DNA from: Paracoccaceae bacterium
Lineage (GTDB): Bacteria > Pseudomonadota > Alphaproteobacteria > Rhodobacterales > Rhodobacteraceae
NCBI GenBank assembly: GCA_011389685.1
Contig: JAABTV010000009.1
Coordinates: 1 to 64,000 of the forward strand
Length of the DNA stretch: 64,000 bases
Direction: 5' to 3'
Under the pieces are notes generated by a model. It did no database searches. It was not told the DNA's origin and saw only the letters and a program-made list of their open reading frames with translations. The translations under genes were made by a program, and so were the position numbers. Positions 1 to 64,000 of the stretch are shown here, piece after piece; position 1 is the stretch's first letter; each line of letters opens with the position of its first letter.

Positions 1-39
1 TCTCGTTGTTCAGAAGTGCCTTCTGCTCTTCCCTGTCGC

Positions 40-1203
40 TCACCCCATCAACCCCATCAACTCACGCCCCACCAGCATCCGGCGGATCTCGGACGTGCCC
101 GCGCCGATCTCCATCAGCTTGGCATCGCGAAAGATGCGGCCCACCGGGTTGTCGTTCAGGTATCCGGCCCCCCCGAACGCCTGCACTGCCTGATGGCTGA
201 CCTTCATCGCCTCTTCACTGGCATAAAGCACGCAGGCCGCCGCGTCCTGGCGCGTGACCTCGCCGCGATCACAGGCCTTGGCGACCTCGTAGATATAGGC
301 GCGGGCCGAGTTCATCGCGGTGTACATGTCCGCGATCTTGCCCTGCATGAGCTGGAAATTCCCGATCGGCTGGCCGAACTGGTGGCGCTCCTTCATGTAG
401 GGCATGACCTCGTCCATGCAGGCCGCCATGATCCCGGTGCCGATCCCCGACAGCACCACGCGCTCGTAATCGAGCCCCGACATCAGCACCGCAACGCCCT
501 TGCCCTCTTCACCCAGCACGTTCTCGAACGGCACTTCGACATTATCGAAGATGAGCTCGGCGGTGTTCGACCCACGCATGCCCAGCTTGTCGAAATGCGG
601 GCCGGTCGAAAAGCCCTTCATGGTCTTTTCCACGATGAAGGCGGTGATCCCCTTGGCGCCCGCCTCCATGTCGGTCTTGGCATAAACCACCAGCACATCC
701 GCATCTGGCCCGTTGGTGATCCAGTATTTGTTGCCGTTGAGAACATAGCGATCGTTCTTCTTGTCGGCGCGCAGCTTCATGCTCACCACGTCGGACCCGG
801 CCGAGGGTTCGGACATCGCCAGCGCCCCGACATGCTCACCCGAGATCAGCCCGGGCAGGAATTTCTGCTTCTGTTCATGCGTCGCGTTGCGCCGGATCTG
901 GTTGACGCAGAGATTGGAATGCGCGCCGTAGCTGAGGCTGACCGAGGCCGAGGCCCGCGCGATCTCCTCGACCGCGACCACATGGGCGAGATAGCTCATG
1001 TCGGCCCCGCCATATTCCTCCGGCGTGGTCACGCCCAGCAGGCCCAGCTCGCCAAACTCGCGCCACAGCGCATTGGGGAACTCGTTGCTGCGGTCGATCT
1101 CGCCCGCCATCGGCTTGATCCGCTCCTGCGCGAAACGATGCACCATCTCGCGCAGCGCGTTCACATCCTCGCCCAGATCGAAATTCATTGACCCCATGAA
1201 CAT
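40..1203 (-). CDS. ivd: Isovaleryl-CoA dehydrogenase (acyl-CoA dehydrogenase family)
   Basis: 387 aa; ACAD motifs ([76 protein letters not shown]). Confidence 0.93.
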
Positions 1204-1298
1204 GCGGTCGCCCTCCGGTTTATTGAACAGTTGTTCATTTCCTACCCCATCCCCCGATTCGGATCAACCTGATCCATCTTTCCGCACGCACCCCTTGA

Positions 1299-1434
1299 CT
1301 GGGGGTTTCACCCCCAGACCCCCAAGGTATTTCGGGTCAGATGAAGACCTGGGCCTTGGGCTTCATCTTGCCTGAAATACTCCGGGGGGGTGACAAAATC
1401 CTGAAGGGATTTTGCACCTCGGGGGCTGGCCCCC
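1299..1434. repeat. Intergenic palindromic repeat cluster (four successive inverted repeats)
   Basis: CTGGGGGT-ttc-ACCCCCAG (1299-1317); AGGTATTTCGGGTCAGATGAAG (1325-1346) against CTTCATCTTGCCTGAAATACTC (1361-1382); CAAAATCC-GGATTTTG (1394-1414); GGGGGC-tg-GCCCCC (1421-1434). Confidence 0.75.
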
Positions 1435-1468
1435 GCTCCGCCCTGTCGGCGCCGCCCACGGGCCGCCG

Positions 1469-2662
1469 TCATTGCCCCTGGAATACAGCCCCCACCTCGG
1501 CCCGGATGATCCGCGCGATGAGCGCGCAATCCTCAAGGCTGAAGGTCAGGGGCAGGCGCATGTCGAGGATGGATCTCAGGATGCGGTCGCTTTCCGGCAT
1601 CGGCGACGAGGGCGCATAGCGCCAACTGTCATAGCGCGAGGTAAACCCCACAGGCTCGGCCCCGCCGAACCATTTGAGTTCCACGCCCCGTGCAGCACAG
1701 CGGCGCAGGACCGCCTTGATCCTGTCCTCGGCCCAGTCGAGCAGCAGGAACTGGATCGAGGAACCGACGAAACGCTCTTCTTCTGGCCGCTCGACCACGG
1801 TCAGCCCCGGCGTGCCGCGCAGCCCCTCCTCGACCACGCGGTAGCGCGTGGTCCAGGCCGCGCATTGCGCCTCGAGCCGGGCCAGTTGCGGGCGCAGGAT
1901 CGCCGCGCGCAGGTTGTCCATCCGCCCCGACATGTTGGGCGTTTCGTATTTCACCTGCTCGAACACCTCGGGCCCCGGCGCGGCGAGGTGGCGACCGTAG
2001 AGCATGTAGGACCCCGACAGAACGACCGCCCGCGCCGCGATCTCCGCGTCATCGGTGATCAGGAACCCGCCCTCGCCCGAATTGAGATGCTTGTAGGTCT
2101 GGGTCGAATAGCAGCCGATCACCCCGTCCCGGCCCGACAGCCGCCCGCGCCAGCGCGCGCCCATCGTGTGCGCGCAATCCTCGATCACGGTGATGCCATG
2201 GGCGCGGCAGATCTCCATCAGCCGGTCCATGTCGGCCAGATGCCCGCGCATGTGGCTCAGCATCAGAACCCGCGCCTCGCCGGCCTTGGCCGCGAGGTCA
2301 TCAAGGTCGATCACCAGCCCCTCGGTCACGCCCACGAAGACCGGCACCGCGCCGACGCTTGCGATGGCCCCCGGCACCGGGGCCAGCGTGAAGGCATTGG
2401 TCAGCACCGGATCGCCCGGCTTCACCCCCACGGCGCGCAACGCACAGGCCAGCGCATAGCCGCCCGAGGCCACGGCAAGGCAGTATCGCGCGCCCATGGC
2501 CTCGGCGAATTCCCGTTCCAGAAGCGCCACTTCGCCCGGATCGTCGCCCGTCAGGTTATAGCGATGCAACCGCCCGCTTTTCATCACCGCGATCGCGGCC
2601 TCGATCCCGGCATCGGGGATCGGCTCCTGCTGGGTGAAGCTGCCCTTGAAAACCTCGCTCAT
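1469..2662 (-). CDS. DegT/DnrJ/EryC1/StrS-family PLP aminotransferase
   Basis: 397 aa; fold-type I motifs VIEDCAHTMGA and TYKHLNSGEGG (PLP lysine). Confidence 0.85.
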   Translation of the reverse strand: MSEVFKGSFTQQEPIPDAGIEAAIAVMKSGRLHRYNLTGDDPGEVALLEREFAEAMGARYCLAVASGGYALACALRAVGVKPGDPVLTNAFTLAPVPGAIASVGAVPVFVGVTEGLVIDLDDLAAKAGEARVLMLSHMRGHLADMDRLMEICRAHGITVIEDCAHTMGARWRGRLSGRDGVIGCYSTQTYKHLNSGEGGFLITDDAEIAARAVVLSGSYMLYGRHLAAPGPEVFEQVKYETPNMSGRMDNLRAAILRPQLARLEAQCAAWTTRYRVVEEGLRGTPGLTVVERPEEERFVGSSIQFLLLDWAEDRIKAVLRRCAARGVELKWFGGAEPVGFTSRYDSWRYAPSSPMPESDRILRSILDMRLPLTFSLEDCALIARIIRAEVGAVFQGQ

Positions 2663-2712
2663 GGGATATTTCTGCGCCAGCCTGCGCAGCGCGTCAACGC
2701 TGCCGCGACGGC

Positions 2713-3375
2713 TCAGCGCAACAATCGTTCCACCACGCCGGGCAATTCCTCGTAAGCGTCGATCAGCGCCTCGGGCGCCAGCGCCGCCATATCCGCGCCC
2801 GATGGCCCGAAGGTCACCAGCACCGACGGCACCCCCGCCGCCCGCGCGGTCATGCGGTCGGTGTCGCTGTCACCTACGAGCAGACAGCGCGCCGGATCGC
2901 CGCGCAGCCGCCGCGCCGCCTCGCGCAGCGGCTCCGGGTCGGGCTTGCGCACCGGAAGCGTATCGGCCCCCACCAGCGCACCGAACGCCGCCCGCGCCCC
3001 CAGGCTCACCATCAGCCGCTCGGCCAGCGCCTCGGGCTTGTTGGTGCAGATCCCCACGCCATGGCCCGTCCGCGCCAGCGCCTCGACCGCCGCCATCGCC
3101 CCGGGATAAAGCACCGTATGCGTGTCGATCGCGCCGGCATATTCCTCGAGCAGGCGCGGATACCACGCCGCGATCTCCACCTCGGGACGCCCCCCCATCC
3201 GGGTGAAACCCAGTCGCAGCATCGCCTTGCCCCCGCGCAGCGCCGTGCCCGCATCACGCCCCGGATCGAGCAGATCGCCCACCCCCATCACCCGGAAACA
3301 GGCATTCGCCGCCGCGATCAGATCGCCCGACGTATCCGCCAAAGTCCCGTCGAGATCGAAAATCACCGATTTCAT
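2713..3375 (-). CDS. HAD-IA hydrolase, phosphoglycolate phosphatase-like
   Basis: 220 aa from internal start MKSVIFDLDGTLADTSGDL; HAD motifs DLDGTLADT, TNKP, LLVGDSDTD. The upstream part of the 731-aa ORF is antisense to glmU. Confidence 0.88.
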   Translation of the reverse strand: MKSVIFDLDGTLADTSGDLIAAANACFRVMGVGDLLDPGRDAGTALRGGKAMLRLGFTRMGGRPEVEIAAWYPRLLEEYAGAIDTHTVLYPGAMAAVEALARTGHGVGICTNKPEALAERLMVSLGARAAFGALVGADTLPVRKPDPEPLREAARRLRGDPARCLLVGDSDTDRMTARAAGVPSVLVTFGPSGADMAALAPEALIDAYEELPGVVERLLR

Positions 3376-3507
3376 CTGCCTGCCCCGCCCCGGCGAAAAC
3401 CCGCCTGCCCCTGTCACACGCCGCAATCTATCTTGAACGCGCCCGCCCTTGCCACGCGGTGCCAACCGGATAAAACGGGCGCGACGGCAATGACAAGAGA
3501 AACCTTT

Positions 3508-4863
3508 ATGAGCACAAGCCTGATCATCCTCGCCGCCGGACAAGGCACGCGCATGAACTCCGACCTGCCCAAGGTGCTGCACCCGGTGGCCGGGGCGCCG
3601 CTGTTGATCCATGCGATGAAGTCCGGCGCCGCGCTCACGCCCGAACGCACCGTCATCGTGGCCGGTGTGGGCGCCGAGGAGGTCGCAACGGCCGTGCAAG
3701 CCTTCGACGATTCCGCGCAGGTCGTGATCCAGTCCGAACAGCGCGGCACCGGCCACGCGGTGCTCTGCGCCCGGGATGCGCTCCGCGGGGCATCGGGTGA
3801 CGTGATCGTGCTCTATGGCGACACGCCCTTCATCCGCCCCGAAACGCTCGCGCGGATGGCCGAGGCCCGGGCGCGCCATGATGTCGTCGTGCTGGGGTTT
3901 GAGCCCGCCGATCCCGGTCGCTACGGGCGCCTCGTGATGCAGGGCGAGATGCTGGAGCGGATTGTCGAATACAAGGACGCCTCGGATCAGGAACGCATGA
4001 TCACGCTGTGCAACAGTGGCGTCATCGCCGCCTCCGCCAGCACGCTTTTCGACCTGCTCGACTCCGTCACCAACGACAATGCCAGCCGGGAATACTACCT
4101 CACCGATATCGTCGCCATTGCCCGCAAGCGCGGGCTTTCGGCCAGCGCCGTCACCTGCGACGAGACCGAGACCCTGGGCGTCAATTCCCGCGATCAACTG
4201 GCCCGGGCCGAAGCCGCATTCCAGGCCCGCGCCCGCGCCGAGGCACTGGAGAACGGCGTCACCCTCACCGCCCCCGAAACCGTGTTCTTCGCCCATGACA
4301 CGGTGATCGGGCGCGACACGGTGATAGAACCCAACGTGATCTTCGGCCCCGATGTGACCGTGGAATCCGGTGCCCGAATCCGCGCCTTCTCCCATCTCGA
4401 AGGCTGCCACGTGTCGCGCGGCGCGATCGTCGGCCCCTATGCAAGGCTGCGCCCCGGCGCGGAACTCTCCGAAAACGTCCATGTCGGTAATTTCGTCGAG
4501 GTCAAGAACGCCACGCTGGCCGAGGGCGCCAAGGCCAACCACCTCAGCTATCTCGGGGATGCCAGCATCGGCGCGGGCACGAACATTGGCGCAGGCACGA
4601 TCACCTGCAACTATGACGGCGTGATGAAGCACCGGACCGAGATCGGCGCCCGCGCCTTCATCGGCTCGAACACCATGCTGGTGGCCCCGGTGCGCGTGGG
4701 CAACGATGCGATGACCGGCACCGGCACCGTGGTCACGCGCGACGTGCCCGACGCGGCGCTGGCGATCGGCCGGGCCGAACAGCAGAACAAACCGGGGCTG
4801 GCGCGCAAAATGTTCGAAATGTTGAAAACCAAAAAGGCAAAGCGCGACGGGGAGAGCAGATAA
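3508..4863 (+). CDS. glmU: Bifunctional N-acetylglucosamine-1-P uridyltransferase / glucosamine-1-P acetyltransferase
   Basis: ~451 aa; LAAGQGTRMNSDLPKVLHPVAG nucleotidyltransferase motif and left-handed beta-helix hexapeptide C-terminus (IGAGTITCNYDGVMKHRTEIG). Alternative start at 3490. Confidence 0.96.
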   Translation: MSTSLIILAAGQGTRMNSDLPKVLHPVAGAPLLIHAMKSGAALTPERTVIVAGVGAEEVATAVQAFDDSAQVVIQSEQRGTGHAVLCARDALRGASGDVIVLYGDTPFIRPETLARMAEARARHDVVVLGFEPADPGRYGRLVMQGEMLERIVEYKDASDQERMITLCNSGVIAASASTLFDLLDSVTNDNASREYYLTDIVAIARKRGLSASAVTCDETETLGVNSRDQLARAEAAFQARARAEALENGVTLTAPETVFFAHDTVIGRDTVIEPNVIFGPDVTVESGARIRAFSHLEGCHVSRGAIVGPYARLRPGAELSENVHVGNFVEVKNATLAEGAKANHLSYLGDASIGAGTNIGAGTITCNYDGVMKHRTEIGARAFIGSNTMLVAPVRVGNDAMTGTGTVVTRDVPDAALAIGRAEQQNKPGLARKMFEMLKTKKAKRDGESR

Positions 4864-6686
4864 TGTGCGGAATTGTCGGGGTGCTGGGCAATCACGAAGC
4901 CGCCCCAATCCTTGTCGAGGCGCTGAAACGGCTCGAATATCGCGGCTATGACAGCGCCGGGATCGCCACCCTGAATGACGGTCGGCTCGACCGCCGGCGC
5001 GCGGTGGGCAAGCTGGTGAACCTCTCCGATCTTCTGGTGCATGAACCGCTCGCCGGCAAGTCCGGGATCGGCCATACCCGCTGGGCGACCCATGGCGCGC
5101 CCACCGTCGACAACGCCCACCCCCACCGCGCCGGACCGGTGGCCGTGGTGCATAACGGCATCATCGAAAATTTCCGCGAGATCCGCGCGGAACTGGCCGG
5201 GAAGGGCATCCGTTTCACCACCGAGACCGACACCGAAACCGTGGCCCTGCTGGTGCAAGACCACATGGATCGGGGCCTTGCCCCGCGCGAGGCTGCGCTG
5301 GAAACCATCAAGCGGCTGACCGGCGCCTATGCGCTGTGTTTTCTCTTCGAGGGCGAAACCGACCTGCTGATCGCCGCGCGCCAGGGCTCGCCGCTGGCCA
5401 TCGGCCATGGCGAGGGCGAGATGTTCGTGGGCTCCGACGCCATCGCGCTCGCCACTATGACCAACCGCATCACCTATCTCGAAGAGGGCGATTTCGCCGT
5501 GATCACGCGGCATAGCCTTGAAATCCTCGATCGCGAGAACCGTCCCGCCAACCGCGAGATCCGCACCGTCTCGATCGAGAACACGCAAGTCGACAAGGCC
5601 GGGCACAAGCATTTCATGGCCAAGGAAATCGCCGAACAGCCCAAGGTCATCGGCGAGGCGATCCTGCATTACCTTTCGGATGACGGCAAATCGGTGGTCC
5701 TGCCCGGCAAGGGGATCGACTTCACGCAGATCGACCGGCTCTCCATGGTCGCCTGCGGCACCGCCTTCTATGCCTGCCTGACCGCGAAATACTGGTTCGA
5801 ACAGATCGCCGGCCTGCCCTGCGATGTCGATATCGCCTCCGAATTCCGCTATCGCGAACCGCCGATCCCGGCCCGCACCGCCGCCCTTTTCGTCAGCCAG
5901 TCGGGCGAAACCGCCGACACGCTGGCCGCGCTGCGCTTCTGCGAGGGCCGCGCCGCCACGATCCTCTCGGTGGTCAACGTCCCCGAAAGCTCGATCGCGC
6001 GCGAATCCGACCTCGCCCTGCCGATCCTTGCAGGCACCGAAATCGGCGTCGCCTCGACCAAGGCCTTCACGTGCCAGCTCACGGTGCTCTACATGCTGGC
6101 GCTCAAGGCGGCGCAGGATCGCGGGGCGATCAACGATGACCAACTCGCCGATCACCTCAGCGCCCTGCGCGCGCTGCCCTCGGCCTTCAACACCGCGCTC
6201 GAAGGCTCGCACGCCATGGCCGAGGCCGCCCGCAAGCTCGCCGAGGCCCGCGACATCCTCTTCCTGGGCCGCGGCCTGATGTTTCCCCTCGCGCTCGAAG
6301 GCGCCCTGAAACTGAAGGAAATCAGCTATATCCATGCCGAAGCTTATGCGTCAGGTGAACTCAAGCACGGCCCCATCGCGCTGATCGACAAACATGTCCC
6401 CGTGGTCGTGATGGCGCCTCGCGACGCGCTTTTCGACAAGACCACCTCGAACATGCAGGAAGTGATCGCCCGCAGCGGTCGTGTGCTTCTGGTGACCGAT
6501 CCGCCCGGCGCCGCCGAGGCCGCGGACGACGCCTGGATCACCCTCACCATGCCACAGGTCGAGCCCAATCTCACGCCGATCCTCTACGCGCTCCCGGCCC
6601 AGCTTCTGGCCTATCACACCGCGGTGGCCAAGGGCACCGACGTGGACCAGCCCCGCAATCTCGCCAAATCGGTGACGGTGGAATAA
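4863..6686 (+). CDS. glmS: Glutamine-fructose-6-phosphate aminotransferase
   Basis: 607 aa; MCGIVGVLG N-terminal Cys GATase II plus SIS domains; start overlaps the glmU stop (TAATG). Confidence 0.97.
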   Translation: MCGIVGVLGNHEAAPILVEALKRLEYRGYDSAGIATLNDGRLDRRRAVGKLVNLSDLLVHEPLAGKSGIGHTRWATHGAPTVDNAHPHRAGPVAVVHNGIIENFREIRAELAGKGIRFTTETDTETVALLVQDHMDRGLAPREAALETIKRLTGAYALCFLFEGETDLLIAARQGSPLAIGHGEGEMFVGSDAIALATMTNRITYLEEGDFAVITRHSLEILDRENRPANREIRTVSIENTQVDKAGHKHFMAKEIAEQPKVIGEAILHYLSDDGKSVVLPGKGIDFTQIDRLSMVACGTAFYACLTAKYWFEQIAGLPCDVDIASEFRYREPPIPARTAALFVSQSGETADTLAALRFCEGRAATILSVVNVPESSIARESDLALPILAGTEIGVASTKAFTCQLTVLYMLALKAAQDRGAINDDQLADHLSALRALPSAFNTALEGSHAMAEAARKLAEARDILFLGRGLMFPLALEGALKLKEISYIHAEAYASGELKHGPIALIDKHVPVVVMAPRDALFDKTTSNMQEVIARSGRVLLVTDPPGAAEAADDAWITLTMPQVEPNLTPILYALPAQLLAYHTAVAKGTDVDQPRNLAKSVTVE

Positions 6687-6692
6687 GTCGGC

Positions 6693-7397
6693 ATGCCTCC
6701 GCAGCATCGCAGCCAGACCATCACGCTCGACGATGCGCTGGCCCGGTTGCGCGCCCTGATCGAACCCGGCCGCGCCGAGGGCCAGCGCGCCTATCACAAG
6801 CAAAGCCGCGAGGTGCTGGGCATCCCCAACCCGGCGCTGAACGACCTCACCAAGGCGTGGCGCCAACAGCTCACCGTGGACGAGCGCGTCACCCTCGCCA
6901 ATCAGCTCTGGCAGACCGATATCTTCGAGGCCCGCATCGCCGCCGCCAAGCTGCTGACCCAGGCCCGCATCCGCCCCGACGCCGCCGCCTGGGCGCTGAT
7001 CCGGGGCTGGGTGCCCGACTTTGACAGTTGGGCAATCGCCGATCATGCCTGCATTGCCGGGCAGAAACGTCTCGTCGCCGATCCCGCACGGCTCGACGCG
7101 GTCGAACCCTGGACCCGGTCCGACCATATGTGGACGCGCCGCGCGGCGCTGGTCATTACCCTGCCCTGGACCCGGCAGAACCACCCCGGCCCGGAGGATC
7201 TGGCGATCCGCGACCGGGTGCTGGGATGGGCCGCCTCTTACGTCGACGATCGGGAATGGTTCATCCAGAAAGCCGTGGCCTGGTGGCTTCGCGATCTTTC
7301 GAAACACGACCCCGCCCGCACCCGGGCCTTCCTCGACGCCCATGGCGACCGGATGAAACCGTTTGCCCGAAAGGAGGCGGGAAAATACCTGCCATAA
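6693..7397 (+). CDS. DNA alkylation repair enzyme (AlkD-like HEAT-repeat family)
   Basis: 234 aa; LANQLWQTDIFEARIAAAKLL and VPDFDSWAIADHAC pattern of the AlkD/DNA alkylation repair family. Confidence 0.8.
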   Translation: MPPQHRSQTITLDDALARLRALIEPGRAEGQRAYHKQSREVLGIPNPALNDLTKAWRQQLTVDERVTLANQLWQTDIFEARIAAAKLLTQARIRPDAAAWALIRGWVPDFDSWAIADHACIAGQKRLVADPARLDAVEPWTRSDHMWTRRAALVITLPWTRQNHPGPEDLAIRDRVLGWAASYVDDREWFIQKAVAWWLRDLSKHDPARTRAFLDAHGDRMKPFARKEAGKYLP

Positions 7398-7458
7398 GAT
7401 CCTGCGCGCGCTTCGCCGGGGACAGAACCGCATGACCCGGGGCCCAACGCGCGCAACA

Positions 7459-7565
7459 TTAACCACTTTGGCCCCGCCCTTCGCTGCGACGCGGCGGTGC
7501 ACACCCGACAGCCGGGCAGCAGCCGGATGTCACCCCTCGATTCCAGCCGGAAACCCGCGTTAACC
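7459..7565. repeat. Dispersed intergenic repeat, copy 1
   Basis: TTAACC ... CAGCCGGGCAGCAGCCGG (7509-7526) ATGTCACCCC (7527-7536) ... GTTAACC (7559-7565); same layout at 34727-34835. Confidence 0.6.
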
Positions 7566-7581
7566 TTGCGGAACGGGGCGT

Positions 7582-8082
7582 TTACTCGCTGTAAACTTCG
7601 ACCTCCGGCAGATCGGTCAGCGGCGCCTCGATCACCCGCAATGCGGCCAGAGACATGCGGCTTCCGGCGGTTTTCGGGCCGTCGGTGGGGATCAGGTCAA
7701 GCTCCACCGCCTTGCCATTGCTGGGAAAAACCACGCGCCCCCGCCCCGGGGCGGACACCAGCGGCGTTTCGATCCAAAGACCCGGTCGCGACGGATCGCC
7801 CAGCGACGCGATGGTGCGCCCAAGGCTGCGCCCCTGCCCGCTGGCCTGCGCCGCCTGCCCGGCGCGCTCGGCCGCCTGCTTTTCCTCGGCGCTGGTGGTG
7901 TCGAACTCCGCAACCGTCCGCGCCCGCGGCGATGGACGCTGTGCCGCACCGGACGGCCGTGCCACCGGACGGACCTGCGATTCCTCGGCCGGATTTGGCG
8001 CAACCTCTTGTTGCAAGGGTAAAATCTGCCCACAGCCTGCAAGCAGAGCCGCCGCGCTCAAAACCAAGATAGCCTGTTTCAT
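7582..8082 (-). CDS. Putative lipoprotein
   Basis: 166 aa from [19 protein letters not shown] (lipobox LLAGC). Confidence 0.7.
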
Positions 8083-8168
8083 GGGCCAAGTGTATGCGCC
8101 CCGCACCCGGCCATCAATCGCACAAATCGCCCTTGCGCGCACCATCGCCCGCGCTTACCTTCGCAGGC

Positions 8169-9176
8169 ATGACAGCACCCTTGATCGACCCTTTCCAGCG
8201 CGCAATCTCCTACCTGCGCGTCTCGGTGACCGACCGCTGCGATTTCCGCTGCGTCTATTGCATGTCCGAAAACATGACCTTCCTGCCCAAGAAGGAGCTT
8301 CTGACGCTGGAAGAGCTGGACCGCATGTGCTCCACCTTCATTCGCCTCGGCGTTCAGAAACTGCGCATCACCGGGGGCGAGCCACTGGTGCGGCGCGACA
8401 TCATGACGTTTTTCCGCGCGATGACCCGCCATCTCGAGTCCGGTGCGCTCAAGGAATTGACGCTGACCACCAATGGCAGCCAATTGCACCGCTTTTCCAA
8501 GGACTTGTTTGATGCGGGCGTGCGCCGGGTGAACATCTCGCTCGACACGCTGGACCCGGAGAAATTCGCCGCGATCACCCGCTGGGGGCGGCTCGACAAC
8601 GTGCTGCGCGGGATCGACGCGGCGCAAGAGGCCGGGCTCAGGGTCAAGATCAACGCGGTCGCCCTCAAGGGCTTCAACGATGTCGAACTCTTCGAGCTCA
8701 CCGAATGGGCGGCGGCGCGCGACATGGATCTCACCTGGATCGAGGTCATGCCGATGGGCGATATCGGCAACGAGGACCGGCTCGATCAATACTGGTCGCT
8801 CAAGGACCTGCGCGCGCAACTCGAATCACGCTACACGCTCACCGACCTGGCCGAGCGTTCGGGCGGGCCCGCACGCTACGTCAAGATCATGGAAACCGGT
8901 CAGAAGATAGGCTTCATCACGCCGCTCACGCATAACTTCTGCGAAAGCTGCAACCGCGTCCGCCTCACCTGCACGGGCGAGCTTTTCATGTGCCTCGGTC
9001 AGGAGGATCAGGCCGACCTGCGCGTGCCGCTGCGCACCCATCCCGACAGCGACGCCCCGCTCGAAGACGCGATCCGCGCCGCCATCGCGCGCAAGCCCAA
9101 GGGCCATGATTTCGACTATTCCCGTCAGGACGTGTCGGGCCAGATGCCCCGCCACATGAGCCACACAGGCGGCTGA
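8169..9176 (+). CDS. moaA: GTP 3',8-cyclase, molybdenum cofactor biosynthesis
   Basis: 335 aa; radical-SAM CX3CX2C (CDFRCVYC), C-terminal [20 protein letters not shown] cluster motif. Confidence 0.95.
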
Positions 9177-9196
9177 CCAGGACGGGCGGCTGACCA

Positions 9197-9221
9197 GGGC
9201 GGGCCAAAACCCGCCCTTTTC
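9197..9221 (+). terminator. Rho-independent terminator after moaA
   Basis: GGGCGGG-ccaaaa-CCCGCCC-TTTTC. Confidence 0.8.
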
Positions 9222-9227
9222 AATGCC

Positions 9228-10391
9228 TTACGCGGCGGGCATCCGCTTTTCGACCAGCTCGGCAAACCACGAGCATCCCACCGGGATCGCCTCATCGTTG
9301 AAATTGTATTCCGGGTGATGCACCATCGCCGTGTCGCCATTGCCCAGCAGGATATAGGCCCCGGGCCGTTCCTCCAGCATGAAGGCGAAATCCTCGCCCC
9401 CCATCACCAGGGGCGCCTCGTCGCAATCCCCCGAGATGGAGTTCGCCACCTCGATCGCGAAATCGGTCTGTTCGGGGTGGTTCTCCATCACCGGGTATCC
9501 GCGGATGTAATCGATCTCGGCCCGCCCCCCGAACGTGGCCGCAATCCCTTGGCAAATCTCGGAAATTCGGCGTTCGGCCAGATCGCGCATCTCCGGGCTC
9601 ATGGTGCGCACCGTGCCCTTGATCTCGACCCGTTGCGGGATCACGTTGAACGCTTTCGACGAGGTCTCGAACGACGTGACCGACACCACGATCCGGTCCA
9701 CCGGGTCGGCATTGCGGCTGGCGATGGTCTGAAGCGCGGTCACCGCCTGCGCCGCCATCACCGTCGTGTCGACCGTTTCATGCGGCTTGGCGGCATGGCC
9801 ACCCCGACCCTCGAAGGTGATGTCGAACATGTCGGTCGCCGCAAAGAACGGCCCCGAGCGGATCGCGAAACTGCCCACCGGCTTGCCCGGCCAGTTGTGC
9901 ATCCCGTAAACCTCGTGAATGCCCCAGCGTTTCATCAGCCCGTCGTCGCACATCTCCTTGCCGCCGCCGCCGCCTTCCTCGGCGGGCTGAAAGATCATCA
10001 CCGCAGTGCCATCGAAATTGCGGGTCTCAGCCAGGTATTTCGCAGCACCCAGCAGCATCGCGGTGTGCCCGTCATGGCCACAGGCATGCATCGCGCCCGG
10101 CGTCTTCGACGCATAGTCGAGCCCCGTCGCCTCGGTCATCGGAAGCGCATCCATGTCGGCGCGCAACCCGATGACCCGCCCGGATTTATCGCTCTTGCCC
10201 CGGATCACGGCTACAACGCCGGTGCGCCCGATTCCCTCGACCACCTCGTCACAGCCGAATTCGCGGAGCTTCTTGGCGACCAACGCCGAGGTCCGGTGCG
10301 TGTCGAACAGGATCTCGGGATGTTCATGGATATCGCGTCGCCATTCGGTGATCTCTCCGTGCAACTCCGCAAAGCGGTTCTTGACTGGCAT
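9228..10391 (-). CDS. M20 family amidohydrolase (hippurate hydrolase-like)
   Basis: 387 aa; LRADMDALPMTEATG, HACGHDGHTAMLLGAA, FQPAEEGGGGG, MGGEDFAFML. Confidence 0.9.
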   Translation of the reverse strand: MPVKNRFAELHGEITEWRRDIHEHPEILFDTHRTSALVAKKLREFGCDEVVEGIGRTGVVAVIRGKSDKSGRVIGLRADMDALPMTEATGLDYASKTPGAMHACGHDGHTAMLLGAAKYLAETRNFDGTAVMIFQPAEEGGGGGKEMCDDGLMKRWGIHEVYGMHNWPGKPVGSFAIRSGPFFAATDMFDITFEGRGGHAAKPHETVDTTVMAAQAVTALQTIASRNADPVDRIVVSVTSFETSSKAFNVIPQRVEIKGTVRTMSPEMRDLAERRISEICQGIAATFGGRAEIDYIRGYPVMENHPEQTDFAIEVANSISGDCDEAPLVMGGEDFAFMLEERPGAYILLGNGDTAMVHHPEYNFNDEAIPVGCSWFAELVEKRMPAA

Positions 10392-10418
10392 CTTATTCTT
10401 TCCTTCTTCTGTTATGTC

Positions 10419-11582
10419 TCAGCCAATCGGCATCCGCGTCTCGGCCAGTTCGGCAAACCAGCTCGTGCCGAACGGGATCGCCGCGTCGTTGAATTCGTAT
10501 CTCGGGTTGTGCAGATCGGCACTCGCCCCGTTGCCGATGAAGATATAGGCCCCGGGCCGCGCGCTCAGCATATCGGCGAAATCCTCGCCCCCCATCACCG
10601 GCGTCATCTCGGTCTCGACCGCATCGGAAATCCGCCGCGCGGCATGGGCCGCGTTCTCGACCCCTTGCGGATCGTTCACCAGGACCACGCGGTCGGCGAT
10701 ATAGGTCAGTTCCGCCTCGGCCCCATGCGCCTGCGCCGTCAGCCGCGCCAGCGCCTCGATCCGCTCGCGCACCAGTGCCTGCACCTCGGGCTTCAATGTC
10801 CGCACCGTGCCCTTGAGGCTCACGCTGTCGGGCAACACGTTGTAAGTGTCGCTCTCGCTGCGAAAGCCGCAAACCGACACAACCACGTTGTCCAGCGGAT
10901 CGACATTGCGCGACGCGATGGATTGCAGCGCCTGCACGATCTGCGAGGCCGCCAGCACCGTATCGACCCCCAGATGCGGCATCGCCCCGTGCCCGCCCTT
11001 GCCCCGCACGAGGATCTCGAACTTGTCGGGCGCGGCCATCTGCGGCCCCGGGCGCATCGCGAAATGGCCCACCGGCATCCCCGGCCAATTGTGCAGCCCG
11101 TAAACCTCGGCGACGTTCCCGCGCTCCATCACACCCGCATCGACCATCGCCTTCGCACCGCCGCCACCCTCTTCGGCGGGCTGGAACAGGAGCACGACCG
11201 ACCCGTCGAAATTGCGCGTCTCGGCGAGGTATCGCGCCGCGCCAAGCAGCATCGCGGTATGCCCGTCATGACCACAGGCATGCATCTTGCCGGGCCGGGT
11301 CGAGGCATGCGCCGCCCCCGTGGCCTCATTTATGGGCAATGCGTCCATGTCGGCGCGAAAGGCAATCGCCCGATCGCCACCGCCATGACCCCGGATCACA
11401 CCGACAACCCCGGTGCCGCCGACACCCTCGACCACCTCGTCACAGCCGAACTCGCGCAGCTTTCCGGCCACGAAACCGGCGGTCTCATGCTCTTCGAATC
11501 GCAATTCGGGATTGGCATGCAGATGGCGGCGCCATTGGGCGATATCCTCCTGCATCTCGGCCAGACGGTTCTTGACGGGCAT
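10419..11582 (-). CDS. M20 family amidohydrolase, tandem paralog
   Basis: 387 aa from MPVKNRLAEMQ; clear paralog of 9228-10391 (same length, same start MPVKNR, shared KLREFGCDEVVEG, MHACGHDGHTAMLLGAA, YLAETRNFDG). Confidence 0.9.
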   Translation of the reverse strand: MPVKNRLAEMQEDIAQWRRHLHANPELRFEEHETAGFVAGKLREFGCDEVVEGVGGTGVVGVIRGHGGGDRAIAFRADMDALPINEATGAAHASTRPGKMHACGHDGHTAMLLGAARYLAETRNFDGSVVLLFQPAEEGGGGAKAMVDAGVMERGNVAEVYGLHNWPGMPVGHFAMRPGPQMAAPDKFEILVRGKGGHGAMPHLGVDTVLAASQIVQALQSIASRNVDPLDNVVVSVCGFRSESDTYNVLPDSVSLKGTVRTLKPEVQALVRERIEALARLTAQAHGAEAELTYIADRVVLVNDPQGVENAAHAARRISDAVETEMTPVMGGEDFADMLSARPGAYIFIGNGASADLHNPRYEFNDAAIPFGTSWFAELAETRMPIG

Positions 11583-11642
11583 GGCGTCTCTCCTGTTGCG
11601 CGGCGTTGAACTTACTCCCCTCACCGGCACGGGCAAGGGGGG

Positions 11643-12986
11643 TCAGAGATCGGGGCCCAGCTCGAGCTTCGAGCCATCGGAAAACCGCGAAAGGCGAAAC
11701 CGCGACAGGTCATGCCCCGGCGCCTCGCCATTCATCAGGTCGGCCATGATCCGCCCGAAGGCCGGGCCGATCCCGAACCCGTGCCCGCACATGCCGGTGC
11801 AGATGAACAGCCCCGGCACCTGCGCGGCCTCGTCCACCACCGGCACCACGTCGGGCATGGTGTCGATCATCCCCGCCCATTTGCGCGCAACCGGCACTTT
11901 TCCCAACGCCGGAAAACTCTCCTCGAACCGGCGCACCACCTCGGCCAGCGCCGGTTCGTTCGGCACGGGATCGAGAATGCGCATCCGCTCGAACGGGCTC
12001 TCCTCATCAAGCGACCAGCGCCGTTTCGTACCCCAGGCATCCGGGTATCCCTTTGGCGCGACAAACCGATAGCGCGGCCCGAACGGATCGCCCATCAAGA
12101 GCTGTCGATAATGCGGCAGCGCGCGAAACGCGTCCGGCCCGATCCAGAATTCGTAAAACCCCGACGAGGCAAGGGTATAGCCGCCATCGGCCCGGCGCCG
12201 AAACGCCATGCCCCCCTCGCCCGCCGCCCCGTCATGCACATCTGCCACCGGCCCCGTGGCCAGCACGTTCGAGCGCACGGAAAGTTGCGGAATCTTCACG
12301 CCCTCGCGGCGCAGGAACAGCGCCGACCACGCCCCCGCCGCCGCCAGCACTCGGTCACAGGCGATGCGCCCCGCCTCGGTCACCACCCCCGCGACCCGCC
12401 CCGACGCAAGGTCGAGCCCGCGCGCCGCGCATCCCTCAATGATCGTGACACCCGCGCGCACGGCGCCCCGCGCCAGCGCCGGCACCGCCACGAACGGTTC
12501 GGCGCACATGTCGCTGGGCGTGTGCAGCGCCCCGGCCCAATCCCGCGCCGCAGCCGGCATCATCGCGGCCAGTTCGGACCGGCTCATCATCCGGCTGTCG
12601 ACGCCATTCGCGCGCGCCTCGGGCAGCCACGCCTCGAACGCCGCCAGCTTCTTGTCGTCCGCCCCCAGAAAGGTGATCCCACAGGTCCGCAGGCCGATAT
12701 CCTCGCCCGCCGCCTCGGCCAATTCGCGCCAGCGCGACAGCGCCTCGACCATGATCGGCAATTCCGCCCGGTCGCGCCCGGTCTGGCGAATCCAGCCCCA
12801 GTTGCGTGCGCTCTGCTCGGCGGCCACGCGGCCCTTTTCGACCACGACCACGCGTTGCCCCTTGCGGGCGAGATACCACGCCGCGGTGATCCCGATCACG
12901 CCGCCGCCGATGATCACGACATCGGCACGCCCGGGCAACGCGGCGTCATGCTCCGGTTGCCCCATCGAAATGGGAAATCCGCTCAC
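11643..12986 (-). CDS. FAD-dependent oxidoreductase (DadA/glycine-D-amino-acid oxidase family)
   Basis: 447 aa; N-terminal dinucleotide-binding fold ADVVIIGGGVIGITAAWYLARKGQRVVVVEKG. Confidence 0.88.
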   Translation of the reverse strand: MSGFPISMGQPEHDAALPGRADVVIIGGGVIGITAAWYLARKGQRVVVVEKGRVAAEQSARNWGWIRQTGRDRAELPIMVEALSRWRELAEAAGEDIGLRTCGITFLGADDKKLAAFEAWLPEARANGVDSRMMSRSELAAMMPAAARDWAGALHTPSDMCAEPFVAVPALARGAVRAGVTIIEGCAARGLDLASGRVAGVVTEAGRIACDRVLAAAGAWSALFLRREGVKIPQLSVRSNVLATGPVADVHDGAAGEGGMAFRRRADGGYTLASSGFYEFWIGPDAFRALPHYRQLLMGDPFGPRYRFVAPKGYPDAWGTKRRWSLDEESPFERMRILDPVPNEPALAEVVRRFEESFPALGKVPVARKWAGMIDTMPDVVPVVDEAAQVPGLFICTGMCGHGFGIGPAFGRIMADLMNGEAPGHDLSRFRLSRFSDGSKLELGPDL

Positions 12987-14149
12987 GCCAACTCCCGCAG
13001 CAATGCGCGCATGAAATCATGGCCCGCGTTGAACTGTGCCACGCTGATGAACTCGTCGGGCTGATGCGCCTGCGCGATGCTGCCCGGGCCACAGATCACC
13101 ACCGAATATCCGGCCGCCTGGAACTGCCCGGCCTCGGCGCCGAAACTCACCACATGGGTTTCATTGTCCCCTGTCAGCCGCCGCACCAGCGCCTCGGCTT
13201 CGCCCCCCTCTTCGGGCACCAGCCCCGGCACGTCGAAGGCCTGTTCATGCTCGATCCGCGCCTCGGGCCGGATCGCCTGCATCTCGGCCTCGACCTCGCG
13301 CAGCCTGGCGATGTAGCGGTCGCGCCAATCCTCGGCCAACTGGCTCGGCACCACGCGATAACCCATCAGGAAGCGACAGTCCTTGGCAGTGATGTTGTTG
13401 GCAGTGCCGCCCGTGATCGTGCCGACATGGCCCAGCGTCCAGGGCGGCTCGAACATCGCGGCCAACTCGTCCGGCTCCCGCGCCATCTCCTCGGCATTGA
13501 CCCGGTTGACCCAGTCGATGATCTTCGCCGCTTCCATGATCGCGTTGACGCCCCTGTGCATCAGGCTCGAATGCATCTCGTAGCCGACGATATGCGTGGA
13601 AATCCCGATCCCGCCCTTGTGCCCCGTGACCGCGCGCATCTCGGACGGCTCGCCCACGATCACCGTGCTGGCCCTGGGCAGCGGCCCCTGCATCGCCCGG
13701 ATCATCGGCGGCGCCCCGGTGCAGCCCACCTCCTCGTCATAGGACAGCGCGATCTGAAGCGGGCGCGTCACGCCCTGGTATTTCGCCTCGACCAGCGCCC
13801 AGAGCGCCAGCGCATCAAACCCCTTCATGTCGCAAGTGCCGCGCCCGAAATACTTGCCGTCACGCTCGGTCACGTTGAACGGGTCGCTGGCCCAGGGCTG
13901 GCCGTCCACCGGCACCACATCGGTATGACCCGACAGAATCACCCCGCCCTCGACCTCGGGTCCGACATGGGCAAAAAGCGCGGCCTGCTCGTTATCCTCG
14001 CGGTAATGTCTGTGACAGACAATCCCGTGACCGCTCAGATACTCCTCGACCCAATCGACCAGAGGCAGGTTCGAATCGCGGCTCACCGTGGGAAAGCTCA
14101 CCAGCTTTTCCATCAGGTCCAGCGGGCTCAGGCGTGGGGTCATGCTCAA
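12983..14149 (-). CDS. Acetylornithine deacetylase-like M20 peptidase
   Basis: 388 aa; SGHTDVVPVDGQPWASDPF, GRGTCDMKGFDAL, YDEEVGCTGA. ATGA-type overlap with neighbours on both sides. Confidence 0.88.
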   Translation of the reverse strand: MSMTPRLSPLDLMEKLVSFPTVSRDSNLPLVDWVEEYLSGHGIVCHRHYREDNEQAALFAHVGPEVEGGVILSGHTDVVPVDGQPWASDPFNVTERDGKYFGRGTCDMKGFDALALWALVEAKYQGVTRPLQIALSYDEEVGCTGAPPMIRAMQGPLPRASTVIVGEPSEMRAVTGHKGGIGISTHIVGYEMHSSLMHRGVNAIMEAAKIIDWVNRVNAEEMAREPDELAAMFEPPWTLGHVGTITGGTANNITAKDCRFLMGYRVVPSQLAEDWRDRYIARLREVEAEMQAIRPEARIEHEQAFDVPGLVPEEGGEAEALVRRLTGDNETHVVSFGAEAGQFQAAGYSVVICGPGSIAQAHQPDEFISVAQFNAGHDFMRALLRELA

Positions 14150-15966
14150 TACCCGCTATCCGTAGTCAGGATGAAATGGCCCGGGCTGACCTCTTCGAAC
14201 TCCGACGGCGCGGGCTCATAGCCGACCGGATGAATGGGCGACGGGATCGGCTTGAAGTTCAATTCCTTTTCCAGTTTCCGCCGATGCGGATCGGCGATCG
14301 GAACTGCCTTCATCAGCGCCTTGGTATAGGGGTGTTGCGGGTCTTCGAACACCGCCCGGCGCGGCCCCATCTCGACGATCCGGCCAAGATACATCACCCC
14401 CACATCGTGGCTGACCCGTTCGACCACCGCCATGTCATGGCTGATGAACAGATAGCTGAGGCCCAGCTCGGCCTGAAGCTCCATCATAAGGTTCAGAACC
14501 TGCGCCTGCACGCTCACATCCAGTGCCGACACCGCCTCGTCCGCGACAATCAGCTTGGGGTTCAACGCCAGTGCCCGCGCGATCGCCACCCGCTGGCGCT
14601 GCCCGCCCGACAATTCATGGGGAAACCGCCGCAGGAAACTGCGCGGCAATTCCACCCGGTCGAAAAGCTGCGCCACACGGTCCTGCAATTCCTTGCCCTT
14701 GGCGACATGGTAGTTGCGCAGCGGCTCGGCCACCTGGTCCATCAGCTGCATCTGCGGGTTGAGGCTCGCGAACGGGTCCTGGAACACCATCTGCATGTCG
14801 ACCCGCGCCTTTTGCAGCCCATCATGGCCCAGCGCCATGATATCCACGCCGCCCAGCGTCACATGCCCTTCCTGAGGCTCGACCAGCCGCAGGATCGAAC
14901 GGCCCACGGTGGATTTGCCGCAACCCGATTCCCCCACGAGGCTCAGCGTCCGGCCCTTGCGGATCGAAAAGGACACATCCTCGACCGCATGCACATTGGC
15001 CACGGTCCGGCGAAAGAACCCGCCCTTGACCGGGAACCGCGTGGTCAGGTTGCGCACCTCCAGAAGCACCTCCTCGCTGCCCGGAATCGGGTCGGTTCGA
15101 TGCCCCTCGACCCCCAGAAGCTTCATCGGCGCGGGCAGGTCCTTGCCGTTCATCTCGCCCAGCCGCGGCACCGCCGAGAGCAGCGCCTTGGTGTAGTCGT
15201 GCCGCGGATTCTCGAAGATCTGTTCGACGGTCCCCTCTTCGACCTTGTTGCCACGATACATCACGACCACACGGTCGGCCATCTGCGCCACCACCGCCAT
15301 GTCGTGGGTGATGAACATCACCGCCGTCCCGGTCTCGCGCTTCAAGCGGTTCATCAGCGCCAGAATCTCGGCCTGGATCGTCACGTCAAGCGCCGTCGTC
15401 GGCTCGTCCGCGATCAACAGGCGCGGCTCACAGGCCAGCGCCATGGCGATCACCACGCGCTGGCGCATGCCGCCCGACAATTCATGCGGATATTGCTTCA
15501 ATCTCCGCTCGGCCTCGGGGATTCGCACCTGCTTGAGCAGTTCCAGCGCCCGCGCCTCGGCCTGTTTGCGGTTCATCCCCATGTGCAGGCGCAGCCCTTC
15601 AGTCAACTGCCGTTCCACGGTGAAAACCGGGTTGAGCGCCGTCATCGGCTCTTGAAAGATCATCCCGATCTCGTTGCCGCGAATCGTGCGCATCAGCCCC
15701 TGGTCGGTCCGCGCCAGGTCGATCTCGCCGCCCTCGCGCCGGTTGAACAGGAGCCGCCCGCCCGCGATCTCGCCGCCCCCATATTCGACCAGCCGCATCA
15801 GCGACAGCGATGACACCGACTTGCCCGACCCGGATTCGCCAACGATGCAAACGGTTTCGCCCGGCGTGATCTCGAACGATACCTCCTCGACCCCGACGAC
15901 CGGTCCATCCTTGGTCTGAAACTCCACCCGGAGTTTCTCGATCTTCGCAATCGGCTGGTCGAGCAT
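14146..15966 (-). CDS. ABC transporter ATP-binding protein, fused double-ATPase (peptide/nickel type)
   Basis: 606 aa; two Walker A (GESGSGKS, GESGCGKS), two signatures (LSGGMRQRV, LSGGQRQRV). Confidence 0.95.
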   Translation of the reverse strand: MLDQPIAKIEKLRVEFQTKDGPVVGVEEVSFEITPGETVCIVGESGSGKSVSSLSLMRLVEYGGGEIAGGRLLFNRREGGEIDLARTDQGLMRTIRGNEIGMIFQEPMTALNPVFTVERQLTEGLRLHMGMNRKQAEARALELLKQVRIPEAERRLKQYPHELSGGMRQRVVIAMALACEPRLLIADEPTTALDVTIQAEILALMNRLKRETGTAVMFITHDMAVVAQMADRVVVMYRGNKVEEGTVEQIFENPRHDYTKALLSAVPRLGEMNGKDLPAPMKLLGVEGHRTDPIPGSEEVLLEVRNLTTRFPVKGGFFRRTVANVHAVEDVSFSIRKGRTLSLVGESGCGKSTVGRSILRLVEPQEGHVTLGGVDIMALGHDGLQKARVDMQMVFQDPFASLNPQMQLMDQVAEPLRNYHVAKGKELQDRVAQLFDRVELPRSFLRRFPHELSGGQRQRVAIARALALNPKLIVADEAVSALDVSVQAQVLNLMMELQAELGLSYLFISHDMAVVERVSHDVGVMYLGRIVEMGPRRAVFEDPQHPYTKALMKAVPIADPHRRKLEKELNFKPIPSPIHPVGYEPAPSEFEEVSPGHFILTTDSGY

Positions 15967-16256
15967 GGAAATCCCCGTCGCATGTGCTGGATATTATGAA
16001 ACGCTAACGACAGCTTCGCGGCGATGTCAAACATTTGGGCGGTGACGAAAAAAAAGGCACCGACCCGGAGGCAAGTCTTGCATTTTGCGCCCACTCGGTC
16101 TGTGATGCGAGGCAGTTGCCGGGGCGGGTCTGCGAAATCGGGGGCCTTCGTCCGCCCGATCGTGTTAAATGTCATCCCGGCAAACCAAACGAAAACCGCG
16201 CCGTTCGCGTGGCAACAAACGCACAGGCGCAAGACCTGTCCAACAAGGAGTGAGAC

Positions 16257-17957
16257 ATGAAAGTGAAAGCAACCCTGCTCGGCGCCGCCGCAGCGTTCGC
16301 ACTGGCCCCCGCGGCCATGGCGGAACGCGGATCGGATGGCCACGTCAACATCATCTACTGGCAGGCCCCGTCGATCCTGAACCCCTATCTCTCCGGCGGC
16401 ACCAAGGATATCGAGTCCGCGTCGCTGGTGATCGAACCGCTGGGCCGCTACGACGAGAACGGCAATCTGGTGCCTTATCTGGCCGCCGAGATCCCCACCG
16501 TCGAAAACGGTGGCGTGTCCGAGGATCTCAAGACCATCACCTGGAATCTGAAGGACGGGCTGCTCTGGTCCGACGGTTCGCCGGTCACATCGGCCGACGT
16601 GGCCTTCACCGCCGAGTATTGCATGCATCCCGAAGGCGGTTGCGCCCAGCTCGCAAAATTCGATGGCGTCGAGAGCATCGAAACCCCGGACGACCTGACC
16701 GTCGTGGTGAATTTCAAGGAACCCAAGCCCAACCCCTATGGTCCCTTCATGGGTGGCCAGTCGCCAATCATCCAGAAGGCCCAGTTCGAGAACTGCCTCG
16801 GCGCCAAGGCGCCCGAATGCACCGATGCGAATTTCGGCCCGATCGGCACCGGCCCCTTTGTCGTCGACGAGTTCAAGCCCAATGACGTGATCGCCATGTC
16901 GGCCAACCCCAACTACCGCGATCCGGACAAGCCCGCCTTCGCCACGCTGACCTTCAAGGGTGGCGGCGATGCCACCGGCGCGGGCCGCGCGGTGCTGGAA
17001 ACCGGCGAGTTCGACTATGCCTGGAACCTGCAGCTTGCCCCCGATGTGATCGCCAAGATGGCAGAGGGCGGCAAGGGCAAGACCATCGCGGCCTTCGGCA
17101 CGCTGGTCGAACGGATCGAGATGAACCTGACCGATCCGAGCCCGGATCTGCCGGCCGATGTGCGCGCGACCCGCAAGGCACCGCACCCGTTCCTGTCGGA
17201 ACTGGCCGTGCGCAAGGCGCTCTCGATGGCCATCGACCGCGAATTGCTGGTCGAGATCGGCTATGGTCAGGCCGGACGCCCGACCTGCAACCTCGTGCCC
17301 GCGCCCGAGATGTTCGCCTCGGACAACACCGACTGCCTGACCCAGGACATCGAAGGCGCCAAGGCGCTTCTTGAAGAGGCCGGCTGGACCGTGGGTTCTG
17401 ACGGTGTGCGCTCCAAGGACGGTGTGCGCCTCTCGATCCTCTACCAGACCTCGACCAACGCCGTCCGTCAGGACTTCCAGGCGCTGATCAAGCAGTGGTG
17501 GGAGGAAATCGGCGTCGAGACCGAACTGCGCAACATCAACGCCTCGGTGTTCTTCGGCGGTGATCCGGGTTCGCCCGACACTTTCCAGAAGTTCTATGCC
17601 GATGTCGAGATGTATGCCAACAACTTTGACGGCACAGATCCGCAGGCCTATCTTTCGATGTATCGCTGTGGCAACGAACCCAAGCCCTCGAGCCAATGGC
17701 AAGGTGAGAACATCAACCGGTTCTGCGATCCGGAATATGATGCGCTTCTCGACGAGCTGTCGCAGACCGGCGTCCTTGAAGAGCGTGGCCGCATCGCCAA
17801 GAAGCTCAACGAGATGCTGACCAAGGAAAGCTACACCATCGTTCCGCTGGTCGATCGCGGTCGGGTCTCGGCCCATTCGAACACGCTGGGCGGCGTTGTC
17901 CTCAACACCTGGGACAGCGAACTCTGGAACGTGGCCGACTGGTATCGCATCAAGTGA
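16257..17957 (+). CDS. Peptide-type ABC transporter substrate-binding protein (SBP family 5)
   Basis: 566 aa; signal peptide MKVKATLLGAAAAFALAPAAMA, SBP_bac_5 features (LSELAVRKALSMAIDRELL). Confidence 0.92.
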   Translation: MKVKATLLGAAAAFALAPAAMAERGSDGHVNIIYWQAPSILNPYLSGGTKDIESASLVIEPLGRYDENGNLVPYLAAEIPTVENGGVSEDLKTITWNLKDGLLWSDGSPVTSADVAFTAEYCMHPEGGCAQLAKFDGVESIETPDDLTVVVNFKEPKPNPYGPFMGGQSPIIQKAQFENCLGAKAPECTDANFGPIGTGPFVVDEFKPNDVIAMSANPNYRDPDKPAFATLTFKGGGDATGAGRAVLETGEFDYAWNLQLAPDVIAKMAEGGKGKTIAAFGTLVERIEMNLTDPSPDLPADVRATRKAPHPFLSELAVRKALSMAIDRELLVEIGYGQAGRPTCNLVPAPEMFASDNTDCLTQDIEGAKALLEEAGWTVGSDGVRSKDGVRLSILYQTSTNAVRQDFQALIKQWWEEIGVETELRNINASVFFGGDPGSPDTFQKFYADVEMYANNFDGTDPQAYLSMYRCGNEPKPSSQWQGENINRFCDPEYDALLDELSQTGVLEERGRIAKKLNEMLTKESYTIVPLVDRGRVSAHSNTLGGVVLNTWDSELWNVADWYRIK

Positions 17958-17973
17958 TCAACGTCTGATCTAA

Positions 17974-17997
17974 GGGGCGCCCTTCGCGGGGTGCCCC
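17974..17997 (+). terminator. Intra-operon stem-loop between SBP and permease genes
   Basis: GGGGCGCCC-ttcgc-GGGGTGCCCC, no poly-T tail; likely 3' stabilising or attenuating hairpin. Confidence 0.5.
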
Positions 17998-18050
17998 GTC
18001 ATCATCACGCCAAGAAAAAACAAAAAGACCGTTCAACAAGGGCGTCCCCC

Positions 18051-19115
18051 ATGCTGACTTTCTCCATCCGACGGCTGGTTCTTTCCGTGCCGACGCTCTT
18101 GTTCATCGCTCTTGTCATCTTTCTTCTGCTGCAACTCGCCCCCGGCGACCCGATGGCGCAGGTGCCGCTGACCGTCCCTCCCGAGGTCAAGCAGAAGATG
18201 CGCGAGGCGCTGGGCCTCGGTCAGCCGATCCACGTGCAGTTCTGGAAATGGCTGGTCCAGATGTTCTGGATCGAGCCGCAGGTCTTCATCGACTGGCTCA
18301 CCAACAAGAGCGCCCTGTTCGGCTGGCTGCCCGATACCGATCTCTACACCGCCTGCGGCGGGGCGGTCGAAGGTCCCTGCGATCTGCGCGTGATCTCATG
18401 GCAGACCCGCTCGCCGGTGATGGACATCGTGGTGCAACGCCTGCCGCAAACGCTCTGGGTCGTGGGCATGGCCTATGTCGTGGGCATCCTGATCGCCATT
18501 CCCATCGGCATCTACTCGGCCTACCGGCAATATTCGGTCTTCGATCAGGCCGGCACCTTCATCACCATGATCGGCTTTTCGATCCCGCCCTTCTTCACCG
18601 GCCCGCTGCTGATCGTGATCTTCTCGGTGCAACTGGGCTGGTTTCCCTTCATCTACGACACCACCCATGTGGTCGAGGACTGGGACAGCTTCGTGTTTCA
18701 ACTCCGACAGATGCTGATGCCGGTGATGGTGCTCGCGCTTCAGACCACCGCACAGATCAGCCGCTTCATGCGCGCCTCGATGCTCGACAACCTCAATCAG
18801 GACTACGTGCGCACCGCCCGTGCCAAGGGCCTGTCCGAGGCGGTCGTCGTCATGATCCACGTGCTGCGCAACTCGATGATCCCGGTCGTCACCGTAATCG
18901 CGCTCGGCGTGCCCGCCATCTTCGGCGGCGCCATCATCACCGAGGTCGTGTTCTCGGTGAACGGCATCGGGCAGTTGCTGATCACCGCGCTTTTCGCCAA
19001 TGACCTGCCGATGGTGATGACCATCACCTTCATGTTCGCGGTGCTCATCGTGTTCTTCAACCTGATCGCCGATATCCTCTACGGCCTTCTCGACCCGAGG
19101 ATCCGCTATGACTGA
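18051..19115 (+). CDS. ABC transporter permease (DppB-like)
   Basis: 354 aa from MLTFSIRRLVLSVPTLLFIALVIFLLLQLAPGDP; BPD permease motif. Confidence 0.93.
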   Translation: MLTFSIRRLVLSVPTLLFIALVIFLLLQLAPGDPMAQVPLTVPPEVKQKMREALGLGQPIHVQFWKWLVQMFWIEPQVFIDWLTNKSALFGWLPDTDLYTACGGAVEGPCDLRVISWQTRSPVMDIVVQRLPQTLWVVGMAYVVGILIAIPIGIYSAYRQYSVFDQAGTFITMIGFSIPPFFTGPLLIVIFSVQLGWFPFIYDTTHVVEDWDSFVFQLRQMLMPVMVLALQTTAQISRFMRASMLDNLNQDYVRTARAKGLSEAVVVMIHVLRNSMIPVVTVIALGVPAIFGGAIITEVVFSVNGIGQLLITALFANDLPMVMTITFMFAVLIVFFNLIADILYGLLDPRIRYD

Positions 19116-20082
19116 TCCGATGCCCCAAACCCCGCTCAACGCGCTTCAGGAGCCCGAGATCACCCAGCCCGCGCGCTCGCAATGGCGCGATGTCTGGGAC
19201 CAGTTCAAACACCACAAGGGCGCCCTTATGGGCGGCGGGTTCCTGATCTTCATCACGCTGGCCGTGCTGTTCGGCGATTTGATCTGGCAAATCGACCCCA
19301 AGAAGCTCGACATCCGCAACAAGGATGTCCGCCCGATCTACACCGCGATCTGGGAGTCGGACGCCAAGGTCAGTTGGGCGAACCCGCTGGGCACGGACAA
19401 TCTCGGGCGCGACCAGCTCGCGCAGGTCCTCGCCGGCGGCCGGGCCTCGATGGCGGTGGGCTGGGCGGCGATGATCCTGACCATGCTGATCGGCACCACC
19501 ATCGGCGTGCTGGCCGGGTTCTTCCGACGGCTCGACGGGCCATTGATGCGCTTCACCGACCTCGTGCTCTCGCTGCCCATCCTGCCCTTGCTTCTGGTGG
19601 CGGTGACGCTGTTCCGGCAACCGCTCCGGGCCAATTTCGGCCCCGAGATGGGCATGTTCATCCTGATCGTGGGCGTCATCGGCGTGACCTCGTGGATGCA
19701 GGCCGCGCGGATCGTGCGCGGCGACATTCTCGCCCTCAAGGAGCGGGAATTCGTGCTCGCCGCCCGCGCCGCCGGCACCACTTCGCGCGGCATCATCTTC
19801 CGCCACCTTCTGCCCAACGTGCTCTCGCCGCTCATGGTCTCGGCAACGCTCGGGCTGGCCACCGCGATCATCACCGAAAGCGCGCTGTCGTTCCTCGGCG
19901 TCGGCTTCCCGTCGGATTTCCCGACCTGGGGCAAGATGCTGGCCGACGCGGTGCCCCGGATGCAGGAATATCCCGAACGGGTGATGCTGCCCGGCATGAT
20001 GATCTCGCTCACCGTGCTGTCGGTGAACTACCTCGGCGACGGGCTGCGCGACGCGCTCGACCCGCGCATCCGCGGCCGCTGA
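19108..20082 (+). CDS. ABC transporter permease (DppC-like)
   Basis: 324 aa; NPLGTDNLGRDQLAQVLAGGRASM, C-terminal NYLGDGLRDALDPRIRGR; 8-bp overlap with upstream gene. Confidence 0.93.
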   Translation: MTDPMPQTPLNALQEPEITQPARSQWRDVWDQFKHHKGALMGGGFLIFITLAVLFGDLIWQIDPKKLDIRNKDVRPIYTAIWESDAKVSWANPLGTDNLGRDQLAQVLAGGRASMAVGWAAMILTMLIGTTIGVLAGFFRRLDGPLMRFTDLVLSLPILPLLLVAVTLFRQPLRANFGPEMGMFILIVGVIGVTSWMQAARIVRGDILALKEREFVLAARAAGTTSRGIIFRHLLPNVLSPLMVSATLGLATAIITESALSFLGVGFPSDFPTWGKMLADAVPRMQEYPERVMLPGMMISLTVLSVNYLGDGLRDALDPRIRGR

Positions 20083-20131
20083 GACATTGACTCAAGGTCC
20101 GGGGCGGGCGCCCCGCTCCCCCGGACCGGCC

Positions 20132-21439
20132 TCAGTGCTGTTTGCGAATACGCCGCACGATCCACCAGACCACCAGCACCACCAGCGGCGTCACCCCCGC
20201 GGTCAGCAGCGTTTTGTCCACGCCCGCCCCGCGTGCCAGCGGATAGGCCGCATAGCTCACCAGGTTGACCGCGTAATAGGACACCGCCACCACCGACAAC
20301 CCCTCGACCGTGCGTTGCAGCCGCAATTGCAGATCGGCCCGCCGGTCCATGCTCTCCAGCAACGCCTGGTTCTGCGCGCTGCGCTCCACATCGACCCGTG
20401 TGCGCAACAGGTCCGCCGCCCGCGCGGCCCGCGCCACCATCACCTGAAGCCGCGCCTCGGTGGCCCTGACCGTGCGCATCGCCGGGTCGAACCGGCGCAG
20501 CATGAACTCGGCGAAGGTCTGCCGCCCGGCGAACCGCGCCTCGCGCATCACCTCGACACGCTCATGCACCAGCCGCTCATAGGCCGCCGTCGCGCTGAAC
20601 CGGAACGATGTCTGCGCCGCGATCTGCTCCAGCGCCCCCGACACTTCCAGCAACTGCCCGAGCGTCTCCTCGGCCGGGCGCGCCTTTTCACCCATATCCT
20701 CCACCAGATCGGTCAGCCGCGCGCCGGTGCGGGCAAGCTCCGGCGAAAGCGCGCGGGCCCGTGCAAACCCCAGAAGCGACAGCGTCTTGTAGGTCTCGAT
20801 CTCGCAAAGCCGCTGCACGATCCGACCGACCCGGCGCTGCCCGATCCCGTCGGTCACGAAAACCGCAAAGCGCAGATGCCCGGCCGGATCGATCCGGAAA
20901 TCGCCCGCCATCACCGCCGCATCGTCCAGCACGTGACTGGCCGCCAGGCTATCGGGCACGAACCAGTCGGTCATCCGCGCCGACATCTCCGCCTCGCCCC
21001 CCCGCGGCTCCACCCGGATCAACGCCGATGTGATCCGCATCCCCGGCGCGGCCTCCAGCCAATCCGCCGGAAACACCTCGAAATCCGCCGGATCAAAGGC
21101 GCGCGATGACAGCCCCCCCGAAAAGGCGGTGTAGGTCACGACCTCGGTATGGCTCTCCCACTTGATCCAATGCCGCCCCACCGGGCCGAAATAATGCGTG
21201 GCATCCGGCTTGGGATGCGGCGCGCCGTGCCGGTCCAGCAACGCACAAAGATGCGCCATGTCCGCAGCCCGGTCCCGCCCGGCCGCATTGCCCGACTGCT
21301 TCAACGCCAGGAAAACTGCGGTGCATGGCACATCGAGCGACGGGAAGGGCCGCGCATGCATCTCGTTGGCAAGCTCGTATCTGAGCGGATGATCTTCCAC
21401 CGGCCCTGTCCCCCGCGTCACGTCAACCGGGGCCAGCAT
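20132..21439 (-). CDS. DUF3422 family membrane protein
   Basis: 435 aa; DHPLRYELANEMHARPFPSLDVPC start typical of DUF3422; C-terminal TM helices. Confidence 0.8.
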   Translation of the reverse strand: MLAPVDVTRGTGPVEDHPLRYELANEMHARPFPSLDVPCTAVFLALKQSGNAAGRDRAADMAHLCALLDRHGAPHPKPDATHYFGPVGRHWIKWESHTEVVTYTAFSGGLSSRAFDPADFEVFPADWLEAAPGMRITSALIRVEPRGGEAEMSARMTDWFVPDSLAASHVLDDAAVMAGDFRIDPAGHLRFAVFVTDGIGQRRVGRIVQRLCEIETYKTLSLLGFARARALSPELARTGARLTDLVEDMGEKARPAEETLGQLLEVSGALEQIAAQTSFRFSATAAYERLVHERVEVMREARFAGRQTFAEFMLRRFDPAMRTVRATEARLQVMVARAARAADLLRTRVDVERSAQNQALLESMDRRADLQLRLQRTVEGLSVVAVSYYAVNLVSYAAYPLARGAGVDKTLLTAGVTPLVVLVVWWIVRRIRKQH

Positions 21440-21484
21440 ACACGCGCCGGCGGACCGCTCAATCAGCCAAAACCGCGCGGGGCC

Positions 21485-22246
21485 TCAGCCGTCGTAGTCG
21501 GGCGCGCGTTTCTCGCCCATGGCCGCCACGCTCTCGGCGAATTCCGGCCCCTGCAACTGCGCCGCGAACAGCTTCGATTCCGCCGCCATGCACTCAGTCA
21601 CCGCCTCGCGCCCCTGCCGGATCAATCCTTTCGAGAGCCGCATCGCCACCGGCGCCGACCCGGCCACGCCGCGCGCGATCTCTGCGACCGCATCGCTCAA
21701 TTCCGCATCCGCGAACACCCGGGCCACCAGCCCGGCCCGCTCGGCCTCATGGGCACTCAGGGTCCGCCCGGCCAACAGCATGTCATTGGCCACCGCCATC
21801 CCGACCGCGGCGGGCAGCAACAGCGACGAACCCGCCTCCGGCACCAGCCCCAGCTTCACGAAGGGCACCCCCAACGTCGCACGCTCCCCCGCATAGACCA
21901 GGTCGCAATGCAGCAGCATGGTCAGCCCGATCCCGATCCCCGGGCCGTTCACCGCCGCAATCACCGGCTTGGGACAGTCGCGGATCGCATTCAGGAACCG
22001 CCAGACCGGCGGCTCCCCGGCCTCGCGATCCCCCTTGGCGAAATCCGTGAGGTCATTGCCGGCGGTGAACATCTCCCCCGCCCCGGTCATGACCAGCGCC
22101 CGATCCCCGTCGCTCTCCCCATAAGCCTCCAGCGCATCGGCCATGGCGCTGTACATACCCTGGGTCAGCGCGTTCTTCTTATCCGGCCGGCTGATCGTCA
22201 GGGTGACAACCCGCCCCTCGCGGCTGATGATGATGTTCTCGCTCAT
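21485..22246 (-). CDS. Enoyl-CoA hydratase/isomerase family
   Basis: 253 aa; crotonase fold SRPDKKNALTQGMY, GPGIGIGLTMLLHCDLVYAGERATLGVPFVKLGLVPE. Confidence 0.9.
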   Translation of the reverse strand: MSENIIISREGRVVTLTISRPDKKNALTQGMYSAMADALEAYGESDGDRALVMTGAGEMFTAGNDLTDFAKGDREAGEPPVWRFLNAIRDCPKPVIAAVNGPGIGIGLTMLLHCDLVYAGERATLGVPFVKLGLVPEAGSSLLLPAAVGMAVANDMLLAGRTLSAHEAERAGLVARVFADAELSDAVAEIARGVAGSAPVAMRLSKGLIRQGREAVTECMAAESKLFAAQLQGPEFAESVAAMGEKRAPDYDG

Positions 22247-22358
22247 GGAGTCCTCCCTGCGGCGTTTCTCATGGGCTAGACGATCCCTGCCCGGCGATCA
22301 ACGCGCCATCCAAATGCCGTTGCGGCAGAGCCGCGTCATGGACGCATCCCCTCATCCC

Positions 22359-22380
22359 TTCATCTTGCGCCAAATACTCC
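22359..22380. repeat. Half-copy of the 1361-1382 repeat
   Basis: CTTCATCTTGCGCCAAATACTC vs CTTCATCTTGCCTGAAATACTC (3 mismatches in 22). Confidence 0.6.
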
Positions 22381-22411
22381 CGCCGGAGGCGTCCCACATC
22401 ACCCCGACGCC

Positions 22412-22464
22412 CCGCCCCCTCTGGCGAACGGGGTGGGTGGGTGGGCGGTCGCCAGAGGGGGCGG
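22412..22464. repeat. 15-bp perfect inverted repeat enclosing a G-quadruplex motif
   Basis: CCGCCCCCTCTGGCG (22412-22426) / CGCCAGAGGGGGCGG (22450-22464); loop contains GGGGTGGGTGGGTGGG (22430-22445). Confidence 0.8.
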
Positions 22465-22469
22465 CCACG

Positions 22470-22496
22470 AAAAAGGGCGCCCCCGAAGGCGCCCCT
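22470..22496 (-). terminator. Rho-independent terminator of the pntAB operon
   Basis: On minus strand: GGGCGCC-ttcggg-GGCGCCC followed by TTTTT. Confidence 0.85.
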
Positions 22497-22518
22497 TTCC
22501 CCATCCATGACACCCCCG

Positions 22519-24003
22519 TCAATCGAGCAGCGTCAGCAACTTGTCGAGACTGGCTTTCGCATCGCCATAGAACATCCGCGTGTTCTCCTTGAAGAACAGC
22601 GGGTTCTCGATCCCCGAATAGCCGGTCCCCTGGCCACGCTTGCTGACGAAAACCTGTTTCGCCTTCCACACTTCCAGCACCGGCATCCCGGCGATCGGGC
22701 TGTTGGGATCATCCTGTGCGGCCGGGTTCACGATGTCGTTCGACCCGATCACAATCACCACGTCGGTATCAGGGAAATCCTCGTTGATCTCGTCCATCTC
22801 CATCACGATGTCATAGGGCACCTTGGCCTCGGCCAGCAGCACGTTCATATGCCCCGGCAGACGCCCCGCCACCGGGTGAATGGCGAACCGCACAGTCTTG
22901 CCCTTGGCCCGCAGCCGCTTGGTCAGTTCCGAAACCGATTGCTGCGCCTGCGCCACCGCCATGCCATAGCCCGGCACGATGATCACGCTGTCGGCCTCAT
23001 CGAGCGCCTGCGCCACGCCATCGGCCTCGACCGCGACCTGTTCGCCCTCGACCTCCATCGCCGGGCCCGACGTGCCGCCGAACCCGCCAAGAATGACGCT
23101 GACGAAATGCCGGTTCATCGCCTTGCACATGATATAGCTCAGGATCGCCCCCGAACTGCCCACCAGCGCACCGACCACGATCAGCAGGTCATTACCAAGG
23201 CTGAACCCGATCGCCGCCGCGGCCCAACCCGAATAGGAGTTGAGCATCGACACCACCACCGGCATGTCGGCCCCGCCGATCCCCATGATCAGGTGATAGC
23301 CGATGAAGAACGCCAGCAGCGTGAGCGCGATCAGCGTCCAGATCCCGGCACCGCCGAGATAAAGCGCGGCAACCACCAGCGAAAGAATGGCCGCGCCGGC
23401 ATTGAGCATGTGACCACCGGGCAGTTTCTTGGCCGCACTGTCCACCTTGCCCGCCAGCTTGCCATAGGCAATGACCGACCCGGTAAACGTCACCGCCCCG
23501 ATCCAGATGCCCAGCATCAGCTCGACCTTGAGGATGTTGATCTCCACCGCCGTCTTCTTGGCGACGATCGCGGCAAATCCGGTGAACTGCTTGGCAAAGG
23601 CCATCGCCTCGAGCGAGGCTTCCTCGAGCCGCGGAAAGGCCAGCCCGGCCTCGCCAAAGGCGGCGGCGACGCGCCCCATCTCGAGATCGGCATTGAGCCC
23701 GACAAACACCGCCGCGAGGCCCACAAGGCTGTGCATGATCGCAACCAGCTCGGGCATCTGCGTCATCTGCACCCGCGTGGCCAGTTGATAGCCGACCAGA
23801 CCGCCCGCCCCGATCAGCACCAGCGACAGAAGCCAGAGCCCCTGCCCCGGCCCGACCAGCGTAGCCAGCACGGCGACGGCCATGCCGACGATGCCGTACC
23901 AGATCGCGCGCTTGGCGCTTTCCTGCCCGCTCAAACCTCCCAGGCTGAGGATGAAGAGAACAGCTGCGACCGCATAGGCCGCTATCGTGAATCCGAAGTC
24001 CAT
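22519..24003 (-). CDS. pntB: NAD(P) transhydrogenase subunit beta
   Basis: 494 aa; multi-TM then NADP-binding domain ([32 protein letters not shown]). Confidence 0.95.
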
Positions 24004-24016
24004 AATCCCCTCCGCC

Positions 24017-25588
24017 TTATGATTTCTGGAACATGGCGAGCATGCGCCGTGTCACGAGGAAGCCGCCGAAGATGTTGATCCCGGCCATGAAGACCGCAAG
24101 CGCGGCGAGGATGGTGATCAGCAACGAACTCGATCCGATCTGCATCAGCGCACCGAGGATGATGATCGACGAGATCGCGTTGGTCACCGCCATCAGCGGC
24201 GTGTGCAGGCTGTGGCTCACGCCCCAGATCACCTGGAAGCCGACAAAGACCGCCAGCAGAAACACGATGAAATGCTGCATGAAACTCGCCGGCGCCACCA
24301 GCCCGACCGACAGCACCAGCGCCGCACCGATGCCCAGCAAGGTTACCTGTTGCCTGGTCTGCTCTTTGAAGGCGGCCACCTCGGCGGCGCGTTTCTCTTC
24401 CGGCGTCAGTTCCTTGGCCTTCTCCTGCGGGCGCGTCGCGATCGCCGCCACCTTGGGCGGCGGTGGCGGGAAGGTGATCTCGCCCTGATGGGTCACGGTC
24501 GCCCCGCGGATCACGTCGTCTTCCATGTTGTGATTGATCTGGCCATCCTTCTCGGGGGTCAGATCGGTCAACATGTGGCGGATATTGGTGGCATAGAGCA
24601 AAGACGCCTGGGTCGCCATCCGGCTCGGGAAATCGGTGTAGCCGATGATGGTGACGCCATTGTCGGTCACGACCTTCTTGTCGGCGACCGTGCCCTCGAC
24701 ATTGCCGCCCTTCTCGGCGGCCAGATCGACGATCACCGACCCGCGCCGCATCGCCTTGACCATGTCGTCGAGCCACAGCTTGGGCGCCTCGCGGTTGGGG
24801 ATCAGCGCCGTGGTGATCACGATATCCATGTCGGGCGCCAATTCGCGGAACTTGGCCAATTGCGCCTCGCGGAACTCGGGGCTCGACACGCTGGCATAGC
24901 CGCCGGTCGCCGCGCCGTCCTGCTGTTCCTCCTCGAAATCGAGATAGACGAACTCGGCGCCCATCGATTCGACCTGTTCGGCCACCTCGGGGCGCACGTC
25001 AAAGGCATAGACCACCGCGCCAAGGCTCACCGCGGCCCCGATCGCGGCCAGGCCCGCGACACCCGCGCCCACGACCAGAACCCGCGCCGGCGGCACCTTG
25101 CCCGCGGCCGTGATCTGACCGGTGAAGAACCGGCCATAATTGTTGCCCGCCTCGATCACCGCGCGATAGCCCGCGATATTGGCCATCGACGACAGCGCGT
25201 CCATCTTCTGCGCCCGACTGATGCGCGGCACCATCTCCATCGCGATGACCGATGCGCCCTTTTCCTTCGCGGCCTCCAGCCCGGCCTCGTTACCACCCGG
25301 ATTGAAGAAGGAAATCAGCGTCTTGTCCTTGGTCAGACGGTTCATTTCCTCGTCCGTGGGGATGCGCACCTTGGCGATGATGTCGGCATCCTTCCACAGC
25401 GCATTGGCGGTCCTCTTGATCGTGACCCCGGCCTCCTTGTAGGCCGCGTCGGTAAAGCCCGCAGCCGCTCCGGCGCCGGTCTCGATCAGACATTCATAGC
25501 CCAGCTTCTGCAATTGCAGCGCCGAGTCCGGGGTCATCGCGACACGCGCTTCCCCCTCGATGACTTCTTTTGGCGTTCCGATTTTCAC
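24017..25588 (-). CDS. pntA: NAD(P) transhydrogenase subunit alpha (alpha1 + alpha2 domains fused)
   Basis: 523 aa from a GTG start ([23 protein letters not shown]); AlaDH/PNT domains plus C-terminal TM helices. Confidence 0.94.
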
Positions 25589-25753
25589 CTTGTCACTTCC
25601 CTTTTCGTTCCTGTCCGCCGCGCCCCCCGGCACGACCCCTCGCGTGGCTGGCTGCCCTTATGGCACATCCCGCAGCGATCTTCGATTGCCGGAATGTCGC
25701 ATTGCAAGCCCGTTTTGCCGCTTGAGGCTCCATGCCGTCGGATTTTCCATCCG

Positions 25754-26206
25754 TCAAACCCAACGCCGCGTCTTTTGGCAATAGCGCGCGAACTCGGCGC
25801 GGAACTTGCGGCGCAGGCGGTTTTCCTCGGCAATTATGAAATGCCGCTCGATCCACCACACGAAGACCGGCACCAGCGGCAGCGCCAGCACCGCGTCCCA
25901 GTAAAGGATGCAGCCCAGAAGGATCAGCGCATCGCCGACGTAGATCGGGTTGCGCGTGCGCGAGAAGATCCCCGATTGCACCAGCGCATCGGCCTCGCGG
26001 TGCGGAACGATCGTGGTGCGCTGGCGCCACATCTCGTAAACCGCCAGCGCCATCAGCAAAAGCCCCGCCCCGGCCAGAAGACCGCCCAGGAAATCCGCCG
26101 GCGCCCCGCCGAAACTCAACCCCATCGGGAAATGGCGCGCCTGCCACCACGCCAGCCCGAGGCACAGCGCCAGCCAGACCGGCGGTATGTCGACCCATTT
26201 CAGCAT
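25754..26206 (-). CDS. Isoprenylcysteine carboxyl methyltransferase (ICMT)-family membrane methyltransferase
   Basis: 150 aa; SGIFSRTRNPIYVGDALILLG...EENRLRRKFRAEFARYCQKTRRWV. Confidence 0.82.
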   Translation of the reverse strand: MLKWVDIPPVWLALCLGLAWWQARHFPMGLSFGGAPADFLGGLLAGAGLLLMALAVYEMWRQRTTIVPHREADALVQSGIFSRTRNPIYVGDALILLGCILYWDAVLALPLVPVFVWWIERHFIIAEENRLRRKFRAEFARYCQKTRRWV

Positions 26207-26354
26207 CCTGCGTCATACCTCCTGCATCCGCACGCACCCGCGTCCCGGCTTATACACATTCGGCCATCCGAATGTCGACCGCGATGACGGAACGACACGG
26301 CTTGCCCCCGGCCCGCGCGGCGCTACTCTGGGCACAAATCAGGGAGGATAAGCA

Positions 26355-27107
26355 ATGATGTTGAATGGCAAACACGCGCTCGTCACCGGCGGCGGCACCG
26401 GGATCGGCCTCGCCATCGCCCGCGCCCTCGTGTCCGAGGGTGCCGAGGTCACGATCACCGGGCGGCGGCTTTCGGTGCTTGAGGAGGTGGCGGGCGACGG
26501 GATGCACCCGCTCGCGATGGACGTGGCCGACGAGGCGCAGGTGCGCGACGGCATCGACGCCGCCGTGACCGCCCGCGGACCCGTCCAGATCTGCGTGGCC
26601 AATGCCGGCATCGCCGAGGGCCGCAAGCTGCACAAGACCGACACCGAACTGTGGCGGCGCATCATGTCGATCAATCTCGACGGCTGTTTCTTCACCATCC
26701 GCGAATCGCTGCGCTCGATGACCGGCACCGACTGGGGCCGGGTGATCGCGGTCTCTTCCATCGCGGGGCTGCGCGGCGCGCCGGGGGCGGGCGCCTACGC
26801 CGCCTCGAAACATGGCGTCATCGGCATGATCCGCTCCTTCGCCGAGGATTTCCTGGGCCAGCCTTACACCTTCAACTCGATCTGCCCGGGCTATGTCGAT
26901 ACCCCCATCGTCACCCGCAACACCGACGCCATCGCCGACCGCGCGGGCGTGTCCAGGGACGAGGCGCGCGACATGATGGTGCAGATGAACCGCCATCAGA
27001 AACTGATCTCGCCCGAAGAGGTCGCCGCCGCCGCGCTCTGGCTGTGCAACCCCCTCTCCGAAAGCACCAACGGCACCGAAGTGCGCATCGCCGGCGGCCA
27101 GGTCTGA
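26355..27107 (+). CDS. SDR-family oxidoreductase
   Basis: 250 aa; TGGGTGIGLAIA, NAG, Y-A-A-S-K catalytic motif (GAYAASKHGV). Confidence 0.9.
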   Translation: MMLNGKHALVTGGGTGIGLAIARALVSEGAEVTITGRRLSVLEEVAGDGMHPLAMDVADEAQVRDGIDAAVTARGPVQICVANAGIAEGRKLHKTDTELWRRIMSINLDGCFFTIRESLRSMTGTDWGRVIAVSSIAGLRGAPGAGAYAASKHGVIGMIRSFAEDFLGQPYTFNSICPGYVDTPIVTRNTDAIADRAGVSRDEARDMMVQMNRHQKLISPEEVAAAALWLCNPLSESTNGTEVRIAGGQV

Positions 27108-27273
27108 CTCGACCACACATGACCTCGACAGGCCGGGCAGGATCCGGTCTGTTATCCGATAACACGCCGCCATCCCGCGCCTGTCTTTGAATGACAGCGC
27201 GCCCTGCGCCATTCCTGTCTCGACCGCCCGGCCAATCACCGGGCGGACGCAAGAGACAAGAGAACAGGCCGCC

Positions 27274-27417
27274 ATGACCCGCAAGATCGCCATCCTGACC
27301 CTGACCGGCACGAGCCTCGTCGCGCTGCTCGCCATGCTCACCCTCCCCGGCAAGGAAACCGGACAGGACACCGCGCGCCTCGCCGCCCCCGCCCCGGTCA
27401 CGGTCGAACCGCTCTGA
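27274..27417 (+). CDS. Small single-TM or secreted protein of unknown function (47 aa)
   Basis: MTRKIAILTLTGTSLVALLAMLTLPGKETGQDTARLAAPAPVTVEPL; hydrophobic N-terminal segment, SD-like AGAGAA upstream. Confidence 0.45.
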   Translation: MTRKIAILTLTGTSLVALLAMLTLPGKETGQDTARLAAPAPVTVEPL

Positions 27418-27439
27418 GCGGTTTCGGAACGAACGCGCG

Positions 27440-28315
27440 TCAGAACAGGCCGAAGAACCGCTCGGGCAGCTCGAACTGAAGCGCATAATCCGGCCGGTCG
27501 AACGCGAAAAACCCGGTATCTCCGCGCGGGCCGAACGTGTCGCGCATATGCTGACGATAGGGCGCCATGTCGAACCCCTCGACCGTCTCAAGCGCCGCGA
27601 AGCCTTCGAACACCGCCCGATCCTCGCCCCGCGCCTCGGCGAACCAGTGCCGCCCGATCGCCGTCTCCTTGACCCCCGCCCCGATCTCCTGCGTGACCGC
27701 GTTGCGCCGGTTCATCGCGCCGACATATTCCGGGAAATCACAGAATTTCAGGTGCAGGAGATAGAGATCGTCGGGCGCATGCAGCTTGTCATATTGCGTG
27801 AAATGCCCGCCCCGCGCGATCTTGGTGCCCACCGACACCACACAGGGCTTGGAATAATGCGGCGCCAGCCGCACATGCCGCCGCGGCCCCAGGATACGAT
27901 CGCCCACCGCCTCGGGTTCAAGGTCGATCCGGTGGATCACCTCCAGCCCCAAAGGCGTCAGAACCCGCCGGATCGGTGCATCCCACATATACTCCAGAAG
28001 GGTCTTGCCGCTGGCCGGATCGACCACCACCAATTCGTCCACATCGCCCACGACCACGTGATCGTAGTAACTGCGCAGCCCCATCACGAGGTTGTTCAGC
28101 AACCGCCAGCGTTTCATGTCGAAATTCCTGTGCGGATCGCCCGGAATGCCGATGATATTGCACCCCGTGGCCAGATCGGCCACCGCCTCGCCACGCCCAT
28201 GATTCACGATATAGCAATTCTCGCGCCCCAGAACCTCGCCGTAATGATGCAGCCAGGCGCGCAGGAAAAACAGATCCTCGCGCACCATGGTCAATGCCGC
28301 CAGTTTCGATTGCAT
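27440..28315 (-). CDS. Glycosyltransferase family 2-like protein
   Basis: 291 aa from MQSKLAALTMVREDLFFLRAWLHHYGEVLG; DVDELVVVDP motif of the Glyco_tranf_2_4 type. Confidence 0.7.
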   Translation of the reverse strand: MQSKLAALTMVREDLFFLRAWLHHYGEVLGRENCYIVNHGRGEAVADLATGCNIIGIPGDPHRNFDMKRWRLLNNLVMGLRSYYDHVVVGDVDELVVVDPASGKTLLEYMWDAPIRRVLTPLGLEVIHRIDLEPEAVGDRILGPRRHVRLAPHYSKPCVVSVGTKIARGGHFTQYDKLHAPDDLYLLHLKFCDFPEYVGAMNRRNAVTQEIGAGVKETAIGRHWFAEARGEDRAVFEGFAALETVEGFDMAPYRQHMRDTFGPRGDTGFFAFDRPDYALQFELPERFFGLF

Positions 28316-28461
28316 CGCCCCTAGCCCCTCTTGCAGCCCCCGACCGGGGCCTTGTCCAAGCCTGTGGCTTTTCCTAACCGGTTTGATGCGGGGAAAGAAA
28401 TGAAATATTCCTTGCACAAGAGGCGCGCCACCGCACGCCGCCAGAACCGAGGCCGGGCCGC

Positions 28462-29235
28462 ATGACCTATCCCATCCCCGAGGGCTTTCGCCAGAGCGGG
28501 CGGCTCGTCCAGCGCGTGAACGACCTTGCCCTGACCCGGTTCCAGGTGCTCGGCGAACGCGCCAGCGCCACCAACCTCGTGCGCAAACTGATCGAGAAGA
28601 ACCTGCGCGTCCGGCGCAGCGACGCGCTGGGATGGAAACATGCCGCCCCGCACATGGTCGCGATCCCGGCCGATTTCCTCACCATCGTGGTGGTGCGCCA
28701 CGCCGAAAGCTGGGCGCTCTCGATGTTCAAACGCCCCTGGCATGCCGACCCCGCGATCCAGGCGCTGGAATTCCCCGCCTTCCTGCGCGCGACATGGTGC
28801 GGCGTGGTCGACCGGCTCGGCGATTTCGAGGAGATTCCCGCCGAACTCGCGAACGATCTGCGCCATCGCGAATTGCAATTCGACCGCCACCCCGTCACCG
28901 GCGCGCCCTTGCCCAATCTATTCGCCCTGCGCCGGGTCAAGCTGGCGGCGATGCTGGGCATGCTCAACCGCGACTGCAACGTGATGCTCCTGCGCGCCGA
29001 AGAGGTGCAGGCCGACCCCGAAGGCTTCGTCACATGGGCTGCGCAGGCCCTAGCGCTCGACCGCAAGAGCGACGGGTTCCAGGGTGTGAGCCGCCGCATG
29101 GGCAACCGCTTTCGCCGGGCCGTCCCGATCGTGTCGGCGCCGACACGCCTCGATGCCACCGACCGCGCCTTCATGATGGACGAGTTGGACCTCACCCTCG
29201 AATCAGCGCTGGGATACAGCTATTCCCCGGACTGA
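28462..29235 (+). CDS. Hypothetical protein, sulfotransferase-like
   Basis: 257 aa; VVVRHAESWALSMFKRPWHAD resembles the sulfotransferase 3'-PB region; weak. Confidence 0.5.
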   Translation: MTYPIPEGFRQSGRLVQRVNDLALTRFQVLGERASATNLVRKLIEKNLRVRRSDALGWKHAAPHMVAIPADFLTIVVVRHAESWALSMFKRPWHADPAIQALEFPAFLRATWCGVVDRLGDFEEIPAELANDLRHRELQFDRHPVTGAPLPNLFALRRVKLAAMLGMLNRDCNVMLLRAEEVQADPEGFVTWAAQALALDRKSDGFQGVSRRMGNRFRRAVPIVSAPTRLDATDRAFMMDELDLTLESALGYSYSPD

Positions 29236-29450
29236 GCTTTCCTGACCTCGCGCGCGCCCTTCAATGCCAGCAGGACAAAGGGCGCGCCGTGCATCAACAG
29301 GTCGAGAATGTCGATGCCGCGCGTCAACTCGCCCGCCGCCAGCATCTTGAGCTTTTCCCAGATATGCGGCTCGGGCACGAACGGCGCAAGGCCGAGTAAC
29401 AGCGTGACAACCGCCAGCATCGTCCATGAAAAACTGTCCAGAAACCGCAT
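29220..29450 (-). CDS. Small membrane protein (76 aa, two predicted TM segments)
   Basis: MRFLDSFSWTMLAVVTLLLGLAPFVPEPHIWEKLKML...; 16-bp tail-to-tail overlap with the preceding gene. Confidence 0.65.
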   Translation of the reverse strand: MRFLDSFSWTMLAVVTLLLGLAPFVPEPHIWEKLKMLAAGELTRGIDILDLLMHGAPFVLLALKGAREVRKAQSGE

Positions 29451-29481
29451 GCTGCCCTGCCCTGTTTTGACCCCGATAACG

Positions 29482-29510
29482 AAAAAAGCGCCCGCAAGGG
29501 GCGCCTTTTC
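29482..29510 (-). terminator. Rho-independent terminator downstream of tRNA-Asp
   Basis: Minus strand GCGCCC/GGGCGC stem followed by TTTTTT. Confidence 0.8.
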
Positions 29511-29520
29511 AAAGCAGCGG

Positions 29521-29597
29521 TGGCGCGGTTGACGGGGCTCGAACCCGCGACCCCCGGCGTGACAGGCCGGTACTCTAACCATCTGAGCTACAACCGC
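29521..29597 (-). tRNA. tRNA-Asp (GUC)
   Basis: Minus strand GCGGTTGTAGCTCAGATGGTTAGAGTACCGGCCTGTCACGCCGGGGGTCGCGGGTTCGAGCCCCGTCAACCGCGCCA; acceptor stem GCGGTTG/CAACCGC, anticodon GTC, encoded CCA. Confidence 0.97.
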
Positions 29598-29869
29598 CCA
29601 CTGCTTGCGCCCGGGCTGTTGGCCTGAGCGTGGCGCTGTGTTTAGGGCCAGCCGCGCGGGGCGTCAAGCGCCTGTTGACCCGTTATTCGCGAAAAATGCG
29701 CATCACCACCGTTGCGCCTTGGTCACAGTCGGCCCCGGCGCAAACACTCATCACATTCCGGCCCGGCGCATGCCACTTTCTCCGCGCAGCCTGAGCGAAT
29801 GACCAACGCGCCGCCCGGTGCTTCGCCGGTCCGCGCCCCAAGGCAGAACTCGAGCAGAAAGGGCAAGAC

Positions 29870-29998
29870 ATGGCGTCTTCGAAACCCCCGAAACCGGCCA
29901 ACGGGTCGTCACCGAACCCAACCCCCCGGCCCGAGACGAAATCCCCCCGGCCCGAGGCGCGCCCCAGGCCCATAATCACCGACTACGCATCGCTTTGA
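29870..29998 (+). CDS. Possible 42-aa Pro/Ser/Lys/Arg-rich small protein
   Basis: ATG..TGA encodes MASSKPPKPANGSSPNPTPRPETKSPRPEARPRPIITDYASL with SD-like AGAAAGG upstream; absent from the >=60-aa ORF track. Confidence 0.3.
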   Translation: MASSKPPKPANGSSPNPTPRPETKSPRPEARPRPIITDYASL

Positions 29999-30034
29999 GG
30001 TGACAGCACCCCCTGCGCGGCCTATCCTGCGCGC

Positions 30035-30388
30035 ATGAGCACTCCGATTTCCTCGATCCGCAATCTTGGCCCCGCGACCGAGGCGGCCTTTGCCCGCGCC
30101 GGGATCACCTCGGCCGAGGAACTGCGCGAGATCGGCGCCGACGCCGCCTATGCACGGCTCCTCGAAACCGGACAGCGCCCGCATTTCATCGCCTATTACG
30201 TGCTGGTCATGGGGCTTCAGGGGCGCCCGTGGAACGATTGCAAGGGCGACGAGAAAGCCGCCCTGCGCAAGCGATTCGACGCGATCAAGGCCAGCGGACA
30301 TGACAAGGGCCGCTCCGATCTCGAAGCGGCCCTCAACGCGATTGGCGTTGTCGAACGAAAGACAGGCGTTCTCGGGAACACCCGCTAA
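30035..30388 (+). CDS. TfoX C-terminal domain-containing protein
   Basis: 117 aa; SSIRNLGPATEAAFARAGITSAEELREIGADAAYARLLETG. Confidence 0.85.
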   Translation: MSTPISSIRNLGPATEAAFARAGITSAEELREIGADAAYARLLETGQRPHFIAYYVLVMGLQGRPWNDCKGDEKAALRKRFDAIKASGHDKGRSDLEAALNAIGVVERKTGVLGNTR

Positions 30389-30499
30389 AGCGTTCCGCGA
30401 AAAACCTGCAACACAGCTTTTGCGGAACGCGCGCTTTGCTTATTTGATGTGCAGCGTTCCACCTTATCCCTGTCTCAGGTATAAGGTGGAACGCTTTAG
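30385..30499. repeat. Composite palindromic element with 12-bp terminal inverted repeats
   Basis: CTAAAGCGTTCC (30385-30396) / GGAACGCTTTAG (30488-30499); internal GCGTTCCGC/GCGGAACGC (30390-30430) and GCGTTCCACCTTAT/ATAAGGTGGAACGC (30454-30494). Confidence 0.8.
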
Positions 30500-30571
30500 T
30501 CGTGCATCGCCAATGTCCCGAGAGCGCAACGCGCGGCAGGGTATTGGCGATGCAGTTTTTCCCGAGACGCC

Positions 30572-30994
30572 TTAACCGACCAGTTCGAGACCCGAGAAGA
30601 AGAACGCGATCTCTTCCTTCGCCGTGTCCGCCCCGTCCGACCCGTGGACCGAGTTTTCCCCGATCGACAGCGCGAATTCCTTGCGGATGGTGCCCGCCTC
30701 GGCCTCGGCGGGGTTGGTCGCGCCCATGATCTCGCGGTTCCTGGCAATGGCGTTCTCGCCTTCCAGCACCTGCACCACGATCGGCTCGGAAATCATGAAC
30801 TCGCACAGCTCGTCAAAGAACGGCCGCTCCTTGTGGACGCCGTAAAAGGTCTGCGCCTGCTCCAGCGTCAGCCGGATGCGTTTGGACGCGACCACGCGCA
30901 GCCCGCCATCTTCCAGCATCGCGGTGATCTTGCCGGTCAGGTTGCGGCGGGTGGCGTCGGGTTTGATGATGCTGAACGTGCGTTCGAGTGCCAT
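30572..30994 (-). CDS. ndk: Nucleoside diphosphate kinase
   Basis: 140 aa; [17 protein letters not shown] start. The usual NATDP/GSD region appears as [31 protein letters not shown]. Confidence 0.96.
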
Positions 30995-31096
30995 GTGTCA
31001 AGGCTCCTTGAAGGGGGGTGGAATGAATTGGCGTCGCCCTAGCATGGGCCACGGGGATTGAAAAGCCGCCACGTCAGGCCCCCGTCCTATCCCCCG

Positions 31097-32311
31097 TCAT
31101 ATCCCCGGCCGCATCCGCTCCAGCCGCCCCACCGCATAGGCCCCGGCCAACCCGATCACACCCGAAACCGACAGCGCCCCCATCAGCACGTAAACCCCGA
31201 AGGCATTGGCCACCAACGCCCCCACCAAGGTCGAGATCACCGCGCCCCCCGCCAGCGTCAGCGCCCCCGAAAGCCCCGAGGCCGACCCCGCCAGGTGCGG
31301 CGCCACCGACATCACCCCGGCATTCGCCCCGGGCAGGGTCAGACCGTTGCCGACCCCGACACAGACCGACCCGGCAAAGAAAACCGCCGGATGCAGCGCC
31401 CCGCCCGCGATCACCGCCATCGCCAGCAACGGCCCGACCGCCACCACCCAGCGCCCCATGATCATCAACCGCACGATGCCCCAGCGCCGCGTCGTGCGCG
31501 CCGCGACGATATTGCCCAGCATGAACCCCGCCGAGGTCGAGCCCATCCCGATGCCAAGCTCGGTCGGGCTCAGTCCGTACTGCGCCTCGGCCACCTGCGG
31601 CGCGCCGCCCATGAAGGCGTAAAAGCCCCCGACCGAGAACACCAGCACCACGCAATAGGCCCAGAACAGGCGCGCGCGGAACAACTCGGGGTAAGCGCGG
31701 AACTGGTCCGCGAAACTGGCCGAAGGGGCCAGGTTGGTCTCGCCCATATCCGACCAGACCAGCCAGGTGAGCACGGCGCCCAGCGCCATGAACAGCCAGA
31801 AACTCATGCGCCAGCCAAACAGCTCGTCCAGCACCCCGCCGATCACCGGCCCCATCAGCGGCGCCAGCGCCATCGCCGTGCCCACCACGCCCAAAAGCCG
31901 CGCCGCCTCCTCGGGCGGGCACATGTCGCGGATCACCGCGCGGCTCAGCACCATGCCGACGCCGACCCCGCATTGCAGCATCCGGAACCCGAGGAAAACC
32001 CAGACATTTCCCGCCAGCGCACAGCCCACCGAGGCCAGCGCAAAGACCGCGACACCGCCCAGCATCACCGGCCGCCGCCCGATCCGGTCGCTTAAGGGGC
32101 CAAGGATCATCTGCAACAGCGCCGACATCGCGAGGTATCCGCCCAGCGCCAGCGACACCAGCGCATAGTCGGCCTCGAACTCCGCCGCGATCTTGGGCAT
32201 CGACGGCAGGAACATGTTGAGCGCCAGAACGCTGAGCCCGGTCAACAGGATCAGGGTCAGCAATCGGGGCGGGGTGCGCGCGGGCATATCGGGCGCGGCA
32301 GGGGCGGCCAT
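31097..32311 (-). CDS. MFS multidrug effflux transporter, Bcr/CflA family
   Basis: 404 aa, 12 hydrophobic segments; GPLSDRIGRRPVMLGGVAVF motif A, MFLPSMPKIAAEF. Confidence 0.88.
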   Translation of the reverse strand: MAAPAAPDMPARTPPRLLTLILLTGLSVLALNMFLPSMPKIAAEFEADYALVSLALGGYLAMSALLQMILGPLSDRIGRRPVMLGGVAVFALASVGCALAGNVWVFLGFRMLQCGVGVGMVLSRAVIRDMCPPEEAARLLGVVGTAMALAPLMGPVIGGVLDELFGWRMSFWLFMALGAVLTWLVWSDMGETNLAPSASFADQFRAYPELFRARLFWAYCVVLVFSVGGFYAFMGGAPQVAEAQYGLSPTELGIGMGSTSAGFMLGNIVAARTTRRWGIVRLMIMGRWVVAVGPLLAMAVIAGGALHPAVFFAGSVCVGVGNGLTLPGANAGVMSVAPHLAGSASGLSGALTLAGGAVISTLVGALVANAFGVYVLMGALSVSGVIGLAGAYAVGRLERMRPGI

Positions 32312-32487
32312 GGGACAATCCGTTCACAAAGCAACAGGCCAGCGGTAGCGCGCCATCCTCCGGGCTGCAAGACCATGCCACCCGCGTGCCGCTGCGTCAG
32401 AACGCGAAATCCACCGCTATTGCAAATCCCCCTCGGGCGCGGTCTCCTGTGTCTCCTGTCTTGTCGGGCCAGGTTCGGCCTGATATT

Positions 32488-32501
32488 GTTAACACATTAA
32501 C
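32488..32501. promoter_or_regulatory. Perfect dyad upstream of the decarboxylase/aldolase operon
   Basis: GTTAA-CACA-TTAAC, ends 18 bp before the probable ATG at 32520. Confidence 0.4.
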
Positions 32502-32519
32502 TTGTATGGAGTCGACCGG

Positions 32520-33935
32520 ATGCGCTGGAGCGATTTTCCCAAATGGGGCACATGGTTGGGCGACTGGGCCGCGCGCTATCACGCCGGGCTGCGCGACCGC
32601 CCGGTGCGCGCGCGAACGAAACCCGGCGAGATCGCCGCCCAACTGCCGCAAAGCCCCCCGGAAGAGCCGCAGCCGCTTGACGATGTGATCGCCGATTTCG
32701 AACGCATCGTCATGCCCGGCATGACCCATTGGCAGCACCCGCGCTTCTTCGCCTATTTCCCCTCGAACGCGGCCCCGGCCTCTGTGCTGGCCGATCAGAT
32801 CGTCACCGTCATGGCCCCGCAATGCATGCTCTGGCAGACCTCTCCGGCGGCGACCGAGATGGAAACCCGGATGATGGACTGGCTCCGCCAGGCCATCGAC
32901 CTGCCCGACGCCTTTCACGGCGTCATCCAGGATTCGGCCTCATCGGCCACGCTGGCCGCGATGCTGACCCTGCGCGAACGCGCGCTCGGCTGGCAGGGCA
33001 ACCAAGCGGGGATTTCCGGCCAGCCCCGGCTGCGCGTCTATGCCAGTGCCGAGGTGCATACATCCATCGACCGCGCGATCTGGATTTCCGGCATCGGGCA
33101 GGAAAACCTCGTGCGCATCCCCACGACCGGCCCCCTGCGCGCAATGGACACCGCCGCGCTCGACGCCGCGATCCGCGCCGACCTCGCCGCCGGATACCGG
33201 CCCGCAGGCATCATCGCCTGCACCGGCGGCACCGGCACCGGCGCTTGCGACGACATTTCCGCCACCTGTGACGTGGCCAAAGACCACGGGCTGTTCATCC
33301 ATGTCGATGCGGCCTGGGCCGGCGCGGCGATGATCGTGCCCGAGTTTCGCAGCCTCTGGGCCGGGGTGGAGCGCGCCGACAGCGTGGTCCTGAACCCCCA
33401 TAAATGGCTGGGCACGCAGTTCGACCTTTCGGCCCATTTCGTGAAATCGCCCGAGGATCTGACCCGCACCCTTTCGATCCAGCCCGAATACCTCAAGACC
33501 CATGGCGCCGACGGGATCATCAACTATTCGGAATGGTCGGTGCCGCTGGGGCGGCGGTTTCGCGCCCTGAAGCTCTGGTTCCTGATCCGCGCCCATGGCC
33601 TTTCAGGCCTGCGCGACCGCATCCGCAACCATGTCGCCTGGTCCGAGGCGCTCGCCGAACGGCTGCGCGCCACACCCGGCTTCGAGATCGTGACCGAGCC
33701 GGTCCTGTCGCTCTTCACCTTCCGCTACGCGCCCGAGGGCACGACCGACCCGGACGCGCTCAACCTTGCGCTGGTGAATGCGATCAACGACGATGGCCGC
33801 ATCTACCTGACCCAGACCCGCACGGGCGGCGCGCTCGTCATCCGCTTCCAGGCCGGTCAGTTCGACGCCACCGAAGCGGATGTCGCCGCCGCCTTTGACG
33901 TGATCACCGAGATCGCCGCCACACTGAAGGAGTAA
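32520..33935 (+). CDS. PLP-dependent decarboxylase (group II, aromatic-L-amino-acid decarboxylase-like)
   Basis: 471 aa; HPRFFAYFPSNAAPASVLAD, QDSASSATLAAMLTLRERA, VDAAWAGAAMI, NPHKWLGTQFD (PLP lysine). Confidence 0.9.
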   Translation: MRWSDFPKWGTWLGDWAARYHAGLRDRPVRARTKPGEIAAQLPQSPPEEPQPLDDVIADFERIVMPGMTHWQHPRFFAYFPSNAAPASVLADQIVTVMAPQCMLWQTSPAATEMETRMMDWLRQAIDLPDAFHGVIQDSASSATLAAMLTLRERALGWQGNQAGISGQPRLRVYASAEVHTSIDRAIWISGIGQENLVRIPTTGPLRAMDTAALDAAIRADLAAGYRPAGIIACTGGTGTGACDDISATCDVAKDHGLFIHVDAAWAGAAMIVPEFRSLWAGVERADSVVLNPHKWLGTQFDLSAHFVKSPEDLTRTLSIQPEYLKTHGADGIINYSEWSVPLGRRFRALKLWFLIRAHGLSGLRDRIRNHVAWSEALAERLRATPGFEIVTEPVLSLFTFRYAPEGTTDPDALNLALVNAINDDGRIYLTQTRTGGALVIRFQAGQFDATEADVAAAFDVITEIAATLKE

Positions 33936-33937
33936 CC

Positions 33938-34711
33938 ATGCCCGCCCCCGTGAACCGTTTCAAGGCCGCCCTGAAAGAGGGCAAGATGCAATATGGCTGC
34001 TGGGCCAGCTTCGCCGATCCTTACGCCACCGAAATGCTGGCCAGCGCCGGGTTTGACTGGTTGGTGATCGACGGCGAACACGCGCCCAACGATCTGCAAA
34101 CCATCTCAGGGCAGGTCCAGGTGCTGCAACACGAGCATTCCGAGGCGGTCGTGCGCATCCCGATCGGGCGCGACTGGATCATCAAGCAGGTGCTCGATAC
34201 CGGCTGCCAGACCATCCTCGTGCCGCTGGTGGAAACCGCCGATCAGGCCGCCGATCTGGCCCGCGCCATGCGCTACCCTCCCGAGGGCAATCGCGGCATG
34301 GGCGGCGCCGGTGCCCGGGCCACCCGTTTCGGCGCGATCGCCGACTACGTGGCCACCGCCAATGATCAGGTCTGCCTCTTGCTGCAGGTCGAAACGGCGA
34401 AGGGTCTCGAGAACCTCGATTCGATCCTCCAGGTCGAGGGTGTGGACGGGGTGTTCATCGGCCCGGCCGACCTCTCGGCCGATATGGGCCATCCGGGCAA
34501 TGCCGGCGCCCCCGAGGTGCAAGAGGCGATCCGCGACGCCCTTGCCCGCATCAAGGCCTCCGACAAGGCGCCCGGCATCCTCGCCGTGGATGACGGCGTG
34601 GCGCAGCAATATGCCGACTGGGGCTCGCAGTTCCTGGCCGTCGGGATCGACGTGCTGATGCTGGTGCGCAGCGCCCGCGAGACCATCGCCCGCTGGCGCG
34701 CAAGGGGCTGA
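33938..34711 (+). CDS. HpcH/HpaI-family aldolase
   Basis: 257 aa; FDWLVIDGEHAPND, VETAKGLENLDSIL, GVFIGPADLSADMGHPG. Confidence 0.92.
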   Translation: MPAPVNRFKAALKEGKMQYGCWASFADPYATEMLASAGFDWLVIDGEHAPNDLQTISGQVQVLQHEHSEAVVRIPIGRDWIIKQVLDTGCQTILVPLVETADQAADLARAMRYPPEGNRGMGGAGARATRFGAIADYVATANDQVCLLLQVETAKGLENLDSILQVEGVDGVFIGPADLSADMGHPGNAGAPEVQEAIRDALARIKASDKAPGILAVDDGVAQQYADWGSQFLAVGIDVLMLVRSARETIARWRARG

Positions 34712-34726
34712 GCGGCGCACGCTGCG

Positions 34727-34835
34727 TTAACCTCTGGCGTTCATCCTTTGGCAAGAATTACCCGGCAGCCGGGCGGCAGCCGGGAGTCATACGCATGTCA
34801 CCCCCCTGTCCGGCGCCGCAGAACCGGCGTTAACC
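34727..34835. repeat. Dispersed intergenic repeat, copy 2
   Basis: TTAACC ... CAGCCGGGCGGCAGCCGG (34766-34783) ... ATGTCACCCC (34795-34804) ... GTTAACC (34829-34835). Confidence 0.6.
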
Positions 34836-34915
34836 CCACCGCGCGCAGCCCTTCCATAAATATACGTAAAAGCCTAGACTGGAGGCATTTCCGCGCGCAA
34901 AGGGTCAGAATTTCC

Positions 34916-35566
34916 ATGGCAGGCCAGACCGAAACCATCATCTCCGCGGTGCTCGCGGATATCGACACGGGCCATCTCAACCCCGGTGATTCGATCGAGG
35001 AACAGGCCCTGATCGACGCCCACGGCGTCTCGCGCACCCCCGTCCGCGAAGCGATGATCCAGCTCGAAACCGCCGGTCTCATCACCCGCCACCCGCGCAA
35101 GGGCGCCACCGTCTTTCGCCCCACGCTCGAGGAATTCCTCGCGATTCTCGAAGTCCACGCCAAGCTCGAAGGCCAGGCTGCGGGGCTCGCCGCGCGGCGG
35201 CTGTCGAAATCCCATGCACGCACCCTCGAGGCCGCCACCGCGGCCTGCGAGGCCCACGCCGCCACCCATGGCGACGCGGAGCCCGATCACTATTATCAAC
35301 TCAATCTCGACTTTCACCGCAGCGTCGCCGAAGCGGCTGGAAACCCGTTCCTGCTCGACATGATCAAGACCAACGCGCGCAAGCTCATGGCCTATTACCG
35401 CGCGCGTTATCACTATGCCGGCGTGATCGAGACATCGGCGCGCGAGCATCGCGAAATCGCCAAGCTGATCGCCAGCCGCCGCGCCGCCGAGGCCGAAGAG
35501 GCGATGGCCCTGCATGTCAGCTTTGATCATGTGACCGCGATGGACCTGCTCGCCGCGCTCGCCTGA
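34916..35566 (+). CDS. GntR-family transcriptional regulator (FCD/FadR subfamily)
   Basis: 216 aa; wHTH NPGDSIEEQALIDAHGVSRTPVREAMIQLETAGLITRHPRKGATV. Confidence 0.9.
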   Translation: MAGQTETIISAVLADIDTGHLNPGDSIEEQALIDAHGVSRTPVREAMIQLETAGLITRHPRKGATVFRPTLEEFLAILEVHAKLEGQAAGLAARRLSKSHARTLEAATAACEAHAATHGDAEPDHYYQLNLDFHRSVAEAAGNPFLLDMIKTNARKLMAYYRARYHYAGVIETSAREHREIAKLIASRRAAEAEEAMALHVSFDHVTAMDLLAALA

Positions 35567-35569
35567 GGA

Positions 35570-36265
35570 TCACCTGGCAGGACGCTTGTTTTGTTCAAGA
35601 AATTGCGCAATCCACTCGGCCGTATCAGCCATGTCTGGTGCTGTGCTCAGTGTCGCGCGCGCCCGTGCCGTGATCTCGGGGCCAAGCTCATCGGCCAGTT
35701 CCTCGATCAGCGCCGCGACGAATTCCGGCTCCATCTCGGGGTGGTATTGCGTCGTCATCACGCCATCGCCCACCACGAACCCGGCCACCGCGCAGCCCGG
35801 CCCGGTGGCGATCACCTCCGCCCCTTCGGGCAGCTGCACGACCTGTTCGGAATGGCTGGAGTAGATCGGCATTTTCCGCCCATCGGTGAATTCCGCCTCG
35901 ACCTGCCCAAAGACCCAGCCGCCCGGGTTCGCCCCCACCTTGCCGCCCAGCGCGGTGGCGATCACCTGGTGCCCGAAACAGGCCCCGAAAAGCGGAATGC
36001 CCGCCGCGATGATCTCGCGCACCAGCGCTTCCAGCCGCGCCACCCACTCCGCCCCCGAATTGACCGAGGCCGGCGAGCCGGTGATCATCACCCCGTCGAT
36101 CCCCTCAAGCGTGTCGGGAAACACCCCGTCCTTGACCGGGTAGACCACGAACGCCCAATCCGGCCTGACCCGCCACATCATCGCGGGAAACTTCTCGCCA
36201 TCCCTGGGCCAGCGATGGGCAAAATCGCTCTCGTCGGTATTGGTCATCAGGATCGCGATGCGCAT
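35570..36265 (-). CDS. Class I glutamine amidotransferase-like protein (GMP synthase GATase-like)
   Basis: ~231 aa; GACFGHQVIATALGG (Cys nucleophile), YHPEMEPEF (His/Glu). Confidence 0.87.
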   Translation of the reverse strand: MRIAILMTNTDESDFAHRWPRDGEKFPAMMWRVRPDWAFVVYPVKDGVFPDTLEGIDGVMITGSPASVNSGAEWVARLEALVREIIAAGIPLFGACFGHQVIATALGGKVGANPGGWVFGQVEAEFTDGRKMPIYSSHSEQVVQLPEGAEVIATGPGCAVAGFVVGDGVMTTQYHPEMEPEFVAALIEELADELGPEITARARATLSTAPDMADTAEWIAQFLEQNKRPAR

Positions 36266-36349
36266 GGCCGATTTCCTTTGCATATTTACTGTTCTTTACA
36301 ATATACTTAACATCACAACAACACGAATCCACCGCGGGAGGCGCCGAAA

Positions 36350-37609
36350 ATGACCATCTGGACCCCGACCGATGACGGCCATGCCGACCTCACCAGCCAC
36401 GACAGCTTCGCGCGCGGCGCGCCGCACAACACCTTTGCGCGCCTGCGCCGCGACGATCCGGTACACTGGACCGCCTATGACCAGGGCGAGGATTTCTGGT
36501 CGATCACCCGCAACGCCGACATCACCGAGATGAACCGCAACACCGCCGTCTTTTCCTCGGCACGCGGTATCCGGATGGAGGATCAGAGCTACGAGGAATA
36601 CCTCGCCCGCCGCACCTTTCAGGAGACCGACCCGCCCGAGCACATGATGACCCGGATCAAGGTCGCCAAGGCATTCTCCAAACCCGTGATCGCCGCCTTT
36701 GAAGAGGATATCCGCAAACTCTGTGACGAAATCCTTGACCAGGCGCTCGCCCGGGACAGCTTTGACGCAACGAAAGAGATCGCCCGGCAGTTGCCGATGC
36801 GGATGCTGGGCCGCATCCTCGGCCTGCCAGACGCGGATCTGCCGTGGCTCGTGGAAAAGGGCGATGCGCTCATTGCCAATACCGACCCGGATTTCACCGA
36901 TCACGTGCTCGATCAGATGACCACGGACGAGTTTCGCATGATGCCCTTCAACTCACCCGCCGGGGCGGAGCTTTTCCAATATGCCAGGAAACTCATGGCC
37001 GAGAAGGAAGCGTCCGGCGACACGTCCGGCGTGCTGCACATGATCCGCCAGCCCGCCAGGGACGGCAGCGTGATCACCGAAGAGGAGTTTCGCAACTTCT
37101 TCTGCCTGCTGGTGGCGGCGGGCAACGACACCACGCGCTATTCCATCGCCGCGGGCATCCAGGCCATGTGCCACCAGCCCGAACTCCTTGAACATATGCA
37201 GGCGGGTGGCGACATCTGGGACACGGCTCCGGATGAGATCATCCGCTGGGCCACGCCCGCGCTCTATTTCCGACGCACCGCGCTGCAAGATCATGAAATT
37301 CATGGGAAAAAGGTCCGCGAAGGCGACAAGGTGCTGTTCTGGTGGATCTCGGCCAATCGCGACGAGGCCGCGTTCGACGACCCGTTCCGCGTGAATCTCT
37401 TTCGCAGCCCCAACAAGCACCTGAGTTTCGGCCAGGGTGGCCCGCATGTCTGTCTGGGCATGTGGCTCGCGCGGCTCGAAGTGCGGGTCTTGTTTCAGGA
37501 ACTGGCCAAACGCATCAAATCGGTTCAGGCTGACGGCGACCACGAATTCCTCCGCTCGAATTTCGTGGGCGGGATCAAGAAGCTGCCGGTGCGGATCACC
37601 CGCGCGTAA
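36350..37609 (+). CDS. Cytochrome P450
   Basis: 419 aa; I-helix LLVAAGNDTTRYSI, ExxR (EIIR), heme loop FGQGGPHVCLGMWLAR. Confidence 0.95.
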   Translation: MTIWTPTDDGHADLTSHDSFARGAPHNTFARLRRDDPVHWTAYDQGEDFWSITRNADITEMNRNTAVFSSARGIRMEDQSYEEYLARRTFQETDPPEHMMTRIKVAKAFSKPVIAAFEEDIRKLCDEILDQALARDSFDATKEIARQLPMRMLGRILGLPDADLPWLVEKGDALIANTDPDFTDHVLDQMTTDEFRMMPFNSPAGAELFQYARKLMAEKEASGDTSGVLHMIRQPARDGSVITEEEFRNFFCLLVAAGNDTTRYSIAAGIQAMCHQPELLEHMQAGGDIWDTAPDEIIRWATPALYFRRTALQDHEIHGKKVREGDKVLFWWISANRDEAAFDDPFRVNLFRSPNKHLSFGQGGPHVCLGMWLARLEVRVLFQELAKRIKSVQADGDHEFLRSNFVGGIKKLPVRITRA

Positions 37610-37636
37610 AAGGCAGGCCAGACCAGGGAGACCACC

Positions 37637-38926
37637 ATGCAAGACCGCCTGCGCGCGATATTCTGCGATCACCTGTCGATCATCCGCGGCAAATACCTCC
37701 CGCACACAAAAATCGCCGATTCCGGCACCCGCTTCTGCCGCTCGACCTTCGGTGTGCATTACGACAAGGATCTGCTCGACGCGCCGGGCGCGATGATGAT
37801 GCAGGGCCTGCCCGACATGGAACTGCGCTGGCGCCATGACGAGATCCGCCAGAGCTGGGACGAGCGCACGCAGATCGTGATCGGCGACCTTTTCGACGAC
37901 GCGGGCGAGCCGCTGCCGCTCTGCCCGCGCGGGGCATTGAAGCGCGCGGTGGCCGACTGGCGCAAGCGCGGGCTCAACCCCAAGGTCGGGATCGAACTGG
38001 AATGCTTTGCCCTGCAGGCCGACGAAGAGGGCCGCCTTGCCCCCTATGACGCGCCCGGCGGCGTGGTTTACGGCACCGGGCCGATGACCGACCCGCTGCG
38101 CTTCAACGATGCGATCTGGGACATGGCCGAGCAGCTGGGGTTTCACCTCGAAATGATCACCGCCGAGTTCGACAGCCCGCAATTCGAATACGTGCTGACC
38201 TTTGACGACGCGGTCAAGGCGGTGGACGATATCGTCCTGTTCCGCCTCATGGCGCGCGAGATCGCGCTCGAACACGGTGTGATCCTGAGCTTCATGCCCA
38301 AACCCATTGCCGAGGCCGGCGGCTCGGGCATGCATGTCAACTTTTCCTTCACCGAAGAGGATGGCGGCAACGCGCTCTCCGCCGGTCCGCGCGGCGGGCC
38401 CGAGCACATGAACGATCTGGCGCGCGGATGCCTTGCCGGTCTTCTGCATCATCACAAGGGGCTTGCGGGCCTCATCGCGCCGACCGCGAATTCCTATCAG
38501 CGGCTTCAACCCGGTTCGCTTTCGGGGTTCTGGCAGAACTGGGGCGGCGATCACCGCAACGTCACCACGCGCATATCCTCCGAAGGCGGCGCCAAGGCCC
38601 GGCTCGAACACCGCATGGCCGATGCCAGCGCCAACCCCTATACCGCCACGGCCGCCGTGCTTCAGGCCGCGCGGCTGGGCGTCGAGAATGGATACGACCT
38701 GCCCCCGATCGAGACCGGCGACGGGTTCGACAACACTGATGCCAAGGAAAGCACCGCCATCGACCTGCGCGGCGCAATTGCCGATCTGAAGGCCGACAGT
38801 GCGCTCTGCGCCGCGGTGGGGCCGCTTCTGTGTGACAACCACATCTACATGAAGGAAAAGGAAGTGAAAAAGACCAGGGATCTCGAAGGCGACGCGCTGC
38901 GCGATTTCTACGTCTATTTCGTCTGA
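37637..38926 (+). CDS. Glutamine synthetase-like protein (probable gamma-glutamyl-amine ligase)
   Basis: 429 aa; GS motifs VGIELECFAL, AEFDSPQFEY, EAGGSGMHVNFSF, APTANSYQRL, LEHRMADASANPY. Confidence 0.88.
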   Translation: MQDRLRAIFCDHLSIIRGKYLPHTKIADSGTRFCRSTFGVHYDKDLLDAPGAMMMQGLPDMELRWRHDEIRQSWDERTQIVIGDLFDDAGEPLPLCPRGALKRAVADWRKRGLNPKVGIELECFALQADEEGRLAPYDAPGGVVYGTGPMTDPLRFNDAIWDMAEQLGFHLEMITAEFDSPQFEYVLTFDDAVKAVDDIVLFRLMAREIALEHGVILSFMPKPIAEAGGSGMHVNFSFTEEDGGNALSAGPRGGPEHMNDLARGCLAGLLHHHKGLAGLIAPTANSYQRLQPGSLSGFWQNWGGDHRNVTTRISSEGGAKARLEHRMADASANPYTATAAVLQAARLGVENGYDLPPIETGDGFDNTDAKESTAIDLRGAIADLKADSALCAAVGPLLCDNHIYMKEKEVKKTRDLEGDALRDFYVYFV

Positions 38927-38941
38927 GCCAAGGGAGGATAC

Positions 38942-39256
38942 ATGAAAGTCACCTGGAAACTGCCCGACGGCGGCGAAAAGACCGCCGAGGTCGAGCCCGG
39001 CACCTCGATGATGCAGGCCGCCGTGGACAACAACGTGCCCGGCATCATCGGTGAATGCGGCGGCACGCTCTCCTGTGCGACCTGCCATGTCTATGTCGAT
39101 GACGCATGGCTCGATCAAACGGGTGGCGCGGATGATTTCGAGGATGCGATGCTCGACGTGGCCGAGGCCGAGCGCCACGCCACCTCGCGCCTCAGTTGCC
39201 AGATCGAGGCCGATGACGATCTCGACGGGCTGGTGCTGATCGTGCCGCAGCCCTGA
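38942..39256 (+). CDS. [2Fe-2S] ferredoxin (putidaredoxin/adrenodoxin type)
   Basis: 104 aa; GECGGTLSCATCHVYVDDAW (CX5CX2C) and distal Cys RLSCQIEADDDLDGLVLIVP. Confidence 0.93.
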   Translation: MKVTWKLPDGGEKTAEVEPGTSMMQAAVDNNVPGIIGECGGTLSCATCHVYVDDAWLDQTGGADDFEDAMLDVAEAERHATSRLSCQIEADDDLDGLVLIVPQP

Positions 39257-39287
39257 GGCCGTTTCGGCGGATTATCTGCGTGATCCA

Positions 39288-41171
39288 TCAGTAAAGCAGG
39301 TTCAGAACCACCATCGACACGATCAGGAACAGAACCGTCATCACTCCGCCCGAGCGCACGAAATCGGCCACCTTGTAGCCCGCCGGCCCCATGATCAGCG
39401 CGTTGACCTGATGCGTCGGGATCAGGAAGGAATTCGAGGTCGAGATCGCCACCGTCAGTGCGAATATCGCCGGATCGCCGCCCGTCGCCACCGCGATCGA
39501 CACCGCCAGCGGCACCAGCAGGACCGTGGCCCCCACATTCGACATGACCAGCGTGAACACCGTGGCCAGGATCGCGATCCCGACCTGCAAGGCCCAGACC
39601 GGCCAGCCGTCCAGCAAACGCAGCACCTGATGCGCGATCCAGTCGGCCGTGCCCGTGGCCTGCACGGCGTGGCCCAGCGGAATGAGACTCGCCAACAGGA
39701 ACACCGTTTGCCAACTGACCGCCCTGTAGGCTTCGTCGATGCGCAGCACCCGCGACGCGATCATCCCCACAGCCCCCACCAGAAGCGCCAGCGACAGCCG
39801 CACATCGCTGAAAATGACCAGAATCAGCGCCACGAGGAAAAAGAACAACGCCCAACCCACTTTCTGCGGGCGCAGTTCCTCGCGCGGAAAATCAGATGTG
39901 ACCACCACGAAGTCCCGCCCCCGCGCCAACCGCGCCAGCGCGTCCCAGGCGGTGAACACCGCCAGCGTGTCACCCTCCTGCAAGCGCACGTTCAGGATAT
40001 CGTCGGCCTCGTGGTCCCGGGTCTCGACCAGCGACAGCGTTTCTCCCTGCCGATGCACCGCCAGAAGCGACAGGCCATAGGTCCGCCGCAACGCCAGTTC
40101 CAGCGGCGTCTTGCCGATCACGACGCTGCCCGGTGGCACGACGACCTCGCCCACCCCGGTCACGGTCGGTGCGAAATCGTCGGCAAAAATGTCGAGATCA
40201 TCCAGCACCTCGAGCCCATACCAACCCGCGACCTCTTCGACCACCCGGCGGCGACCCAATACCGCCAGGCGGCAGGGCGTCTGGATCTTGGTCGCCACCG
40301 GCGGCGTCATCCAGCGCCGCCCGCCATGATAGGATCCGATGATGTAAAGGTTGTGCGCCAGCATGATGTCACGAAATTCCTGACCTTCGAGCAGGTTGCC
40401 CGCTGGCACGATCACCTCGATGATGTCGGATTTGAGGCCATAGGTCTTCTTGAGATACTCGCCCATCGCCTGCCCCGATGTGCGGTCATCGCTGGCGCCG
40501 CGGCTGGGCAGCACCCACCGCCCCAGCAGCATGAAATAGAGAATCCCGGTGGCCACGAGGGCCAGCCCCACGGGCGTGACCGAAAACAGGCCGAACCGCT
40601 CCATCTGCTGCGATGCAGGCAGGGTCTCGTTGGCGCTCAGGATCAGGTCGTTGAGAAGGATCAGCGGCGATGAGCCGACAAGCGTCATCGTCCCGCCCAG
40701 GATGGCGCAAAACCCCATCGGCATCAGCAAGCGCGACAGTGGCAACCCGGTGCGCACCGAAATCCGGCTGACCACCGGAAGAAACAGCGCCGCCGCGCCC
40801 ACGTTCTGCATGAAGGACGAAATCACCCCCACCGTGCCCGAGATGATCGGGATGATCCGTGCCTCGGTCCGCCCGCCATAGCGCAGGATCACCGCCGCCA
40901 CCTTGCTCATCAGCCCGGTCCGGTCAAGCCCCGCGCCGATGATCATCACCGCGATGATCGAGATCACGGCGTTGGAGGAAAACCCCGCGAAAAGATGCCG
41001 CTCATCGGCCAGCCCGCCCAAACCCGGAAACTGGCTCAGCATCCCCAGCAGCACCATCATCAGGATCGCGGTGACGTCGATGCGAAACACCTCGGTCACG
41101 AAAAGCGTCACCGTCAGCGCCAGAACCCCGAGAACGACCATCATCTCGGTGGTCAGCACGATCGGATCCAT
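39288..41171 (-). CDS. SLC13/DASS-family anion transporter with RCK/TrkA-C domains
   Basis: 627 aa; TM halves flanking GEVVVPPGSVVIGKTPLELALRRTYGLSLLAVHRQGE (TrkA-C), SNVGATVLLVPLAVSIA. Confidence 0.85.
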   Translation of the reverse strand: MDPIVLTTEMMVVLGVLALTVTLFVTEVFRIDVTAILMMVLLGMLSQFPGLGGLADERHLFAGFSSNAVISIIAVMIIGAGLDRTGLMSKVAAVILRYGGRTEARIIPIISGTVGVISSFMQNVGAAALFLPVVSRISVRTGLPLSRLLMPMGFCAILGGTMTLVGSSPLILLNDLILSANETLPASQQMERFGLFSVTPVGLALVATGILYFMLLGRWVLPSRGASDDRTSGQAMGEYLKKTYGLKSDIIEVIVPAGNLLEGQEFRDIMLAHNLYIIGSYHGGRRWMTPPVATKIQTPCRLAVLGRRRVVEEVAGWYGLEVLDDLDIFADDFAPTVTGVGEVVVPPGSVVIGKTPLELALRRTYGLSLLAVHRQGETLSLVETRDHEADDILNVRLQEGDTLAVFTAWDALARLARGRDFVVVTSDFPREELRPQKVGWALFFFLVALILVIFSDVRLSLALLVGAVGMIASRVLRIDEAYRAVSWQTVFLLASLIPLGHAVQATGTADWIAHQVLRLLDGWPVWALQVGIAILATVFTLVMSNVGATVLLVPLAVSIAVATGGDPAIFALTVAISTSNSFLIPTHQVNALIMGPAGYKVADFVRSGGVMTVLFLIVSMVVLNLLY

Positions 41172-41381
41172 CAGGCGCCCTCCCTTTCATTCACGGTTCA
41201 GAATATGGCCTCGAAGCCCGGCCGCAAAATGGTTTCTTGCGGTTTGTCCCAAAACCTGCCCGCTGCCCGTGCATCTGAGCAAAACACCGCACGCGCCGCG
41301 CACCGCCGCAATGGCGATTGATTTCCCCGCCGAATTTCTGCAAACCGCCCCGAACGGACAGCATCCTCGGGGAGGGCCAGC

Positions 41382-42173
41382 ATGACACGGATCGACGCCA
41401 CATTCGCCAAGCTCAGGGCGGAGGGAAAGAAAGCCTTCGTGGCCTACGTGATGGCGGGCGATCCCGATTACGACACCTCGCTCGAGATCGTGAAGGGGCT
41501 GCCCGGCGCGGGCGTGGACATCATCGAGCTGGGCCAGCCCTTCACCGACCCGATGGCGGACGGCCCGACGATCCAGGTCGCGGGGCAACGGGCGCTGGCA
41601 CAGGGCATGACCTTGCAAAAGACGCTCGACATGGCACGGGCGTTTCGCGAGACCGATACCGAGACGCCGATCGTGATGATGGGCTATTACAACCCGATCT
41701 ATTCGCGCGGGGTCGACCGCTTTCTGGCCGATGCCAAGGAGGTCGGGATCGACGGGCTGATCATCGTGGACCTGCCCCCCGAAGAGGACGAGGAACTGTG
41801 CATCCCGGCGCAGAAGGCCGGGCTCAACTTCATCCGGCTGGCCACCCCGACGACCGATGACAGGCGCCTTCCGCGGGTGATGCAGAACACGTCGGGTTTC
41901 GTCTATTACGTGTCGATCACCGGGATCACCGGATCGGCGCAGGCCGAAGCGGGCGACGTGGCCCCCGAGGTGGCGCGGATCAAGGCGGCGGGGAACCTGC
42001 CGGTGGTGGTGGGGTTCGGCATCACCACACCCGAGGCCGCGGCCCGGATCGCCGCGGTGGCCGACGGGGCCGTGGTCGGCAGCGCCATCGTGAGCCGGAT
42101 CGCCCGGGGCGACACGCCGGCCGAGGTGCTGGGCTTTGTCAAGACGCTGGCCGATGGGGCGCATTCGGTCTGA
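41382..42173 (+). CDS. trpA: Tryptophan synthase alpha chain
   Basis: 263 aa; [47 protein letters not shown]. Confidence 0.96.
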
Positions 42174-42309
42174 GCGGGGCATCTGACCACGACATATGCC
42201 CGCCGGATGGGCGGAAATGGCCAGATTTCGGTTCACGACCGGATGACGCTGCGGTAATTTCTGGAAAACCCCCGGCGGAGCGGTTAGGATCAGGACGAGG
42301 CAATCAAGC

Positions 42310-42801
42310 ATGGGTCAGCGCAGGATGACGCTGCATAACACGAGACAACTTCCCCTGAGGCTCAAGACATCGCACAAGAGCGATGTGCGCACGCAATTCG
42401 CGGCGTTGTGTTTTCGCGTGAACAACGGCAAGCCCGAGATCCTGTTGATCACCAGTCGCGGCAGCAAGCGCTGGATCGTGCCAAAGGGCTGGCCGATGCA
42501 TGGCGTGACACCCGGCGCGGCCGCCTTGCAGGAGGCCTGGGAAGAGGCCGGCGTTCTGGGCAAGGCGGTCGAGCATTGCCTCGGGATCTACTCCTATCCC
42601 AAGGAACTCGATGACGGCACCATATTGCCCTGCATCGCCATGGTCTATCCGGTAAGGGTCAAGACGCTTGCACGTGACTATCCCGAGGTCGGGCAGCGTC
42701 GGCGCAAGTGGTTTTCGCCCAAGAAAGCGGCGGCCAAGGTGTGCGAGCCGGAACTGGGGCATATCCTACGCAGCTTCGACCATGGGCTGTTGAAGCCCTG
42801 A
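42310..42801 (+). CDS. NUDIX hydrolase
   Basis: 163 aa; Nudix box GVTPGAAALQEAWEEAGVLG, WIVPKGWP. Confidence 0.9.
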   Translation: MGQRRMTLHNTRQLPLRLKTSHKSDVRTQFAALCFRVNNGKPEILLITSRGSKRWIVPKGWPMHGVTPGAAALQEAWEEAGVLGKAVEHCLGIYSYPKELDDGTILPCIAMVYPVRVKTLARDYPEVGQRRRKWFSPKKAAAKVCEPELGHILRSFDHGLLKP

Positions 42802-42868
42802 GCCGGAGCTTGCGCCGGGGCGCTGGCGGTATATGTAATAGGTAAGGGGTTTCGGGAAGCCGCGTGAC

Positions 42869-43303
42869 ATGATCAAGTTTTCACTCAAATGTGCCGGTGG
42901 CCACGATTTCGAAAGCTGGTTCCAGTCGACCGAAGTGTTCGACACACTTAAGGCCGGGGGACACTTGGCCTGTGCGGTCTGTGGTGGTGCGGATGTCGAA
43001 AAGGCGGTGATGTCGCCACGGGTGAGCACGGCACGAGACCCCGCGCAGGTGGGCAAGGCGGGGTCGCTCAGCGCGCCCGCAAGCCCGGCGGAACAGGCAC
43101 TCGCCGCGCTCAGGGCGCATATCGACGCGAATTCGGATTACGTGGGCATGGAATTCGCCCGCGAGGCGCGCGCCATTCACGACGGTACGGCACCCGAACG
43201 GCCGATCCATGGCGAGGCCCGCGCCGAAGAGGCCCGCCGCCTGATCGAGGATGGCGTGCCGGTGGCGCCGCTGCCCTTTCGCTCCGGGCGGAAATCCAAC
43301 TGA
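42869..43303 (+). CDS. DUF1178 family protein
   Basis: 144 aa; MIKFSLKCAGGHDFESWFQST...CAVCGGADVEKAVMSP. Confidence 0.88.
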   Translation: MIKFSLKCAGGHDFESWFQSTEVFDTLKAGGHLACAVCGGADVEKAVMSPRVSTARDPAQVGKAGSLSAPASPAEQALAALRAHIDANSDYVGMEFAREARAIHDGTAPERPIHGEARAEEARRLIEDGVPVAPLPFRSGRKSN

Positions 43304-43348
43304 AACGGGCGGTGGGTTGACACCCACCCTACACAAGAGGTCAACGCC

Positions 43349-43993
43349 ATGCATGTCGTGATCACCGGGGCCAACCGTGGCGTGGGGCGCGCCCTGGCGC
43401 AGGAATACGAGGCGCGCGGCGCGCGCGTGTCGGGGACGTCGCGGGACGGTTCGACCGGGCACCGGCTCGACGTGGCCGATCCGGCGTCGCATCGGGTGCT
43501 GGCCACGCGGCTCGACGGGCAAGCGGTCGATCTGCTGGTCTGCAACGCGGGGGTTTTCCTCGACAAGGGGCAGGATCTCGACGGGGGCTATCCGCCCCAG
43601 ATGTGGGCGGAGAGTTTCGCGGTGAACGTGACCGGCGTTTTCATGGGCGTACAGGCGTTGCTGCGCAATCTGAAAATGGCCGACAGCGCCAAGATCGCCA
43701 TCATTTCAAGCCAGATGGGCAGCGACACGCGAGCACCCGGCGGTTCTTATATCTATCGCGCATCGAAGGCGGCAGCGCTCAACCTCGGGCGCAATCTTGC
43801 GACCGACCTCAAGGCGTCGGGCATCGCGGTGGGCATCTATCATCCCGGCTGGGTGCGCACGGATATGGGCGGATCACCGGCCGAGATCACCGTGGACGAG
43901 GCCGCTACTGGGCTCGCGGCGCGTTTCGACGACCTCTCGCTTGCCACGACGGGCGAGTTCCTCACATGGGACGGGCGGACGCATCCGTTCTGA
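43349..43993 (+). CDS. SDR-family oxidoreductase
   Basis: 214 aa; TGANRGVGRALA, CNAGV, YIYRASKAA. Confidence 0.88.
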   Translation: MHVVITGANRGVGRALAQEYEARGARVSGTSRDGSTGHRLDVADPASHRVLATRLDGQAVDLLVCNAGVFLDKGQDLDGGYPPQMWAESFAVNVTGVFMGVQALLRNLKMADSAKIAIISSQMGSDTRAPGGSYIYRASKAAALNLGRNLATDLKASGIAVGIYHPGWVRTDMGGSPAEITVDEAATGLAARFDDLSLATTGEFLTWDGRTHPF

Positions 43994-44023
43994 TGGCGCG
44001 CGCGCCGCACGGGATGCAGGGCC

Positions 44024-44812
44024 TCAACAGCACCTGCGGAATCCGGATATGTCGCAGGCGCCTTCCAGCGGGAGCGCCCGTTCATCGACATTGACGAGAT
44101 CGCGCAGCAGCGGATCATCCCGCGTTTTCTCGACGAACCCGAAGATCGTGGCTTCGCTGCGCGTGCCGGGTGCCCCGGGCGGGGTGAGGCTGCCGGTGAT
44201 CCCCCTGCCCTGCCGGTCGAGCACCGCGATGCGATGGGCCAGGCGGGCGGCCTCGAACAGGTCATGCGTGATGAAAAGCCCGCCGAACCCGCGCGCCCCG
44301 GACAGCGACAGAACGAGATCCTGCATGCGGCGGCGCAAGGCCGGGTCCAGCGCCGCAAAGGGCTCGTCGAAGACCAGGAAATCCGGCTCGACCACGAGCG
44401 CCCGGGCGATGGCGACCCGCGCGCGCATCCCGCCCGAAAGCGCATCGGGACGTTTCGACAGGTCGTCGGGCCGAAGCGCAACGGCCTCGGCCGCCGCCTG
44501 AACCCGCGCCGCGATCCGCTCGGCGCCCATTCCGGCGAGTTGCAGCGGAAAGCCGATGTTGTCGCGCGCATCGGCCCAGGGCAGCAGGCGCGCTTGCTGA
44601 AACACCATGCCGTGGCGTGCATAGCGGCGCATGATCCGCCCCCGATCGGGTTTCAGGACACCGCCCGCGATCGCCGCGAGCGTGCTCTTGCCGCTGCCCG
44701 AAGGGCCAACGAGGGCCACCAACTCGCCGGGCCGGATCACCAGCGACACGGTATCAAGCACGCGCCGCCCGGCAAAGGCGTGGCTGATCGTGGCGAGGGT
44801 CAGGCCGCTCAT
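44024..44812 (-). CDS. ABC transporter ATP-binding protein (nitrate/sulfonate/taurine-type)
   Basis: 262 aa from MSGLTLATISHAFAGRRVLD; Walker A GPSGSGKST, LSGGMRARVAIARAL, VFDEPFAALDP. Confidence 0.92.
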   Translation of the reverse strand: MSGLTLATISHAFAGRRVLDTVSLVIRPGELVALVGPSGSGKSTLAAIAGGVLKPDRGRIMRRYARHGMVFQQARLLPWADARDNIGFPLQLAGMGAERIAARVQAAAEAVALRPDDLSKRPDALSGGMRARVAIARALVVEPDFLVFDEPFAALDPALRRRMQDLVLSLSGARGFGGLFITHDLFEAARLAHRIAVLDRQGRGITGSLTPPGAPGTRSEATIFGFVEKTRDDPLLRDLVNVDERALPLEGACDISGFRRCC

Positions 44813-45648
44813 CCGTCCGGCCTTTGCCAATGGCCGGTGCGGCTCTGCAACGGGCGGATCAGCAGGTGTTCGATCAGCAACAGGCCGATGACCGCCAGCG
44901 CGACATTGGCCAGTGCCATGTCGATATCCATCTGCGCGCGGGCGCGGGCCATCTCGGCGCCGAGGCCCGCGACATTGGTCACCAGTTCGGCCATGATCGC
45001 CACCTTGAAGCCCAGCGCCAGCGCGATGCCGATGACCGGGCCCAGCGCCGCGAGGATCTGGCGCAGGGCGACGCGGTGAAACCGGGCCAGCGCGGAGGCG
45101 CCGAAACTCGCGGCCATGTCTTCGAGCCGCCGGTCGCGGCCGCGCACCGCATCGACCGTGCCGATATAGAGGATCGGCCCGGTGACAATGGCGATGGTAA
45201 AGAGGATCGCCCCGTGCGAGGGACCAAACCAGATCATCGTCAGGATGACCCAGGCGGTGGCGGGCATACCCAAAAGTATGATCGCCACGGGCGCAAGTAT
45301 CGCGCGGATCACCGCGACATAGCCCGAAAGCAGGCCAAGCCCGCCACCGATCACCACCGAAAGCCCGAGCGCGAGCAGCACCCGCGCCAGCGTGGCGCCC
45401 AGAGCGGCCCAGCCGGCCAGCCCCGAAAGCGCGGTGACGGTGGCCGCCACCGTCTGCCATGGCGAGGGCAGGATGAACGCGCCGTACTGCAAATGCGCCG
45501 CCTGCCAGAGCGCGAGAAAGAGCGCGATGCCGATGAGCGGCGGGCCGATCCGCCACGCTGCGCGCCCGGCCAGAACGGGCAGCATGTCGGCCCATTCCGC
45601 AAGGCGCTCACGTTGCCGCGCGCGGATGAGGCCCGGATCAAAGCGCAT
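44809..45648 (-). CDS. ABC transporter permease (SsuC/TauC-like)
   Basis: 279 aa from MRFDPGLIRARQRER; BPD permease motif MAASFGASALARFHRVALRQILAALGPVIGIALALGFKVAI. 4-bp overlap with the ATPase gene. Confidence 0.88.
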   Translation of the reverse strand: MRFDPGLIRARQRERLAEWADMLPVLAGRAAWRIGPPLIGIALFLALWQAAHLQYGAFILPSPWQTVAATVTALSGLAGWAALGATLARVLLALGLSVVIGGGLGLLSGYVAVIRAILAPVAIILLGMPATAWVILTMIWFGPSHGAILFTIAIVTGPILYIGTVDAVRGRDRRLEDMAASFGASALARFHRVALRQILAALGPVIGIALALGFKVAIMAELVTNVAGLGAEMARARAQMDIDMALANVALAVIGLLLIEHLLIRPLQSRTGHWQRPDG

Positions 45649-46642
45649 AGAGCGCATCATCCGGCAACCGCCCGCCGATGATCCCCGGATCGGCGGCCAA
45701 CAGCGCATTGTAGAGGGCCTCGACCTCGGGTCTGGCCTGCGAGGCGGCGCGCACCGAGATGCTGGCAAAGGGGATCGCCTCTTCCAGAAGCCCCGGCGCC
45801 CGGTCGAGAAACGCGCCCGCATGCGCCGCCGCCGCGCCCGGATCGGCATTGAGCGAGGCCGTCGCTCGTGCCAGCGCGTCATTCAGCGCCCCGGCCAGCC
45901 ATGGATGATCGGCCGCGTGATCGCTGCGAATGGCCAGGCAAGCCTGCGGCAGGACCGGCCTCAAGCCGGTGATCCGGCCCAGCACCTCTTTCATCTGCAC
46001 GCCACGGTGCAGCCCCTGCCCATTGCTCCCCGTGGCGCGCGCGCGGCGCAGCACGGCCGTGGCCGCCGGTTCAGCGATCAGGGCGGCGTCGGCCCGCCCG
46101 GCCAGCAGAAGCTGACCGGCTTCCATATGGGTCGCCGCCGGGAGCAGTTCCAGCGCGTCAGGGCCGACTCCGGCCGCGCGCAGGCCAAGGCGCATCATGT
46201 GGCCGGTAAAGCCGTTGATGCCCGACAGGGCCACGCGTTTACCGCGCAGATCGGCGATGTCGCAGCCCGCGATGTCGCGCGCGACAAGCCCGCAATGCCC
46301 GTCGGTCAGCGTGGCGATCATGCGCAGGCCAAAGCCGCGATTGTAAAGGCTGGCCGCGCCCTGGGTCGGCATGACCGTTACCGGCACCTTGCCCGAGACG
46401 AAACCCGCGCGCATCTGGTCGAACCCGGACCAGATCGGCAGATCGACCGTATCGGCAAAGCTGTCGAAGGCACCGATGGCGCGGGCATGCGCCAACAGGA
46501 TTCCGGGCCCCGAGCCGGGCGTTTGCAGCACCAGCCGCGTGAGGCGCTGCGTTCCCGCGCGCAGCACCATCGGCATTGCGAGCGCGGCCACCCCGGTTAC
46601 GAGGGCGGCGCGTCGGGTGAGGGGCGATCTGTGATATGTCAT
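45638..46642 (-). CDS. ABC transporter substrate-binding protein (NMT1/SsuA-like)
   Basis: 334 aa; twin-arginine-like N-terminus LTRRAALVTGVAALA; DLRGKRVALSGINGFTGHMMRLGLRAAGV. Confidence 0.82.
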   Translation of the reverse strand: MTYHRSPLTRRAALVTGVAALAMPMVLRAGTQRLTRLVLQTPGSGPGILLAHARAIGAFDSFADTVDLPIWSGFDQMRAGFVSGKVPVTVMPTQGAASLYNRGFGLRMIATLTDGHCGLVARDIAGCDIADLRGKRVALSGINGFTGHMMRLGLRAAGVGPDALELLPAATHMEAGQLLLAGRADAALIAEPAATAVLRRARATGSNGQGLHRGVQMKEVLGRITGLRPVLPQACLAIRSDHAADHPWLAGALNDALARATASLNADPGAAAAHAGAFLDRAPGLLEEAIPFASISVRAASQARPEVEALYNALLAADPGIIGGRLPDDALYAL

Positions 46643-46704
46643 TGCTCATGTCCCGGACTGGTTGTTCGTGATTCCGCGATGCATCTTCTCGCACGGGGAC
46701 GGCC

Positions 46705-46718
46705 TTGATCTGGATCAA
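46705..46718. promoter_or_regulatory. FNR/CRP-superfamily (FnrL/Dnr-like) binding box
   Basis: TTGATctggATCAA, exact match to the TTGAT-N4-ATCAA consensus; 63-76 bp upstream of the SBP start. Confidence 0.75.
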
Positions 46719-46851
46719 TCCTTCCAGCGCAGGAGGGTCTTGACATTCCATCGGGCGCATATGCCGCAACCTGCTTGCCCGGGCCAAGCCATCTTGCCCT
46801 TGGGGCCGGTCCGTCATACACCGCGCGCAACGCGAATGATGGGGAGGGGCG

Positions 46852-48090
46852 ATGCCGGTTCTCGTGATGAAATTCGGCGGCACCTCGGTCGCCACGCTGG
46901 ACCGCATCCGCCGGGCCGCCAAGCGCGTGGGCGTCGAGGTGGCCAAGGGTCATGACGTGATCGTCATCGTCTCGGCCATGGCCGGCGAGACCAACAGGCT
47001 CGTGGGCTATGTCGACGAGACCTCGCCGCTTTACGATGCGCGCGAGTATGACGCGGTGGTCAGTTCGGGCGAGAACGTGACCGCCGGGCTGATGGCGCTG
47101 ACGCTTCAGGAGATGGACGTGCCGGCGCGCAGTTGGCAGGGCTGGCAGGTGCCGCTGAAGACCACGAACGCACACAGTCAGGCCCGGATCGAGGACATTC
47201 CGCCTGACAACATCCGCGCCAAGTTCGCCGAAGGAATGCGCGTGGCCGTCGTGGCGGGCTTCCAGGGGATCAGCCCCGAGGGCCGCATCACCACGCTCGG
47301 CCGGGGCGGAAGCGACACCACCGCGGTGGCCTTTGCCGCCGCGTTCGAGGCCGAGCGCTGCGATATCTATACCGATGTGGACGGGGTCTATACCACCGAT
47401 CCGCGGATCTGTGACAAGGCGCGCAAGCTTGATCGGATCGCGTTCGAGGAAATGCTGGAACTGGCCTCGCTGGGGGCCAAGGTGCTGCAGACCCGTTCGG
47501 TCGAACTGGCCATGCGCTACAATGTGAAGCTGCGGGTGCTGAGCAGTTTCGAGGAACAATCGGACACGGCGGGCACGCTGGTCTGTGCCGAGGAGGACAT
47601 CATGGAATCGAAAGTCGTCAATGGGATCGCCTACAGCCGCGACGAGGCCAAGATGACGCTGGTTTCGGTCGCTGACCGCCCCGGCATCGCGGCGGCCATC
47701 TTCGGCCCGCTGAGCGAGGCGGGGGTGAACGTGGACATGATCATCCAGAACATTTCCGAGGAGGGGCGCACCGACATGACCTTTTCCTGCCCCACCGATC
47801 AGGTGACGCGGGCGGAAAAGGCGCTGCACGCCGCCAAGGCGCGCGGCGAGATCAATTTCCACGACCTGATCGCGGATACCGACGTGGCCAAGGTCAGCGC
47901 CGTGGGGATCGGAATGCGCAGCCAGTCGGGCGTCGCCGCCAGGATGTTCAAGACGCTCAGCGACGAGGGGATCAACATCAAGGTCATCGCCACTTCGGAA
48001 ATCAAGATCAGCGTGTTGATCGACCGTAAATACATGGAACTGGCCGTGCAGGCGCTGCATGATGCCTTCGAACTGGAGAAAGCCGGCTGA
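46852..48090 (+). CDS. lysC: Aspartate kinase
   Basis: 412 aa; VMKFGGTSV, GRGGSDTTAVA, two C-terminal ACT domains. Confidence 0.96.
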   Translation: MPVLVMKFGGTSVATLDRIRRAAKRVGVEVAKGHDVIVIVSAMAGETNRLVGYVDETSPLYDAREYDAVVSSGENVTAGLMALTLQEMDVPARSWQGWQVPLKTTNAHSQARIEDIPPDNIRAKFAEGMRVAVVAGFQGISPEGRITTLGRGGSDTTAVAFAAAFEAERCDIYTDVDGVYTTDPRICDKARKLDRIAFEEMLELASLGAKVLQTRSVELAMRYNVKLRVLSSFEEQSDTAGTLVCAEEDIMESKVVNGIAYSRDEAKMTLVSVADRPGIAAAIFGPLSEAGVNVDMIIQNISEEGRTDMTFSCPTDQVTRAEKALHAAKARGEINFHDLIADTDVAKVSAVGIGMRSQSGVAARMFKTLSDEGINIKVIATSEIKISVLIDRKYMELAVQALHDAFELEKAG

Positions 48091-48290
48091 GCGTCCGGCG
48101 CCAGTGTAACGACGATGTTGAGACCGTGCCTCTTGCGGCATCAGATGCACAAAAGGCGCGCTGACGGGACACAACTTTTGCGCGAAATCCGACCTGCCGG
48201 GTCCAGTTTCCCGTTTCCCTCATGGGGGGTGTGTGGTGTAAGGTCGGGTTCGGACGCAAGATCGTCAGGAACCCGGGGGGACGAAACTCC

Positions 48291-50546
48291 ATGAGCGATG
48301 CGAGTGTGACCGACAGTCGGCAGATGCTTGGCCGGTTGCGCAATGTCATGGCCGAGGACAGCGCCGGACAGGCGCGGCTCGACAAGATCACCGGCCTGAT
48401 CGCCGAGGAAATGCATTGCGAGGTCTGTTCGGTCTACCTGTTTCGCGACAAGGACACGCTGGAGCTCTGCGCGACCGAGGGTCTCAACCCCGATTCGGTG
48501 CACCAGACGCGGATGCGGCTGGGCGAAGGGCTGGTGGGCCGGGTCGCGCGCACGGGGCGGGTCATGAACACCGCCGATGCGCCTGCCGAGCGCGGCTTCC
48601 GCTATATGCCGGAAACCGGCGAAGAGGTGTTCTCGTCCTTCCTGGGCGTGCCGATCCAGCGGCTCGGCGAAAAGCTCGGCGTGCTGGTCGTCCAGTCGAA
48701 ATCCAAGCGCGAGTTTTCGGAGGACGAGATCGAGGCCCTGGAAGTGGTGGCGATGGTCCTTGCCGAGATGGCCGAACTGGGCGCCTTCGTGGGCGAAGGC
48801 GCCGCGCTCAGGGCGCGCCATACCGAGGCGGTGATGATTCGCGGCGGCGTCGGCCAGGAGGGCGCGGCCGAGGGCCATGTCTGGCTGCACGAGCCACGGG
48901 TGGTGGTGACCAACCTCATCGCCGAGGACCCGCATCGCGAGTTGGAGCGCCTGCGCGAGGCCGTGGACCGGCTGCGCGTGAGCGTCGATCAGATGCTGGA
49001 CGGCGCGCGCGGCGGTGACAAGGAACAGCTTCAGGTGCTCGAAGCCTATCGCATGTTCGCCAATTCCAAGGGCTGGCTGCGCCGGATGGAAGAGGACATC
49101 GCCCGCGGCCTGTCGGCCGAGGCGGCGGTGGAAAAGGAGCAATCGACCGCGCGGGCGCGGATGGGGCAGGTCAACGACCCCTATCTGCGCGAGCGGCTGC
49201 ACGATCTCGATGATCTTTCCAACCGTCTGCTGCGCATCCTCACCGGACAAGGCCGGGACACCGGCGCCGAAATGCCCGCCGATCCGGTTCTGGTGGCGCG
49301 CAACATCGGGCCGGCGGAACTGCTCGATTACGGCCGCAGCCTCAAGGGCATCGTGCTGGAGGAAGGATCGGTCGGATCGCACGCCGCGATTGTCGCGCGC
49401 GCATTGGCCATTCCGCTGATCATTCATGCCGAGCGGGTCACGACCGAGGCGCTCAACGGCGATCAGATCATGGTCGATGGCGAACAGGGGCTGGTGCATC
49501 TGCGCCCCGATGAAACCGTGGTCAGCGCCTTTCGCGACAAGATGGCGATGCAGGTCGAAGCGCTGGAACGCTATGCCTCGATCCGTGACAAGCCCGCGTA
49601 CAGCCGCGATGGTGTGGCCGTGGCCATGCACATGAACGCGGGGCTGATGGCCGATCTGCCCTCACTCGCCGGGTCCGGGGCCGAGGGCGTGGGCCTGTTT
49701 CGCACCGAATTGCAGTTTCTCGTGCGCACCCAGATGCCCAAGCGCGGCGAGTTGTCGGCGCTTTATGCCCGGGTGCTGGATGCGGCACAGGGCAAGCGGG
49801 TGGTGTTTCGCACGCTCGATATCGGCTCGGACAAGGTCTTGCCCTACATGACGGCGCAGGACGAACCCAACCCGGCGATGGGCTGGCGCGCGATCCGGGT
49901 GGGGCTGGACAAGCCGGGGATCATGCGGATGCAGTTGCAGGCGCTGTTGCGGGCCGCGGCGGGGCGGCCGCTGGCGGTGATGTTTCCCTTTGTCGCCCAG
50001 CGCGAGGAATATGACGCGGCCTGTGCCGAGATGGACAAGGCGCTGGAACGCGAGCGGATCCTTGGTCATGCGCTGCCCGAAGTGCTGGAAGTGGGCGCGA
50101 TGCTGGAAACACCCAGCCTCGCCTTCGCGCCCGACAAGTTCTTTCGCGACGTCGGTTTCCTGTCGATCGGGGGCAACGATCTCAAGCAGTTCTTCTTCGC
50201 CGCCGACCGCGAGAATGAACGGGTGCGCAAGCGCTATGACACGCTCAATGTCAGCTTCCTGAGCCTGATCGAACAGATCGTGGAGCGCTGCGCGACGACC
50301 GACACGCCGCTGAGTTTCTGTGGCGAGGATGCCGGGCGACCGGTCGAGGCGCTGTGCCTGGCGGCCATCGGTCTGCGCTGCCTGTCGATGCGGCCGGCCT
50401 CGATCGGGCCGGTGAAACACGCGATCCGGCGCACCGACCTGGCCGAGCTGCGCGCGGTCATTCATGCCGCACGTGAACGCGGCGACCAATCGGTGCGTCC
50501 TGCGGTGGTGGACTATCTGCGGGACAACGGCGGGATACCGGCCTGA
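48291..50546 (+). CDS. ptsP: Phosphoenolpyruvate-protein phosphotransferase PtsP (EI-Ntr, GAF + PEP-utilising domains)
   Basis: 751 aa from MSDASVTDSRQML; N-terminal GAF, GSVGSHAAIVARALAIP phospho-His site, GVGLFRTELQFL. Confidence 0.93.
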   Translation: MSDASVTDSRQMLGRLRNVMAEDSAGQARLDKITGLIAEEMHCEVCSVYLFRDKDTLELCATEGLNPDSVHQTRMRLGEGLVGRVARTGRVMNTADAPAERGFRYMPETGEEVFSSFLGVPIQRLGEKLGVLVVQSKSKREFSEDEIEALEVVAMVLAEMAELGAFVGEGAALRARHTEAVMIRGGVGQEGAAEGHVWLHEPRVVVTNLIAEDPHRELERLREAVDRLRVSVDQMLDGARGGDKEQLQVLEAYRMFANSKGWLRRMEEDIARGLSAEAAVEKEQSTARARMGQVNDPYLRERLHDLDDLSNRLLRILTGQGRDTGAEMPADPVLVARNIGPAELLDYGRSLKGIVLEEGSVGSHAAIVARALAIPLIIHAERVTTEALNGDQIMVDGEQGLVHLRPDETVVSAFRDKMAMQVEALERYASIRDKPAYSRDGVAVAMHMNAGLMADLPSLAGSGAEGVGLFRTELQFLVRTQMPKRGELSALYARVLDAAQGKRVVFRTLDIGSDKVLPYMTAQDEPNPAMGWRAIRVGLDKPGIMRMQLQALLRAAAGRPLAVMFPFVAQREEYDAACAEMDKALERERILGHALPEVLEVGAMLETPSLAFAPDKFFRDVGFLSIGGNDLKQFFFAADRENERVRKRYDTLNVSFLSLIEQIVERCATTDTPLSFCGEDAGRPVEALCLAAIGLRCLSMRPASIGPVKHAIRRTDLAELRAVIHAARERGDQSVRPAVVDYLRDNGGIPA

Positions 50547-50776
50547 GGTTATAGCCTGATTGGATTCGCCTGATGCCGGACGAGAGGGCAGTACACGGCC
50601 GCGGTCGGGTGCTCGCCGCATCAGCCTCGTGCACTTTATCCTGCAAAGTCATCCCTAGCCCAGAACGGCGCACAACCCATCAAAATCACCCGGCCGGGGG
50701 GCGGCCGTGTGCTGCCCGGGCGGCTTTGCCGCTGTTCCGGGCGATAGAATCCAGCTCGCTTCGACTTGCGACCATC

Positions 50777-51550
50777 CTACCCCGCCCGTTTGACCGACGC
50801 TTTCTCGACACGTTCGCGCAAGGCTTCGAGCAGCTCGGCATGGTCGCGATCGGCGTGGATCGCGAGGCGCCGCAGCCCGAAATGGACATGGGCCATTTCC
50901 TGGTAATAGCTTGTATAGGCATAATTGGTCGCCGCCCCGGCCACGGCCCCCAGAACCGGCACGGTCTGCGCGGCCAGCTTCTGGCCAAGCACGGTGGCGA
51001 GGCGCGGCGCAACCCGCACGATCAGCGATTGCACCGCCTGCCCCGTCACGACCATCCGGGTCGAGATGAAGGCCAGATCGGCACCGTCATCGGCTTCGAG
51101 CGGCCCGGCGGCGGCAAACACGCGGACGCAGTCGAATTTCACACCCTCCTCCTCCGCGTCGAAGCCATGTTCGATGGCGATGCCCTGGATCACCCGCAAC
51201 AGCACGGTGGTCGTGACCGGCAACTCCGCCAGCGCCGTCGGCAGCCCGCCAAAGCCACCCGCCGCCCCCATCGCGGTGGTGACGGCGGTGTTGAGCCATC
51301 CCGGCTGATCCCGGACATTGCGGCGCGAGTGAGACGCGGCGCGCAGCGCGGCATGCAGCGCGGCCTCGGTGCGCGTGTCAAGCTGGCTGCGAACGGCTGT
51401 GGGCAACCTGTCGAGCAGGTTTTCGGCCTGCCCGCCGATGAGGTTGAGCAATTTCAGACCCGGCCCCCCGGCCCCGCGATAGCGACGGGCCAGCGCGTCG
51501 AGCGCGGCCTCGACATCGGGTTCGGCGGGCGGGGCGTCGAGGATTTCCAT
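50777..51550 (-). CDS. EcsC family protein
   Basis: 257 aa; GAAGGFGGLPTALAELPVTTTVLLRVIQGIAIEHGFD. Confidence 0.82.
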   Translation of the reverse strand: MEILDAPPAEPDVEAALDALARRYRGAGGPGLKLLNLIGGQAENLLDRLPTAVRSQLDTRTEAALHAALRAASHSRRNVRDQPGWLNTAVTTAMGAAGGFGGLPTALAELPVTTTVLLRVIQGIAIEHGFDAEEEGVKFDCVRVFAAAGPLEADDGADLAFISTRMVVTGQAVQSLIVRVAPRLATVLGQKLAAQTVPVLGAVAGAATNYAYTSYYQEMAHVHFGLRRLAIHADRDHAELLEALRERVEKASVKRAG

Positions 51551-51602
51551 GGAGGACCTTCATGTTGCTGCCTGTCAGAGATTGGCAGGAAGCGGCACGA
51601 AA

Positions 51603-52103
51603 TCAAGTCTCGCGCATGACCTGACCCGAGATGCCGTCCCAGGCGCCGGGCACGAGGGCGCGCCCCAGCACGCGCTCGGGATTGGTCGGCGGGGGCATCT
51701 TGACCCCGCCGAGCCGGCCGAAACCGAACCGCGCATAATAGGGCGCATCCCCCACCAGCATCACGCGCGGCCAGCCATGCCGCGCCGCGATATCGAGGCT
51801 GTCGCGGATCAGAACGCCGCCCAGCCCTTCACCCTGGTGCGTGGGATGCACCGCCACCGGCCCGAGCAGAAGCGCGGGGTGCACCCTGCCCGCCCCGGCC
51901 ACGATCCGCACCGACCAATACCGGATCGCCCCGCCGACAAGCCCATCGGGATCACGCGCCACCAGTGACAGGCCCGCGACCGGCTCGACCCGCTCGCGCA
52001 GGCGATAGGAGGACAGTGCCGTTCGCGCCGGACCGAAACACAGGTCATAGAGCGCTTCGACCTCCCACCAGTCCTCTGCACCTTCGGGGGTCAGCTCGAA
52101 CAC
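51603..52103 (-). CDS. GNAT-family N-acetyltransferase
   Basis: 166 aa; LLGPVAVHPTHQGEGLGGVLIRDSLDIA. Confidence 0.88.
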   Translation of the reverse strand: MFELTPEGAEDWWEVEALYDLCFGPARTALSSYRLRERVEPVAGLSLVARDPDGLVGGAIRYWSVRIVAGAGRVHPALLLGPVAVHPTHQGEGLGGVLIRDSLDIAARHGWPRVMLVGDAPYYARFGFGRLGGVKMPPPTNPERVLGRALVPGAWDGISGQVMRET

Positions 52104-52183
52104 CGCTCAATCCTCGTTCTTGGGGTGGAATCGCCCCTAGCACGCAGGTAGAGACGGAGCAATTGGATAAGGAAAGGCGCCCC

Positions 52184-52789
52184 ATGTTCTATCGACCCGA
52201 AGACGGCCACGGCTTGCCGCACAACCCGTTCAACGCCCTGATCGTGCCGCGGCCAATCGGCTGGATCTCGACCCGGGGCGCGGACGGGCTGGACAATCTC
52301 GCGCCCTATTCGTTCTTCAATGGCTGCGCCTATACGCCGCCACAGGTGATGTTCGCCAGCACCGGCACCAAGGAAGACCGCGACGGGACCAAGGACAGCC
52401 TTGCCAACATCCGCGAAACCGGCGTGTTCTGCGTCAATATCGTGGCGCAGGCGATGACGGATGCGATGAATGCAAGCTCGCAGACCCTGCCCGCAGGGGT
52501 TTCCGAGTTCGACCACGCCGGGCTTGAACGGGCCGAGTGCGAGACCATCCCTTGCGCCCACGTCAAAAACGCGCCCGCGGCGATGGAATGCCGGATGACC
52601 CGGATCGTCGAACTGGAGGGCGCGGCGAACGCGGTCTGTTTCGGCAGGGTGACGGGCATTCACATGCGCGACGACTGCCTTGTCGAGGGCCTGTTCGACA
52701 TCACCCGTTTCACCCCCTTGGCGCGGCTGGGATACCGCGACTACGCTGTGGTGACCGAGACCTTCACGCTGGCACGCCCCGACGATTGA
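52184..52789 (+). CDS. Flavin reductase-like (FMN-binding) family protein
   Basis: 201 aa from MFYRPEDGHGLPHNPFNALIVPRPIGWISTRG; NLAPYSFFNGCAYTPPQVMFA. Confidence 0.88.
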   Translation: MFYRPEDGHGLPHNPFNALIVPRPIGWISTRGADGLDNLAPYSFFNGCAYTPPQVMFASTGTKEDRDGTKDSLANIRETGVFCVNIVAQAMTDAMNASSQTLPAGVSEFDHAGLERAECETIPCAHVKNAPAAMECRMTRIVELEGAANAVCFGRVTGIHMRDDCLVEGLFDITRFTPLARLGYRDYAVVTETFTLARPDD

Positions 52790-52793
52790 GGCG

Positions 52794-52864
52794 CCGTTTT
52801 CTTTCAAAGAAAACGGTTCGAATTCCGTCGCGGAATTCGGATCGGAATTTGTCTCAAATTCCGA
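52794..52864. repeat. Array of three consecutive hairpins between convergent genes
   Basis: CCGTTTTCTTT-c-AAAGAAAACGG (52794-52816); CGAATTCCG-tcg-CGGAATTCG (52819-52839); TCGGAATTTG-tct-CAAATTCCGA (52842-52864). Confidence 0.85.
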
Positions 52865-53432
52865 CCTGGCCGAGCGCGGCACATGGCGCGTGGCGCGGAC
52901 AGGTGACGAGGTGGTCGTTGACCATCCCCACCGCCTGCATGAAGGCATAGGTGATGGTCGGACCGCAGAACTTGAACCCGGCCTTTTTCAGATCCTTTGA
53001 GATTTGCCGTGACAGCGGGGTTTCGGCGGGCACCTCGGCCAGGCTTTTCCAATGGTTCTGGATCGGCTTCCCGTCGACATAGGACCACAGGAAGCGGTCG
53101 AACCCACCCTGCGCCTCGATCCCGGCCCAGGCGCGGGCGTTGGTGATCGTGGCCTCGATCTTGCCGCGATGCCGGATGATACCGGGATCGGACAACAGCC
53201 GCACCACATCGCCTTCGCCCCAGCCCGCGATGATCCGCGGCTCGAACCCTTGAAAGGCGGCGCGGAAATTGTCGCGCTTTTTCAGTATCGTGATCCAGCT
53301 CAACCCGGCCTGGAACCCGTCGAGGACAAGCTTTTCCCAAAGCGCCCGGCTGTCCCATTCGGGCACGCCCCATTCGGTGTCGTGATAATCGAGATAGATC
53401 CCGTCCGGCCCGGCCCAACCACATCTTTCCAT
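52854..53432 (-). CDS. tag: DNA-3-methyladenine glycosylase I
   Basis: ~192 aa from MERCGWAGPDGIYLDYHDTEWGVPEWD; GLSWITILKKRDNFRAAF; FKFCGPTITYAFMQAVGMVNDH. Confidence 0.95.
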   Translation of the reverse strand: MERCGWAGPDGIYLDYHDTEWGVPEWDSRALWEKLVLDGFQAGLSWITILKKRDNFRAAFQGFEPRIIAGWGEGDVVRLLSDPGIIRHRGKIEATITNARAWAGIEAQGGFDRFLWSYVDGKPIQNHWKSLAEVPAETPLSRQISKDLKKAGFKFCGPTITYAFMQAVGMVNDHLVTCPRHAPCAALGQVGI

Positions 53433-53558
53433 GCCACGTCTCCCCAGGTTTGCCGCCATTTTCAGGCACAATTGCCGAAAATGCAGAGCTTAACCCGGTC
53501 TTAGCAAATGGGGCGCAAGACTGCACTTCGTTGAAACGCCAAACGCAGGGAGCTACGC

Positions 53559-54401
53559 ATGCCGCGGCACACCCGCAAGACACTCGCCGATATCCCTCCC
53601 GGGCACGAAGACCCGCTCAGCTATGCGGTCACCACCCGCGACCGGTCGGTCATGCAGATGGTCGAGGAGGCGGTCAGACGCAAGCGGGTGATGCTTGCCT
53701 ACCAACCGGTTGTTCAGGCGTTGCGCCCCGATCGCGTCGCCTTTTACGAAGCGCTCATCCGGGTGCAGGACCAGACCGGGCGAATCATTCCGGCGGGCGA
53801 GTTCATCAGCCGCGTGGAAGAGACGGAAACCGGCCGTGCCCTCGATTGCATCGCGCTGGAAAAGGGTCTGCGCGTGCTGGCGGAAGAGCCTGCATTGCGG
53901 CTCTCGGTCAACATGTCGGCCCGCTCGATCGGGTATGAGCCCTGGATGCGCGTGTTGCGCCACGGCTTGCGGCGCGACCCCACGGTGGGCGAACGGCTGA
54001 TCCTCGAAATAACCGAAAGTTCGGCGATGACCGTGCCCGAGCTTGTCACCGGCTTCATGGCCCGTATCCAGAAGAAGGGCGTCAGTTTCGCGCTCGACGA
54101 TTTCGGGTCCGGGCAGACCTCATTCCGCTATCTGCGGGATTTCTACTTCGACATTCTCAAGATCGACGGGCAGTTCATTCGCGGCATTCACACCAATCCC
54201 GACAACCAGGTGCTGACCCGCGCGCTGGTTTCCGTGGCGCAGCAATTCGACATGTTCACCGTGGCCGAATATGTCGAGAATGCCGCGGATGCCGCCTATC
54301 TGACCGAGATGGGGGTGGATTGCCTGCAAGGCTATTACTTTGCCGCCCCCACGGTGCAAAAGCCCTGGCAGCATCGTCAGGACCGCCGCGCCAGCGCCTG
54401 A
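53559..54401 (+). CDS. EAL domain protein (putative c-di-GMP phosphodiesterase)
   Basis: 280 aa; YEALIRVQ, LSVNMSARS, LEITESSA, ALDDFGSGQTSF, LKIDGQFI, AEYVEN, CLQGYYF. Confidence 0.92.
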   Translation: MPRHTRKTLADIPPGHEDPLSYAVTTRDRSVMQMVEEAVRRKRVMLAYQPVVQALRPDRVAFYEALIRVQDQTGRIIPAGEFISRVEETETGRALDCIALEKGLRVLAEEPALRLSVNMSARSIGYEPWMRVLRHGLRRDPTVGERLILEITESSAMTVPELVTGFMARIQKKGVSFALDDFGSGQTSFRYLRDFYFDILKIDGQFIRGIHTNPDNQVLTRALVSVAQQFDMFTVAEYVENAADAAYLTEMGVDCLQGYYFAAPTVQKPWQHRQDRRASA

Positions 54402-54566
54402 CGGGCAATTCACTCCGGTGCAGGTCAACGCATGCGACAGCATGCCGACAGTTGCCGCAGTGCGGCAGATCGGCTATGCAAGGTGCGAACCCGGTCGGGG
54501 CGAGACCGAACCTTTGGGGATCGTTCCCCATATCCCCGACCCATCCAAGGGAAGAGGACCACGCCC

Positions 54567-55742
54567 ATGACCAATGTCGTTATTGCTTCGGCCGCACGCA
54601 CCGCCGTCGGTTCGTTCAACGGCTCTTTCGCCAACACACCCGCCCATGATCTGGGCTCCACCGTGCTCGAAGCCATCGTCGCGCGCGCCGGAATCGAAAA
54701 ATCCGAGGTCAGCGAGACGATCCTGGGCCAGGTCCTGACCGCCGGTCAGGGTCAGAACCCCGCCCGCCAGGCCCATGTCAACGCCGGCCTGCCCATCGAA
54801 AGCGCCGCCTGGGGCATCAACCAGGTCTGCGGCTCGGGCCTGCGCGCCGTGGCGCTGGGTGCGCAGCATGTCCAGCTGGGCGATGCCGATGTCGTCGCCG
54901 CCGGCGGACAGGAAAGCATGAGCCTTTCGCCGCATGTGGCGCATCTGCGCGCGGGCACCAAGATGGGCGATGTCAAATATATCGACAGCATGATCCGCGA
55001 CGGGCTGTGGGATGCCTTCAACGGCTATCACATGGGCCAGACCGCCGAGAACGTGGCCGAGAAATGGCAGATCAACCGCGACACCCAAGACGAATTCGCC
55101 GTGGCCAGCCAGAACAAGGCCGAAGCCGCGCAAAAGGCCGGGAAATTCGCCGACGAGATCGTGCCCTTCACGGTCAAGACCCGCAAGGGTGACATCGTGG
55201 TCGACAATGACGAATACATCCGCCTCGGCGCGACCATGGAGGCCATGCAGAAACTGCGCCCGGCCTTCACCAAGGATGGCAGCGTCACCGCCGCCAATGC
55301 CAGCGGGTTGAACGACGGCGCCGCCGGCGTCCTGCTGATGAGTGCCGACAATGCCGAAAAGCGCGGCATCGAACCGTTGGCCCGCATCGCCTCCTATGCG
55401 ACGGTGGGTCTTGACCCGTCGATCATGGGCGCGGGGCCGATCTTTGCCAGCCGCAAGGCGCTGGAAAAGGCCGGCTGGAAACCCGAGGATCTCGACCTTG
55501 TCGAAGCCAATGAGGCCTTTGCCGCGCAGGCCTGTGCGGTCAACAAGGACATGGGCTGGGATCCGGCCATCGTGAACGTCAATGGCGGCGCGATTGCGAT
55601 CGGCCACCCGATCGGCGCCTCGGGCGCGCGAATCCTCAACACGCTCTTGTTCGAGATGCAGCGGCGCAACGCCAGAAAGGGGCTGGCGACGCTCTGCATC
55701 GGCGGCGGCATGGGCGTGGCCATGTGTATCGAGCGGGCCTGA
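54567..55742 (+). CDS. phaA: Acetyl-CoA C-acetyltransferase (beta-ketothiolase)
   Basis: 391 aa from [68 protein letters not shown]. Confidence 0.94.
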
Positions 55743-55840
55743 TCGCATCACCGACGGGGCGCCGCCGGGGCGCCCTGTCCTCTTTGCCGGGCGATGATCG
55801 ACCACTCGGAAAAAACAGCAGCAACGCGGTGAATTCTGAG

Positions 55841-55885
55841 CGCAACATTATTGCGTGTCACATATTATTTGCGTAACAGAGTTAC
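55841..55885. promoter_or_regulatory. AT-rich promoter region with dyads upstream of phaB
   Basis: CGCAA-catta-TTGCG (55841-55855) and GTAAC-aga-GTTAC (55873-55885). Confidence 0.4.
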
Positions 55886-55915
55886 CAACGCATCAATTAA
55901 TCTGGAGGAGACATC

Positions 55916-56638
55916 ATGGGACGAACTGCATTGGTCACGGGCGGGTCACGCGGTATCGGGGCTGCCATTTCGAAAGCATTGAAGGCCGAAGGCTATGAGG
56001 TCGCCGCGACCTATGCCGGCAATGACGAGGCCGCGACCAAATTCACCGGGGAAACCGGGATCAAGACCTACAAGTGGAACGTGGCCGATTACGACGAATC
56101 CAAGGCGGGCATCGCAAAGGTCGAGGCCGATCTCGGCCCGATCGACGTGGTGGTCGCCAATGCCGGGATCACCCGTGACGCACCATTTCACAAGATGACG
56201 CCCGAGCAATGGAACGCGGTGATCGACACCAACCTCACCGGCGTGTTCAACACCGTGCATCCGGTCTGGCCGGGGATGCGCGAACGCAAGTTCGGGCGCG
56301 TGATCGTGATTTCCTCGATCAACGGCCAGAAGGGGCAATTCGCACAGGTCAACTATGCCGCCACAAAGGCGGGCGATCTGGGCATCATCAAGTCGCTGGC
56401 ACAGGAGGGCGCGCGCGCCGGCATCACCGCCAACGCGATCTGCCCGGGCTATATCGGCACAGACATGGTGATGGCCGTGCCCGAAAAGGTCCGCGAACAG
56501 ATCATCGCGCAGATCCCGGTCGGCCGGCTGGGCGAGCCCGAGGAAATCGCCCGCTGCGTCGTGTTCCTCGCCTCCGAGGATGCCGGCTTCATCACCGGCT
56601 CGACCATTTCGGCCAATGGCGGGCAGTTCTTCGTCTGA
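55916..56638 (+). CDS. phaB: Acetoacetyl-CoA reductase
   Basis: 240 aa; MGRTALVTGGSRGIGAAISKALKAEGYEVAATYAGNDE, YAATKAGDLG; follows the thiolase gene. Confidence 0.93.
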   Translation: MGRTALVTGGSRGIGAAISKALKAEGYEVAATYAGNDEAATKFTGETGIKTYKWNVADYDESKAGIAKVEADLGPIDVVVANAGITRDAPFHKMTPEQWNAVIDTNLTGVFNTVHPVWPGMRERKFGRVIVISSINGQKGQFAQVNYAATKAGDLGIIKSLAQEGARAGITANAICPGYIGTDMVMAVPEKVREQIIAQIPVGRLGEPEEIARCVVFLASEDAGFITGSTISANGGQFFV

Positions 56639-56734
56639 GCTTCAAACGCTTTCCGATCCCGCCTGATCCTGATAACGGGAGCCTCAAGGGGCCGTGCCAC
56701 CTAGTGCGGCCCTTTTCGGTCTGGAGCGACATGT

Positions 56735-57595
56735 ATGACAAGGACGCGAGCAACAGGTGTAGGCTTCGTTGCCGTGATCCTCTGGGCGCTTCTCGCGCTT
56801 TTCACGGTGGGTAGCGCGCCGGTCCCGCCCTTGCAGGTGACTGCGATGTCCTTTGTCTTGGCCGGGGCCATCGGCGTACTCGGGACGCAAGTCACGGGCG
56901 GGTGGGGCAAACTGCGCAAAGTGGGTTGGCACGTCTATGTCTTCGGGACACTCGGGCTGTTCGGCTATCACGCGCTTTACTTCAGTGCCCTGCGGCTCGC
57001 CCCGCCCGCCGAGGCCGGGTTGATCGCTTATCTCTGGCCGTTGCTGATCGTCCTGATGTCAGGGCTCTTGCCAGGCGAACAGCTCAGGATCGGGCATTTT
57101 CTTGGTGCTCTCACGGGGTTTGCCGGAGCGGCGTTGATCGTCGGAGGCGACCTGGGCTTCGCAACAAGCGCCTTGCTGGGCTATCTGCTCGCATTTGGCT
57201 GTGCCTTGACATGGTCGGGATATTCGGTGCTGTCGCGGGAGCTGGGCGATGCGCCCACGGAAACGGTGACCATTTTCTGCCTGATGACCGCGGTCCTGTC
57301 GGCAGGGCTACATCTTGCGCTGGAGGATACCACTTGGCCCGTCAATACACTCGGCTGGATGTCGATTCTGGGGTTAGGGTTGGGGCCGGTGGGCCTGGCA
57401 TTCTATGTCTGGGATATCGGAGTCAAGCGCGGCGACATTCAACTCCTGGGCGTCGCATCCTATGCAGGGCCCTTGTTGTCCACGCTCATACTGGTGATGG
57501 CTGGCGTCGCTGAGCCAAGCTGGAAACTGGCGATATCCGCCATCCTCATCACCGGCGGCGCGGCATTGGCCGCGCACGCCAGCTTCAAGGGATAA
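56735..57595 (+). CDS. EamA/DMT-family exporter (YddG-like)
   Basis: 286 aa, ~10 TM; LRLAPPAEAGLIAYLWPLLIVLMS. Confidence 0.82.
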   Translation: MTRTRATGVGFVAVILWALLALFTVGSAPVPPLQVTAMSFVLAGAIGVLGTQVTGGWGKLRKVGWHVYVFGTLGLFGYHALYFSALRLAPPAEAGLIAYLWPLLIVLMSGLLPGEQLRIGHFLGALTGFAGAALIVGGDLGFATSALLGYLLAFGCALTWSGYSVLSRELGDAPTETVTIFCLMTAVLSAGLHLALEDTTWPVNTLGWMSILGLGLGPVGLAFYVWDIGVKRGDIQLLGVASYAGPLLSTLILVMAGVAEPSWKLAISAILITGGAALAAHASFKG

Positions 57596-57598
57596 TGC

Positions 57599-57772
57599 TC
57601 ATTCCGCCGTCACATCGAGGCGGGAGATCTCTTCCTTGATCCGCAGCTTCTGCTTCTTCAACTCGGCAATTTCGGCGTCCGTGGCGCCCGGCGAACGCTG
57701 AAGCTCTTCGACCTTGTCCGAGAGGGTCTGGTGTTTCCTCTTCAGTTCCTCGACATGCGAACTCACGCTCAT
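57599..57772 (-). CDS. YdcH/DUF465 family small coiled-coil protein
   Basis: 57 aa from MSVSSHVEELKRKHQTLSDKVEELQRSPGATDAEIAELKKQKLRIKEEISRL. Confidence 0.88.
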   Translation of the reverse strand: MSVSSHVEELKRKHQTLSDKVEELQRSPGATDAEIAELKKQKLRIKEEISRLDVTAE

Positions 57773-57884
57773 GGGCAATCTCCTCTCATGTAACATCCAC
57801 ATGACAAGTGCAGCACAAAACGCGCGACCTGTCACGCATGATCCGTATCCAATTCAAGGATACCTTGCAGATGTAATCTCGATT

Positions 57885-58637
57885 TCAGTCAGGAAAAGGC
57901 AGGGCCGCACCGTCGCGCAGGACCGAACGAATTGTTTCACTGTAGTTTTCGCGGTCTTCGTCATGGGAGGCACTGTCATGCAGAACCAAGGCCGCATGGA
58001 GGCGAAAAGCCGCGCGCCCGCCCTTGCGGGCGCGCAGGATCACCAGTTGGCTGTCGCGCCCGGGACGGGGAATCAGCGGCAGCAACTGCAGCGAGCCAAG
58101 CCGCGCCTGCATCGGCCCGAGAAGATCGGGAAGCCGGTCGGCCCGCTGGATGACATGCAGGAAACCGCGCGGTGCGAGGCGCCGGGCGGCCTGTTCGATC
58201 CACAGCGAAAGCGGCGTCGGACCGCCCAGCGCGATTTCGCGGGCGTCCTCCTGCGCCGCGGTGCCGGTGGCGCGGTCGAAATAGGGCGGGTTCATGATGA
58301 CATGGTCGAATTGCCGCGCCCGGAGCGCGGCGGGCATGGTGGCCAGATCGCCCTCGACCACCTCAAGCGGAATCGCGTTTTCAAGGGCATTGCGCCGGGC
58401 GAGCGCGGCATAGGCGGGCTGAAGTTCCAGCCCCGTGAGCGAGAGGTCCGCCACCCGGCGCCCGAGGCACAGTGTCGCGGCTCCGGCACCGCAGCCCATG
58501 TCGAGCACCGATTGACCGGCGCGCGCGTTGACCGAAGCCGCCAGCAAGACCGGATCGACGCCCGCGCGATAACCCCGTCGCGGTTGCCAAAGGTCAAGCC
58601 GACCACCCAGAAACCGGTCTCGGGTCAGATCATCCAT
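57885..58637 (-). CDS. tRNA1(Val) (adenine-N6)-methyltransferase-like, class I SAM MTase
   Basis: ~250 aa; TRDRFLGGRLDLWQPRRGYRAGVDPVLLAASV, DMGCGAGAATLCLG, HVIMNPPYFD (NPPY). Confidence 0.88.
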   Translation of the reverse strand: MDDLTRDRFLGGRLDLWQPRRGYRAGVDPVLLAASVNARAGQSVLDMGCGAGAATLCLGRRVADLSLTGLELQPAYAALARRNALENAIPLEVVEGDLATMPAALRARQFDHVIMNPPYFDRATGTAAQEDAREIALGGPTPLSLWIEQAARRLAPRGFLHVIQRADRLPDLLGPMQARLGSLQLLPLIPRPGRDSQLVILRARKGGRAAFRLHAALVLHDSASHDEDRENYSETIRSVLRDGAALPFPD

Positions 58638-58845
58638 CGGTTTCGATGTCATTGTCCCGAAGCGCCCGCACGGCGCGGTCGAAATCCCGATCCGCCACCA
58701 TCAGGCGCCGCGGCAAGATGCCGATGGATCCCTCAAGCACGCTCATGTTTACGTCCATTTCAAACGCGGCTATACCCTCGCCCTGAAGCAGTGCGGTGGC
58801 AAAGGCGATCACGGTCGGGTCATTGGTGCGCAAAAGCTGTTTCAT
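58630..58845 (-). CDS. DUF2007 family protein
   Basis: 71 aa from MKQLLRTNDPTVIAFATALLQGEGIAAFEMDVNMSVLEGSIGILPRRLMV. Confidence 0.85.
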   Translation of the reverse strand: MKQLLRTNDPTVIAFATALLQGEGIAAFEMDVNMSVLEGSIGILPRRLMVADRDFDRAVRALRDNDIETDG

Positions 58846-58862
58846 GGGGATGACATAATGGC

Positions 58863-59900
58863 ATGGATCGGGTCTTGTCGAGGGATGCAACGGGGGTGAT
58901 GACCGTGGATCAGGTGGTCCGGAAACCGCATGAAAGGCTTGCCACGCATCTCGGCGCGGGCATGGAAGCCGTCAACGCCCTGATCCGCGAGCGGATGGCG
59001 AGCCGACACGCGCCCCGCATTCCCGAGGTTTCCGCGCATCTGGTCGAGGCGGGCGGCAAAAGGTTGCGCCCGATGCTGACCCTCGCAGCGGCGGAACTGT
59101 GCGGCTATGACGGCCCTTATGCCGTACATCTGGCGGCCACGGTCGAGTTCATCCACACGGCGACGCTCCTGCATGACGATGTCGTGGACGAAAGCGCGCA
59201 ACGCCGCGGGCGCCCCACGGCGAACCTGCTCTGGGACAACAAGTCGAGTGTTCTGGTCGGGGATTACCTGTTCTCGCGCTCGTTCCAGTTGATGGTCGAG
59301 ACCGGGTCGCTCAGGGTTCTGGACATCCTCGCCAACGCCTCGGCGACGATTGCCGAAGGCGAGGTGCTGCAATTGACCGCGGCACAGGACCTTGCGACGG
59401 ATGAAGCCGTTTACCTTCAGGTTGTGCGCGGCAAGACCGCCGCGCTGTTCTCGGCCGCGACCGAAGTGGGCGGCGTGATCGCGAATGCGCCCGAGGAGCA
59501 GGTGCAGGCCCTGTTCGATTACGGCGACGCGTTGGGAATCGCCTTCCAGATCGTCGATGACCTTCTGGACTATACCGGTGACGCGACCGCGACCGGAAAG
59601 AATGTCGGCGACGATTTCCGCGAACGCAAGCTGACCCTACCGGTGATCAAGGCGGTGGCCGCGGCCGATGTCACGGAACGCGCGTTCTGGCAGCGCGTGA
59701 TCGAAAAAGGCGATCAGCGCGATGGCGACCTCGACCACGCGATGTCCCTTCTGAACCGGCACCGGGCCTTCGACGCCACCCGGGCGGATGCGCTGATGTG
59801 GGCAGAAAAGGCCAAGACAGCGACCGGCCTGCTGCCCGCGCATGAATTGCGGGACATGCTCCACGATCTTGCCGACTACGTGGTCTCGCGTATTTCCTGA
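58863..59900 (+). CDS. Polyprenyl (octa/decaprenyl) diphosphate synthase
   Basis: 345 aa (possible start at 58899); GGKRLRPMLTLAAAELCGY, LLHDDVVDESAQRRG (DDxxD), DDLLDYTGD. Confidence 0.93.
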   Translation: MDRVLSRDATGVMTVDQVVRKPHERLATHLGAGMEAVNALIRERMASRHAPRIPEVSAHLVEAGGKRLRPMLTLAAAELCGYDGPYAVHLAATVEFIHTATLLHDDVVDESAQRRGRPTANLLWDNKSSVLVGDYLFSRSFQLMVETGSLRVLDILANASATIAEGEVLQLTAAQDLATDEAVYLQVVRGKTAALFSAATEVGGVIANAPEEQVQALFDYGDALGIAFQIVDDLLDYTGDATATGKNVGDDFRERKLTLPVIKAVAAADVTERAFWQRVIEKGDQRDGDLDHAMSLLNRHRAFDATRADALMWAEKAKTATGLLPAHELRDMLHDLADYVVSRIS

Positions 59901-59904
59901 CCGC

Positions 59905-60024
59905 GCCGAATTCTTGCGAAGAATTCGGCCTGTTTTCCTTCAAGGAAAACAGCACCGCCGCGACCCCGGTGCGAAACAAGAATCCTCGAAGGATTCTTGA
60001 GCCAATTCTGCCTCAGAATTCGGC
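59905..60024. repeat. Array of four or five consecutive hairpins between convergent genes
   Basis: GCCGAATTCTT-gcg-AAGAATTCGGC (59905-59929); CTGTTTTCCTT-c-AAGGAAAACAG (59930-59952); GCACCG/CGGTGC (59952-59972); CAAGAATCCT-cga-AGGATTCTTG (59977-59999); GCCAATTCTG-cct-CAGAATTCGGC (60001-60024). Confidence 0.85.
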
Positions 60025-60480
60025 CGGTTTCGCTTCCCGCGCCATGTGGTCCAGGACCGCATTGACGAATTGCGGCTCCTTGCTTTCGGGAAAGAACGCG
60101 CGGGCCACATCGACATATTCGGTAATCGCGACCCGCGGTGGCGTATCGCCCTGGGTCAACTCGGCCCCCGCCGCGCGAAAGAGGGCGCGCAGGGTCGGGT
60201 CGATCCGCGCGATCGGCCATTTGGCCACCAGCGCGCGGTCAGTCAACTGGTCGATCGACGCCTGATAGTTCACCGCCGTTTGCATCACGAACCGGAAATG
60301 CTCGGTGTCGCCATCAATGAGTTCACCATCATCGTAATCGGCACCAAAGCGGTATTCCTCGAATTCATGCATGATCGATTCGACCGTCTGGCCAGAATGT
60401 TCCATCTGGAACAGCGCCTGCACCGCATAAAGCCGCGCCGCCGATCTCATCTTGCGTTTCTGATTGCCCGAAAGCGTCAT
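60013..60480 (-). CDS. nusB: Transcription antitermination factor NusB
   Basis: 155 aa from MTLSGNQKRKMRSAARLYAVQALFQMEHSG; 4-bp overlap with ribH. Confidence 0.93.
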   Translation of the reverse strand: MTLSGNQKRKMRSAARLYAVQALFQMEHSGQTVESIMHEFEEYRFGADYDDGELIDGDTEHFRFVMQTAVNYQASIDQLTDRALVAKWPIARIDPTLRALFRAAGAELTQGDTPPRVAITEYVDVARAFFPESKEPQFVNAVLDHMAREAKPAEF

Positions 60481-61022
60481 CCAGTGGGGGTATCCTTGGG
60501 TTTGCCCGCGATCTGGTATTCCTGGGTGTCGGGGATGAAGCCGACCCCTTTGCGGACACCGCTCCACTTACGGCCGAGCGCGATGAGATGCAAGGCCGCC
60601 GCCGCCGCACCGGCCCCCTTGTTCATCTTTTCGGGATTGGCGCGGGCCTCTGCCTGATCGTGGTTCTCGACCGTGATAATGCCGTTGCCTATACACAGCC
60701 CCTGAAGCCCCAGCAGGGTCAGCGCGCGCGAGCTGTCGTTGCAGACCGTTTCGTAATGGGTGGTCTCGCCCCGGATGACACAGCCCAGCGCGACATAGCC
60801 GTCGAAATTCGACAACCGCTCCGCGATACCGATGGCGGTGGCGATTTCCAGCGCGCCGGGCACTTCGACGATCTCATGCGTGGCACCGCTGGCCTCGATC
60901 TCGGCCGTGGCGCCTGCGATCAGGTGATCGGCGATATCGCGATAGAAGGGCGCCGTGACGATCAGCAGTTTCGCAGGCTTGTCCAGTTCGGCGCGCGGCA
61001 GGGTATAATGGGATTCGGCCAT
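60477..61022 (-). CDS. ribH: 6,7-dimethyl-8-ribityllumazine synthase
   Basis: 181 aa; VEVPGALEIATAI, GCVIRGETTHYETVCNDSSRALTLLGLQ. Confidence 0.95.
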   Translation of the reverse strand: MAESHYTLPRAELDKPAKLLIVTAPFYRDIADHLIAGATAEIEASGATHEIVEVPGALEIATAIGIAERLSNFDGYVALGCVIRGETTHYETVCNDSSRALTLLGLQGLCIGNGIITVENHDQAEARANPEKMNKGAGAAAAALHLIALGRKWSGVRKGVGFIPDTQEYQIAGKPKDTPTG

Positions 61023-61025
61023 GTC

Positions 61026-62156
61026 TCAGCCTCCTTCGTGAATCGGGCGGGTGCCCGTGATCGAAAGCCCGTAGGCATCGATTCCAAGATAGCGCGTGCT
61101 GGGCGAATCGGTGAGCAGGACAAGCTCGCTCAGGCCCAGCGTCACCATGATCTGCGACCCCAGCCCGGTGCGCTTCACGATCTTGGGCCCCTGGTCGCCC
61201 TCGCCGAAATCGAGCCTCGGATGGGGTTCGCGGAACAGCAGGACCGCGCCACGGCCCTCCTCGGCGATGATCTTCATCGCGCGCGGCAACTCATCGGACG
61301 GCCCCGGGCCGAGGCCGAGGATATCTTCAAGCTCGTTCACCGCATGGGCGCGCACCAGCACCGGCTCGGGCGTGGAGATGTCGCCCTTGATCAGCGCCAC
61401 ATGTTCGGTGCCGGTGATCTCGTCGGTAAAGACACGCATCTGCCACGCGCCGCCATGCTCCGACGTGACCGTCCGGGTCCGGCTCTCGCGCACGAGGTTG
61501 TCGTGCTTGTGGCGATAGGCGATGAGATCGGAAATCGTGCCGATCTTCATGCCGTGTTCGCGCGCGAATTCGATGAGTTCGGGCAGGCGGGCCATGCTGC
61601 CGTCGTCGTTCATGATCTCGCAGATCACCGCCGAAGGATTGAGCCCCGCCAGCCGCGAAATATCGACCGATGCCTCGGTATGACCGGCGCGCACCAGAAC
61701 ACCGCCCGTTCGCGCGCGCAGCGGAAACACATGCCCCGGCGTGGCGAGCGACGCCATCGTGTTCTGTTCATTGATCGCGGTCGCGATGGTCAGCGCGCGG
61801 TCAGCGGCGGAAATGCCGGTGGTCACGCCTTCGCGCGCCTCGATCGAGACGGTAAAGGCGGTTTCCATGCGGCTTGAATTGTTGACCGCCATCATCGGCA
61901 GGCCAAGCCGGTCGATCCGCTCGGATGTCATCGGGAGGCAGATCAGCCCGCGGCCATGCGTGGCCATGAAATTCACCACCGCGGGCGTGGCGAATTCGGC
62001 GGGGATGATCAGATCGCCCTCGTTCTCGCGGTCCTCGTGATCGACGAGGATATACATCTCGCCGCGCCGCGCACCGTCGATGATCTCTTCGATCGGCGTG
62101 ATCGCGCCCCTGAGCGACGCCTCAACGCTGCCCGGTTGTTCAAAGCTCGTTGACAT
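61026..62156 (-). CDS. ribBA: 3,4-dihydroxy-2-butanone-4-phosphate synthase / GTP cyclohydrolase II-like bifunctional protein
   Basis: 376 aa; [41 protein letters not shown]-terminal GCHII-like domain. The canonical GCHII zinc-Cys motif is not obvious, so the RibA half may be degenerate. Confidence 0.9.
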
Positions 62157-62166
62157 GCATGTCCCC

Positions 62167-62196
62167 TTTCGCCCTGCGGGATAGCGCAGGGCGAAA
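62167..62196. promoter_or_regulatory. 12-bp perfect hairpin in the ribBA leader
   Basis: TTTCGCCCTGCG-ggatag-CGCAGGGCGAAA, directly upstream of the AGGGG SD-like sequence on the minus strand. Confidence 0.6.
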
Positions 62197-62224
62197 CGGT
62201 TGGCCAGAGGTCACGTTGCGGCGG

Positions 62225-62869
62225 TCACGTCCCGACCGACTCGGCAAGGTTGATTTGCGTTTGCTGCCCCTGCCCCGAAATGACGTAATCCGCCGGGCGG
62301 CTTCTGAAATACTCGCGCCACGTCTTCGCGCCGACATGCGAAAGACCAAGCCCAAGCTTGCCCTTGATCGCAGGGTTGACCTGGGAAATCAGGAACCCTT
62401 CGGTCTTTTCCCTGAACAGCCGACGAATGCGCTCATGTGGGTCGCCTTCGTCAGCGGCCCCCAGCGCGATCCAGCCGGTGCAGGATTTCCGAAATGCTTC
62501 CGGCGCCTTGTCTTCACCGGCGCCGATAACCTTTGCGCCCTCTTCGCGCAAACGGGTGGCAAGGTGGCGGAAATCGCCATCGGAACTGGCCAGAACGAAA
62601 CTGTCCGCCAGCCCCTTGTGGAAAATTCCCATCGCATCGACAGCTAGCATGAGATCCGCAGCGTTCTTGCCCGGACCGGCATGGTGGAAGGCAAATCCCG
62701 GGGCGCAATCCCAGCCGGGAATCTTCCCTGCCGACCCATAGACCCGCTTGACCGAGAGCGCACCGTGACGCGCCGCCGCGACGATCAATCGCCCGGCAAA
62801 ATCGTTGCTGATGTTTTCACCGTCGATCAGCAAAGCGACCCTTTGTGTAACTGCGCTTTGCGCCTGCAT
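62225..62869 (-). CDS. NYN (PIN-like) domain protein, LabA/DUF88 type, with probable C-terminal OST-HTH/LOTUS domain
   Basis: 214 aa; VALLIDGENIS, KNAADLMLAVDAMG, DSFVLASSDGDFRHLATRLREEGAKVIGAG. Confidence 0.85.
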   Translation of the reverse strand: MQAQSAVTQRVALLIDGENISNDFAGRLIVAAARHGALSVKRVYGSAGKIPGWDCAPGFAFHHAGPGKNAADLMLAVDAMGIFHKGLADSFVLASSDGDFRHLATRLREEGAKVIGAGEDKAPEAFRKSCTGWIALGAADEGDPHERIRRLFREKTEGFLISQVNPAIKGKLGLGLSHVGAKTWREYFRSRPADYVISGQGQQTQINLAESVGT

Positions 62870-62944
62870 TATCCCGCTCCGAGCATGCTTTCCCGAAAGC
62901 TATTTTGAAAAGCCGACGGAAAAATGGCGCAGGCGCGGAAAAAC

Positions 62945-63916
62945 TCAGCCGCCGAATTGCCACAGCGCGGGAATGAATCGATAGGCGTCGCCGTCGCGGA
63001 TGACATGGCCCGCCCCCGGAAACGGGAAATGATAACCCAGAAGCGCGATGCCGTCGCTGGCCGCCATGTCGAGGATCGCGCGGCGGCTGGCCACGGTCGC
63101 CTCGGGGTCGGCGTCAATATGATTATACCACTCGGGATGCGCGAAGTTGAGCCATCCATGGGTGAGCGCGTCGCCCACGGCGATGAGTTGCTGACCCCCC
63201 GATTCCACCCGCAGCGCCATGTGGCCGAAGGTGTGGCCGAAACTTTTCATCACGGAAATGCCTGGCGCGATCTCGTCGCCGTCTTTCACCAAATTCCATT
63301 CGGCCCCGTCGACATTGATCGAATTGACCGCCCCCAGCACGAATTGCTGTTCCTCCGGCGCGACCTGGTTCACCAGGTCGTCCTGCATCCAGTAGGCATG
63401 TTCGGTCTCGCCGATGAAATAGGCGGCGTCGGGAAAGATCGCCTCGTCGAAATCGTCGCGGATGCCCCAGATATGATCGGGATGGGCATGTGTGATGAAG
63501 ACATGGGTGATCGAACCGGGGTCGATGCCCGCGGCCGCCATGTTCGCCAGAAGCCGCCCGGTCGTGTCGAAGAACCGCGAGCCGGACCCGACATCGACCA
63601 GCACCCTGGCGTCGCCCAGTTCGACCAGCAGGTGATTGGTATGGGCATAGTTGTCACCCGGATCAAGGTAATGCGCTTCGAGAAAGGCCGCGACCTCGCC
63701 CTCGGGCGCGTTGACACCAAGCCCCGCCACAGGCTGGGTAAAGAACCCATCGGACAGGACAGTCATCCGCGCGTCACCCAGCGTAAAGCGAAAATGCCCC
63801 GGGTTGGACCCACCCGGCGCGCCAAGCCCGGCCCGCGCGGCGGCAGGCAGGGCAAAGGCGGGGGCGAGTGCGGCGAGCCTGAGCAGATCGCGGCGGTTGG
63901 GACGGATGAGTGTCAT
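62945..63916 (-). CDS. MBL-fold metallohydrolase with Tat-type signal
   Basis: 323 aa; NRRDLLRLAALAPAFALPAAARA, THAHPDHIWG (HxHxDH). Confidence 0.9.
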   Translation of the reverse strand: MTLIRPNRRDLLRLAALAPAFALPAAARAGLGAPGGSNPGHFRFTLGDARMTVLSDGFFTQPVAGLGVNAPEGEVAAFLEAHYLDPGDNYAHTNHLLVELGDARVLVDVGSGSRFFDTTGRLLANMAAAGIDPGSITHVFITHAHPDHIWGIRDDFDEAIFPDAAYFIGETEHAYWMQDDLVNQVAPEEQQFVLGAVNSINVDGAEWNLVKDGDEIAPGISVMKSFGHTFGHMALRVESGGQQLIAVGDALTHGWLNFAHPEWYNHIDADPEATVASRRAILDMAASDGIALLGYHFPFPGAGHVIRDGDAYRFIPALWQFGG

Positions 63917-64000
63917 GGTTGCGGCCTCCCCTTTTCATTCGGGGCCGAGTATGAAGCCTGAGACCGGCAACGCAACAACAAATTGGAATGTGTTTACCGG

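Follow-up and report, generated by a model that had tools for sequence, protein, structure and literature searches.

In the described bacterial degradation of isopropylamine, IpuC glutamylates the amine and a cytochrome P450 system oxidizes the resulting gamma-glutamyl-isopropylamide, after which the product is set free by a hydrolase of the amidotransferase type (PMC6776027). In Paenarthrobacter aurescens TC1 (pTC1/pTC2), ipuC is grouped with genes for a P450, a ferredoxin, a ferredoxin reductase and an amidotransferase in two Ipu clusters, and a similar cluster was found in Aminobacter SR38. In the aniline system, a glutamine synthetase (GS)-like ligase and an amidotransferase-like hydrolase operate together with a Rieske dioxygenase, the aromatic amine being gamma-glutamylated (PMC11335346), and in Gulosibacter a GS gene, treated as belonging to ammonium assimilation, adjoins pipA-type P450 genes (PMC9477822). 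The window analyzed here, the whole stretch of 64,000 nucleotides from a Paracoccaceae bacterium, encodes a module of related composition. On balance, we favor the reading that the module brings an arylethylamine, tyramine (or phenethylamine) being the most likely one, into catabolism by way of gamma-glutamylation-dependent P450 oxidation.

Gene content and conservation of the module

The P450, GS-fold and ferredoxin genes (Table 1) are all encoded on the plus strand and, according to the ORF coordinates in the window, are separated by gaps of 27 bp (P450/GS) and 15 bp (GS/ferredoxin), in agreement with the close, co-directional spacing claimed in the initial annotation. The Pfam domain assignments of the three proteins are unambiguous. 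The motifs listed there were likewise recovered in the translations, namely AGNDTT, EIIR and FGQGGPHVCLG in the P450 and IELECFAL, AEFDSPQFEY, GSGMHVNFSF and NPY in the GS-fold protein. The third protein had been described as a putidaredoxin-type ferredoxin, and this assignment holds: it contains CGGTLSCATC and a Fer2 domain, and among solved structures it comes closest to a bacterial [2Fe-2S] ferredoxin and to putidaredoxin. The I-helix acid-alcohol pair, the ExxR and Cys motifs and the accompanying [2Fe-2S] ferredoxin, all present in the translations, fit a class I P450 system, of which the P450 has the CYP125 ancestor, CYP126, CYP124 and CYP125 as nearest solved relatives. No ferredoxin reductase gene was found in the window operon; in two remote loci (L140 and L141) it lies directly 3' of the ferredoxin gene. 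The class-I amidotransferase (GATase) retains both its Cys (GACFGHQ) and its His-Glu pair (QYHPE), and its closest solved match is gamma-glutamyl peptidase 1.

Table 1. Features of the module and its upstream context genes in the window. The start of the GntR/FCD regulator gene was set from the gene-caller score and homologue length.
Feature	Position	Strand	Evidence
Aromatic-L-amino-acid decarboxylase-like PLP enzyme (context gene, clade-specific neighbor)	32520..33935	+	Pyridoxal_deC, 300 bits
HpaI-type aldolase, 4-hydroxy-2-oxoheptanedioate aldolase-like (context gene)	33938..34711	+	HpcH_HpaI domain
GntR/FCD-family regulator	34916..35566	+	GntR and FCD domains; convergent with amidotransferase
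Class-I glutamine amidotransferase, probable gamma-glutamyl-amide hydrolase	35570..36265	-	GATase domain
Conserved bipartite element CATATTTA-N10-TAATATAC	36281..36306	.	GATase/P450 divergent promoter region
Cytochrome P450, class I type	36350..37609	+	PF00067, 63 bits, over gathering score
GS-fold glutamyl-amide ligase, putative, with altered ammonium site	37637..38926	+	PF00120 / Gln-synt_C, about 244-245 bits, over gathering score
[2Fe-2S] putidaredoxin-type ferredoxin	38942..39256	+	Fer2, 40 bits, over gathering score; putidaredoxin, about 92 bits

When one genome of each species was scanned, 79 loci came up, nearly all of them from the Roseobacter/Rhodobacter group, with that of Aquicoccus porphyridii being the closest (97% identical). 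Gene calling and clustering of the loci revealed the kept order GntR > GATase < P450 > GS > Fdx. Among the 73 loci with a called GS gene, clustering recovered the P450 in 71, the GntR gene in 62, the GATase in 56 and the ferredoxin in 42, with the P450 > GS order itself repeated in 71 of these 73 relatives. By tblastn, the GATase was detected in 86 of 97 loci; the ferredoxin was found in 53 of the 97, and tblastn adds a few ferredoxins to those from clustering. In many loci from Tritonibacter, Phaeobacter and Pseudophaeobacter, neither clustering nor tblastn found a ferredoxin gene directly 3' of GS. The trio first delineated as a three-gene unit stands, whereas its extent does not, as the amidotransferase and GntR genes also belong to the conserved unit. 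Of 81 long loci, 56 encode a class-III aminotransferase close to the module and 48 an aldehyde dehydrogenase, the latter with PuuC as best match, followed by proteins that include phenylacetaldehyde dehydrogenases. The decarboxylase-like gene and the HpaI-type aldolase gene (32520-34711) are situated upstream of the regulator in the window and its nearest relatives; this aldolase is kept as a neighbor in 18 loci by gene clustering and scores 347 bits against TIGR02311 (cut-off 369).

Presence and absence were counted in an even order-level sample of 246 Rhodobacterales genomes, where GS and P450 orthologues occur in an identical set of 41 genomes (Fisher p 1e-47; the sampled genomes are related by descent, and this and the other p-values overstate independence). 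In one of these genomes (G061), the two orthologues are located about 25 kb from each other. Because the gene order is kept so consistently and the same genomes carry both genes, the P450-GS association is far beyond chance, and the co-conservation expected for the pair is found, with no exception in the sample.

The bipartite element CATATTTA-N10-TAATATAC was detected with no more than two mismatches in 43 of 55 GATase/P450 intergenic regions versus 0.04% of shuffles; the spacing of its half-sites is fixed at 10 bp, and the window copy has one mismatch. It could represent an operator or a promoter. Known GntR operator forms (TNGTNNNACNA type) were not found in the divergent GATase/P450 region, which would probably be controlled by the GntR/FCD protein acting as a repressor.

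Ligase identity and comparison with described pathways

Alignment with E. coli GlnA showed that the ligase retains E129, E131, E212, E220, H269, R321, R339, R344, E357 and R359, residues of the metal, ATP and glutamate sites, and that its ammonium site is replaced (Y179V, N264G, E327L). PuuA and IpuC likewise differ from GlnA at these three positions, and in comparison with them the ligase shows the residue pattern of the broad class of GS-fold glutamyl organic-amide ligases (GoaS), with ATP, metal and glutamate residues kept and the ammonium site replaced. A separate canonical GlnA, with every active-site residue intact, is encoded in the window's genome. None of the NCBIfam equivalog cut-offs is reached by the ligase. 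Its identification as housekeeping GlnA was rejected on the score (TIGR00653, 161 vs 429 bits), the V/G/L residues at the ammonium site and its separate clade, and assignments to PuuA (NF045547, 180 vs 650 bits) and to GmaS, a type III GS (TIGR03105, 189 vs 470 bits), fell likewise. In the phylogenetic tree, the module ligases group as one clade apart from IpuC, PuuA and GlnA; membership in the IpuC clade is contradicted by 26% identity and by separation of the two clades at 100/99 support, while the placement of PuuA and of the Sagittula GS and P450 is unsure owing to long branches. The distinction from GlnA implied by the first reading of the gene is therefore confirmed and, since residues, equivalog scores and tree all set the module enzyme off from GlnA, its sequence indicates that it is probably an organic-amine ligase.

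The module resembles the Ipu pathway of Pseudomonas KIE171 and Paenarthrobacter TC1, which comprises the IpuC ligase, a P450 system and an IpuF-type hydrolase, in bringing together genes for a GS-fold gamma-glutamylamide synthetase, a P450, a ferredoxin and a class-I amidotransferase, the last three being adjacent in the window and in 56-71 relatives. The logic of glutamylation, oxidation and hydrolysis would also be shared. In contrast, the module ligase and P450 are only 25-26% and 24-26% identical to their Ipu counterparts, each falling into a well-supported separate clade; a ferredoxin reductase gene is part of the Ipu clusters but not of the window operon; and the neighbors of the module are aromatic genes. 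Because the ligase and the P450 both represent lineages other than those of Ipu, their pairing looks convergent. A GS-GATase-P450 combination with overlapping or near-touching genes was also found in Sagittula stellata E-37, its GS being only 22% and its P450 37% identical to those of the window.

The aniline / 1-naphthylamine pathway (AtdA1/TdnQ/NpaA1, AtdA2) similarly combines a GS-like ligase, a GATase-like hydrolase and an oxygenase. In the module, however, a P450 and a putidaredoxin-type ferredoxin take the place of the Rieske dioxygenase, no two-component form of which was detected in the operon by domain search and locus clustering, and the substrate would be an arylethylamine rather than an aniline. 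With the E. coli PuuA/PuuC/PuuD putrescine pathway, the module shares a ligase with an altered ammonium site, a gamma-glutamyl hydrolase and, near its relatives, a PuuC-like aldehyde dehydrogenase, but its ligase is 27% identical to PuuA, its GATase only 18% identical to PuuD, and oxidation is assigned to a P450 instead of the flavoenzyme PuuB. The PipA-type loci of Mycobacterium and Gulosibacter, which serve the degradation of cyclic secondary amines, are alike by description in having adjacent P450, ferredoxin and GS genes.

Aromatic-amine context and candidate reactions

The closest solved matches of the decarboxylase are DOPA, tyrosine and aromatic amino acid decarboxylases. Its catalytic loop reads PEYLK in the window translation and thus contains the Tyr that we take to mark decarboxylases, as opposed to the Phe of aldehyde synthases. 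All but one of the 41 module genomes (40 of 41) encode an orthologue, versus 29 of 37 HpaD-positive genomes without the module, and it is encoded within 6 kb of HpaD in 27 genomes, 18 of which bear the module. HpaD itself (homoprotocatechuate ring-cleavage dioxygenase, TIGR02295) was identified in 37 of the 41 module genomes versus 37 of the 205 others (p 7e-19, with the same reservation as to descent). HpaD, HmgA and a class-III aminotransferase are encoded on other contigs of the window's own genome.

The neighborhoods of the module in relatives point to three C6-C2 pathways. Genes for HmgA, maleylacetoacetate isomerase, fumarylacetoacetase and an FAD monooxygenase lie upstream in loci L121-L123 and in type-A loci, linking the module to homogentisate, while paaABCD, of the phenylacetate pathway, adjoins it in Ruegeria TM1040 and relatives. 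The TM1040 ligase, P450 and amidotransferase genes are TM1040_RS04070, TM1040_RS04075 and TM1040_RS04080, respectively. The homoprotocatechuate link is provided by HpaD in Shimia loci and by a region of about 30 kb in G061 that comprises P450, GATase, aminotransferase, aldehyde dehydrogenase, HpaF/E/D, decarboxylase, HpaG/H/I and GS genes, with HpaE, HpaD and HpaH exceeding their cut-offs. In four remote loci from other families (L115, L116, L140 and L141), LigB-type ring-cleavage, HpaE-like, FAA-hydrolase and ADC genes adjoin the P450-GS pair, and in L140 ring-cleavage enzymes, decarboxylase, P450, GS, ferredoxin and reductase form a single gene run; the remote members with such neighbors include one from Actinomycetota. 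Arylethylamines, with tyramine first, appear to be the simplest common denominator of these neighboring pathways. In the open-access papers searched, we found no description of a pathway in which a P450 acts on gamma-glutamyl-tyramine, -dopamine or -phenethylamine.

In the favored reading, the amine would be supplied by the aromatic amino acid decarboxylase or by uptake, and the GS-fold ligase, as its residues and lineage suggest, would attach it to the gamma-carboxyl of glutamate at the expense of ATP. The P450, fed by the ferredoxin, would then oxidize the gamma-glutamyl amide, in Rhodobacterales most likely by ring 3-hydroxylation to gamma-glutamyl-dopamine, and the class-I amidotransferase, for which there is precedent, would cut the gamma-glutamyl bond to release glutamate and the free oxidized amine. 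Finally, judging from neighbors and co-occurrence, the class-III aminotransferase and the PuuC-like aldehyde dehydrogenase may convert this amine into an arylacetate destined for the homoprotocatechuate, homogentisate or phenylacetate pathway. The gamma-glutamyl-amine reading of the ligase, P450 and ferredoxin advanced in the initial annotation gains support here: the ligase is set apart from GlnA, the P450 and GS are co-conserved, the Ipu pathway offers a precedent, and the unit includes a gamma-glutamyl-peptidase-like amidotransferase, an activity that such a route would require for taking off the tag.

For the Rhodobacterales P450 we favor ring hydroxylation over hydroxylation of carbon alpha, since it would explain genomes that are HpaD-positive and HpaB-less and would use every conserved gene. 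HpaB, the usual 4-hydroxyphenylacetate hydroxylase, is absent in 39 of the 41 module genomes, the window's genome included (assembly completeness 86%). Considered as alternative hydroxylases, however, HpaB and the module show no negative association across the order (p 1.0, 246 genomes), and 33 HpaD-positive genomes have neither, so the absence of HpaB is weak, at most suggestive evidence, and the catechol must have other sources in those genomes. Other observations also weigh against the favored reading: the module adjoins HpaB in L143/L144, where the P450 would not be needed for hydroxylating the ring, the paa neighbors better suit a non-hydroxylated product, and deamination by the class-III aminotransferase could proceed on an amine that carries no glutamate.

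The best-surviving alternative, which we consider unlikely, retains the glutamylated arylethylamine but lets the P450 hydroxylate the carbon beside the amide nitrogen, this N-dealkylation yielding L-glutamine and an arylacetaldehyde, with the amidotransferase recycling glutamine or proofreading the amide. It fits all ring contexts without a change of the ring, whether paa, HpaB in L143/L144 or the homogentisate genes with an FAD monooxygenase, and an aldehyde dehydrogenase resembling PuuC and phenylacetaldehyde dehydrogenases is next door. Nevertheless, it would make the conserved aminotransferase superfluous, leaves the catechol source in HpaB-less, HpaD-positive genomes unexplained, and departs from the Ipu precedent, in which the hydroxylated carbon leaves the amide intact (PMC6776027).

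Less probable still is a non-aromatic substrate, the aromatic genes being chance neighbors in a catabolic island. The closest described architecture, the IpuC cluster, indeed acts on isopropylamine, and aromatic markers are missing around the module in 35 of the 81 long loci, a count that also tells against the arylethylamine reading. Yet the module correlates with HpaD genome-wide, even when the two are not adjacent, the decarboxylase accompanies it in all module genomes but one, and genes for aromatic ring cleavage turn up repeatedly near remote members from other families, one of them from Actinomycetota.

We attach very little probability to the idea that the ligase and the P450 have different substrates, with glutamylation serving amine detoxification or storage and the P450 oxidizing a lipid or terpenoid. 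The lipid and steroid hydroxylases CYP124/125 are among the nearest solved relatives of the P450, but the identical phyletic profiles of both genes in the 246 genomes, their adjacency nearly everywhere and the several independent cases in which another P450 lineage is paired with a GS-like ligase argue against separate roles. A biosynthetic role of gamma-glutamyl-tyramine as a building block of a methanofuran-type cofactor or secondary metabolite is barely credible: a decarboxylase with a glutamate ligase does resemble the tyramine-glutamate step of methanofuran biosynthesis, but the ligase of that step is an ATP-grasp enzyme and not of the GS fold, and cofactor biosynthesis was set aside because the neighbors are catabolic (ring-cleavage, aldehyde-oxidation and transport genes).

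Implications for Rhodobacterales

The module, carried by marine Roseobacter-type bacteria, is real and widely conserved; its mechanism probably obeys a logic already known, but with other parts and, probably, another substrate. Extending the favored arylethylamine reading, we tentatively propose, as a possibility short of an even chance, that many Rhodobacterales degrade tyrosine by an undescribed route, through tyramine and gamma-glutamyl-tyramine to gamma-glutamyl-dopamine by means of the P450, and onward, after hydrolysis, through dopamine to homoprotocatechuate, in place of the flavin hydroxylase HpaBC, and that protecting an amine by glutamyl-amide formation, coupled to P450 oxidation, evolved separately from the isopropylamine pathway. 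Tyramine, phenethylamine and similar arylethylamines alter the behavior of at least one marine animal, in its case sponge larvae, which makes their bacterial turnover ecologically interesting (PMC10570526). If the arylethylamine reading is true, it would provide a function for a generically annotated P450 and GS-like ligase in about one sixth of the sampled Rhodobacterales genomes, reveal a bacterial route from an aromatic amine to homoprotocatechuate without HpaBC, and mean that gamma-glutamyl tagging ahead of P450 oxidation has been assembled more than once.

Genes around the P450-GS-ferredoxin operon

The ferredoxin gene is directly followed, in convergent orientation, by a CitMHS/DASS-type transporter gene with a TrkA-C domain, which was not a conserved neighbour of the module among its relatives. 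A 741-codon open frame, antisense to most of the operon, is probably a high-GC shadow frame. Elsewhere, a pair of neighbouring amidohydrolase-like genes whose starts closely resemble each other, apparently a tandem duplication, adjoins an FAD oxidoreductase-like gene and the genes of a peptide-type ABC transporter, and a further ABC transporter is encoded by three genes.

Coordinates of the features in the window and in related loci
Locus	Feature	Position	Strand
Window	Amidohydrolase-like gene	9228-10391	-
Window	Amidohydrolase-like gene	10419-11582	-
Window	Peptide-type ABC transporter	14146-20082	
Window	Antisense open frame	36953-39178	-
Window	CitMHS/DASS-type transporter	39288-41171	-
Window	ABC transporter (substrate-binding/permease/ATPase type)	44024-46576	-
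L117	Tm-1-like protein, TctABC	24820-26052	
L143	Tm-1-like protein, TctABC	10468-11706	
L119	GS, amidotransferase, P450	5920-9227	
L140	Co-directional run	2193-11855	

The module in other genomes

A TctABC transporter accompanies the module in many genomes, as does a Tm-1-like ATP-binding protein. The remote locus L140 forms a single co-directional run encoding HpaE-like, LigB, FAA hydrolase, acetoacetate-decarboxylase-like, aromatic decarboxylase, P450, GS, ferredoxin and reductase proteins, with the acetoacetate-decarboxylase-like protein also present in loci L115, L116 and L120. On a plasmid of Sagittula stellata E-37 (L119), GS, amidotransferase and P450 genes, whose ends overlap or nearly touch, adjoin a salicylyl-CoA 5-hydroxylase gene; this set looks like an independent version of the module's logic.
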